Below are positions 1 to 41,906 of a stretch of DNA of 41,906 nucleotides, piece by piece; positions within the stretch are counted from its first letter, which is position 1, and every line of letters begins with the position of its first letter. Under the pieces are notes generated by a model that saw only the letters and a program-made list of their open reading frames with translations, had not been told where the DNA came from and did not search any database. The position numbers were made by a program, and so were the translations under genes. The DNA is taken from contig NZ_WTVS01000051.1 in NCBI RefSeq assembly GCF_012911005.2, positions 1-41,906 on the forward strand, read 5' to 3'. The stretch comes from Aromatoleum toluolicum (GTDB lineage: Bacteria; Pseudomonadota; Gammaproteobacteria; Burkholderiales; Rhodocyclaceae).

Positions 1-2
1 CC

Positions 3-1337
3 CCCGAACTCCTCGCCCCCGCCGGCTCCCTGCAGATGATGCGCACCGCCTTCGCCTACGGTGCCGACGCGGTCTATGCCGGCCAGCCGCGCTACTCGCT
101 GCGCGTGCGCAACAACAGCTTCGACAAGCTCGACGCACTCGCCTCCGGCATCGACGAGGCGCACGCCGCGGGCAAGGCCTTTTACCTCGTCAGCAACATC
201 TACCCGCACAACAGCAAGGTGCGCAGCTTCGTCGCCGACATGGAACCGGTCGTCGCGCTCAAGCCCGATGCGCTGATCATGGCCGACCCCGGCCTCATCA
301 TGATGGTGCGCGAGCGCTGGCCCGAGGTCGAGGTGCACCTGTCGGTGCAGGCCAACACGACGAACTACGCCGCGGTGCGCTTCTGGCAGTCGGTCGGCAT
401 CAAGCGCATCATCCTGTCGCGCGAGCTGTCGCTCGACGAAATCGCGGACATCCGCCAGGCCTGCCCCGACATGGAGCTGGAAGTCTTCGTGCACGGCGCG
501 CTGTGCGTCGCCTACTCGGGCCGCTGCCTGCTGTCGGGCTACTTCAACCACCGCGACCCCAACCAGGGCACGTGCACGAATTCCTGCCGCTGGGACTACA
601 AGGTGCATGAGGCGAACGAGGACGGCTCCGGCGACCTGCACGCCTGCGGCAAGGGGGCGCCAGACACGACCGGCACCGCGCTCGGCGGCGGCGCGCGCCA
701 CGAATCGGCCTCGCGCGTGTACCTCCTTGAGGAAGGCACCCGCCCCGGCCAGCTGATGCCGATCGAGGAAGACGAACACGGCACCTACATCCTCAACTCC
801 CGGGACCTGCGCGCCGTCGAGCACGTCGAGCGCCTGGTCGCGATCGGTGTCGATTCGCTGAAGATCGAAGGCCGCACCAAGAGCCCCTACTACGTCGCGC
901 GCGCGAGCCAGGGCTACCGCCGCGCGATCGACGACGCGGCGGCCGGCCGCCCCTTCGACATGCGCCTCCTCGGCGAGCTCGAAGGCCTCGCGAACCGCGG
1001 CTACACCGACGGCTTCTACCAGCGCCACCACACCCCGGAGCACCAGAACTACCTGCGCGGCCACTCCGAGTCGGGGCGCAGCCTGTTCGTCGGCGAGGTG
1101 CTGGGCGTCGATGCCGCCAGCGGTCTCGCGGAGGTCGAGGTCAAGAACGGTTTCGGCATCGGCGACCGGCTCGAATTCGTCCAGCCGCAGGGCAACATCG
1201 TCGCCCCCCTCGAACGCCTCGAAAATCTCGACGGCGAAGCGCTCGGCCGCATCCCCGGTGCCGGCCGCCGTGTACGCCTGCCGCTACCCGCAGGTGCGCG
1301 CGCCGACGCACCGTGCTTCGTCGCCCGCCTGCTCTGA
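3..1337 (+). CDS. trhP: tRNA hydroxylation protein TrhP (YegQ), peptidase U32 family, 5' truncated
   Basis: The reading frame is open from base 3, before the first ATG at 36, and reads PELLAPAGSLQMM, the conserved N-terminus of U32 proteins, so the true start lies just left of the window. The protein contains the YegQ-type cysteine cluster CVAYSGRCLLSGYF followed by GTCTNSC, which in this family binds an iron-sulphur cluster. It also has the conserved KIEGRTKSPYYVA stretch and a C-terminal beta-barrel-like domain. TrhP proteins act with prephenate in 5-hydroxylation of uridine 34 of certain tRNAs; despite the family name they are not established peptidases. The gene converges on the diguanylate cyclase gene. 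The assignment to the YegQ/TrhP subgroup rather than UbiU/UbiV or RlhA rests on the cysteine spacing and length. Confidence 0.88.
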   Translation, partial: PELLAPAGSLQMMRTAFAYGADAVYAGQPRYSLRVRNNSFDKLDALASGIDEAHAAGKAFYLVSNIYPHNSKVRSFVADMEPVVALKPDALIMADPGLIMMVRERWPEVEVHLSVQANTTNYAAVRFWQSVGIKRIILSRELSLDEIADIRQACPDMELEVFVHGALCVAYSGRCLLSGYFNHRDPNQGTCTNSCRWDYKVHEANEDGSGDLHACGKGAPDTTGTALGGGARHESASRVYLLEEGTRPGQLMPIEEDEHGTYILNSRDLRAVEHVERLVAIGVDSLKIEGRTKSPYYVARASQGYRRAIDDAAAGRPFDMRLLGELEGLANRGYTDGFYQRHHTPEHQNYLRGHSESGRSLFVGEVLGVDAASGLAEVEVKNGFGIGDRLEFVQPQGNIVAPLERLENLDGEALGRIPGAGRRVRLPLPAGARADAPCFVARLL

Positions 1338-1338
1338 T

Positions 1339-1362
1339 ACGCCCCGCGCGCTGCGCGGGCGT
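1339..1362. other. GC-rich hairpin between convergent genes
   Basis: Bases 1339-1349 pair with 1353-1362 to form a ten-pair stem with one bulged C and a three-base loop, immediately after the trhP stop codon. No T-run follows on either strand. It may be a weak bidirectional terminator or only an mRNA 3'-end stabiliser. Confidence 0.35.
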
Positions 1363-1373
1363 GTGCCAGCGCA

Positions 1374-3050
1374 CTAAGCGCCGGGCGAGACCTTTTTCCT
1401 GCCGCCCGGCGTGACGGCGCCACCCTGCCCGCGCACGAACTTGCGGACGATGCGCAGGCGCGGTGCCCGCGCGGCCGCGCGCACCTCCGCCCCCGGCGAC
1501 GCGCCGTCCGAACCGATGCGCCCCGCCCGCTTCTCGCCATACATCGCCGCATCCGCGTGACGGATCAGCTCCTCCGGCTCGCTGCCGTGCTCGGGGCACA
1601 CGCTCACCCCCAGGCTGGCGGTGAGCTGCAGCACCAACCCGTCGCGCAGCTCGACCGGCTGCGCCACTGCGGCGAGCAGCTTCGCCGCGACCGGCTCCGC
1701 GGCCGCCTGCTCCATCACGCCGGGCAGGAGCACGACGAACTCGTCCCCGGCAATGCGCGCGACCGTATCGGTCTCGCGCACGCTGCCGCGCATGCGCGCG
1801 GCGACCGTGCCCAGCACCGCGTCGCCGACGTCGTGGCCATGACTGTCATTCACTTCCTTGAAACGGTCGAGATCGACGAAGAACAGCGCGAACCCTTCGC
1901 CGGTACGCCGCCAGTGCGCGCTCGCCTGTCCGACGCGATCGTAGAACAGGCGCCGGTTGGGCAGGCCGGTCAGCGGGTCGTGCAGCGCACTGTGGGTCGC
2001 GCGCTCGAGGCGCTCGCGCTCGCGCGCCACCGCCGTACGGTGGCGGCGCAAGTACAGCACCAGCACGGCGAGCGTTGCGCCGGCGAGGCCGATTGCCAGC
2101 AACAGGGGCTCGCTGCGGATGTCCAGGAAGCGCAATTGGCGAGTCACTGTCAGGCGCACCGGCTGCGAGGTGCTGACATCCTCCACGTTCAGGGTGAACT
2201 TCGGCAGCAGGCGGCGCTCCAGCGCACTCGCCGGCTGCGTCGCCAGCATCGCATAGAGCGGCGGATCCTCCGGCCCCTCCTCCCCCAACAGGCGCAGGAC
2301 GTGGGCGGTACGCGCATTGCGGCGGCCCGGAACCATCGAATCGGCCTTCACGACCAGCAGCGCGTAGCGCTGCTCGGCCGCCGGAACCCGCAGGGCGGAG
2401 CGCTCCATGTCGGTGCGCTTCATCACCACGTAGGCCAGCGGTCCCTCGATCAGCTTGAACGGCCGCGTGGATACGGCCCCCTGGCTCACCTCGGCGCGGC
2501 GCAAGGCGTCGCGCAGGTGCGGCACCGAATCGAGATCGAGGCCGTGCACCGGCAGGGATTCGGGCGTCTGCGGCCACAGGAAGCTGACCGGAAAATAGGC
2601 CGCCTTCTCCGGCACGTCCTGCCACCGCCTGCCATCCTGATAGCTGAAGCTTCCGATCCGGGCGCCCGGGCCGACGCGCTGCGCGAGCGCCCGTTCGAAG
2701 TCGCCCCGCGCGCGCGCCGGCACCTTCTCGACCACCTCGAGCATGTAGATATGCGGGTGCTCGCCCAGCAGGCGGCTCGCATAACCAACCATCTGCTCCT
2801 GCGTCGGCGCCCCGAGCACGTCGAGGAAAGCGGCGAAACCCGACAGCAGGGCATCGTTGGTGCGCAGACGATCGCGCAGCAGCTCGATGTCCGCCTCGGC
2901 GTCGGCCTGGAACTCTGCGCGGATGTCTTCCCACGCCCCGCGCAGCACCAGCGCGAACAACGACACGCTGAACAGCATCCACGCCAGAAGCAGCACCGCG
3001 TATAGCGGGTTGTCGCCCCTGCGCAGTTGCGGCCGTTCCTCGCTATCCAC
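1374..3050 (-). CDS. membrane CHASE-GGDEF diguanylate cyclase
   Basis: This 558-residue protein should make cyclic di-GMP from two GTP at the inner membrane, in response to a ligand sensed in the periplasm. A transmembrane segment at about residues 17-38 is followed by a periplasmic CHASE-type sensor region and a second transmembrane segment at about 313-335. A GGDEF domain follows, with DPLTGLPNRRLFYDR, FFVDLDRFKEVNDSHGH and the active-site motif AGDEF near residue 434, an accepted variant of GGDEF. RETD stands exactly five residues before AGDEF and matches the RxxD product-inhibition site, so an active, feedback-inhibited cyclase is expected. The start is GTG at 3050, supported by GGGAGG six bases upstream. 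The C-terminus is a basic, probably disordered tail. The ligand cannot be read from the sequence. Confidence 0.88.
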   Translation of the reverse strand: MDSEERPQLRRGDNPLYAVLLLAWMLFSVSLFALVLRGAWEDIRAEFQADAEADIELLRDRLRTNDALLSGFAAFLDVLGAPTQEQMVGYASRLLGEHPHIYMLEVVEKVPARARGDFERALAQRVGPGARIGSFSYQDGRRWQDVPEKAAYFPVSFLWPQTPESLPVHGLDLDSVPHLRDALRRAEVSQGAVSTRPFKLIEGPLAYVVMKRTDMERSALRVPAAEQRYALLVVKADSMVPGRRNARTAHVLRLLGEEGPEDPPLYAMLATQPASALERRLLPKFTLNVEDVSTSQPVRLTVTRQLRFLDIRSEPLLLAIGLAGATLAVLVLYLRRHRTAVARERERLERATHSALHDPLTGLPNRRLFYDRVGQASAHWRRTGEGFALFFVDLDRFKEVNDSHGHDVGDAVLGTVAARMRGSVRETDTVARIAGDEFVVLLPGVMEQAAAEPVAAKLLAAVAQPVELRDGLVLQLTASLGVSVCPEHGSEPEELIRHADAAMYGEKRAGRIGSDGASPGAEVRAAARAPRLRIVRKFVRGQGGAVTPGGRKKVSPGA

Positions 3051-3351
3051 GAATCCTCCCCTGCCGGCGCTCTCCCGATCCGTTGCAGCGCCCGCTCGCG
3101 GGCGTCCGGAAAGGGATCGGGTACCGACAGGTGCACTCTATGCCTGTCCCGATATGACGTACATACGGCAAAGGTCGTATCTATCCGACTGATTCTGTTG
3201 CGCATTTGCGCAAATCGATCGCCCGCCCCGGCGCGCATCGCGGGCGCATCGGCGCCCCTTCGGCCGCAGACGGGGCGGATCCTCCGGCGCGGCCTGCCAG
3301 CATCTGGGCTATAATGCAAAGCTTTGTTTTAACTGAAAATCAGGATTCGCC
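3051..3351. other. divergent intergenic region with a palindrome and a -10-like hexamer
   Basis: This region separates the divergent cyclase and ybiT genes and must hold both promoters. It contains a 16-base palindrome, TTGCGCA-TT-TGCGCAA, at 3198-3213. A smaller repeat ATACG-N8-CGTAT lies at 3163-3180. A perfect TATAAT at 3310-3315 points toward ybiT. No convincing -35 box was found at 16-18 bases for either gene, and no long open frame looks real. Confidence 0.5.
3310..3315 (+). promoter_or_regulatory. candidate -10 box of ybiT
   Basis: A perfect TATAAT lies 36 bases before the GTG start of the ABC-F gene, leaving room for a short leader. The region 17 bases upstream is GC-rich with no TTGACA-like hexamer, so only half of a sigma-70 promoter is visible. 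Confidence 0.45.
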
Positions 3352-4977
<1,626 letters not shown>

Positions 4978-4984
4978 GCCCCAC

Positions 4985-5004
4985 GACCCGGCGAAAGCTG
5001 GGTC
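4985..5004 (+). terminator. GNRA-capped hairpin after ybiT
   Basis: GACCCGGC at 4985-4992 pairs with GCTGGGTC at 4997-5004 across a GAAA tetraloop: eight pairs, one of them G-U. It begins eight bases after the ybiT stop. No T-run follows, so it may stabilise the 3' end or assist Rho-dependent termination rather than act as a classical intrinsic terminator. Confidence 0.4.
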
Positions 5005-5022
5005 AAATTCCCCAACGCATAG

Positions 5023-5047
5023 TCGATTCGAGTTACAATCGAATCGA
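5023..5047. repeat. perfect 9-bp inverted repeat upstream of the cytochrome gene
   Basis: TCGATTCGA at 5023-5031 and TCGAATCGA at 5039-5047 are exact reverse complements around a seven-base spacer. The repeat sits between ybiT and the cytochrome gene in an unusually AT-rich patch. It could be an operator or a weak hairpin; three T residues follow, too few for a strong terminator. Confidence 0.5.
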
Positions 5048-5138
5048 TTTGCATATTTTGTTGCGTGCCGCCTAGCCCGCAGGTATATTCCGCCGCTCAT
5101 ATCCCCGCTCGGGGAGCATTTTTCATGGGCGGCTGGTC

Positions 5139-5648
5139 TTGGTTACGACACGGGGCATTTCCTTGCTGCTGGCGGCAACAACGGCGATATACGGCGCCGG
5201 GACTGCGCGTGCCGATTATTCCGACTGTCGCACCTGTCATTACGCGACCAACGTCGACAGCGGCACCCCCGATCTCACGGGCTATTTCGTCGACCCGGGG
5301 CATCATCCGGTACGGGTGAACTACCCGATACGCCCCGACTACCACCTGCCGCCCACCACGACCACGACGGGAATCCTGTTCTTCGACGTGAACGGCAACG
5401 GCGCGCCCGACCCGAACGAGGTCCAGTTGTTCAGCAGCAGCGTGCTGTCCGCCACGACCGGCACCGGCACGACGACACGCTCGAAGGGCAAGCCGAAGAG
5501 CACCGTGACCACCGACACGTGGGTGATCGACTGCGCGTCCTGTCACATCGAGCACGGCCTGACGCCCGCCGACCCTCAGCACACCGCCGACTACGTGCGC
5601 GGCGCAGGCGGCGACCGCCTGCTGTGCATCACCTGCCACAACATGTAG
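5139..5648 (+). CDS. exported triheme cytochrome c
   Basis: The predicted 169-residue protein begins with a signal peptide (LLLAATTAIYGAG, cleavage probably after ARA near residue 25). It has three heme c attachment motifs: CRTCH at residues 30-34, CASCH at 132-136 and CITCH at 163-167. It should be a periplasmic electron carrier matured by the cytochrome c assembly system. The middle region is Thr/Pro-rich with FDVNGNGAPDPNEV, which resembles a calcium-binding DxNxDG-like loop. The start is uncertain. TTG at 5139 gives the signal peptide but has no good ribosome site. The best Shine-Dalgarno (GGGGAG at 5111) serves ATG 5125, which is out of frame by one base. Either TTG is used or a base is missing near 5126-5138. 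No electron partner gene is adjacent. Confidence 0.72.
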   Translation: MVTTRGISLLLAATTAIYGAGTARADYSDCRTCHYATNVDSGTPDLTGYFVDPGHHPVRVNYPIRPDYHLPPTTTTTGILFFDVNGNGAPDPNEVQLFSSSVLSATTGTGTTTRSKGKPKSTVTTDTWVIDCASCHIEHGLTPADPQHTADYVRGAGGDRLLCITCHNM

Positions 5649-5722
5649 CGCCCCGATCGACCGGCGGCCCGGGCGCAACGCGCCGGCGCGTCACCCACCA
5701 CGGCCATCCGCGCCGAGTCGGC

Positions 5723-5728
5723 TACAAT
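5723..5728 (+). promoter_or_regulatory. candidate -10 box of the PTS cluster
   Basis: TACAAT lies 29 bases before the ATG of the EIIA gene, a plausible position for a short-leader promoter. No clear -35 hexamer is visible upstream in the GC-rich sequence. Confidence 0.35.
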
Positions 5729-5756
5729 CGACGACACCCCAAGGGCGTCGGCGACC

Positions 5757-6140
5757 ATGATCGGCATTTTCCTCATCACCCACGGCACGCTCGGCGAGGC
5801 GCTGATCCAGTGCGCCTGCCACGTGCTGAACAAACGCCCCGACAACGTCGTCCAGCTCGGCTTGTCCGGCCAGGACGATCCTCTCGACATATTGCCGGAG
5901 GCCCGCCGGCTGCTCGCGACGGTCGACAAGGGGCATGGCGTCGTGATACTCACGGATATCTACGGCGCCACGCCGGCGAACGTCGCACGCAAACTGCTCG
6001 ATCCGGGGCGCGTGGAGGGCATTGCCGGCGTGAACCTGCCGATGCTGCTGCGGGTGCTGACCTACCGGGAAAGGGACATGAACACGCTTGTCGAGCGCGC
6101 CATCACCGGCGGCTGCGAGGGCGTGCTGCATATGAAGTGA
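5757..6140 (+). CDS. PTS system EIIA component, mannose (Man) family
   Basis: This 127-residue cytoplasmic protein is a single-domain EIIA of the mannose family. It starts MIGIFLITHGTLGEAL, placing the phosphoacceptor at His9, and carries the family motif ILTDIYGATPANVAR. It should receive phosphate from the HPr encoded next door. No permease (EIIB, EIIC or EIID) gene follows, so as in many proteobacteria the cluster is probably a regulatory phosphorelay rather than a sugar importer. It starts an operon with HPr (seven-base gap) and EI (four-base gap). Confidence 0.88.
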   Translation: MIGIFLITHGTLGEALIQCACHVLNKRPDNVVQLGLSGQDDPLDILPEARRLLATVDKGHGVVILTDIYGATPANVARKLLDPGRVEGIAGVNLPMLLRVLTYRERDMNTLVERAITGGCEGVLHMK

Positions 6141-6147
6141 GAGAGAC

Positions 6148-6417
6148 ATGCCGAGAGCGGAAGCCGAGATCATCAACAAGCTGGGCCTGCACGCGCGTGC
6201 GTCGGCCAAACTGACGCAACTCGCGAGCAGCTTCGGGGCCGACATCTGGCTCGAACGCAACGGGCGTCGCGTCAATGCGAAGAGCATCATGGGCGTCATG
6301 ATGCTCGCCGCCGCACGCGGCGCGACGATCGCGATCGAGACTGCCGGCCAGGACGAGGACAAGGCGCTGGAGGCGATCCTCGAGCTCATCGCCGACCGCT
6401 TCGGCGAAGGGGAATAA
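6148..6417 (+). CDS. ptsH: phosphocarrier protein HPr
   Basis: This 89-residue HPr relays phosphate from EI to EIIA. The active site KLGLHARAS places the phosphorylated histidine at residue 15. NAKSIMGVM places a serine at residue 46, equivalent to the regulatory serine phosphorylated by HPr kinase in bacteria that have that enzyme. The length and the two helices are canonical. GAGAG precedes ATG 6148. It sits between EIIA and EI in one operon. Confidence 0.93.
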   Translation: MPRAEAEIINKLGLHARASAKLTQLASSFGADIWLERNGRRVNAKSIMGVMMLAAARGATIAIETAGQDEDKALEAILELIADRFGEGE

Positions 6418-6421
6418 GCCG

Positions 6422-8152
6422 ATGCCCTTCACGATCCACGGGCTCCCCGTCTCCCAGGGCATCGCGATCGGCCACGTCCATCTGGTGTCGCACGCGATGC
6501 TGGAGGTGAACCACTACCACGTCGCGGCGAAATACCTGCCCGAGGAAGTGGAGCGCCTGAACGAGGCCGTCGCGACCGTGCAGGGCGAACTGGTGGGGCT
6601 GAAGGCCGCCGCGACCGCCGGCCAGCCGCACAGCGAGGTGGGCGCCTTCGTCGACCTGCAGCTGATGATGCTGGGCGACCCGATGCTGGTCGAGGCCGCG
6701 CGCGCCCTGATCTCCGAGCGGCGCTGCAATGCCGAGTGGGCGCTGGTGCAGCAGATGGAGCTGGTCGTCGAGCAGTTCGACCAGATCGAGGACCCCTACC
6801 TGCGCGAGCGCAAGGCGGACGTCGTGCAGGTGGTCGAGCGCATCGTGAAGGTGCTGCTGGGCCACCCTGGCCACCTGCCGCCCAAGCGGCGCGACGGGCT
6901 GGGCACGATCATCGTCGCGCATGACCTCTCGCCGGCGGACACGATCGGCTTCCGCGACCACAACATCGGCGGCTTCGTCACCGATGTCGGCGGCCCGACG
7001 AGCCACACCGCGATCGTCGCGCGCAGCCTGCGCATCCCCGCGGTCGTGGGCCTGCACCACATCCGCCAGCTGGTCGAGGAAGACGAGCTGCTGATCATCG
7101 ACGGCACGCGCGGCGTCGTGATCGTCGCGCCCGACGAGCGCATCGTCGAGGAATACCGCCTGCGCCGCAGCGAGCTGGAGCTGGAGCGCTCGAAGCTCAA
7201 CCGCCTGAAGGACACGCGAGCGACGACGCTCGACGGCGAGGACGTGAACCTGCTGGCGAACATCGAGGGACCGAAGGACCTCAACCAGGTGAAGGCCGTC
7301 AACGCCGACGGCGTGGGCCTGTACCGCACCGAGTTCCTGTTCCTGGGCCGCGACGCGCTACCCGACGAGGACGAGCAGTACGAGGCGTACCGCACGGTGC
7401 TGAAGTCGCTGGCGGGCAAGCCGGTGACGATCCGCACCTTCGACGTCGGGGCCGACAAGGCGCTGAACGGCGTCAGCGCCCGCTTCGAGCCGAATCCGGC
7501 GCTGGGGCTGCGCGCTGTGCGCTACTCGCTGGCCGAGCCGCAGATGTTCCTGACGCAGTTGCGCGCGCTGTTGCGCGCTTCGGTGCATGGCAAGCTGCAA
7601 ATCATGATCCCGATGCTCGCGCACGCGCACGAGATCGACCAGTCGCTGCAGCTGATCGCAAAGGCGAAGGCGGAGCTCGACGCCGAGGGCCTGAAGTACG
7701 ACCCGCGCGTGGAGATCGGCGGGATGATCGAGGTGCCCGCGGCCGCGCTGGCGCTCGGCATGTTCATCCGCCGCCTGTCCTTCCTGTCGATCGGCACCAA
7801 CGACCTGATCCAGTACACGCTCGCGATCGACCGCTCCGACGAGGCGGTCGTGCATCTCTACGACCCGCTGCACCCGGCGGTGCTGAAGCTGATCGCCGGC
7901 ACGATCCAGGCGGGCGCGCGCTTCGGCCTGCCGGTGTCGGTGTGCGGCGAGATGGCGGGCGATCCGGCCTACACGCTGCTGCTGCTGGGCATGGGGCTGC
8001 GCAACTTCTCGATGCATCCGGGTCACATCCTCGAGATCAAGCAGCAGGTGCTGCGCGCCGACCTGAACGAGCTGGCGCCACGCGTGCAGCGCATCCTGAA
8101 GATGGACGAGCAGTCCAAGGTGCGGGATGCGGTGATGCGGCTGGCGAGTTGA
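6422..8152 (+). CDS. ptsI: phosphoenolpyruvate-protein phosphotransferase (PTS enzyme I)
   Basis: This 576-residue cytoplasmic enzyme takes phosphate from PEP and passes it to HPr. The N-terminal HPr-binding and phosphohistidine domain contains GGPTSHTAIVARS with the active His near residue 195. The C-terminal PEP-binding TIM barrel contains GLYRTEFLFLGR, SIGTNDLIQYTLAIDR and VCGEMAGDP with the catalytic Cys near 508. Length and motif order match standard enzyme I, without the GAF domain of PtsP. The last gene of the three-gene operon, it is followed by the metX leader. Confidence 0.95.
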   Translation: MPFTIHGLPVSQGIAIGHVHLVSHAMLEVNHYHVAAKYLPEEVERLNEAVATVQGELVGLKAAATAGQPHSEVGAFVDLQLMMLGDPMLVEAARALISERRCNAEWALVQQMELVVEQFDQIEDPYLRERKADVVQVVERIVKVLLGHPGHLPPKRRDGLGTIIVAHDLSPADTIGFRDHNIGGFVTDVGGPTSHTAIVARSLRIPAVVGLHHIRQLVEEDELLIIDGTRGVVIVAPDERIVEEYRLRRSELELERSKLNRLKDTRATTLDGEDVNLLANIEGPKDLNQVKAVNADGVGLYRTEFLFLGRDALPDEDEQYEAYRTVLKSLAGKPVTIRTFDVGADKALNGVSARFEPNPALGLRAVRYSLAEPQMFLTQLRALLRASVHGKLQIMIPMLAHAHEIDQSLQLIAKAKAELDAEGLKYDPRVEIGGMIEVPAAALALGMFIRRLSFLSIGTNDLIQYTLAIDRSDEAVVHLYDPLHPAVLKLIAGTIQAGARFGLPVSVCGEMAGDPAYTLLLLGMGLRNFSMHPGHILEIKQQVLRADLNELAPRVQRILKMDEQSKVRDAVMRLAS

Positions 8153-8170
8153 GCCGCTCCCACGGGGCAT

Positions 8171-8199
8171 GCGGGCGTTTGACAATTGTGACGGCCCGC
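8171..8199. repeat. nested inverted repeats over the metX promoter
   Basis: GCGGGC at 8171-8176 and GCCCGC at 8194-8199 are exact reverse complements, and the palindrome ACAATTGT lies between them at 8182-8189. Both overlap the -35 box at 8179-8184. They could bind a repressor or activator of metX, or the outer repeat could be a ptsI 3' hairpin without a T-run. Confidence 0.4.
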
Positions 8200-8207
8200 G
8201 ATAGTTT
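8179..8207 (+). promoter_or_regulatory. sigma-70-type promoter of the metX leader
   Basis: A perfect TTGACA lies at 8179-8184. Seventeen bases later is TAGTTT at 8202-8207, a poor -10 match. The implied transcription start, near 8214, falls at the 5' edge of the riboswitch aptamer, which supports the assignment despite the weak -10. Confidence 0.55.
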
Positions 8208-8213
8208 TAAGCC

Positions 8214-8271
8214 CTAGCGCCGATTTGAACCACAGCTTGCGGGCGCTCAATAAATCCGGCTAAAGCGAGGG
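8214..8271 (+). ncRNA. SAM-II (SAM-alpha) riboswitch upstream of metX
   Basis: The leader folds as the SAM-II H-type pseudoknot. Stem P1 is AGCGCC at 8216-8221 with GGCGCT at 8242-8247. The loop begins GATTT at 8222-8226, which pairs exactly with AAATC at 8252-8256. The 3' part carries the conserved GGCTAAAG at 8258-8265 followed by GAGGG. The order and short spacers agree with the known SAM-II aptamer, and the downstream gene, metX, is a classic SAM-II target. SAM binding should repress methionine synthesis. SAM-V shares the core but lacks this close agreement and genomic context. Confidence 0.85.
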
Positions 8272-8273
8272 CG

Positions 8274-8309
8274 ACCCAGTCCGCGTTTTCCAAGCCGGCT
8301 GGGTTTTTT
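8274..8309 (+). terminator. intrinsic terminator (attenuator) between riboswitch and metX
   Basis: ACCCAG at 8274-8279 pairs with CTGGGT at 8299-8304, and CCG at 8281-8283 extends the stem with CGG at 8296-8298 past one bulged base. TTTTTT follows at 8304-8309. It lies 20 bases before the metX start, so it must be regulated. CCGGCT at 8256-8261, inside the aptamer, is exactly complementary to AGCCGG at 8293-8298, giving a possible antiterminator when SAM is absent. Confidence 0.82.
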
Positions 8310-8328
8310 CGTTTACAAGAATACGGCC

Positions 8329-9456
8329 ATGATCCAACCCCAATCCGTCGGCGTCGTCGTCCCGCAACGGGCGCACTTCGCCGAGCCGCTGGCGCTGCGC
8401 AGCGGGGGCACACTGCCCGAATACGAGCTGGTCTACGAGACCTACGGCGAGTTGAACGCCGACCACAGCAACGCGGTGCTGGTGTGCCACGCGCTGTCGG
8501 GTTCCCACCACGTCGCCGGCCACTATGCCGACGCGCCGAACAACAGCGGCTGGTGGGACAACCTCGTCGGCCCCGGCAAGCCGCTCGACACGCGCAGGTT
8601 CTTCGTCATCGGCGTGAACAACCTCGGCGGTTGCCACGGCTCGACCGGCCCGATCTCGACCAACCCGGCGACCGGTCAGCCGTGGGGCGCGGATTTCCCA
8701 TTCGTGACGGTCGAGGACTGGGTCGCGGCGCAGGCGCGGCTCGCCGACCGGCTGGGCATCGAACGCTTCGCGGCGGTCGTCGGCGGCAGCCTGGGCGGCA
8801 TGCAGGCGCTGTCGTGGTCGCTGCAGTACCCGGATCGCGTCGCCAACGCGGTGGTGATCGCGTCGGCGCCCAAGCTCACGGCGCAGAACATCGCGTTCAA
8901 CGAGGTCGCGCGCCAGGCGATCCTGTCCGACCCGGAGTTCCACGGCGGCCACTACTACGCGCACGGCGTCGTGCCGACGCGCGGCCTCAAGCTCGCGCGC
9001 ATGGTCGGGCACATCACCTACCTGTCCGATGACGCGATGGGCGACAAGTTCGGCCGCAGCCTGCGCCACGGCAAGGCGATCTACAGCTACGACGTGGAGT
9101 TCGAGATCGAATCCTACCTGCGCTACCAGGGCGACAAGTTCGCGGGCTTCTTCGACGCCAACACCTACCTGCTGGCGACCAAGGCACTCGATTACTTCGA
9201 CCCGGCCTTCGAGCATGGCGGCAACCTGCCGGCGGCGCTCGCGCGCGCGACGGCGGACTTCCTCGTGGTGTCCTTCAGCACCGACTGGCGCTTCTCGCCC
9301 GCGCGCAGCCGCGAGATCGTCTATGCGCTGCTGCACAACCAGCGCAACGTCAGCTACGCGGAGATCGAGAGCGACGCGGGGCACGATTCCTTCCTGCTCG
9401 ACGAAGCGCAGTACCACGCGCTGCTGACCGCCTACTTCGACCGCATCAAGGTTTAG
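8329..9456 (+). CDS. metX: homoserine O-acyltransferase MetX
   Basis: This 375-residue alpha/beta-hydrolase-fold enzyme acylates homoserine in the first committed step of methionine synthesis. The nucleophile elbow [10 protein letters not shown] places the catalytic serine near residue 154. Asp in FSTDWRF (about 319) and His in [10 protein letters not shown] (about 352) complete the triad. GSHHVAGHY and GGCHGSTGP are family motifs. MetX-fold enzymes can use acetyl-CoA or succinyl-CoA, and proteobacterial members are often succinyltransferases, so the acyl donor is left open. ATG 8329 follows the SAM-II leader and its terminator. metW begins three bases after the stop, so the two are cotranscribed. 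Confidence 0.94.
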
Positions 9457-9458
9457 CC

Positions 9459-10046
9459 ATGGCCTACCGTTACGACTACGAAGTCATCACCCAGTGGATC
9501 GCGCCGGGGGAGAAGGTGCTCGACCTCGGCTGCGGCGACGGCAGCCTGCTCAAGCATCTCGCCGAAGTGCGCCAGGTGCAGGGATATGGCGTCGAGAACG
9601 ACCCGGACAAGCTGCTCGCGTGCACGAGGAACGGCGTGAACGTGATCCAGATGGACATGGAGAAGGGGCTCGCGGGGATCGAGGACGGCTTCTTCGACCA
9701 TGTGATCATGAGCCTGTCGCTGCAGGCAATGCACAACACGCAGGGCATCCTCGTCGAGATGCTGCGCGTTGCGCGCGAGGCGGTCGTGAGCTTCCCGAAC
9801 TTCGGCTACTGGCGCCACCGCCAGAGCATCCTCAACGGCCGCATGCCGGTGTCGGAGAGCCTGCCGCACCAGTGGTTCAACACGCCCAACGTGCGCTTCT
9901 TCACGATTTCGGACTTCGATGCGCTGTGCGAGATGAACGGCATCGCGGTGCGCGAGCGCCTCGCCTTCGACGAGGGCAAGCTGATCCTCGACGAGCCGAA
10001 CTTCCTCGCCAGCGTGGCGGTGTACCGGCTCGGCCGCGGCGCCTGA
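9459..10046 (+). CDS. metW: methionine biosynthesis protein MetW
   Basis: This 195-residue protein has a class I methyltransferase fold with the SAM-binding glycine-rich motif VLDLGCGDGSLL near residues 20-31. The family-typical MSLSLQAMHNT and VSFPNFGYWRHR follow. MetW genes almost always follow metX, as here with a three-base gap, and the protein supports or activates homoserine acylation. No methyl acceptor is implied by the sequence. The gene shares the riboswitch-controlled transcript and is closed by a strong terminator. Confidence 0.94.
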   Translation: MAYRYDYEVITQWIAPGEKVLDLGCGDGSLLKHLAEVRQVQGYGVENDPDKLLACTRNGVNVIQMDMEKGLAGIEDGFFDHVIMSLSLQAMHNTQGILVEMLRVAREAVVSFPNFGYWRHRQSILNGRMPVSESLPHQWFNTPNVRFFTISDFDALCEMNGIAVRERLAFDEGKLILDEPNFLASVAVYRLGRGA

Positions 10047-10066
10047 GGCCAGCCCGCAGAGACGAC

Positions 10067-10092
10067 AAGGCCCGCACGCAGCGGGCCTTTTT
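10067..10092 (+). terminator. intrinsic terminator of metXW
   Basis: AAGGCCCGC at 10067-10075 pairs perfectly with GCGGGCCTT at 10081-10089 across a five-base loop, and the T-run continues to 10092. It lies 21 bases after metW. The minus-strand side has no matching T-run for the convergent gene. Confidence 0.9.
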
Positions 10093-10109
10093 CATCGGGG
10101 CGTGGTGCC

Positions 10110-10427
10110 CTAGCCGACGACGAAGTTCGCGACGTCGACGCGCACGGTCGGGCGGCCCAAGGCTACGGCGGTCGCGGTGGCGAACTGCCTGGCCCAATCG
10201 CCGCGCTCCTTGAAGCGGTCCTCGCCGCCGTACTTGGCGACGTTGAGGACCATGTCGAGCACGAGGATCTTGCCCATCGGGTTCGACGGCGTGCATTCGA
10301 GCCGTTCGAACTCGCCCGACAGCCAGGCGCGCGCCTGGTCCTTCGCGAGACTGGCGGCGTCGGCGTCGGACACGATCGTCTCGTATTCGCGCTCGGCGCC
10401 GAAAACCACGGTGATGTGCTGCGTCAT
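10110..10427 (-). CDS. conserved-looking small protein of unknown function
   Basis: This is a 105-residue soluble protein without signal peptide, membrane segment or a motif I recognise. It is acidic in its N-terminal half and contains KILVLDMVLNVAKYGGEDRFKERG. ATG at 10427 is preceded by GGAGAGG at good spacing, and codon use matches the neighbours, so it appears to be a real gene. It is convergent with metW and divergent from the AmpG-like permease, with about 180 bases between the starts. No function is proposed. Confidence 0.7.
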   Translation of the reverse strand: MTQHITVVFGAEREYETIVSDADAASLAKDQARAWLSGEFERLECTPSNPMGKILVLDMVLNVAKYGGEDRFKERGDWARQFATATAVALGRPTVRVDVANFVVG

Positions 10428-10605
10428 CCCTCTCCTCTCCTTATTGGTTTAGCTGTTGAACGTGCATTCTCGGGCGAGTCGCGCGGGCAGGCAAGCCCAT
10501 AGCGGGACGAGGCCGCGCGGGGCCGGAATGTAAGGCGCTGCTGCGGTGGCGGCGCCGGTTGCGGCAATCTGGGATAATGCGCCGAACCCTCGCCGAAAGC
10601 ATCCC

Positions 10606-11934
10606 GTGTCGTCCATTCCCTCCGCTCCGCCCCCCGCCGGCCCGACATCTTCCCGTCCCGCCTGGATGGACGCCCTGCTCAACCGCCGGATGCTGATCTG
10701 CATCTTCACCGGCTTCTCGTCGGGCCTGCCGCTGTACCTGCTGCTGAACCTCGTGCCGGCGTGGCTGAAGACCGAGGGGCTGTCGCTGAAGGCGATCGGG
10801 GCGTTCGCGCTGATCCAGTTCCCCTACACGTGGAAGTTCGTGTGGGCGCCGCTGCTGGACCGCTTCGGCATCCTGCCGTGGCTGGGGCGGCGGCGTGGCT
10901 GGATGCTGGTGTCGCAGCTGGGACTGGTCGGGGCCATCGCCTGGCTGGGGCAGCTGTCGCCGACCGACGACCTGACGCTGGTGGTCGCGCTGACCGCGAC
11001 GCTGGCCTTCCTGTCGGCGACGCAGGACATCGCGCTCGATGCCTTCCGCCGCGAAATCCTGCCCGACCTGGAGCTGGGGCTGGGCAACGCGATGCACGTG
11101 AACGCCTACCGCATCGCGGGACTCGTGCCGGGCTCGCTGGCACTGATCCTCGCCGATCGCCTGCCGTGGGGCGAGGTGTTCATCATCACGGCGCTGTTCA
11201 TGCTGCCGGGGGTCGCGATGACGCTGATGGTGAACGAACCGGCGATCGCCAAGGGCGCGCCGCGCACGCTGCGCGACGCGGTGGTCGAGCCCTTCCGCGA
11301 GTTCTTCGGCCGCCACGGCGTGCAGTCGGCGCTGCTGGTGCTGGCCTTCCTGTTCTTCTACAAGCTCGGCGATTCGCTGTGCACGGCGCTGGCGACGCCC
11401 TTCTACCTCGACATGGGCTTCACGAAGACCGAGATCGGCCTGATCGCGAAGAACGCAGGCCTGTGGCCGTCGGTGATCGGCGGCATCCTCGGCGGCATCT
11501 GGATGTTGAAGCTGGGCATCAACCGCGCGCTGTGGCTGTTCGGCGTGGTGCAGGTCGCGAGCATCCTCGGTTTCGTGTGGCTGGCGTGGCTGGGGCCGGC
11601 GCCTTCGGACGCGGCGCGCCTCGCGGCGCTGGCGATCGTGATCTCGGCCGAGGCCGCGGGCGTCGGCCTGGGCACGACGGCCTTCGTCGCCTACATGGCG
11701 CGCACCACCCATCCCGCCTACACGGCGACCCAGCTGGCCCTTTTCACGAGCCTGATGGCGGTGCCGCGCACCTTCATCAACGCGTCGGCCGGCTGGCTGG
11801 TCGAGCGCATGGGCTGGTACGACTTCTTCTGGCTGTGCTTCTTCCTCGCGCTGCCGGGGATGCTGCTGTTGATCCGCGTCGCGCCGTGGAACGGCGAGGC
11901 GAAGGCGATCGCAGCAGCGCCCGGACGCGCCTGA
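10606..11934 (+). CDS. ampG: AmpG-like muropeptide permease (MFS)
   Basis: This is a hydrophobic 442-residue major facilitator protein with about twelve predicted membrane segments. It has the AmpG-like opening FTGFSSGLPLYLLLNLVPAWL, then FVWAPLLDRFG and SATQDIALDAFRREI. AmpG imports anhydromuropeptides from the periplasm for cell-wall recycling and indirectly sets beta-lactamase induction. GTG at 10606 was chosen because the sequence upstream of it (GATAAT at 10572-10577) looks like a promoter. The in-frame GTG at 10546 would add 20 polar residues, and ATG 10666 is another option. A DNA repair gene follows 17 bases after the stop. AmpG paralogues with other substrates exist, so specificity is inferred. 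Confidence 0.85.
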   Translation: MSSIPSAPPPAGPTSSRPAWMDALLNRRMLICIFTGFSSGLPLYLLLNLVPAWLKTEGLSLKAIGAFALIQFPYTWKFVWAPLLDRFGILPWLGRRRGWMLVSQLGLVGAIAWLGQLSPTDDLTLVVALTATLAFLSATQDIALDAFRREILPDLELGLGNAMHVNAYRIAGLVPGSLALILADRLPWGEVFIITALFMLPGVAMTLMVNEPAIAKGAPRTLRDAVVEPFREFFGRHGVQSALLVLAFLFFYKLGDSLCTALATPFYLDMGFTKTEIGLIAKNAGLWPSVIGGILGGIWMLKLGINRALWLFGVVQVASILGFVWLAWLGPAPSDAARLAALAIVISAEAAGVGLGTTAFVAYMARTTHPAYTATQLALFTSLMAVPRTFINASAGWLVERMGWYDFFWLCFFLALPGMLLLIRVAPWNGEAKAIAAAPGRA

Positions 11935-11951
11935 CCCCTCTTTCCGCAACG

Positions 11952-12674
11952 ATGACCACGACTACTGCCGATTCCCTGATCGCCGCGGCGCGCGCGCTGT
12001 CGGACACCCTGGACGCGATGCGCTTCGCCGCGCCGGTGAGCCACGTGTACAACCCGCTCGACTACGCCTGGCCGATCCACGCGGACTACCTGCGCCGTTA
12101 TGCGGCAGGCCGCAAGCGCATCGTGTTCCTGGGCATGAATCCGGGCCCCTTCGGCATGGCGCAGACCGGCGTGCCCTTCGGCGAGATCGACGCGGTGCGC
12201 GACTGGCTGGGGCTGGCGGGACCGGTGGGCAAGCCGGCGGTGGAGAATCCCAAGCGCCCGGTCGAAGGCTTCGACTGCGCGCGCTCGGAGGTGAGCGGGC
12301 GCCGCCTGTGGGGCCTGTTCCGCGAGCGCTTCGGCACCGCCGAGGCCTTCTCCGCCGAGCATTTCGTCGCCAACTACTGCCCGCTGGCCTTCTTCGACGG
12401 CGGGCGCAACGTGACGCCGGACAAGCTGCCGGCGGCCGAAGCGCAACCGCTGCTCGCGGCCTGCGACGAGCACCTGCGCCGCATGGTCGACGCGCTCGCG
12501 CCCGACTGGGTGATCGGCATCGGCGCGTGGGCGGAAGCCCGCGCGGCCGCGGCGCTGGACGGGCGCACGCTGCGCATCGGCCGCGTGCTGCACCCCAGCC
12601 CCGCGAGCCCGGCGGCGAACCGCGGCTGGTCCGCGGCGGCGAGCCGGCAGCTCGCCGAACTGGGAATCTGGTAA
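11952..12674 (+). CDS. SMUG-type uracil-DNA glycosylase
   Basis: This 240-residue protein belongs to the uracil-DNA glycosylase superfamily, SMUG branch. Motif 1 GMNPGPFGMAQTGVPFGE places the catalytic Asn near residue 63. Motif 2 HPSPASPAANRGW places the catalytic His near 214. The family enzyme removes uracil and oxidised pyrimidines such as 5-hydroxymethyluracil from DNA, starting base-excision repair. The length is typical of bacterial SMUG proteins. It follows the permease by 17 bases and may share its transcript, with no evident functional link. Confidence 0.88.
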   Translation: MTTTTADSLIAAARALSDTLDAMRFAAPVSHVYNPLDYAWPIHADYLRRYAAGRKRIVFLGMNPGPFGMAQTGVPFGEIDAVRDWLGLAGPVGKPAVENPKRPVEGFDCARSEVSGRRLWGLFRERFGTAEAFSAEHFVANYCPLAFFDGGRNVTPDKLPAAEAQPLLAACDEHLRRMVDALAPDWVIGIGAWAEARAAAALDGRTLRIGRVLHPSPASPAANRGWSAAASRQLAELGIW

Positions 12675-13082
12675 CGAGGATCGCGGACACGCGGGCGGCG
12701 CGCGGCGCGCGTCAAAGTGGCCCCGCAGCCGGCGCGGCGGTGCCGTCGCCGCGCGCCGGCAGGGACTTTTCCGTTCCACACAAGTCCCCCCATTCCCGCA
12801 CAGGCAGGCCGTTCCGCCCCCTCGGGGGCGTGCGCACGGCCGTTTCGCGGCCCCATCGCCGCATGCCAAAACGCCCTTGAGAAGTCCCTACCGCACGCAC
12901 GGTATTCCCCTCCATACGCAGCGGTCAGGTGCAATTTCTTGTTGCATCTCCGGTTTGCGCCGCCTCCGCCCGATGTGACATGTTGCTATCCCGTTCGCAA
13001 GAAAACCCGAATTTCATAGGGTCTGCGGTCGGTCCGTCGCAACGCTGTCTCGCAAGCTCACGCTTCAGAGGGGGAGGATACG
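12675..13082 (+). other. intergenic region before the contractile injection system
   Basis: These 408 bases hold a large GC hairpin near the left end, a short inverted repeat TGCAA-N7-TTGCA at 12930-12946, and an AT-richer stretch at about 12,930-13,020 where the operon promoter would be expected. I could not find a -35/-10 pair with good spacing nor a sigma-54 GG-N10-GC signature. The ribosome site GGGGGAGGA at 13070-13078 belongs to the first CIS gene. Open frames on both strands are short and look like noise. Confidence 0.5.
12728..12770 (+). terminator. large GC hairpin after the glycosylase gene
   Basis: The 12-base arm at 12728-12739 pairs with 12747-12760, which has two extra bases forming a bulge, around a seven-base loop. 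A short T-run (12767-12770) comes six bases after the stem, further than ideal, so termination is plausible but not certain. It would insulate the CIS operon from upstream transcription. Confidence 0.45.
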
Positions 13083-13679
13083 TTGGCGTCGCATCTCGGA
13101 ATTCTGTCGGTCCTGCAGGCGCTGCGCGAACGCCTGGCGATCCGCATGGCGGCGCGCCTGGGCGGCAACCCTCAGGTCGAGATCCTCGGCTCGCAGACGC
13201 TCGCCGGCAGCCCGCAGCCGAACACGAACACCCTCGGGCTGTACCTGCACCGCGTCTCGGTTGATCCCTTCAGCCGCAACCGCCACCTGCCACCCGCCGA
13301 GGGTCGCCGCGCGCCGCGCCCGGAACTGCCGGTCAACCTGCACCTGCTGCTGATCGCGTGGTGCACGCATACCGAGGAGGAGATCGGCTACCTCGCCGCA
13401 GCGATCCAGATCATCGGCGGCGGCCTGCCGCTGACGAGCGCCGACGTGAGCCTCGCCGACCCGGCTTGGGGGGCGGAGGACAGTGTGCAGGTGATGCCCG
13501 AGGAGATGAGCACCGAGGACCTGATGCGCCTGTGGGACAGCCTGCCGGGCGACTACCGGTTGTCGGCGCCCTACCTGATCAAGACCGTGCGCCTCGGCCC
13601 CGACATCGACCCGGACGAGGGTCCGCCGGTGCGCACGCTGGTGTTCCCGATGGACGACCGCAGCGGGGCCGGACAGTGA
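13083..13679 (+). CDS. DUF4255 tail terminator/cap protein (Afp16/Pvc16-like)
   Basis: This 198-residue protein matches the DUF4255 family: N-terminal SVLQALRERLA, central LPVNLHLLLIAWCTHTEEEIGYLAAAI, and C-terminal LSAPYLIKTVRL. Afp16-type proteins cap the distal end of the sheath-tube and set or fix its length. The start is TTG at 13083, supported by the strong site GGGGGAGGA. It is the first gene of the CIS operon, and its TGA overlaps the next start by four bases. The insert PPAEGRRAPRP is loop-like. Family assignment is firm; the exact role is inferred from Afp and PVC. Confidence 0.86.
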   Translation: MASHLGILSVLQALRERLAIRMAARLGGNPQVEILGSQTLAGSPQPNTNTLGLYLHRVSVDPFSRNRHLPPAEGRRAPRPELPVNLHLLLIAWCTHTEEEIGYLAAAIQIIGGGLPLTSADVSLADPAWGAEDSVQVMPEEMSTEDLMRLWDSLPGDYRLSAPYLIKTVRLGPDIDPDEGPPVRTLVFPMDDRSGAGQ

Positions 13680-14443
13680 TCGTCGAGACGCTGGTCCTGC
13701 ATGCGAGCGACTTCGTCGAGTGGCTCGACGCGAGCGGCGTGCAGGCCGTGCCACGGCGCACGGTGCCGGCCCAGGCGCTGGAGCTGCGCCTCACGCAGGC
13801 GCCGTCCGACCTCAAGCTGATCCACAAGTCGGCCGGCACGGCACTGTGGCGGCGCGAGCCCGAAGGCCTGTGCCTGGTGATCGACGGCGAGGCGATGCCC
13901 GCCGACATGGTGCCGCCGGACGAGGCGCTGTTTGCCGTCGCCGGCGAGGTGCGCGATCGCGCCGGGATCTTCCTGCCGCGGCGCTTCGCCTTCGACGCGG
14001 GCCAGCGCAGCGGCCACCGCCTGCGCCTGTTCCGCTCGCCCCTGGGCACGCGCTTCGGGCGCGCCGGCGGGCTCTACGGACGCACCGTGCTGGAAGACGG
14101 CACGCCGGTGCCGTGGGCGCTGCTGGAGCTGCGCGTGACGCCGCCGCTCGCGACGCCGCTCGACTTCGTCGCGCAGAGCGACGGGCATGGCGAATTCCGC
14201 CTGTCGCTGGAGCGGCTCCCGGCGCTGACCAAGGACGCGCCGGCGACGACCTATCCCGCGACGCTGAAGCTGCGCGCCGCAGCCGGCGGCACGAATCCCG
14301 ACTCGCTGCCCGAGGCGCGCGTGCGCGGCACCGGCAGCGGCAATGCGGCGTTCAAGACCGAACTCAAGGTGGACATTGCGCCCGGGCGCATCGCCACCCT
14401 TGCCAGCCCGGGACGGGATGCCCTCGTCCTGCGGTTTTCCTGA
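13676..14443 (+). CDS. CIS-associated protein with carboxypeptidase-regulatory-like domain
   Basis: This 255-residue protein starts at GTG 13676, overlapping the DUF4255 gene. The N-terminal part (about 1-125) is unfamiliar. Residues about 130-190 (YGRTVLEDGTPVPWALLELRV ... SDGHGEFRLSL) read as a small beta-sandwich of the carboxypeptidase regulatory/Ig-like kind, used widely for binding or display. No signal peptide or membrane segment is visible. Its place between terminator and sheath suggests a cap accessory or sheath-surface decoration. It is not one of the sixteen canonical Afp proteins, so the role is inference only. Confidence 0.65.
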   Translation: MIVETLVLHASDFVEWLDASGVQAVPRRTVPAQALELRLTQAPSDLKLIHKSAGTALWRREPEGLCLVIDGEAMPADMVPPDEALFAVAGEVRDRAGIFLPRRFAFDAGQRSGHRLRLFRSPLGTRFGRAGGLYGRTVLEDGTPVPWALLELRVTPPLATPLDFVAQSDGHGEFRLSLERLPALTKDAPATTYPATLKLRAAAGGTNPDSLPEARVRGTGSGNAAFKTELKVDIAPGRIATLASPGRDALVLRFS

Positions 14444-14473
14444 ACCGCACCACGCGCCCGAAGGAGAAGCGAC

Positions 14474-16654
14474 ATGCCCGAGTACCTTGCACCTGGTGTC
14501 TTCGTCGAGGAGACGAGTTTCCGCAACAAGTCCATCGAAGGCGTCGGTACGAGCGTCGCGGCGCTGGTCGGGCCGACCCGCACCGGGCCGCTGCGCGGCG
14601 TGCCCGAGGTGCTGACGAGCTATGCCGAGTTCGAGCGCATCTACGGCGACGCGCAGGATCTCGCGATCGGCGAGGGCGGGGCGAACGTGCCGAACTATTC
14701 GGCGCATGCGGCGCGGGCCTTCTTCGACAACGGTGGCAAGCAGCTCTTCGTCGCGCGCGTCGTCGCGGGGGTGAATGGCCTCGGCCCGGACGATGACGGC
14801 AAATGGCCGAATGCGGCGTCGAAGACCGACGGCGCGGGCGACGTGCAGTTCTTCAGCCGCTTCCCCGGCAAGATGGGCGAATACACGCTGGAGCTGCGTT
14901 GGCGCGACAGCGAGAACCTGCTGCGCAGCGAGACGCCGAAGACCGCGACGGGCGACAGCCTGTATTTCCTCGAGGCGACCGGCGTGGCGGTGGCGGCGAA
15001 GGCGACCGGCGCGATCGCCAACGGAGCCTTCCCCGTCGACGTGAAGGCGGTGGTGAAGCTCGACGGCGCGAACCTCGCGATCCAGAGCAATCGCGCCGAG
15101 ATCGTGTCGATGACCGACCCGGACAATCCGGCGCCGGTCGCCGCGGGCCAGCTGACCGCGCTGAAATCCGCCGAGCTGCCGGCGAATGCCCGCCTGACGC
15201 GCATCTTCGTGCGTCCGCCGGCCTCCGGGGCGCTCGCGGCGGGGACCTCGGCGGAGCTGCAGCTCGCCGACGTGACGGATCTCGCCGCCTACACCGGCGG
15301 CGCGAACTGGGGCGACCTGAAGGTGCTGCGCGGCACGCTGGACGCGGCCGGCGAGACCTTCACGGTCACTGCCGACGCGACGCTCAACCCCGGCGTCGCG
15401 AATCCGATCACGCTGCCGCTCGCCGCCCTCGCGGCCAAGCCGGGCGCGGCGCGCTCGATGATCGTGCTGCGCAGCTTCGACATCGACGTGCGCAACGGCG
15501 GCAAGGACGGCGAGGTGATCCGCACCTACGCGGGCCTGAGCACGGCGCCGACCGGTGCGACGAGCCTCGCCGCGGCGCTGCCGGCGAACCCCGAGCGCCG
15601 CGCGGAGGCGCTGAGTTCGCCGATCGCCTGCGTGCTCGCGGACGGCGCGACCGGCGACGACATCCAGACGGCGCTCGTTGCGATGTGCGACACGGCGGCG
15701 CTGAACCCCGGCGCGAGCTCGCTCGACGAACCGCGCTACCTGATCGCGCTGTCGGGCGGCAGCGACGGCGCCGAGCCGACGTCGACCGACTACGCCGGCG
15801 AGACCGACGAGATCAAGGGCAGCACCGGCCTGAAGGCGCTCGAAGGGGTCGAGGACGTGTCCATCGTGATGACGCCGGCCGCGGCCGAGTCGGACGAGGA
15901 CGTGCATACGGCCGTCGTGATGGAGGTGCAGAAGCACTGTCGGCGCATGCGCTACCGCGTTGGCATCGTCGATTCGCGCTTCGGCCAGAGCATTAGCGAG
16001 GTGCGCGCCTTCGCCGGCCAGTTCGACGACACGCGCCTGGCGCTGTACCACCCGTGGGTGGTGATTCCCGACCCGACCGGCACGCGGCGCGACCTCGCGG
16101 TGCCGCCTGCGGGCTTCATCGCCGGCGTGTATGCGCGCACCGACGTCGATCGCGGCGTGCACAAGGCGCCGGCCAACGAGATCGTGATGGGAGCGCTGCG
16201 CTTCGAGCAGCAGATCAACACTTTCCAGCAGGAGCTCCTCAACCCCAACGGCATCAACTGCCTGCGCTCCTTCGCCGGCCGCGGCCACCGCGTGTGGGGC
16301 GGGCGCACGCTCTCCAGCGACCCCGAGTGGAAGTACGTGAACGTGCGGCGCTACTTCCTGTACCTGGAGCGCTCAATCGAGAAATCCACGCAGTGGGCGG
16401 TGTTCGAACCGAACGGCGAGGCGCTGTGGGCCAACATCCGCACCAGCGTCGAGGACTTCCTGTTCACCGAGTGGCGCAACGGGCGCCTGCTCGGGGGCAC
16501 GCCGAAGGAGGCCTATTTCGTGCGCTGCGACCGCTCGACGATGACGCAGAACGACATCGACAACGGCCGCATGGTGTGCCTCGTGGGCGTGGCGGCGCTG
16601 AAGCCCGCCGAGTTCGTGATCTTCCGCATCGGCCAGAAGACCGCCGACGCCTGA
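14474..16654 (+). CDS. contractile tail sheath protein (Afp2-like)
   Basis: This 726-residue protein is the contractile sheath subunit. The N-terminus EYLAPGVFVEETSF is the sheath signature, followed by ALVGPTRTGPL and AARAFFDNGGKQLFVARV. The C-terminal sheath core is clear: YRVGIVDSRFG, GFIAGVYARTDVDRGVHKAPAN, LRSFAGRGHRVWGGRTL, VNVRRYFLYLERSI at about 622-635 and LLGGTPKEAYFVRCD. About 350 residues between the N- and C-terminal cores form one or more inserted beta-rich domains that should face outward, making it much longer than Afp sheaths. GAAGGAGAAG precedes the ATG. Only one full-length sheath is present, unlike the three in Afp. Confidence 0.93.
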   Translation: MPEYLAPGVFVEETSFRNKSIEGVGTSVAALVGPTRTGPLRGVPEVLTSYAEFERIYGDAQDLAIGEGGANVPNYSAHAARAFFDNGGKQLFVARVVAGVNGLGPDDDGKWPNAASKTDGAGDVQFFSRFPGKMGEYTLELRWRDSENLLRSETPKTATGDSLYFLEATGVAVAAKATGAIANGAFPVDVKAVVKLDGANLAIQSNRAEIVSMTDPDNPAPVAAGQLTALKSAELPANARLTRIFVRPPASGALAAGTSAELQLADVTDLAAYTGGANWGDLKVLRGTLDAAGETFTVTADATLNPGVANPITLPLAALAAKPGAARSMIVLRSFDIDVRNGGKDGEVIRTYAGLSTAPTGATSLAAALPANPERRAEALSSPIACVLADGATGDDIQTALVAMCDTAALNPGASSLDEPRYLIALSGGSDGAEPTSTDYAGETDEIKGSTGLKALEGVEDVSIVMTPAAAESDEDVHTAVVMEVQKHCRRMRYRVGIVDSRFGQSISEVRAFAGQFDDTRLALYHPWVVIPDPTGTRRDLAVPPAGFIAGVYARTDVDRGVHKAPANEIVMGALRFEQQINTFQQELLNPNGINCLRSFAGRGHRVWGGRTLSSDPEWKYVNVRRYFLYLERSIEKSTQWAVFEPNGEALWANIRTSVEDFLFTEWRNGRLLGGTPKEAYFVRCDRSTMTQNDIDNGRMVCLVGVAALKPAEFVIFRIGQKTADA

Positions 16655-16673
16655 CCCCGTGGAGAACTGAATC

Positions 16674-17132
16674 ATGGCCATCTTTCGTGAAACCCCCTAT
16701 TCCGCGTTCAACTTCCTCGTCGACCTCGAACCAGGCCAGGGCAGCGAGGTGCGGGCGGGCTTCTCCGAGGTGTCGGGCCTCAACGCCGAGGTCACGGTCG
16801 CGGAGTACCGCGCCGGCAACGACCGCGTGAACTACGTGCGCAAGGTGCCGGGCATCCACAAGGCGGGCGACGTGACGCTGAAGCGCGGCGTGATCGGCGC
16901 GCAGAACCTCTACGAGTGGCTGGAGAAGGGACGCACCGGCAAGATCTCGGAGGCCAAGCGCGACATCGTCGTGAAGCTGCAGTCGGAAGATCGCACCGAC
17001 ACCGTCGTGAGCTGGAAGCTGCGCGGCGCGATGCCGATCAAGTGGACCGGGCCGACGCTGACCGCGAAGGGCGGCGGCGACGTCGCGATCGAGGAGCTGG
17101 TGCTTTCCGTCGAGACGATCGAGCAGGAGTAA
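16674..17132 (+). CDS. inner tube protein (Afp1-like)
   Basis: This 152-residue protein is a T4 gp19-like tube subunit. FRETPYSAFNFLVDLEPG, FSEVSGLNAEVTVAEYRAGN, KVPGIHKAGDVTLKRGV and the C-terminal VAIEELVLSVETIE are all family landmarks. Hexamers should stack to form the channel inside the sheath. It follows the sheath by 19 bases, the usual order, and is the more canonical of the two tube proteins here, so it is probably the main tube subunit. Confidence 0.93.
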   Translation: MAIFRETPYSAFNFLVDLEPGQGSEVRAGFSEVSGLNAEVTVAEYRAGNDRVNYVRKVPGIHKAGDVTLKRGVIGAQNLYEWLEKGRTGKISEAKRDIVVKLQSEDRTDTVVSWKLRGAMPIKWTGPTLTAKGGGDVAIEELVLSVETIEQE

Positions 17133-17136
17133 GACC

Positions 17137-18744
17137 GTGCTGCTCGCCGACAAGCGCATCGAGCTGGACGCGCGCCCCGCATCGCGGCGGCTCGCGCCGG
17201 TCGAGGTCGTGATGATCGGCCACTGCCCGTCCTTCGACGGCAGCGCCGAGTGGAAGCGGCTCGCGCGCGACCTCGCGGTGCTCGCGGAGATCGCGGCGCT
17301 GGGCTTCACCGCCGAGGTCGAGCGCCTGCGCGCGCTCGACGAGGGCGAGGTGGAGGCGGAACCGGGCGACGGGGCGCTGTTCGCGCTGTACCGGCTGCCG
17401 ATCCCGATCCGCTCGCTGGGCTACTTCCAGGCGCTCTTCCCGCAGGCCTTCGACTTCGACGGCGCCTACCGCAGCGCGCTGGCCGGCCGCGCGGCCTGGC
17501 TGCCGGCGGCGGTGCAGGATTTCTTCGCCGGCGACGAGCACGGCCTCGGCGACACGCGCACGCTGTGGATCATCCGCGTGCCCGAATCCGACGGGGTGCG
17601 CGCCTTCCTGCCGCAGCCGAACGCAACGCTGATCGACCCTTCGGAACTGGGCGCCTTCGAGCGCGCACTGCTGATCGAGCGCGCAGGCATCCTCGCGCTG
17701 CCCGACCTCGAGCGCCTGCTGGTGCCGCGTGCGCTGCCCGACATCCCGCGCGTGCGGCTGGAAAACCCCGAGGCGGTGTTCCTGCCCTGCGGCACCGAGA
17801 TCGACGACACGCATCGCGAGCGCCGCCTTTCAGGCGAGATGCCCGCGGCGGAGGCGACGCTGGAGCCGATCGACATCGTGCCGCCGATCCTGCGCGCGCT
17901 CGCGCGCCTGCGCCCGGACATGCAGTGCCTGCTGACGCTGCCGCTGGACCAACGCCCGAAGGACGAGCTGCCGGCACCGTCGCGCGAGTTCCTCGACCAC
18001 ATCGCGCGCATCGCCGGCGAGGTAGGCAGCGAAGCCGGCGGCGGTGCGGCGGTGTCACCGCACGCCGAGCTCGCCGAGAAGCTGCGCCACCTGCAGCTGT
18101 TGTGGCCCTACCTGCGCAGCGAGGAGCACCCGCTCGCGTCGCCCTGCGGGCTGGTCGCCGGCATGCAGGTGCGCGTCTCGCAACGCCACGGCGTGTGGCG
18201 TTCGATCGCCGGTCGCCCGCTGCCCGGCGCGGCGCTGCCGTGGCCGCCGGTGACGCAGCAGCAGGCGACCGCGCTGCGCGAGGCGCCCGGCGTGACGGTG
18301 CTGCTGACGCGCGGGGGCAAGCTGCAGGTCGACGACGAGGCACTGTGCGCGCCCTGCCTGCCGGCCGCGGACCTGCGCCGCATGAGTGCCGCGCAGCGCG
18401 CGCAGGAGCACTGGCGCTCGGCCGAGGTGATGCGCTTCATGGGCTGGCTGCGGCGCGGGCTGCAGGCGCTGGGCGAGCAGCTGGTGTTCGACGCCGATCC
18501 GCGCGACCCGCGCCCGGAGCTGGCGCTGCGCGCCTTCTTCGACCGCCTGCACGAAGCCGGGGCGCTGCGCGGCACGCGGCCCGAGAGCGCGTACCGCATC
18601 CGCGAGATTCCGTCAGCCGAATCGACGATCGCGTTCGAGATCGAGATCGCGCCGGCCTACCCGATCGACCGCCTGCGCCTGACCTTCCTGCACGACCGCC
18701 ACGTCGCCGTGACGGAAACCCGCATCGAGGCCGGCGATGGCTGA
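17137..18744 (+). CDS. divergent sheath-like protein of the CIS
   Basis: This 535-residue protein lies between two tube genes. GTG 17137 is preceded by GGAG. Residues about 427-490 align by eye with the sheath C-terminal core at 622-688 of the sheath: RFMGWLRRGLQALGEQLVFD and GALRGTRPESAYRIRE resemble RRYFLYLERSIEKSTQWAVFE and RLLGGTPKEAYFVRCD. The N-terminal half (IGHCPSFDGSAEWKRLARD...) does not resemble a sheath N-terminus. It could be a sheath initiator or baseplate-proximal sheath, as Afp4 is thought to be, or a cap adaptor. The homology claim rests on this manual alignment. Confidence 0.6.
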   Translation: MLLADKRIELDARPASRRLAPVEVVMIGHCPSFDGSAEWKRLARDLAVLAEIAALGFTAEVERLRALDEGEVEAEPGDGALFALYRLPIPIRSLGYFQALFPQAFDFDGAYRSALAGRAAWLPAAVQDFFAGDEHGLGDTRTLWIIRVPESDGVRAFLPQPNATLIDPSELGAFERALLIERAGILALPDLERLLVPRALPDIPRVRLENPEAVFLPCGTEIDDTHRERRLSGEMPAAEATLEPIDIVPPILRALARLRPDMQCLLTLPLDQRPKDELPAPSREFLDHIARIAGEVGSEAGGGAAVSPHAELAEKLRHLQLLWPYLRSEEHPLASPCGLVAGMQVRVSQRHGVWRSIAGRPLPGAALPWPPVTQQQATALREAPGVTVLLTRGGKLQVDDEALCAPCLPAADLRRMSAAQRAQEHWRSAEVMRFMGWLRRGLQALGEQLVFDADPRDPRPELALRAFFDRLHEAGALRGTRPESAYRIREIPSAESTIAFEIEIAPAYPIDRLRLTFLHDRHVAVTETRIEAGDG

Positions 18745-19201
18745 CGCGCCGCGCGAATTCATCCCCTTCCGCTTCCGCGTCGCGCTGTACGACGGCGAGG
18801 GCGGCAACCTGCTGTGCCGCGGCGCCTTCAGCGAGGTGTCGGGCCTGGAGGCGACGATGGCGCCCAAGGCGCTCAAGGAAGGCGGGCGCAACTGGGGCGA
18901 GGTGCAGCTCGCGGGCCCGACGACCTTCGCACCCATCATCCTCAAGCGCGGCATCACCGAGCTCGCGGACCTGTGGAGCTGGTTCGACATGAGCACGCGC
19001 CAGTCGAACTACGCGCTGCGCATGAGCGGCACGATCGACGTGTACCACCCCGAGAATCCGGACAAGCCGCTGCTGCGCTGGCGCATCACCAACGCGCTGC
19101 CGACCAAGTTCAAGGGGCCGGACCTGTCCTCGACTGCCAGCCAGGTCGCGATCGAGGAGCTGCAGCTGGTGCATGAAGGCCTGGAACTCGAGCGCGGTTG
19201 A
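18737..19201 (+). CDS. second tube protein (Afp5-like tube initiator)
   Basis: This 154-residue paralogue of the tube protein has FRFRVALYDGEGG, AFSEVSGLEATMAPKALKEGG, ILKRGITELADLWSWFD and VAIEELQLVHEGLELE. Its divergence from the main tube and its place just before the adaptor, hub and spike genes match Afp5/Pvc5, which joins the tube to the spike. Its start overlaps the preceding stop by eight bases, suggesting translational coupling. Confidence 0.88.
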   Translation: MADAPREFIPFRFRVALYDGEGGNLLCRGAFSEVSGLEATMAPKALKEGGRNWGEVQLAGPTTFAPIILKRGITELADLWSWFDMSTRQSNYALRMSGTIDVYHPENPDKPLLRWRITNALPTKFKGPDLSSTASQVAIEELQLVHEGLELERG

Positions 19202-19212
19202 GGGAGAAGACG

Positions 19213-19932
19213 ATGCCCGCCATGCAGATCGCCCGCGCCAAGCTGATCCCGATGAACGGGGATCAGGTCGAGACCGACGAGTCGAAGCACATCGACGTGC
19301 AGTTCAACCCCGCGACGCTGCGTGTGACGCTGTCGAACACGCTGAAGGCCGACAACAAGGGCGGCAGCGGCGGCAGCGGCGCGGCCGCGCAGTACGTCGA
19401 CAAGAGCGAATCGACGCTCGCGGTGGAGCTGGTGTTCGACACCAGCATCGCCGCGACGCTCGGCTCGGACAGCCGCGAGGACCGCGAGACGCTCAGTGCG
19501 AACACCGACGTGCGCACGCTGACGAAGCGCATCGCCGAAGCCTTCATGAAGCCGCAGGACGCTGAGTCGAAGAAGCCCAAGGCGCCCAAGCGCTGCCGCT
19601 TCCAGTGGGGCAGCTTCCAGTTCACCGGGATGCTGTCGAGCTACTCGGAGACGCTGGACTTCTTCGCGCCGGAAGGCATCCCGCTGCGCGCGACCCTCGC
19701 CTTGACCTTCAAGGAGGACCGCTACCAGTTCGCGCTGGATCCCTCGGTGCAGGCGGCCGAGCGCGCGCGCCCGAGCTTCGCGCCCGGCGGCGACGGCCAG
19801 GATGCCGCCAGCGCCGCGCAGGCGGCCGGGCAGAACCCGCGCGACTGGCGCGGCGTCGCCGACGCGAACCGCCTCGACAACCCGCGCTTCACCGTGCTCG
19901 GCACGCTGCTGATTCCCACCGGAGGCCGCTGA
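19213..19932 (+). CDS. CIS tube/baseplate adaptor (Afp7-like) with reduced LysM end
   Basis: This 239-residue protein carries the N-terminal domain of Afp7-type proteins: IDVQFNPATLRVTLSNTLK, STLAVELVFDTS, RCRFQWGSFQFTGMLSSYSETLDFF and RATLALTFKED. The C-terminal DWRGVADANRLDNPR and TLLIP resemble only the last part of a LysM module, so the LysM is short or partly lost. In related systems this protein holds the tube, hub and baseplate together. ATG 19213 follows AGGGAGAAG; an in-frame TTG at 19198 is less likely. The stop overlaps the next start by one base. Confidence 0.83.
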   Translation: MPAMQIARAKLIPMNGDQVETDESKHIDVQFNPATLRVTLSNTLKADNKGGSGGSGAAAQYVDKSESTLAVELVFDTSIAATLGSDSREDRETLSANTDVRTLTKRIAEAFMKPQDAESKKPKAPKRCRFQWGSFQFTGMLSSYSETLDFFAPEGIPLRATLALTFKEDRYQFALDPSVQAAERARPSFAPGGDGQDAASAAQAAGQNPRDWRGVADANRLDNPRFTVLGTLLIPTGGR

Positions 19933-20096
19933 TGCCCATCGTGATCGACGAACTCGTCGCCGAAGTCCAGCCCGAGCCGAACCCGGCGCAGACCGCCGGC
20001 GCCGAGCCGCGCCCGCCCGAAGGCCGGCCCGGCGAGACGCTCCTCGATCTGCTGACCGTGACCCGCGAGCGGGAGGCGCGCCTTGCCATCGACTAG
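19932..20096 (+). CDS. small CIS protein, DUF5908-like
   Basis: This 54-residue protein begins MPIVIDELVAEV, the pattern of DUF5908 proteins found in the same place in other eCIS loci. The rest is Pro/Glu-rich, then a short helix (TLLDLLTVTREREARLA). Its ATG shares one base with the previous TGA, and the hub gene starts inside its last codons, so all three are coupled. The function is unknown; it may be a hub-associated structural or assembly peptide. Confidence 0.72.
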   Translation: MPIVIDELVAEVQPEPNPAQTAGAEPRPPEGRPGETLLDLLTVTREREARLAID

Positions 20097-21132
20097 CGCG
20101 CCCATCGTCAGCGCCCGTCCGCGCGTGCGCGTGGATGGCAGCGACCGTCCCGCGCTGGGCGAGGCGGCGGCCGCGCTGTCGGTGCATCTGCCGGCGAGCG
20201 GCATGGCGAGCGCGGAACTGCGCGTCGTCAATTGGGCGCCCGGCGGTAGCGGCACGCCGGACTTCGCCTTCCAGGACGTGCGCCTGGGCAGCCGCATCGA
20301 ATTCCTGCTCGGCGAGACGGCCGACAGCGCGGTGTTCTCCGGCGACATTACCGCCTTCGAGGAACGCTACGGCGACGGCGCGCCGCAGCTCGTGATCCTC
20401 GCCGAGGACCCGCTGCACAAGCTCGCCCGCAGCCGCGCGAGCCGGGTGTTCGAGAACAAGGGGCTGGCCGACGTCGTGCGCGAGATCGCGAGCGACGCGG
20501 GCCTGCAGGCCGACGTCAGCGTCGCTGCCGGCAGCGCGGACTGGCTGCAGCACAACGAGAGCCATCTCGCCTTCCTGCTGCGCGTGCTCGGTCCCCACGA
20601 CATCCCGCTGCGCATGCAGGGTGGGCGGCTGCGCGCGCGCCCCGAGGAGACGGACGCCAACCCGGTGCGCCTCGACTCCGGCGCCAACGCGCAGCGCATC
20701 CGCATCATCGCCGACCTCAACCGCCAGCCGCGCGAGGTGCTCGCGGACGGCTACAACCTCGCCTCCGATGCCGCCGCGAGCGGCAGCAGCTCGTCGCTCA
20801 AACCCGCGCCGGGCGGGCGCACGGCGGCGGCGACGCTCGCGGAACTCGGCTGGGACGGCCGCTCGCCGCGCCCGCATCCCTTCCCGCGCACGCAGGCGGA
20901 AGCCGAATCGCTCGCGCAGGGGGCCTTCCGCCGCGACGCGCAGCGCTTCCTGCACGGCGAGATCGTGTGCACCGGCACGCCCGAGCTGGGCGTCGGGCGC
21001 GAGGTCGAGCTCGCCGGGGTGTCGCCGCGGCTCGCCGGGCGCTACCGCATCGCCGACTGCTGGCATCACTTCGACAACGCGCAGGGCCTGTCGACCCGGC
21101 TGCGCGTCGAGCGTCCGGACTGGAACCCATGA
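20083..21132 (+). CDS. baseplate hub protein, gp27/GpD-like (N-terminal half of Afp8)
   Basis: This 349-residue protein has the fold signature of the phage late control D/gp27 family: PRVRVDG, tandem beta-barrel segments with VFSGDITAFEERYGDGAPQLVILAEDPLHKL-type sequence, DVVREIASDAGL, HNESHLAFLLRVLGPHDIPLRM and the closing RYRIADCWHHFD. It forms the trimeric hub that receives the spike. The start is TTG at 20083 with GGGAGG seven bases upstream. The stop overlaps the spike gene by four bases. In Afp8 and VgrG, hub and spike are one protein; here they are separate. Confidence 0.87.
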   Translation: MPSTSAPIVSARPRVRVDGSDRPALGEAAAALSVHLPASGMASAELRVVNWAPGGSGTPDFAFQDVRLGSRIEFLLGETADSAVFSGDITAFEERYGDGAPQLVILAEDPLHKLARSRASRVFENKGLADVVREIASDAGLQADVSVAAGSADWLQHNESHLAFLLRVLGPHDIPLRMQGGRLRARPEETDANPVRLDSGANAQRIRIIADLNRQPREVLADGYNLASDAAASGSSSSLKPAPGGRTAAATLAELGWDGRSPRPHPFPRTQAEAESLAQGAFRRDAQRFLHGEIVCTGTPELGVGREVELAGVSPRLAGRYRIADCWHHFDNAQGLSTRLRVERPDWNP

Positions 21133-21770
21133 GCGGACGCCACAGCCCCGGCCCCCTTCAGGATCTGCATCTGGGCGTCGTGCTCGACAACGCCGACCCG
21201 GACAACCGTGGCCGCGTGAAACTGCGCCTGCCGGCGACCGGGCTGGAGGTGTGGGCCGCGGTGATGGTGCCCAGCGCCGGCAGCGGTTACGGCGTGAGCC
21301 TGCTGCCGCGCCTGAACGAACAGGTCGTCGTCGCCTTCATCAGCCCCGACCTTCCGATCGTGCTCGGGGCGGTGTGGAGCGGCGGCAGCAGCCAGCCGGC
21401 GGACGGGCGCCCGGTCGAGGAGCGCTACTTCGTGCAGAGCCCGGCCGGCATCAAGGTGCTGCTCGACGACCAGGAACCCAAGGTGAAGATCGAGACGCCC
21501 GCAGGCAACCATCTGACGATCACCGACCAGGGCGGCGGCAAGGTCACGGTCGAGCAGGGCGGCGAGAAGGTCGAGATGTCGCCCGGCAACATCAAGATCA
21601 CGTGTTCCGGCATCGTCAAGATCGAGGCAGCGCAGGTGACGGTGTCGGCCGGCATGGTGAAGGTCGATGCCGGCATGAGCAAGTTTTCCGGCGTCGTGCA
21701 GTGCGACACCCTGATCAGCAATTCGGTCGTGTCGGCGAGCTACACGCCCGGGGCGGGAAACATATGGTGA
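21129..21770 (+). CDS. central spike protein, gp5-like OB fold with beta-helix
   Basis: This 213-residue protein has a phage baseplate V-type OB fold at about residues 12-85 (LGVVLDNADPDNRGRVKLRL, VMVPSAGSGYG, LPRLNEQVVVAFI, PIVLGAVW). It then has a repetitive beta-strand region at about 100-190 (GNHLTITDQGGGKVTVEQGG, VKIEAAQVTVSAGMVKVDAG), typical of the triple-stranded beta-helix spike. It should be the membrane-piercing tip sitting on the hub. No lysozyme domain is present. The next gene starts inside its last codons. Confidence 0.88.
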   Translation: MSGRHSPGPLQDLHLGVVLDNADPDNRGRVKLRLPATGLEVWAAVMVPSAGSGYGVSLLPRLNEQVVVAFISPDLPIVLGAVWSGGSSQPADGRPVEERYFVQSPAGIKVLLDDQEPKVKIETPAGNHLTITDQGGGKVTVEQGGEKVEMSPGNIKITCSGIVKIEAAQVTVSAGMVKVDAGMSKFSGVVQCDTLISNSVVSASYTPGAGNIW

Positions 21771-23416
21771 CGACGGAATCCGCCCTGCTCGCCGAACGGC
21801 CGATGCGCGCGCCGAAGTCCGTCGGCGCCGCACTCGCGCACCAGCCGCGCGTCACCGCGCCCTTCTTCGCCGGCGAGGGCGACGGGCTGACGCTGCATCG
21901 CTACTTCGACGAGGACTTCGTCGCGCGCTTCCTCAACGACGCGCACGCCGGCCGCCTCAGCGGCACCGCCGCGCAGGCGTGGTACCGCGCGGACCGCTTC
22001 GGCCGCTTCAAGGACGAGCCGACGCTGCGCCTGCCGATGCACCGCAGCTTCTACCTCGTGTGCGGCGAGGTGCAGTGCGTGGCGCCCGGCGCGCCCGCGT
22101 TCGACCCGAAGAAGATCCTCTCGGCTGGCATGGTCGTGCGCCGCGTGCCCGCCGACGGCACGCCGCAGCGCTGGATGATCGCCGACGGCCAGCCGCTCGG
22201 CTGGCGCAGCGGCGAGATCCCCGAGCACGACCCCGACGACGTGCGGCGGCTGACCGCACGCGGGCTGCTGCCGGCGCGCTTCCCCGAACCGCCCTATTCG
22301 GGCGAGGAGGTCGCGCCGCTGCACCCGCTGCTCGTGCGCCGCCGCGATGCGCGCGGGATCGAACGCAGCCACACGCTGCTGTGGGGCTATCTGCCGCTGG
22401 GCGGCAGCGCGCGCGAAGCCGCCGACGCGCCGTTGCCGCAGGCGAACGGCACCGAGGTGCCGGACTTCGGCCTCGAACAGGCGTGGCCGCTCGGCACGCG
22501 CGGCGCGAAGGCGTGGAATGACGCCGACGGCCTGGTCGTCGCGAACGGCATCGCGACGCTCGGCTTCATCGAGCTGCTGCAGGCCCTGGTCGCGCAGTTC
22601 CGGGTCGATGATGCGGGCGACCCGGACAGCGCGGGGCTGCGCACGCTGCTCGGCCAGATCCGCTTCCACGCGCTGGAGTGGCGCATCGTCGATGGCGGGG
22701 AGTTGCCGCAGCTCGTGCCGGTGTCCGGCGAGACGGTGCTCGCCTGGCTCGATCGCAGCGCACCCGCGCTCGTCGAGCTTTTCGCGCGCATCGTGCGCCG
22801 CGAGGCGATTGCGGGCGCGGTCGCCCTGCCCGATGGTTTCGGCGGCACGCGCAACGACCGCTTGTTCATCAGCGAGCAGCAGGCCGCCGACCTGCGCAGC
22901 CTCGTCGCGCTGCGCATGGCGCGGGCGCAGGTGCGCTTCGACGACGGCCTGCCGCTGCCGCGCTACAGCCAGACCGACGGCGACCGCTTCATCGCCGTGC
23001 CTTTCGTGCGCTGGCAGGACGACTGCGGCTGCGAGCGCGTCACCTGGGGGCCGGCGAGCCGCGTGTTCCGCGTCGCCTCGCCGCTGGACCCGGACGCGCA
23101 GCGCCCGACCACCGTGATCCTGCCCTCGCTCGACGACCTCAAGCGCGGGCTGCCGCGCGGCGTCGCGATGCTCGCGCCGAAGTCGCTCGCGGACGTCCTG
23201 CGCAAGATCAGCCCCGGCATCGACATGAAGGGCGACGGGCCGGGCAACAACTGCGGTTCGTGCTGGAGCTTCAGCTTCAGCCTGCCCGCGATCACGCTGT
23301 GCGCGATGCTGATGCTGATGGTCGTGATCAACATGCTCAACCTCTTCCTCGGCTGGCTGCCGTGGGTCTTCCTCGCGCTGCCGCGGCTGTGCCTGAAGGC
23401 GCTGAAGGGGAAATGA
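21764..23416 (+). CDS. CIS protein of unknown function with C-terminal hydrophobic hairpin
   Basis: This 550-residue protein sits where Afp encodes its PAAR tip. ATG 21764 overlaps the spike gene by seven bases. Most of it is a soluble, Arg/Asp-rich domain I do not recognise. It contains EVQCVAPGAPAFDPKKILSA and ends near VILPSLDDLKRGLPRGVAML. Residues about 497-500 form a CxxC, followed at about 505-545 by two very hydrophobic stretches (ITLCAMLMLMVVINMLNLFL and WLPWVFLALP) and a basic end KALKGK. That tail should enter a membrane or be hidden until firing. Anchor, pore-forming cargo and spike-associated chaperone are all possible. Confidence 0.7.
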   Translation: MVTTESALLAERPMRAPKSVGAALAHQPRVTAPFFAGEGDGLTLHRYFDEDFVARFLNDAHAGRLSGTAAQAWYRADRFGRFKDEPTLRLPMHRSFYLVCGEVQCVAPGAPAFDPKKILSAGMVVRRVPADGTPQRWMIADGQPLGWRSGEIPEHDPDDVRRLTARGLLPARFPEPPYSGEEVAPLHPLLVRRRDARGIERSHTLLWGYLPLGGSAREAADAPLPQANGTEVPDFGLEQAWPLGTRGAKAWNDADGLVVANGIATLGFIELLQALVAQFRVDDAGDPDSAGLRTLLGQIRFHALEWRIVDGGELPQLVPVSGETVLAWLDRSAPALVELFARIVRREAIAGAVALPDGFGGTRNDRLFISEQQAADLRSLVALRMARAQVRFDDGLPLPRYSQTDGDRFIAVPFVRWQDDCGCERVTWGPASRVFRVASPLDPDAQRPTTVILPSLDDLKRGLPRGVAMLAPKSLADVLRKISPGIDMKGDGPGNNCGSCWSFSFSLPAITLCAMLMLMVVINMLNLFLGWLPWVFLALPRLCLKALKGK

Positions 23417-23432
23417 GGGACATGGGAGACAG

Positions 23433-23828
23433 ATGACGATGCCGACGCCGGAATCCCTGCTGATGAGCTTTCCGCTGCTCGCCGGCCTCGCCGACGACTG
23501 CCGCCCGCAGTGGCGGCGCGGCAACCCGAGCGTGCGCGAGGTGATGCTCAACATCCTGCTGACCCGCCCCGGCGAGCGCCTGATGCGCCCCGAGTTCGGC
23601 GCCGGCATCCGCAACTTCATCCATCACCCCAACAACGAGACCACGCGCGCACTGATCGCCGACGCCGCGCTGCGCGCGCTGACGCGCTGGGAACCGCGCG
23701 TGACGATCGAGGAGGTGCGCGTCACGCCCGACCGCGAACGCCTGTCGCACGTGAATCTCGAGGTGCGCTACCGGCTGCTCGCCGATGGCGGCCGGGAGAC
23801 GCTCGAACTCGCACTGGACCTCGGCTGA
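23433..23828 (+). CDS. baseplate wedge protein, gp25/GpW-like (Afp9)
   Basis: This 131-residue protein matches gp25: VREVMLNILLTRPGERLMRPEFGAGI and the hallmark RWEPRV with ITIEEV-type strand after it. gp25 proteins are the core of the baseplate wedge and nucleate the sheath. ATG 23433 or the in-frame ATG 23439 could start; GGGAG lies just upstream. It precedes the baseplate J gene by 13 bases, as in other contractile systems. Confidence 0.93.
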   Translation: MTMPTPESLLMSFPLLAGLADDCRPQWRRGNPSVREVMLNILLTRPGERLMRPEFGAGIRNFIHHPNNETTRALIADAALRALTRWEPRVTIEEVRVTPDRERLSHVNLEVRYRLLADGGRETLELALDLG

Positions 23829-23841
23829 GGGAAACATCAAC

Positions 23842-26043
23842 ATGGCGCTGCCCAACCTGCCTTTCAGTCAATTCCCCGTCCCCGACCTCGACGACCGCCG
23901 CTTCGACGAGCTGGTCGCCGAGCTGCAGGCGCGCCTCGCGCGCCACGTGCCGGAGATGGCGCCGCTCGCGCCGGGCGACCCGGTGCATGCGCTGGTCGAT
24001 CTCTTCGCGTGGCTCACCGAGACCGTCATCTATCGCGCGAACCAGATCCCGGAACGCCAGCGCCTCGCCTTCCTGAACCTGCTGCAGATTCCGCTGCGCC
24101 CGGCGCGGCCCGCGGCCGGCATCGTCAGCATCGACGCGAGCGGACGTGCATTGCCGCCGCTGATCGCGACCGAATCGCTGCTCAAGGCCGGCACGACGAG
24201 CTTCAGCACCGTCGGCGAAGTCCAGCCGACGCCGCTCGCGCTGCGCGTCGTCGTCAAGCGCACGCTCGACGAGGCCGCACTCGCCGCCGAAGGCATCAGC
24301 CTCGAGCAGCTGCGCGCACAGTATGGCGTCGAACCGGCCGCCTTCCGCCCGCTGACGCTGGTGCCCGGCCACGACGCGCTCACCGCCGCCGGCACGCGCG
24401 ACGGCGCCTTCCACCTCGCGATCTGCCTCGCCAAGCCCGCCTTCGTCGCACAGGCGGAGCTCATGCGCCGCGAGCTCGCCGGTATCGTGCTGAACGTCGG
24501 CCTCGCACCGCTCACCGAGCTCGAAGGCCGGCTCGCGACGGGGCTGCGCCCGCGCAAGCTCGCGTGGGAGCTCGCGTGGTGGCCCGACCCCGAGGACGCG
24601 CCACAGAACGTGCAGTACCTGCCGCTCGAAGTCGTCGCCGACAGCTCGGCCGGCGGGCGCAAGACCGGCGTCGCGCGCCTGCGCCTGCCGCGCAACGCCG
24701 ACATGCTGCGCGCGACCGCCGCGCTCGACCCGCAGTTCGCCGGCCTCGGCGACACGCCGCCCGAGGCGCCCGCGGACCTGCGCCCCGGCCAGCTGCTCTT
24801 CTGGCTGCGCCTGTCGTGCGCCGACGAGCCGAACCTGACGCTGGGCTACATCGGCGTGAACGCCGTCGACGTGAGCGGCCAGGGCATTGCGCGCGACATC
24901 GTGCTCGGCGCCGGCACCGGCCGCCCGGACCAGAGTTTCGAGCTGCCACATGCCGACGTCGACGCGGCGAGCGTCGAGGTCGATGTCGAGCACCTGCGCC
25001 ACTTCCAGCCCTGGACCCGGGTCGCGCATTTCGCCGGCAGCGGGCCGGACGACACGGTCTTCGTCGTCGACGCGGCAAGCGGCAGCGTGCGCTTCGGCGA
25101 CGGCATCCGCGGCAAGCGCCCGCCCGCCAACGCCCGCATTCGCGCGGCCTTCTATCGCCACGGCGGCGGTAGCCGGGGCAACCTGCCGCCCGACAGCATC
25201 AAGGAGATCCACGGCAACAGCGCCCGCCTCGCGCTGCGCCACGAATGGCCGACGCGCGGCGGCGTCGACGCCGAGACGCTGGACGAGGCCGAGCGCCGCA
25301 TCCCGGCCTTCCTCAGCCACCGCGACCGCGCGGTCACCGCCGAGGACTTCGGTGTGCTCGCACGCGACAACCCGGTCAACCCGGTCGCGCGCGCCGAAGC
25401 CGTCGCGGGCTTCTTCCCCGGCGCGAGCCTCACCGCGGTGCGCCGCAACATCCCCGGCGTCGTCGCGGTGTTCGTGATGCCGCCTGCGCCACAGGCGCTC
25501 GCCGCCGCGCCGCGCCCGAACGCGGGCCTGCTCGCCGACGTGCATGACTACCTCGCGGCGCGCTGCATGCTGGGCACCGAGCTTTACGTGCTGTCGCCGC
25601 AGTTCGTGCCGGTCGCCGTCGCGGCGTCGCTCGAAGTCGTCGATCCGGCGACCGAGCAGCAGGTCCATGCCGAGGTCGAGCGGGCGCTCTTGCGCTACCT
25701 GTGGGCACTGCCGCCGGGCGGGCCGCGCGGCGCCGGCTGGCCGCGCGGCAAGGCGGTCGAGATCAACGAACTGCGCACGCAGGCAGGCCGCGTCGAGGGC
25801 GTCGAGGCGGTCAACGCGCTGCGCCTCTTCTACCAGGACCAGCAGCAGAACCCGCCGCTGTGGCTGGAACTCACCGGCGCGCAGGCGCTGCCGCTGCTGG
25901 ACTTCCAGCTGCCGGAGCTGATGGCGGTCGCGATCCGCCCGGGCGAGGACCGCCCCGCGCCGCCGCGTGGCTTCGGGCCAGGCCGTCCGACCGAAGACGG
26001 CCCGCGCGCCGTGCCCGTCCCCGTGATCCCCGACCTGTGCTGA
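23842..26043 (+). CDS. baseplate J-like wedge protein (Afp11-like)
   Basis: This 733-residue protein is the gp6/baseplate J-type wedge. Features are GDPVHALVDLFAWLTETVIYRANQIPERQRLAFLNLL near the N-terminus, VRFGDGIRGKRPPANARIRAAFYRHGGGSRGN in the middle, TAEDFGVLARDNPVNPVARAEAV, and a C-terminal VLSPQFVPVAVAASLEVV with KAVEINELRTQAGRVEGVEAV. Six copies with the Afp12-like protein build the baseplate ring. ATG 23842 after GAGGGAAAC was chosen over an upstream in-frame codon inside the gp25 gene. The TGA is one base before the next start. Confidence 0.92.
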   Translation: MALPNLPFSQFPVPDLDDRRFDELVAELQARLARHVPEMAPLAPGDPVHALVDLFAWLTETVIYRANQIPERQRLAFLNLLQIPLRPARPAAGIVSIDASGRALPPLIATESLLKAGTTSFSTVGEVQPTPLALRVVVKRTLDEAALAAEGISLEQLRAQYGVEPAAFRPLTLVPGHDALTAAGTRDGAFHLAICLAKPAFVAQAELMRRELAGIVLNVGLAPLTELEGRLATGLRPRKLAWELAWWPDPEDAPQNVQYLPLEVVADSSAGGRKTGVARLRLPRNADMLRATAALDPQFAGLGDTPPEAPADLRPGQLLFWLRLSCADEPNLTLGYIGVNAVDVSGQGIARDIVLGAGTGRPDQSFELPHADVDAASVEVDVEHLRHFQPWTRVAHFAGSGPDDTVFVVDAASGSVRFGDGIRGKRPPANARIRAAFYRHGGGSRGNLPPDSIKEIHGNSARLALRHEWPTRGGVDAETLDEAERRIPAFLSHRDRAVTAEDFGVLARDNPVNPVARAEAVAGFFPGASLTAVRRNIPGVVAVFVMPPAPQALAAAPRPNAGLLADVHDYLAARCMLGTELYVLSPQFVPVAVAASLEVVDPATEQQVHAEVERALLRYLWALPPGGPRGAGWPRGKAVEINELRTQAGRVEGVEAVNALRLFYQDQQQNPPLWLELTGAQALPLLDFQLPELMAVAIRPGEDRPAPPRGFGPGRPTEDGPRAVPVPVIPDLC

Positions 26044-26044
26044 C

Positions 26045-28513
26045 ATGAACAGCAACGGCACCCGCTTCCTGCTCCTCGACGGCGCGTCGGATTTCCGCAA
26101 CGCGAGCCGCCAGTGCAGCTGGGACGTCGAGCAGCGCGCCTTCACGCTCACGCGCCAGGACGCCCCGCGCCTGCCGCAGATGCCGCCGGCACGCGCCCGC
26201 GCGCTGCTCGCCGCCGCGACGCCCTGGATCCTCGACGACCACGGCCAGCTCGGCCGCCTGTCCGACGACGGGCGGCGCTTCGAATGCGCGCTGCGCTGGC
26301 CGGCGGAGGCGGCGAGCGACTGGCAGCCGGTGCTCGCCGCGCTCGACGACGCCGAGACCGGTGCGCCGAACCTCGAAGCGCTGGTGCTCGACCCGGTCGA
26401 CGCCCCCGCCGGCCGCTTCACCGACCTCGCCTTCGGCGGCAGCGGGCTAGTCGCGCTGCCGTGGAGCGACGGCGGCGTCGGCAACGGCCTCACCACGGTG
26501 CATCTGCGCCGGCGCTGGCAGACCCGCTGCACGCTGCCCTTCGCGCCGCGCCGCGCATGGGTGGAGGCTGCAAGCGGGGGAACGACCGGCGCCGACCGGA
26601 TCTGGCTGCTCGGCGAAACGCGCCTGGGACTCGCCGTCGGCGCGCCGCTGCCGCAGCCCTACGTCGGCCGCCCCGAGCGCTTCGACCCGCTGCAGGCGAA
26701 CCCCGACCCGCTGCGCCTCCTGTGGGACATCGCCCTGCCGCCGCACGGCGGGCTGCTGGGGCTGGCCGCCGACGACGAGCGCCTCTACGTGCTGAGCGAA
26801 GCGACCGACAGCACGGCCGACGCGCCGCACATGCAGGTCTTCAGCCGCCCGCTCGCCGCCGGCCCCACGGAAGGTTTCCGCGTCCATCGCCTGCCCGACG
26901 CGCTGCCCGATGGTCTCCCCCTGGCGACCGACCTCGCCGCGCTCGGCGACGGCCGCTTCCTGCTGCTCCTGCCTTTCGAGGAAGGCGCCGAGCGCGGCAA
27001 GCGCCGCGATTGCCCGCTATTGTCGATTCCGGAGGACGAGGACGAGACCACCGCCGAACTCGTCGCCGAACGCTGGCCGCGGCGCTCCGAAGCCGCGCTC
27101 CCAGCCGCCGTCCGCTTCGTGCGCCACCGCGACGGCGCGCCGCGCACGCTGACCGCCGACGGCCCGATCCGCCTCTACCGCCTCGCCCAGGCGCACTTCG
27201 CCGCGCGCGGCACGGTCACGCTGAGCGAGATTCTCGACTCGACGATGCCCGACACGCTGTGGGACCGCCTGTGCCTTGACGCCTGCATCCCGCCCGGCTG
27301 CCGCATCGAGTTCGCCGTGCAGGCGGGCGACGACCGCAACGAGCTGCCCGATGAATGGATCGCGCAGCCGCAGCCGGTGCTCACGCCGCGTCCGTCCGAG
27401 CTCCCCTTTGCACCCGGCCGCGCGCCGCAGGGCGAGGAACACGACGACCACGCCGGGCTGTACGAGCTGCTGATCCAGCGCGGCAACGGCGCGGTGCGCG
27501 AAGTGCGCGGGCGCTACCTGCGCCTACGCATCACGATGCACGGCGACGGCCGCCACAGCCCGGCGATCTTCGCGCTGCGCGTGTATTACCCGCGCTTCTC
27601 GTGGCAGACGCACTACCTGCCCGACCACTTCCAGCAGCAGGAGCGTCCGCTGCCGCTGGAAGACGCCGACACTATCCCCGCCAACGGCGCCGATTTCCGC
27701 GAACGCCTGCTCGCGAGCCTGGAAGGCGTGCTGACGCCGCTCGAAGACCGCATCGCGGCGAGCGAGATCCTGCTGCAACCGGCCGCGACGCCCGCCGCGC
27801 GCCTGCCCTGGCTCGCCGGCCTGCTCGGCACGACGCTGCCACGCCACTGGCCCGAGGCGCGCCGCCGCCGCTGGCTCGCCGCGCAGGGGGCGATGCAGCA
27901 GGCGCACGGCAGCTACCGCGGCCTGCTCCTCGCGCTCGACATCCTGACCGACGGCGCGGTCGCGCGCGGCGCGGTGATTCCGGTCGAGCATTTCCGCCTG
28001 CGCCGCACGATGGCGACCATCCTCGGCATCGACATGGACGACCGCGACCATCCGCTGACGCTCGGCACCGGGCTCTCCGGCAACAGCATCGTCGGCGACA
28101 GCCTGATCCTCTCCGACGACCAGGCACGCGAATTCCTCGCGCTGTTCGCGCCGGAAGTGGCCGAGCGCACGGGCGAGACCGCCGTCGTGGACCGCTTCTT
28201 CGACGAGGCCGCGCGACGCATGACGGTGATCCTGCACGGCCCCGCGAAGCGCCTCGCCGCGGTCGTGCGCGACGCGCTGCCGTCGCTCGTGCCGGCGACC
28301 GTGCAATGGGCGATCCGCACGAGCGAGCACCCCTTCGTGCTGGGCCTGTCGCCGCTGCTGGGCATCGACACCTGGCTGGAAACCCAGCCGCCGCCGCGAC
28401 CCGTGGTGCTCGACCGCACCCGCCTCGGCCGCGGAGACCTGCTGCACAACCCGGTCGCACTCGATCCCGAGCACGCCGTGCCGATCGATACGGCCGTCAG
28501 TGACGGACAGTAA
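26045..28513 (+). CDS. baseplate wedge protein with beta-propeller-like N-terminus (Afp12-like)
   Basis: This 822-residue protein has two parts. The N-terminal about 350 residues contain spaced repeats such as RFTDLAFGGSGLVALPWSD, GLLGLAADDERLYVLS and DLAALGDGRFLLLLPFE, reading as a beta-propeller. The C-terminal part (about 490-740) matches the tail-protein family placed after baseplate J: RYLRLRITMHGDGRHSPAI, YPRFSWQTHYLPDHFQ, RLPWLAGLLGTTLP and QAHGSYRGLLLALDILT. It probably forms the outer wedge, and the propeller may bind fibres, glycans or the host envelope. It follows Afp11 by one base. Confidence 0.85.
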   Translation: MNSNGTRFLLLDGASDFRNASRQCSWDVEQRAFTLTRQDAPRLPQMPPARARALLAAATPWILDDHGQLGRLSDDGRRFECALRWPAEAASDWQPVLAALDDAETGAPNLEALVLDPVDAPAGRFTDLAFGGSGLVALPWSDGGVGNGLTTVHLRRRWQTRCTLPFAPRRAWVEAASGGTTGADRIWLLGETRLGLAVGAPLPQPYVGRPERFDPLQANPDPLRLLWDIALPPHGGLLGLAADDERLYVLSEATDSTADAPHMQVFSRPLAAGPTEGFRVHRLPDALPDGLPLATDLAALGDGRFLLLLPFEEGAERGKRRDCPLLSIPEDEDETTAELVAERWPRRSEAALPAAVRFVRHRDGAPRTLTADGPIRLYRLAQAHFAARGTVTLSEILDSTMPDTLWDRLCLDACIPPGCRIEFAVQAGDDRNELPDEWIAQPQPVLTPRPSELPFAPGRAPQGEEHDDHAGLYELLIQRGNGAVREVRGRYLRLRITMHGDGRHSPAIFALRVYYPRFSWQTHYLPDHFQQQERPLPLEDADTIPANGADFRERLLASLEGVLTPLEDRIAASEILLQPAATPAARLPWLAGLLGTTLPRHWPEARRRRWLAAQGAMQQAHGSYRGLLLALDILTDGAVARGAVIPVEHFRLRRTMATILGIDMDDRDHPLTLGTGLSGNSIVGDSLILSDDQAREFLALFAPEVAERTGETAVVDRFFDEAARRMTVILHGPAKRLAAVVRDALPSLVPATVQWAIRTSEHPFVLGLSPLLGIDTWLETQPPPRPVVLDRTRLGRGDLLHNPVALDPEHAVPIDTAVSDGQ

Positions 28514-28536
28514 AGGATCATAAGGGGAAAAGTGGC

Positions 28537-29475
28537 ATGAGCGAGCCCGACAACAACTGCGACGCGAGCCTCGCCGGCGACGGCCGCTTCGAGGAGGCGC
28601 TGAAGCGCGTCAGCTACGAACCCGGCATGCTGCTGGGGCTGGAGGCGACGCGCGCCGAGCAGGACTACCACCGCCGCCGCGCGACGCGCCACGGCTACTG
28701 GCTGCATGGCGCCGGCACCGTCGCGGGCCTGCGCGTGAGCATCCGCGCCGAGGACCCCGGCAACGACACCGACCCTGTGCGTGTGCGCCTGGTGGTGAGC
28801 CCCGGCGTCGGCGTCGACGGCCTCGGGCGCGAGATCGGCGTGCCCGAACCCTACTGCGTCGATCTCGGCGCCTGGCTCACCGCCCAGCACGAGGACGAAG
28901 AGCTGTGGGGCGCGCTGATCCGCGACGGTTACGCCGAAGCCGACAACCTGCTGTGGCTCAAGGTCACGATGCGCTACCAGGACTGCCCGAGCGGCCTGCA
29001 GCCGGTGCTCGCGACCGAGGTGAATGCCGGCACCGACCCGGTGCAGCCCAGCCGCGTCGCCGACTGCGTGCTGTTCGAGCTCGTCGCCGAACGCCCCGCC
29101 GACGTCCCCGCGGAAGAACACCTCTTCGCCGCGCACAGCCGCATCAAGGCCTACGACGAAATCGAGGCGAATCTCGGCGAACGCGAACGCGCGCAGGTCG
29201 AGGCCGCCGCCGGCGCCGCGCGCACCCAGCTCGAACTCGGCGCGCGTCTGCTGCATTCGCTCGGCGACGACAACCAGGCGCTGGTCGCCCGTCAGGCCTT
29301 CCTAACCGACCCCGCCCAGCTTGCCCGCACGCTCCTCGCACGCATCGCGATCCGCCTCACGCCGCCCGCGCCCGAGCCGGACCTGATCGTCAATCCGCGC
29401 CGCATCGAGGTCGACAACCTCGTGCGCCCCTTCCTCTTCAACGCCGCCGCGCTCGCCCGGCTGATCCGCGCATAA
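28537..29475 (+). CDS. CIS paralogue 1 of a shared N-terminal domain family
   Basis: This 312-residue protein carries at about residues 27-110 a domain also found in the next two gene products. It runs from YEPGMLLGLEATRAEQDYH through HGAGTVAGLRVSI to VVSPGVGVDGLGREI. The remaining part is alpha-helical and Glu/Ala-rich (EIEANLGERERAQVEAAAG) and ends hydrophobic (LVRPFLFNAAALARLIRA). No signal peptide or catalytic motif is visible. GGGGAAAAG precedes the ATG. I recognise the domain only as recurring beside eCIS baseplate genes and cannot name it; a peripheral baseplate or fibre-network role is inferred from position. Confidence 0.7.
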   Translation: MSEPDNNCDASLAGDGRFEEALKRVSYEPGMLLGLEATRAEQDYHRRRATRHGYWLHGAGTVAGLRVSIRAEDPGNDTDPVRVRLVVSPGVGVDGLGREIGVPEPYCVDLGAWLTAQHEDEELWGALIRDGYAEADNLLWLKVTMRYQDCPSGLQPVLATEVNAGTDPVQPSRVADCVLFELVAERPADVPAEEHLFAAHSRIKAYDEIEANLGERERAQVEAAAGAARTQLELGARLLHSLGDDNQALVARQAFLTDPAQLARTLLARIAIRLTPPAPEPDLIVNPRRIEVDNLVRPFLFNAAALARLIRA

Positions 29476-29486
29476 AGGGAACCGCC

Positions 29487-32036
29487 ATGGCCAACATTCG
29501 CTTCACTCCGCTCCGGATCGGCACGACCAACGCGGCCGGCGAGCGCATTTCCAGCATCGACCCGCTGCTGTCGCGCACGAACTACTTCGACGGCCAGCTG
29601 CTGAAGGCGTCCGACCTCAACCGCGACCAGATCTACCTCGACGAGCGCCTGCTGGAGCTCGGCCAGGTCTTCGGCGCCGGCATCGTGCGCGGGCTCGACC
29701 TCAGCCTGCAGTCCGGCCATATCCTGCGGGTCGAGCCCGGCATCGCGATCGCGCCGTCGGGCCGCGTGCTGCAGCTCGCGAACACGCCGCTGACGATAGA
29801 CCTCCTCAACAGCGGCCTGATCGCGACGCTCAACGACGGCCGCTTCCGCAGCTACGCGCGCGGCCTGTACGCGCTCGCGCTCACGCATGCCCAGGTCGTC
29901 GACGGCGTCGCCGAGGCCTTCCCCAAGGACCTTGCCGCGCCGCGCGTCCCGCACGTCGCCGCGTGGGCCGAAGGGGTCGAGCTGCGCCTGATGCCGCTGC
30001 CGCTGCCCCTGCCGCGCCAGGACGAGATCGCGGTACGCGCGACGCTCGCGCGTGAGCTCCTGTCCGGCGGCGACCGCCTCGCGCTGCCGTCCGACGACGC
30101 CGTCGCGCTGGGCCTGATCGCGGTCGAGCGCGGCCGCATCCTGTGGATCGACCGCGGCCTGCTGCGCCGCCCGCAGCGCGCGCTGAACACCCCCAACGCG
30201 ATCCAGCAGGACCTCGCGGCGCACTACCAGGAGCTGATGCAAACGGTGCTGACGATGCGCCAGAGCGCGGGGCTGCGCGGCGCCTTCGCGGCGAGCCAGT
30301 ACTTCCGCGTGCTGCCGCCGTGGGGGCCGCTGCCGCAGGACTCGATCGACCCCATTGGCGGACGCCAGCAATACTTCCCCAAGGATTACGAGGTCAGCAT
30401 CGCGCCGGTGCGCCGCAGCGAGCTCGCCGCCGTGCTCGCCGATTCCGCCCACCTCGCACCGATCGACCTCGAACGCGACGCCGACTGCGACGTGATGGTG
30501 CTGGTGCCGATGAGCGACACCGCCTTCGCGCTGCGTGCGCGCCAGCTCGAAGCGCCGGCGAGCTTCACGCCGCGTTCGCTGGGCCGGCTCGCGCGCCTCG
30601 ACCGCCTCGCGCTGCGCATCCTGCCGCAGCCGCCAATCCACCGCATCGACACCGACGCCGACGTGTGGCGCACGATCTGGGCCGACGTGAATCCGGCCGA
30701 GCTGATGTACGTGCGCCGCCCGCCGCGCACCGCCGAAACGGGCGTCAGCGCCGTCGTGCTCGCGCTCGGCATGACATTGCCGCCCCCGGGCAGCGCGCTG
30801 CCGCCCGACGCCGCGGCCCTCGAAGAGCAACTCGATGCCGCGCTCGAAGACGTGGACGCTGCCGAGGAGGCGCAGGCCGCGCTGGAGGCGGAGATCGCGC
30901 GCCTGAAGGTCCGCATCGCCGAACTCGAAAAGGCGGTCGCGGCCGGCGGCGGCGACCAGAGCCTGACCGACGCGCTGGCCGAGATCGAACGGCTCAAGCT
31001 CGCGCTCGACGCCGCGCAGAAGGAAATCGAGGCGCTGAAGGCCGACGACCGCAACGCGGTCATCCTCGCCAACGCGCTGGAGGCCTCCAGCGACCGCATC
31101 GACGAGCTGAAGGCCGAACTCGACGCCGCGCGCGCCGAGATCGAGCGCCTGAAGACGACCAGCTCGCCGATCGACGAAACCCTCAAGCAGCGCATCGAGG
31201 AACTCGCCGCGGCGCTGGAAGCCGAACGCGCGAAATCCGCCGCGCTGGAGCAGGAACGGACCACGCTCACCGCGCAGCTCAACGACGCGCAGCGGCGCAT
31301 CACCCAGCTCGAAGCCGAACTGAAGGACGCGCTCGCGAAGCTCGAAGCGGCGAGCGGCAGCGTCAGCAGCACCGACGCCGACCTGGTGGCAGTGCGCGAG
31401 GAACTGGCGAAGCTGAAAGCCGAACTCGATGCGACGCGCGGCACGCTCGCGACGTCGAATGCCGAACTCGCCGACACGCGGACCAAGCTCGACGCGAGCG
31501 TCGCCCGCGAGTCCACCGCGGTGGCGTCGCTCGCCGACGCACTCCGGCGCATCGACGAACTGCAGACCACGGGCAGCACCAGCAGCACCGAAATCACCAC
31601 CCTGCGCAACCGCGTCGGCACGCTCGAAACCCAGCTCAGCAGCGCGAACACGACGATCGAGCGGCTCAAGACCGAAGCCGCACAGGGCACCGATCTCGCG
31701 GCCGAACTGACGCTGGAACGCCTCGCGCGGGCACGCGGCGCCGATGCGGCCGGCATCAAGTCCGCCACCGCGGCGGACACCCTGATCGCCGGCAACGAGG
31801 CCGCGCGCATCGCCGCGGTGCAGCTCGTCGGCCTCGCCGACCGCCGCCTCGACCCCGCGCTGTGGCCGAGCATGATGGCCATCGCCCGCAAGGACGTGGT
31901 CCTGTTCCAGAAGCTGCGCGACCGCTTCGTCGACGCCGCCGGCAACATCAATCTGCCCGAGTTCTTCATGGCCGAGGGCAAGGATTTCGGCCTCACCGAC
32001 AAGCACATCGAACTCTGGAAGCAGGTCGCCGGCTAA
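29487..32036 (+). CDS. CIS paralogue 2 with long coiled coil; tape-measure or fibre candidate
   Basis: This 849-residue protein has the shared N-terminal domain at about 33-110 (YFDGQLLKASDLNRDQIYL, GAGIVRGLDLSL, VEPGIAIAPSGRVLQL), a globular middle to about 435, and about 310 residues of heptad-rich coiled coil from about 440 to 750 (IARLKVRIAELEKAV, IEELAAALEAERAKS). A globular C-terminal end follows (about 755-849). Heptads are interrupted by Ser/Thr-rich links near SGSVSST and TGSTSST. No membrane segments are seen. No other gene here looks like Afp14, so this could be the tape measure. An elongated tail fibre or baseplate strut fits equally well. ATG 29487 follows AAAGGGA. Confidence 0.72.
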   Translation: MANIRFTPLRIGTTNAAGERISSIDPLLSRTNYFDGQLLKASDLNRDQIYLDERLLELGQVFGAGIVRGLDLSLQSGHILRVEPGIAIAPSGRVLQLANTPLTIDLLNSGLIATLNDGRFRSYARGLYALALTHAQVVDGVAEAFPKDLAAPRVPHVAAWAEGVELRLMPLPLPLPRQDEIAVRATLARELLSGGDRLALPSDDAVALGLIAVERGRILWIDRGLLRRPQRALNTPNAIQQDLAAHYQELMQTVLTMRQSAGLRGAFAASQYFRVLPPWGPLPQDSIDPIGGRQQYFPKDYEVSIAPVRRSELAAVLADSAHLAPIDLERDADCDVMVLVPMSDTAFALRARQLEAPASFTPRSLGRLARLDRLALRILPQPPIHRIDTDADVWRTIWADVNPAELMYVRRPPRTAETGVSAVVLALGMTLPPPGSALPPDAAALEEQLDAALEDVDAAEEAQAALEAEIARLKVRIAELEKAVAAGGGDQSLTDALAEIERLKLALDAAQKEIEALKADDRNAVILANALEASSDRIDELKAELDAARAEIERLKTTSSPIDETLKQRIEELAAALEAERAKSAALEQERTTLTAQLNDAQRRITQLEAELKDALAKLEAASGSVSSTDADLVAVREELAKLKAELDATRGTLATSNAELADTRTKLDASVARESTAVASLADALRRIDELQTTGSTSSTEITTLRNRVGTLETQLSSANTTIERLKTEAAQGTDLAAELTLERLARARGADAAGIKSATAADTLIAGNEAARIAAVQLVGLADRRLDPALWPSMMAIARKDVVLFQKLRDRFVDAAGNINLPEFFMAEGKDFGLTDKHIELWKQVAG

Positions 32037-32054
32037 TTCGCCACGGAGCGCATC

Positions 32055-33791
32055 ATGGCCATCACGTCCTTCCTCTCGCCCAGCCTGCTCGCCGCGCTCG
32101 CGCTGCGGCCGGCGCTGACGCTGCTGCCGCGCGTGCCGGTCGAGATCCGCCTGCACGAACCCGAAAAGCGCCCCGACGATCCGCGCCGGCTCAACCTCTT
32201 CCCGGGCCGCGCGCTCGGCGAGCGCGAGTTCGAACGCCTGCAGGCCTATGTCGATGACCGCGTCGCGCCGCTGCTGGCGAGCCTCGCGCCGGGCATCGTC
32301 GAGGGCCTGCCCTGCACCTTCTTCGGCAGCGGCGCCGACACCCGCGTGCGCGTGCAGCCGGGGCTCGCCGTAGGGGCGGCGGGGCAGCTGATCCGCCTCT
32401 TCTACCCGCTCGACCAGGCCTGGACCGATCTCGCCGCGCAGGCCGAGCGCGACCAGGACACGCCGCTGCGCGACGGCCTCTTCCTCGTCACGATCCGTAG
32501 TGCCGTCGAGCCCATCGACGATCCGACCGACCAGGAGCCCTGCACCCGTACCGAGCCCGACCCGCTGCGCGAGCGGCGCATCGAGACCGTGTGCCTGCTC
32601 GGCCTGCAGCGCATCTCCGGCAGCCCGCGGCTGATGGCGATGCCGCAGCAGCGCGCCGCGAACCGCATCGGCGCGCGCCTGTTGCGCGAGTCGCCGTTCC
32701 GGACCGATAGCGGCGCCGTGCCGCTGGGCCTCGTGAAGGTCGTCGGCAAGCTGCCGGTGTGGTTCGACCCGCGCGCCGGGCGGCTCCTCGCCGAACCGGA
32801 CGCCGCCGCGCACACGCTACTCGCGCACACCGTCGCCGCGCTCGAAGCGTGGCAGCGCGAGCACCCCGCGCCGCTGCCGAACGTCGCGACGCAGACGCTC
32901 GCCGAACTGCTGGGCCTCGACTACCTCCCGGCCGCCGGCCCGCTGCCCGCGGCGCTGCTGCGCGATCCGGCCGGCAAGACGCCGACGCTGGCCTTCCTGC
33001 CCGCCGACCTGCAGGTCGAACTCGCGCCGATCCCCGCGAACACCATCGAAGGCGTCGTCGCGGATGAACTCTCGCGCGGCACGGTGGACCTCATCCACGG
33101 GCTGGGCGAGCGCATCCGCCTGCTACTGGCGATCCCCGACCTAGACTACCGCCGCGACCTCTTCGATCTGCCGCAGCGCGACACGCGGCTGGAGGACGAA
33201 CTCTTCCGCCGCGCCGAAGCCGCCACCCGCGCCTACCAGGCGTGGAAGGCACAGTGGTACGCGCTCTTCCATGGCCTCAGCGCGCAGCAGCTGCAGGCGC
33301 TGCGCGCACCGCTGCTGATCGCGAACGCCCCGCCCGACCCCGAGCAGTACCGCCTGAAGCTCGTCATGGACCGCGCGAAGACGCTGCCACCCGCGGCGCC
33401 CATGGTGCTGACCCACGTCGCCGCCGCGGTCGGTACCCCGAACCTGCCCGAACCCTACGCCAGCCACCTCGCCGAGCCCCATCCCGCGCCCGAAGACTAC
33501 GACCTCGTCGAGGACACGCAGCCGGGCGACAACGGCCTCTTCCGCCAGCGCGAGGACCTGCGCGCCGACATCCGCCACCTCGAAGCCGCGCTCGACAAGA
33601 GCTTCCGCCTGCTCGAAGAGGTCAATGACTTCCTCGGCCTGCAGCGCCAGCAGCTCGATGCGCTGACGGTGTCCTTCAGCGCGCTCGCCGGCGGCGTGCC
33701 CGGCGACGGCCTCGGCGCGAAGCTCGTGCGCTGGACCACCAAGGCGAACTTCGTGCCCAAGATCGCGACCACGCCGGAGAACCCGACATGA
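32055..33791 (+). CDS. CIS paralogue 3 of the shared-domain family
   Basis: This 578-residue protein repeats the shared domain at about residues 48-115 in more divergent form (LFPGRALGEREFERLQAYVDD, APGIVEGLPCTFF, VQPGLAVGAAGQLIRL). The rest is mainly helical with conserved-looking LPVWFDPRAGRLLAEPDAAAH and a helical segment near the C-terminus (RADIRHLEAALDKSFRLLEEV). No catalytic motif, signal or membrane segment is visible. Its ATGA stop/start overlap with the next gene suggests coupled synthesis. A structural role alongside the other two paralogues is inferred. Confidence 0.7.
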   Translation: MAITSFLSPSLLAALALRPALTLLPRVPVEIRLHEPEKRPDDPRRLNLFPGRALGEREFERLQAYVDDRVAPLLASLAPGIVEGLPCTFFGSGADTRVRVQPGLAVGAAGQLIRLFYPLDQAWTDLAAQAERDQDTPLRDGLFLVTIRSAVEPIDDPTDQEPCTRTEPDPLRERRIETVCLLGLQRISGSPRLMAMPQQRAANRIGARLLRESPFRTDSGAVPLGLVKVVGKLPVWFDPRAGRLLAEPDAAAHTLLAHTVAALEAWQREHPAPLPNVATQTLAELLGLDYLPAAGPLPAALLRDPAGKTPTLAFLPADLQVELAPIPANTIEGVVADELSRGTVDLIHGLGERIRLLLAIPDLDYRRDLFDLPQRDTRLEDELFRRAEAATRAYQAWKAQWYALFHGLSAQQLQALRAPLLIANAPPDPEQYRLKLVMDRAKTLPPAAPMVLTHVAAAVGTPNLPEPYASHLAEPHPAPEDYDLVEDTQPGDNGLFRQREDLRADIRHLEAALDKSFRLLEEVNDFLGLQRQQLDALTVSFSALAGGVPGDGLGAKLVRWTTKANFVPKIATTPENPT

Positions 33792-35692
33792 GCGAGTTCC
33801 TCAACCGCATCACGGCGAACACCACGGAATTCACCGAAGTGAAGCTCGTCGCCGACACGCCCCTGATCAACGCGACGGCGGGCAATCTGAACCTCGCCGG
33901 CGCCGTGCAAATGGAGCCGACGATCTCCGCCGGCACGCTGGCCGCGCTCGGCGCGCTCCAATTCGAGGCGCAGCCGAAGGAGCCGCTCACCGACCCGGTC
34001 TTCAGCAAGGCGCCGACCACCGGCAAGGGCATGCTGTCGCACGTCGAGCTGATCCGCGACAGCTTCGTGAACGTGCGCCGCGATGTCCTCGACCTGCGCG
34101 ACAAGGCCAACGCGCGCCAGAACCAGGCAAAGTCGCTGATCGACCGCCTGTGCGACTTCCTCGACGACTACCTGAAGCCGGAGGAGCTGCGCCGCCTGGG
34201 GGTCATCGACAGCGACAACCAGGCGCCGGCCTTCCGCCTGATGGTCGCCCCCGACCTGCACAATACCGACGGCTTCCTGCTGCGCCCGAAACTCGACCTC
34301 GCGCTGGTGCGCCCCGGCGACGACGGGCCGGACGGCACCAAGCACAACGACGAATCCGCCCTCTTTTCCGCCGGCAAGGCGGTCGCCGACGACATCCGCA
34401 AGATCGAGGCCCTGCGCGGCGCGCTGACCACGCTGAGGCGCCGCCACCAGCAGGCCCTCGAAGACCTCCGCGCGCGCCTCGCCGCGCTCGAAACCGACAT
34501 CCCCGACGAGATCCGGAGCCTCGACGTGCGCGAACGCGCCCGTGTCGAGGCGCTCGACGACTACGCGGTCGCGCAGCGCCTGCTCGCCGAACACTGGCGC
34601 GAGGTCGAGGCCGCCTACGCCGAACGCAAGCGCGTCATCGAAAGCCACCGCGGCCTGTTCTACGTGAAGGTGCGCGAGACCCCGCTCGGCCGCACCCTCC
34701 CCGACCCGCTCGACCTGCGCCCGGCGAGCCCCGACGACCTCGTCCCCGGCTGCGCCAACCGCGACACCGCGCTGCCCGCCGCGCTCGCGCCCTTCATCGA
34801 AGCCGTCTACGACATCCCCGCCGGCGACTGGGCGAGCCTGCGCCCGCTCGGCCACCTGCTGCCCGGGCGCGCGATCCTCGCCGGCCTCGTCGACACGCGC
34901 CGCCAGAAGCTCGCGCTGCGCCTCAACCGCGCGGTGTCGGCAGAAACACCCGTGCTCACCAGCCTCGTGCAGCAGAACCACGCCCTCGTGCGCGAAGTCG
35001 CCGCCCGCCCGTTCAATGCCGGCGCGCTCAGCGAACTGCAGCGCCAGGGCAACGCGATCCTCGCGCTCGACGACCTCCTCGCGATCCCCTCGCCGCTCCT
35101 GCGCGATCCCGCGCGCGCGCTGCACCAGCGCCTCGACGCCGCCGCCGGCTGCCTGCTCGCGCGCCTGCGCACCATCGCCCCGTCGATCCGCCTGCAGTGG
35201 TCCACCCTTGCCGAAGCCAACCGCCTCGCCGTCGAGACCCCCGAACGCTGGCCCGGCATTGCGGACGCCGAGGAGCGCGACTTCAACGGCGTGCGCACGC
35301 TGGTCGAACTCGTCGCGTGGTGGTTCCGCCAGCTCGACACCGACGCCTCCGGCGTCGCCCGCACCGCGATGCGCAACCTTGTGCGCGCCTGCCTGCTGCT
35401 CGCCGCCAGCGACGACCCGCGGCAACTCATCCAGGGCACCCTCAAGACGATTCCCGGCCGCTTCCGCATCGGCGAGGCGCTGCGCCTCACGCTCAACCGC
35501 GAGGCCGCGCCGGGCACGCTGCTGCAGCTCTTCGACGACGGCCAGCGCGTCATCGCCACCCTGCGCGTCGACGACCACGACGACCAGGGCACCGTCGCCT
35601 CGGTCGCGAGCATCCTCGACCCCGAAGTCGAGCGCAATCCGGGCGCGGTGCTCAACACCGCGCTGCGCATCAGCGGGCTGAACCGGGGCTGA
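33788..35692 (+). CDS. large CIS-associated protein of unknown function
   Basis: This 634-residue protein overlaps paralogue 3 by four bases. It is mostly predicted helical, with a Lys/Arg/Glu-rich coiled-coil-like section at about 205-300 (RKIEALRGALTTLRRRHQQAL). The N-terminal 45 residues are Thr/Asn/Ala-rich and may be flexible. No membrane segment, signal peptide or enzyme motif was found. Its place at the end of the structural block would suit a scaffold, tape measure or cargo adaptor. I do not recognise the family. Confidence 0.65.
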   Translation: MSEFLNRITANTTEFTEVKLVADTPLINATAGNLNLAGAVQMEPTISAGTLAALGALQFEAQPKEPLTDPVFSKAPTTGKGMLSHVELIRDSFVNVRRDVLDLRDKANARQNQAKSLIDRLCDFLDDYLKPEELRRLGVIDSDNQAPAFRLMVAPDLHNTDGFLLRPKLDLALVRPGDDGPDGTKHNDESALFSAGKAVADDIRKIEALRGALTTLRRRHQQALEDLRARLAALETDIPDEIRSLDVRERARVEALDDYAVAQRLLAEHWREVEAAYAERKRVIESHRGLFYVKVRETPLGRTLPDPLDLRPASPDDLVPGCANRDTALPAALAPFIEAVYDIPAGDWASLRPLGHLLPGRAILAGLVDTRRQKLALRLNRAVSAETPVLTSLVQQNHALVREVAARPFNAGALSELQRQGNAILALDDLLAIPSPLLRDPARALHQRLDAAAGCLLARLRTIAPSIRLQWSTLAEANRLAVETPERWPGIADAEERDFNGVRTLVELVAWWFRQLDTDASGVARTAMRNLVRACLLLAASDDPRQLIQGTLKTIPGRFRIGEALRLTLNREAAPGTLLQLFDDGQRVIATLRVDDHDDQGTVASVASILDPEVERNPGAVLNTALRISGLNRG

Positions 35693-35711
35693 CGCGATGG
35701 GAACAATGAAC

Positions 35712-35743
35712 CGTAGGGCGGGAGGAGCGCAGCGCATCCCGCC
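35712..35743. repeat. REP-like palindromic element between CIS genes
   Basis: After a CGTAGG head, GGCGGGA at 35717-35723 pairs exactly with TCCCGCC at 35737-35743 around a GAGCGCAGCGC-type loop. The same head and loop pattern recurs at 36335-36365 inside the next gene, so it belongs to a dispersed repeat family. It fills most of the 72-base gap, the first sizeable break in the operon. Confidence 0.75.
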
Positions 35744-35764
35744 ATTCGTCGGCGCCCCCTCCCC

Positions 35765-37444
35765 ATGACCACCGCCGACCTCCACATCGGCCGCGTCGTG
35801 CTGCGCGGCACCGCCAGCGCGATCGACCACGCCCGCGCGACGCTCCCGGCGGCGCTCGCGCGCACGCACTGGCCGGCCGACGAGGCCATCGTCGTCGTCC
35901 GCCGCCTCACCGTCGACGGCACCGCGAGCGAACTGCCCGCCCGCGCCGCCGCCGCGGCCGAACACCTTACCCGCCGCGCCGCCGACCCCTGGAGCCCCGC
36001 CGCCGACGCCGCCGAGGCCGTACGCTTCCGCGATGCGCTCGACTACCGCGCCTGCCTCGTGCGCGACCTCCTTAGCGGCACCGCCGCGCGGCGCTGGCTA
36101 TGGCGCCACCGTGCAAGCCTGCTCGCCCGCCCCGCGGCACAGGCGGTCGCCGACCTGTTCGCCGAAGACGCCCTCGCCCTGCCGGCCCTGCTCGAACGCC
36201 CCGCGCTACGCGACCACCTGCCCGCACTCTGGCGCACCCTCGACGCCCCCGCCGCCCGCACCCTCCTGCACGCCATCGGCACCGCGACCGGCTGGCAAGA
36301 GGCCATCATCAGCGCACTCGATCCGACCCATGAACGCAGGGCGGAAGAGCGAAGCGCCTTCCGCCGCATGGATGGCGATGGATTTGGCGAGGCGTCCTTG
36401 GGCTCTTCGCCGGTGCATGCGGTGGGGCATGGGGCAAGCTCGGCCTTCGGCTCATCCGCCCTACGATCCGCGCTACCTATCGACCTGCCCCCGTCCGACC
36501 CGCGCGTCGTCCTGCAGGCCGTGCTCGCACTGTGGACGCATGCCCCCGCTACATTGGCCGCCGCCACCGCCGGCGAAATCTTGCGTGCCACGGCCGAAAC
36601 CTTCGTACCTGCTGCGCCGCGCACCGAACCCAAGACGAAAGACCCGCGCGAACCGCACACTCCGAGCGCAGGAGCGTCCCGCGAGGCGAGCGAACCCGCG
36701 TCCGACTCGACGCAGGCCGGCACCGCCGCAACGCCGGTGCCGCCAACGAGCCCGCCGCAAGGGACAGCACCGCCCGACCACGACGCAAACGCTGTCACCC
36801 GAAACACCCCGGCAGGGGATATGCCGGACAAATCACCGACGCGCGCCCCCGCCACGCCCTCCCGAGTCTCCTCCGTCGCGGCTTCGCCCGCGACCCTTCC
36901 GCCGGCCGCGGATGTGGACTTCCACACCCGCGGCGGCGGTTTCTTCTTCCTGCTCAACGTGCTGAACCTGCCGGCCCTGCGCGACTGGCGCGCGACGCTC
37001 GTCGAGCCCCAGGCCGGATGGCGCGAACTCGTCCGCCTCGCCGGCAGCCTGGATTTTTCCCCCGACGCCCCGCTCGCCGCCTTTCTCGCCGCGACCTGCG
37101 ACCTCGCAACGGACGGCGACCCCGCCGCCGCGCTCGCGGCCCTTCCCGCAGGGGCCGACCTTGCCCCGGTACGCGACGCCGCCTTCCGCCACTACGGCGC
37201 AACGGCCCTCGCCGCCGCACTCGCCGAGCGCCCCGGCCGCGTCCGCGCGACCCGCAGCCATCTCGACGTGCATCTGCGCCTCAGTGACGTCCACCGCGAC
37301 GTGCACCTCGACATCCGCCGCACCGGCCTCGACCTCGACCCCGGCTGGCTGCCCTGGCTCGGCCGCGTCGTGCGCTTCCACTACGACAGCGGAGAACTTG
37401 CGGAGAAATTGTCGCGGGCAGGGTCGAGTGCAAGGCGCGAATGA
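35765..37444 (+). CDS. CIS-associated protein of unknown function, interrupted by an in-frame repeat
   Basis: This 559-residue protein has an N-terminal Ala/Arg-rich helical domain (1-190), an in-frame repeat-encoded stretch (about 191-234), a helical segment, then about 110 residues rich in Pro, Thr, Ala and Ser that look disordered (about 280-385). A C-terminal domain follows, with FHTRGGGFFFLLNVLNLPAL near 390 and a closing HLDVHLRLSDVHRDVHLDIRR. The FFFLLNVL segment is hydrophobic but short for a membrane helix. It lies just before the AAA+ gene, where eCIS loci often carry such a gene. The role is unknown; an ATPase partner or assembly factor is a guess from position. Confidence 0.65.
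   Translation: MTTADLHIGRVVLRGTASAIDHARATLPAALARTHWPADEAIVVVRRLTVDGTASELPARAAAAAEHLTRRAADPWSPAADAAEAVRFRDALDYRACLVRDLLSGTAARRWLWRHRASLLARPAAQAVADLFAEDALALPALLERPALRDHLPALWRTLDAPAARTLLHAIGTATGWQEAIISALDPTHERRAEERSAFRRMDGDGFGEASLGSSPVHAVGHGASSAFGSSALRSALPIDLPPSDPRVVLQAVLALWTHAPATLAAATAGEILRATAETFVPAAPRTEPKTKDPREPHTPSAGASREASEPASDSTQAGTAATPVPPTSPPQGTAPPDHDANAVTRNTPAGDMPDKSPTRAPATPSRVSSVAASPATLPPAADVDFHTRGGGFFFLLNVLNLPALRDWRATLVEPQAGWRELVRLAGSLDFSPDAPLAAFLAATCDLATDGDPAAALAALPAGADLAPVRDAAFRHYGATALAAALAERPGRVRATRSHLDVHLRLSDVHRDVHLDIRRTGLDLDPGWLPWLGRVVRFHYDSGELAEKLSRAGSSARRE
36335..36465. repeat. REP/MITE-like element inside a coding region
   Basis: Terminal inverted repeats of eleven bases with one mismatch lie at 36335-36345 and 36455-36465 (GGGCGGA core against TCCGCCC). 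The left end also forms its own hairpin, GGCGGAA at 36340-36346 with TTCCGCC at 36359-36365. The element is about 131 bases long, has no stop in the host frame, and shares its left end with the repeat at 35712. It adds about 43 Ser/Gly/Arg-rich residues to the host protein. Confidence 0.78.
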
Positions 37445-37550
37445 GCGAACGACGAGACATATCAGGCAGATAGGCGAGGAGAGAGCGAGTGGGCAACGCA
37501 GCAATCGACACGCGCAGCAGATTTGTTCGCAGGTTCGGAGGTATCCAGTC

Positions 37551-39614
37551 ATGAACGCACCCGCGACGCCAGTTCCGCAGTCCGCTCCCCACATCGACGG
37601 CGCCCGCCTGTCGCGCGCCTTCGTCCATGCCGGCATCGCCCACTTCGCGAAGCTGAGCCTCGGCGCCCCGTCGGCGGTGTTCGACGCCCTCGCCGCGAGC
37701 CACGCCGGCGAAGATCTCGCGACCCTCCTCGACACTCCGCGCGACGACTGGCATGCAGCCTGCGTCGCGCTCGCACGCGTCGCCCCCGAACTGCGCGGCC
37801 CCCTCGGGCGCCTGCTCGCCGACCTGCAGCTGCAGCTCCACGAATGGTTCGCGCTTGCACTGTGCGGCGAGAACGAATCGAGCTACCTCCTCAACCTCGC
37901 GCTCGCCGAACTGCAATCGCCCGGCGCGCTGCGCCCCGGCCTGCACCTCGTCGCCGCTGCGAGCGACGCCCTGTTCGGCGCCCAGTTGCCGCCGCTGGCG
38001 CTCCCCAACCACCGCCTCGTGCGCGCCGGCGTGCTCGACGTGGTGGGCGACGGCCCGATGCCCACGCGCACGCTGGCCGTCACGCCCGAACTGTGGGCGC
38101 TGCTATGCGGCGACACCAGCGCGTGGCGCGACACCGCCCCGCTGCCGGTCAGCGATGCGGTGCTGCCGCAGAGCTTCTGCGAACAACTGCCCTCGCTCGC
38201 CACCATGCTGCGCACCGGGGCCACCCGCCATGTCGTGTTCCGCGGTGCACGCGCCGCCGGCCTCGCCGCCGCTGCACGGCTCGCCGCCGCCGTGGGCCGC
38301 CCGCCGCTGCAGATGGAGGCCGCCACCTGGACGCGCCAGCCCGCGCTCGCCGCCGCGTGCCGCTACGCCGGCTGGCTGCCGGCGCTCGCGCTGGAGCTCG
38401 GCCCCGGCGAACGCCACGTGCTGCCCGAGCACCCGGCGCTCACCGTGCCGCTGCTCCTCGTCACCGGCCGCGACGGTGCGATCGAAGCCCCCGCGCTGGT
38501 CGAGATCGACCTGCCCCCGCTCACGACGCAGGAACGCCGCGACGCCTGGCGCAGCGCGCTCGCCTCCAACGACCAAACCTCCGACGAAACCTCCAGCGAA
38601 AGGCCCGGCGACACCCAGCTGGAGACCCGCCTGCGCGAATTCGCCGGCCACGCGCTCCTCGACGGTCCCACCGTGCACACGCTCGCCGAACGCGTGCGCC
38701 TCGACGCCCAGGTGCGCGGCGAAACGCCCGGCCTCGCCCACCTGCGCCGCGCCCGCGCCGGCTTCGGCAGCGAACGCCTGCGCCAGCTCGCCCAGCCGGT
38801 CACGCGTGAAGTCGGCCCCGACGAGCTGGTGCTGCCCGACGAACTCCTCGAACGCTTCGACGCCCTCGTCGCCCGCTGCCGCCAGCGCGAATCCCTCTCG
38901 GACGGTCTCGGCGCGAGCCTCGCCGACCCTGCGCCCGGCGTGCGCGCGCTGTTCTGCGGCGAAAGCGGCGCCGGCAAGACGCTCGCCGCGAGCCGGCTGG
39001 CGACGCTGCTCGGCGCGCCGCTGTTCCGCGTCGACCTCTCCGCGGTGATGAACAAGTACATCGGCGAGTCCGAGAAGAACCTCGGGCGGCTCCTCGACGA
39101 AGCCGCCGCGCTCGACGTGCTGCTCCTCATCGACGAGGCCGACGCCCTCTTCGGCCGCCGCGGCGAAGGCAAGGAAACCGGCGAGCGCTACGCCAACATG
39201 CTCACCAACTTCCTGCTCACGCGCATCGAACAGCACCCCGGCATCGTGGTCCTAACGAGTAACAACCGCGGCCGCATCGACAGCGCCTTCACCCGCCGCT
39301 TCGATGCGATCATCGAGTTTCCTCCGCCGGGCGTGGCCGAACGCCTGCGCATCTGGCAGTCGCACTTGGGGCAGCGCTCCCCCGACGCCGCCCTGTGCCG
39401 TCAGCTCGCAAGCTACTGCACACTGCCCGGCGGCCACATCCGCAACGCCGTGCTGCAGGCCGCGGCGCTCGACCCCGCCGCAGCCGGGAAGCAAGCCGGC
39501 GACGCCACCCGCCCGATCGCCGCCGAGCAGCTCGTCGCCGCGCTGATCGACGAATACCGCAAGATCGGCCGCACCCCGCCGCCGCAATTGATGCACGCGC
39601 GGGGCACGTCATGA
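37551..39614 (+). CDS. AAA+ ATPase of the CIS (Afp15-like)
   Basis: This 687-residue protein has an N-terminal winged-helix/tandem region of about 430 residues and a C-terminal AAA+ module. Walker A is GESGAGKT near residue 470, Walker B LLLIDEADALFG near 523, sensor 1 VVLTSNNR and the arginine region SAFTRRFD. The pore-like segment MNKYIGESEKNL follows Walker A. Afp15-type ATPases are needed for assembly or maturation of eCIS particles and stay in the producing cell. ATG 37551 has a good site, GGAGGT, eight bases upstream. A 106-base gap precedes it, possibly with its own promoter, though none is obvious. Its stop overlaps the DUF4157 gene by four bases. Confidence 0.9.
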   Translation: MNAPATPVPQSAPHIDGARLSRAFVHAGIAHFAKLSLGAPSAVFDALAASHAGEDLATLLDTPRDDWHAACVALARVAPELRGPLGRLLADLQLQLHEWFALALCGENESSYLLNLALAELQSPGALRPGLHLVAAASDALFGAQLPPLALPNHRLVRAGVLDVVGDGPMPTRTLAVTPELWALLCGDTSAWRDTAPLPVSDAVLPQSFCEQLPSLATMLRTGATRHVVFRGARAAGLAAAARLAAAVGRPPLQMEAATWTRQPALAAACRYAGWLPALALELGPGERHVLPEHPALTVPLLLVTGRDGAIEAPALVEIDLPPLTTQERRDAWRSALASNDQTSDETSSERPGDTQLETRLREFAGHALLDGPTVHTLAERVRLDAQVRGETPGLAHLRRARAGFGSERLRQLAQPVTREVGPDELVLPDELLERFDALVARCRQRESLSDGLGASLADPAPGVRALFCGESGAGKTLAASRLATLLGAPLFRVDLSAVMNKYIGESEKNLGRLLDEAAALDVLLLIDEADALFGRRGEGKETGERYANMLTNFLLTRIEQHPGIVVLTSNNRGRIDSAFTRRFDAIIEFPPPGVAERLRIWQSHLGQRSPDAALCRQLASYCTLPGGHIRNAVLQAAALDPAAAGKQAGDATRPIAAEQLVAALIDEYRKIGRTPPPQLMHARGTS

Positions 39615-41906
39615 GCAGCCTCGCCGCCGGCCTGCGCCGCAAGAGCGCACCGGAAAGGAAGGCGCCGGGCGGCGCCCCCGAGGCCAAGCCCGCCGGGAAA
39701 CCAACGGCCGCAGGCAAGGCCCCCGCCGATCCGGCCGCCGGCGCGGCGCCGCAATCGCCCGACGGCGCGACCGGAGCCGGCACGCCGCAGGAAACGCGCC
39801 CCGGCGCCCCCGGCTACCTGCAGGCCAAGCTCGCCGTCAGCCACCCGCAGGATCCCGAGGAGCGCGAGGCCGACCAGGTCGCCGGCGAAGTGCGCCGGGC
39901 GCTGCGCACGCCGCAGGACGCCGCAGCCGGCGCGCCATGCCCCACCTGCAGCGGCGCCGCCCCGCGCGGCAGCCTCGAACCCGCGATCACCCCGCCGAAG
40001 AAGGAAGTCCTCGCGCCCAAGCTGCTGCGCGCGGCCGCAGCCGGCGACGGGGAAAAAACTACCGCGGCGACCGGCGAGGCGGAAAAGGCCGGCACCACCC
40101 CCGGCGCGAAACCCGCCGCGGACGCCCCCAAGACCGCCGCCGGCGGCGCCGACGCCCTCGCCGGCAAGTCCGCGCCCCCCGCCACCGAACAGCGTGTCGC
40201 CGCCCGCCAGGGCCAGGGCGCGCCGCTCGACCCCGAGCTGCGCGCGAAGCTCGAAGCCCAGCTCGGCCGCGACCTCTCCGCCGTGCGCATCCACACCGAT
40301 GCCGAAGCCGACGCGATGTGCGTCGAGATGCACGCGCGCGCCTTCACCGTCGGCAACGACGTGTATTTCTCCGCCGGCAGCTACGCGCCGGAGAGCGATG
40401 CGGGCCTCGAACTCCTCGCCCACGAGCTCGCCCACGTCGGCCAGCAGGCCGAAGCCGGCGGCCCGCAGAGCGCCGCGCCGAAGCTGCAGCGCGACTTCTG
40501 GGACGACCTTTTCGGCGGCGGCGGCGACCCCGCCGACCCGATGGCCGCGTGCAACAAGGAACTCGACAAGGCGGAAAAATGGGCCAAGGCCGGCCCCTAT
40601 CCGGCCGCGCCGAAGGGCATCGTCGGCGCGGCGGGTTTCGGCGGCTTCGACGCGCAGTACCGCCCCGACGCCGTCGAAGGCGAGGGTGTGCTCGACATCA
40701 AGCAGGGCGTCGCCGCCGAATTCAAGGACACCCTGGTGCAGAACGCGGGCGTCGTCGCCCCGCACCCGGACCTCTCGGCCACTCCGGAAATCACCGCGCT
40801 CGCCGCCCGCATCAACGCAATCCCCGTCGCGATCGTGCGCAACGCGCTGCTGTCGCTCTACCAGTGGACACCTGCTGAACAAGCGCCCTGGCTCGCCAAC
40901 CTGAAGTCGCTGATCGAATCCACGTGGGGCGGCAAGCACAGCTTCTTCCTCAACAAGCCGCGCTGGACCTGGCTGGGCGCTGAGGTGAAGGTGGCCCTCG
41001 ACATCGGCCGCCGCGCAAAGGCCGCCGGCGACCACATGACGGCGGAGATCTTCAAGACGCCCCCCGGCGAGAGCCTGCGCACCTTCGACATCTCGCACGA
41101 AGTCGGGTCGGGCAGTAAGGCCGACCCCGCCGACCAGACCATGCGGCTCGCCAGCACGACCACCGGGCCGAAGGAGTACGACCTGCTGCGCCAGTCCGTC
41201 GAGTTCGGCTACAACTCGGACGTGCTGACGGGGGCCGCGATTGGCCAGCTCAACGGTTTCATCGCGCGATTCAACGGTGCGGTCGGGAATGCCGCGCATC
41301 AGGAAGTGCGTGTCGAGATCGTCGGCCACACCAGCGCCGCCGGCACCGAGCAGTACAACCTCGACCTCTCCGAACGGCGCGCCAACGCGGTGCGCGACTA
41401 CCTCGCCAACAACGGCTTCGCGAACACCGCAACACGCGTGACCATCACGCCGCGCGGCGAATCGGAAGCCGACCAGACCCAACCGAAGCGCGCCACCGAC
41501 CAACGCGCGGACCTCATCGTCGATGGCGGCGAGCGCATGATCACGGCCGCGCACGAATGGGGGCACGCCTTCGGCGTGGACGACGAGTACGTGACCGGCG
41601 GCACGAGCATCGGCGATCCGGTCGACCACGACGCCATGACCAAGGCGATGACCGACGCCAACGGCGTCCATCTGCCCGGCGCGATCAAGGAACACAACGG
41701 CGGCATCATGTCCTTCGGCACCGAAGTGCGGCCGCAGCACTACGCCACCTTCCACCACGCGCTGACCACCGTCACCGCGCAGTCGCCATGGTCGCTGGGC
41801 CTGCACAAGCCCAAGTGGCAGGTCGCAATGGAATGCGGCACCCCCTCACCGAAGGGCGACTGGCCGACGCCGACCCCGAACCCGCCGACCCCCGGGACCT
41901 GTCTCT
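39611..41906 (+). CDS. DUF4157 - OmpA-like - metzincin protein, 3' truncated by the window
   Basis: The frame stays open from ATG 39611 to the window end (at least 765 residues, no stop). Residues 1-75 are Ala/Pro/Lys-rich and disordered-looking, followed by a CPTC pair near 110. The DUF4157 (eCIS core) domain at about 215-280 has LGRDLSAVRIHTDAEADAM, ARAFTVGNDVYFS and the zinc-protease motif HELAHVGQQ near 271. An OmpA-like segment at about 565-640 has VEIVGHTSAAGTEQYN and LSERRANAVRDYL. A second zinc motif HEWGHAFGVDDEY at about 648 fits HExxHxxGxxD of metzincins, with a Met-turn candidate GIMSFG near 700. DUF4157 proteins mark eCIS loci as processing proteases or cargo. The far C-terminus is missing. 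Confidence 0.88.
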   Translation, partial: MSSLAAGLRRKSAPERKAPGGAPEAKPAGKPTAAGKAPADPAAGAAPQSPDGATGAGTPQETRPGAPGYLQAKLAVSHPQDPEEREADQVAGEVRRALRTPQDAAAGAPCPTCSGAAPRGSLEPAITPPKKEVLAPKLLRAAAAGDGEKTTAATGEAEKAGTTPGAKPAADAPKTAAGGADALAGKSAPPATEQRVAARQGQGAPLDPELRAKLEAQLGRDLSAVRIHTDAEADAMCVEMHARAFTVGNDVYFSAGSYAPESDAGLELLAHELAHVGQQAEAGGPQSAAPKLQRDFWDDLFGGGGDPADPMAACNKELDKAEKWAKAGPYPAAPKGIVGAAGFGGFDAQYRPDAVEGEGVLDIKQGVAAEFKDTLVQNAGVVAPHPDLSATPEITALAARINAIPVAIVRNALLSLYQWTPAEQAPWLANLKSLIESTWGGKHSFFLNKPRWTWLGAEVKVALDIGRRAKAAGDHMTAEIFKTPPGESLRTFDISHEVGSGSKADPADQTMRLASTTTGPKEYDLLRQSVEFGYNSDVLTGAAIGQLNGFIARFNGAVGNAAHQEVRVEIVGHTSAAGTEQYNLDLSERRANAVRDYLANNGFANTATRVTITPRGESEADQTQPKRATDQRADLIVDGGERMITAAHEWGHAFGVDDEYVTGGTSIGDPVDHDAMTKAMTDANGVHLPGAIKEHNGGIMSFGTEVRPQHYATFHHALTTVTAQSPWSLGLHKPKWQVAMECGTPSPKGDWPTPTPNPPTPGTCL

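What the first reader, a model, noticed from the sequence alone, without database searches (positions are those of the whole stretch)
39611..41906. DUF4157 protein carrying two zinc-protease motifs and an OmpA-like segment
One open frame holds the eCIS marker motif HELAHVGQQ, an OmpA/peptidoglycan-binding-like segment (VGHTSAAGTEQYN ... ERRANAVRDYL) and a second protease motif HEWGHAFGVDDEY with a Met-turn-like GIMSFG about 50 residues later. DUF4157 proteins are known eCIS companions. The combination of a DUF4157 zincin, a wall-binding domain and a metzincin in one chain suggests a cargo that could process itself, dock on peptidoglycan and cut a target protein. Aspartate as the third zinc ligand (HxxGxxD) would place it near M7/M64-like groups.
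Basis: partly seen in the sequence, partly recalled or inferred. Interest (0 to 1): 0.85.

Follow-up and report, generated by a model that had tools for sequence, protein, structure and literature searches.

The report
Injection-machine protease with inserted OmpA-like domain
A gene near the end of a bacterial syringe-like injection cluster encodes what is probably an injected protein-cutting enzyme; its wall-binding-like domain has lost a key wall-binding residue, and in some distant relatives the next gene resembles a protease inhibitor, which suggests a weapon with its own safety catch.

Summary
One frame from ATG 39611 to the contig end holds an eCIS_core (DUF4157) domain, an OmpA-like domain and a second zinc motif HEWGHAFGVDDEY with a GIMSFG Met-turn. 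It follows the AAA+ gene of an eCIS cluster, overlapping it by 4 nt. With relatives from Proteobacteria, Desulfobulbaceae, Acidobacteria, Deinococcales and a cyanobacterium, 20 loci were compared; 12 of 14 genomes examined also carry a sheath gene. The middle region, OmpA domain and HExGH...DEY...MS form one conserved module, fused to eCIS_core or encoded beside it. The catalytic residues are invariant in 15 aligned sequences. The OmpA diaminopimelate-binding Asp is Ser in 18 of 19 and Asn in 1, against Asp in 18 of 19 control OmpA domains, so canonical wall docking is unlikely. The OmpA domain probably sits inside the metzincin domain; a neighbouring OmpA-less paralogue with HEFGHAIGLKH supports this, but no model does. 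In 7 of 20 loci, none in the window's clade, the next gene belongs to one small family; 3 of its 7 members match Emfourin, a metalloprotease inhibitor, below cut-off. Best reading: an eCIS cargo metzincin. AlgoCIS Cgo1 is a precedent for DUF4157 plus a second HExxH, so this is a new variant, not a new kind.

The parts
39611..41905 (+). eCIS cargo-type protein, 765 residues, cut by the contig end (about 16 residues missing; last 2 residues probably adapter)
39803..39820 (+). leader motif GAPGYL (pattern GxPx[YF][LMV]) in the variable N-terminal region, residues 65-70
   Evidence: motif in 12 of 16 family members, 6 of 15 other eCIS_core entries, 7 of 772 other ORFs (unequal stretches scanned)
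40223..40456 (+). eCIS_core (DUF4157) domain, residues 205-282; HELAH at 40421-40435
   Evidence: Pfam 104.1 bits; only match in the genome assembly
40553..41179 (+). middle region, about residues 315-523, proposed N-terminal half of the metzincin domain
   Evidence: conserved in the relatives long enough to show it; OmpA-less paralogue in L035 is the best non-family hit of its profile, E 0.011 for the sequence but 0.2 for the best stretch; inferred
41177..41527 (+). OmpA-like domain, about residues 523-639; Ser575 (41333-41335) replaces the pocket Asp, Arg590 (41378-41380) kept
   Evidence: Pfam; Foldseek and VIA; residue counts; alignment; positions
41528..41845 (+). C-terminal half of the zinc protease: HEWGHAFGVDDEY (41552-41590), Met-turn GIMSFG (41702-41719), RPQHYAT
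37551..39614 (+). AAA+ ATPase, directly upstream with a 4-nt overlap
   Evidence: Pfam AAA 85.7 bits for the frame 37161-39614; start 37551 inferred from the relative in L060
14474..28513 (+). eCIS structural genes: sheath 14474-16654, tubes 16674-17132 and 18737-19201, CIS_tube 19198-19932, baseplate hub 20083-21132, Baseplate_J 23785-26043, Tail_P2_I 26045-28513
   Evidence: Pfam

Best explanation
The gene encodes a cargo protein of the adjacent eCIS. A variable leader with a GxPx[YF]L motif and the eCIS_core domain serve loading by the neighbouring AAA+ ATPase; in other lineages eCIS_core is supplied by a separate upstream gene. The working part is a metzincin-type zinc protease (His648, Glu649, His652, Asp658, Met-turn Met700) whose domain is interrupted just before the active-site helix by an OmpA-like domain. 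That domain has lost the diaminopimelate-binding Asp, so it more likely recognises a substrate or partner, or stabilises the enzyme, than anchors it to peptidoglycan. After firing, the protease would cut proteins in the target. In 7 of 20 related loci, none in the window's clade, the next gene encodes a small protein of a single family that weakly matches Emfourin, consistent with a self-protecting inhibitor. Shown here: sequence anatomy, eCIS context, invariance, loss of the Asp, partner gene. Inferred: cargo status, role of the leader, domain nesting, proteolysis, inhibition.
For: Follows the AAA+ gene in a cluster with sheath, tube, hub and baseplate genes. Of 14 genomes with relatives examined, 12 have a sheath gene and 12 an eCIS_core gene; the sheath is on the same contig, about 15 to 34 kb away, in 9 of 14. 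eCIS_core is in cis in the window clade, L034, L054 and L055/L062 (for those scanned with Pfam; 25, 41, 75 for the rest), and in a separate gene directly upstream in L035, L037, L058 and L059. Several unfused members share leader motifs with neighbouring eCIS_core proteins. Catalytic and Met-turn residues are invariant; dN/dS zincin 0.138, eCIS_core 0.145, leader 0.453. OmpA Asp: Ser 18 of 19, Asn 1 of 19; controls Asp 18 of 19, Cys 1 of 19. L035 carries a nearby OmpA-less paralogue with HEFGHAIGLKH. Partner gene within -4 to +37 nt of the protease gene, with the start codons I chose; its profile A9 finds exactly one place in 7 of 18 genomes, always that gene; Pfam Emfourin matches 3 of 7 members, best E 1.5e-4, below cut-off. 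Tube-lumen cargo precedent Cgo1.
Against: No predicted structure supports the metzincin fold: model 1 has pLDDT mostly about 30-50 after the active-site helix and model 2 is useless at mean pLDDT 40. No Pfam or NCBIfam protease model passes its cut-off in the members scanned. The middle-region link to the OmpA-less paralogue is weak (E 0.011 for the sequence, 0.2 for its best stretch). No partner gene was found in 11 of 18 genomes, among them the window's. Emfourin is below its cut-off, 2 of 7 partner members match DUF6438 instead and 2 of 7 neither; the profile-profile link between the two partner groups has a probability of only 34.6%. One genome (G846) has neither sheath nor eCIS_core, G843 no sheath, G847 no eCIS_core. 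Four of 16 members lack the leader motif. Cgo1 toxicity in E. coli did not depend on its HExxH motifs.
Confidence: 0.6

Rival explanations
1. It is a wall-docking protease: the OmpA domain binds peptidoglycan of the target and holds the metzincin there.
For: OmpA fold is clear and the pocket Arg is invariant in 15 aligned sequences.
Against: The pocket Asp is Ser or Asn in 19 of 19 distinct family sequences, against Asp in 18 of 19 controls. Asp271 and Arg286 of AbOmpA bind diaminopimelate (PMC7573547, one passage read).
Confidence: 0.12
2. It is not injected; it is an assembly or maturation protease of the eCIS itself, for example cutting a tail or cargo protein inside the producer.
For: Overlap with the AAA+ gene and strong purifying selection; eCIS genes in 12 of 14 genomes examined, from several phyla.
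Against: Patchy: 7 of 199 genomes of the window's family, the window included, carry the middle region, and in the sampled phylum of L038 only L038's own genome, 1 of 199. It has a cargo-type leader, and 7 of 20 loci have a putative inhibitor gene.
Confidence: 0.2
3. The second zinc site is structural or dead, and the whole module is a carrier or adaptor.
For: Pfam and NCBIfam protease models are all below cut-off; Cgo1 toxicity is motif-independent.
Against: The catalytic Glu, three ligands and the Met-turn are invariant across phyla; the L035 paralogue has the classical HExxHxxGxxH; a putative inhibitor gene is next door in 7 of 20 loci.
Confidence: 0.15

Closest known systems
AlgoCIS Cgo1 (ALPR1_12695, Algoriphagus machipongonensis)
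   Same: Disordered N-terminus, DUF4157 and a C-terminal region with a second putative HExxH motif; eCIS-encoded and shown to be tube-lumen cargo (PMC8894135, passages read)
   Different: An OmpA domain or partner gene is not mentioned in the passages read; I had no sequence of it to compare
EAT4 (Mucilaginibacter sp. OK098)
   Same: DUF4157 within the protein, predicted metalloendopeptidase, antibacterial when expressed (PMC8213781, passages read)
   Different: Predicted peptidyl-Lys metalloendopeptidase; the word OmpA does not occur in the held main text
M6 peptidases (immune inhibitor A; 4yu5, PF05547, TIGR03296)
   Same: HExGHxxGxxDEY type of active site; best weak match of the zincin profile and the most regular weak Pfam match
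   Different: Below every cut-off; the matches lie round the active-site segment; no OmpA insertion (recalled)
OmpA/Pal/OprF C-terminal domains
   Same: Fold and the LSxRRA helix with the pocket Arg
   Different: Pocket Asp replaced by Ser or Asn in 19 of 19; flanked on both sides by protease-module sequence
Protealysin-emfourin operon (Serratia proteamaculans)
   Same: Metalloprotease gene and inhibitor gene in one operon (PMC9505478, passages read)
   Different: Protealysin is an M4 protease (recalled), not eCIS-linked in the passages read; the partner here is below the Emfourin cut-off and not found in the window clade

Membership tests
eCIS_core / DUF4157 (PF13699) | Pfam score above cut-off, with HExxH | tested here: met
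   104.1 bits against 22; HELAH residues 271-275
eCIS_core / DUF4157 (PF13699) | encoded in an eCIS cluster | tested here: met
   sheath, tubes, hub, baseplate and AAA+ genes in the window
OmpA-like domain (PF00691) | sequence and fold | tested here: met
OmpA-like domain (PF00691) | diaminopimelate-binding Asp | tested here: not met
   Ser575; Ser 18 of 19 and Asn 1 of 19 in the family
OmpA-like domain (PF00691) | pocket Arg | tested here: met
   Arg590, invariant in 15 aligned sequences
Metzincins, clan MA(M) | HExxHxxGxx(H/D) motif | tested here: met
   HEWGHAFGVDD, zinc-site positions invariant
Metzincins, clan MA(M) | Met-turn under the zinc site | tested here: inconclusive
   MSxG invariant about 50 residues on in the window, but its position in space is not modelled
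Metzincins, clan MA(M) | N-terminal beta-sheet subdomain before the active-site helix | tested here: inconclusive
   proposed to be the middle region; models too poor, sequence link E 0.011, best stretch 0.2
Peptidase M6, M7, M10, M12 or M64 (Pfam) | score above the curated cut-off | tested here: not met
   all below cut-off in the window protein and in seven relatives scanned
Emfourin (PF20242), downstream partner in relatives | score above the curated cut-off | tested here: not met
   L062 partner 21.7 bits against 27; 3 of 7 members match at E up to 1
Emfourin (PF20242), downstream partner in relatives | gene next to a metalloprotease gene | tested here: met
   next to the putative protease gene in 7 of 20 loci; one genomic place each in 7 of 18 genomes
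eCIS cargo / EAT | found in the tube lumen and released on contraction | not testable with these tools
   inferred from DUF4157, position and leader

The most novel reading that the evidence does not exclude
A cross-phylum family of eCIS-delivered metzincins in which an OmpA fold, having lost its wall-binding Asp, is inserted inside the catalytic domain as a substrate-recognition element, and which in several lineages is paired with an emfourin-like cognate inhibitor as an effector-immunity pair.
Probability: 0.35. Interest if true: 0.75.

Novelty: new variant of a known kind. Interest (0 to 1): 0.6.

Why it matters
The function of the DUF4157 (eCIS_core) domain is described as still to be studied, and most of the tested antibacterial eCIS toxins lack recognisable immunity genes, which Geller et al. 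call an intriguing mystery (PMC8213781, passages read). This family offers the same protease module with eCIS_core in cis and in trans, and with and without a putative inhibitor gene. That makes it a natural comparison for asking what eCIS_core does and how producers protect themselves. It also suggests an OmpA fold turned from wall anchor into part of a protease.

Tried and rejected
Chance motifs or a frame artefact: rejected. Phage, plasmid or viral homologues of the module: none found; 29 plasmid records matched and the 20 listed rows lie on the OmpA part, the phage search had no match, and three viral-contig scans confirmed no relative. Whole C-terminal query in 200 genomes of the order: 186 matched, swamped by ordinary OmpA proteins; some of these served as controls. 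Middle region alone against 185 genomes of the class: only the window. Zincin profile against 398 genomes of the phylum: besides the window, four genomes with short active-site matches, which by sequence look like M6 proteases (recalled, not scanned). OmpA-less paralogue in the sampled phylum of L035: besides itself, 1 of 244 genomes with a 35-residue match. PDB profile searches of the middle region and of the partner gave nothing useful. A Foldseek or VIA listing without a zincin match does not exclude the fold, since the OmpA domain fills the list and the zincin part is badly modelled. A correlation of the partner gene with eCIS_core fusion was looked for and not seen: present in fused L034, L054 and L055 and in unfused L035 and L038; absent in the fused window clade and in unfused L023, L024 and L037. 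NCBIfam and PHROGs gave only OmpA-type, weak M6 and unnamed matches. Literature: no paper in the held library joins eCIS, OmpA and metalloprotease, contractile injection system and metzincin, or DUF4157 and OmpA. Dropped before counts: L041 (weak, a different 102-residue frame); L029 is merged with the window in the motif count because the context is identical; L025 and L039 carry the same sequence, and L051 matches L029's contig place, so each pair counts once among the 20 loci.

Full report
What is there. The frame starts at ATG 39611, overlapping the stop of the AAA+ gene by 4 nt, and runs to the end of the contig without a stop; the window is the whole contig. The protein has 765 readable residues. 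The Cupriavidus relative continues for 16 residues beyond the shared part. The last 8 bases resemble a Nextera adapter start (recalled). Pfam finds eCIS_core at residues 205-282 (104.1 bits) and OmpA at 561-628 (48.5 bits); no protease family passes its cut-off. The gene is the last readable one of an eCIS cluster with sheath, two tube genes, CIS_tube, hub, Baseplate_J, Tail_P2_I and AAA+. The genome assembly has no other eCIS_core match. In a congener assembled as one contig the next gene is a second eCIS_core protein (L060), so the window contig probably stops at that junction. The host is inferred to be Aromatoleum: contig C129 of a same-genus genome carries the gene at the place where L029, Aromatoleum diolicum, has it.

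The family. Genome searches added L023, L024 and L052-L056, giving 20 loci with the window. It is rare in samples: 6 of 274 genomes of the class at E up to 0.01, the window included and two of them marginal; 7 of 199 genomes of the family, the window included. Alignment of 15 members, three of them cut short at the N-terminus, shows that the middle region, the OmpA domain and the HExGHxxGxxDEY...MSxG...PxHYxT segment travel together. So this is one module and not a chance combination. Mean identities within the window clade are highest in eCIS_core (0.89) and zincin (0.87) and lowest in the leader (0.59); dN/dS is 0.145, 0.138 and 0.453.

eCIS link. Of 14 genomes with relatives, 12 have a sheath gene and 12 have eCIS_core genes; the sheath is on the same contig as the module, about 15 to 34 kb away, in 9 of 14 (G439, G444, G837-G841, G844, G845; contig places). 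G846 has neither, G843 no sheath and G847 no eCIS_core; in these three the module lies on a contig of 5 to 30 kb. In the window clade and in L034, L054 and L055/L062 eCIS_core is fused in front of the module. In L035, L037, L058 (holds L023) and L059 (holds L024) a separate eCIS_core gene stands directly upstream. For L038 no eCIS_core match was listed on its contig. A GxPx[YF][LMV] motif is present in 12 of 16 family members, 6 of 15 other eCIS_core entries and 7 of 772 other ORFs, over stretches of unequal length. In L035 three neighbouring genes (stand-alone eCIS_core, the family member, and an OmpA-less metzincin) share a different leader containing RPFSDP and ASTADFS or ASADFS. This suggests a common loading route, eCIS_core not being needed in cis; that is an inference.

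The protease. The profile of the C-terminal segment matches, weakly, the active-site region of InhA M6 (E 0.0047), MMP-9 (0.021), snapalysin (0.10) and M64 (0.27). Pfam M6 appears below cut-off in the window and in 7 of 7 module-bearing relatives scanned, and M7 in 2 of them. Asp at the third-ligand position is invariant in 15 aligned sequences. Only about 100 residues run from the HExGH motif to the end of the conserved part, so the beta-sheet subdomain that precedes the active-site helix in metzincins (recalled) would have to lie before or within the OmpA domain. The natural candidate for that half is the middle region before the OmpA domain. Support: L035 carries, near its family member, a 452-residue paralogue in which a similar middle region runs into HEFGHAIGLKH, with His as third ligand and no OmpA domain; it is the best non-family hit of the middle-region profile, at E 0.011 for the sequence and 0.2 for the best stretch. 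Pfam gives this paralogue only sub-threshold metzincin matches (Reprolysin, Matrixin, M43). Neither predicted model resolves the fold, so the nested arrangement is an inference.

The partner gene. Directly downstream of the protease gene in L034, L035, L038, L040, L054, L055 (L062) and L056 lies a small gene, overlapping by 4 nt or within 37 nt with the starts I chose. The proteins form one family: L034-L035 are 29% identical over 113 residues (tblastn E 3e-15 among the loci), L038-L040 54%, and L054-L056 match the L038/L040 profile. The L035 protein is the best hit outside the set used to build the wider profile (E 8.6e-4 among 4504 ORFs); the profile-profile comparison gives P 4e-4 but a probability of only 34.6%. 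A profile of all seven finds exactly one place in 7 of 18 genomes, always this gene, and none in the other 11, among them the window's genome and its clade. Pfam gives Emfourin for 3 of 7 members (best E 1.5e-4, below cut-off) and DUF6438 for 2 of 7. Emfourin is the inhibitor encoded in the protealysin operon and was proposed as an immunity protein (PMC9505478, passages read). Of the 20 loci, 7 have the partner, 11 with readable downstream sequence do not, and in 2 (window, L029) the contig ends.

What is known. AlgoCIS Cgo1 has DUF4157 and a C-terminal second HExxH, lies in the tube lumen, and inhibits E. coli growth independently of both motifs (PMC8894135, passages read). EAT4 is a DUF4157 protein with a predicted metalloendopeptidase (PMC8213781, passages read). 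DUF4157 is discussed as an aid to loading or a chaperone (PMC11297309, passages read). So a DUF4157 cargo with a second zinc motif is not new. The OmpA-interrupted metzincin family was not found in the held literature by the three searches; of the two papers that name emfourin I read passages of one.

Verdict. Observation confirmed; interpretation partly supported. Most likely an eCIS-delivered metzincin with a repurposed OmpA-like insertion, a new variant of a known kind of eCIS cargo.

Noticed in passing
L034:10448-11323, L035:10377-10970, L038:10279-10668, L040:970-1356, L054:458-874 (-), L062:8140-8550, L056:959-1375: Small gene directly after the protease gene, one family, best Pfam match Emfourin (below cut-off); candidate inhibitor or immunity gene.
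   Followed up: yes
L035:10927-12285: OmpA-less metzincin paralogue with HEFGHAIGLKH near the OmpA-containing one, sharing its leader with two neighbouring genes.
   Followed up: partly
window 41899-41906: Terminal ctgtctct resembles the start of a Nextera transposase adapter (recalled); probably untrimmed, so the last two residues are not real.
   Followed up: partly
L060:5114-8548; also after the module in L030-L033, L052, L053: A second, larger eCIS_core protein follows in the window clade; in L060 Pfam finds no other domain above cut-off. The window contig stops just before it.
   Followed up: partly
L054 and L055 eCIS_core (HELAHVVSG): eCIS_core copies (93 bits in both) that keep HExxH but lose the usual QQ after it.
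   Followed up: partly
window 17137-18744: Open frame between the two tube genes with no Pfam match; whether it is a gene was not tested.
   Followed up: no
window 28905-32036: Long frame in the eCIS cluster with only weak eukaryotic coiled-coil Pfam matches below cut-off; perhaps tail-length related.
   Followed up: no
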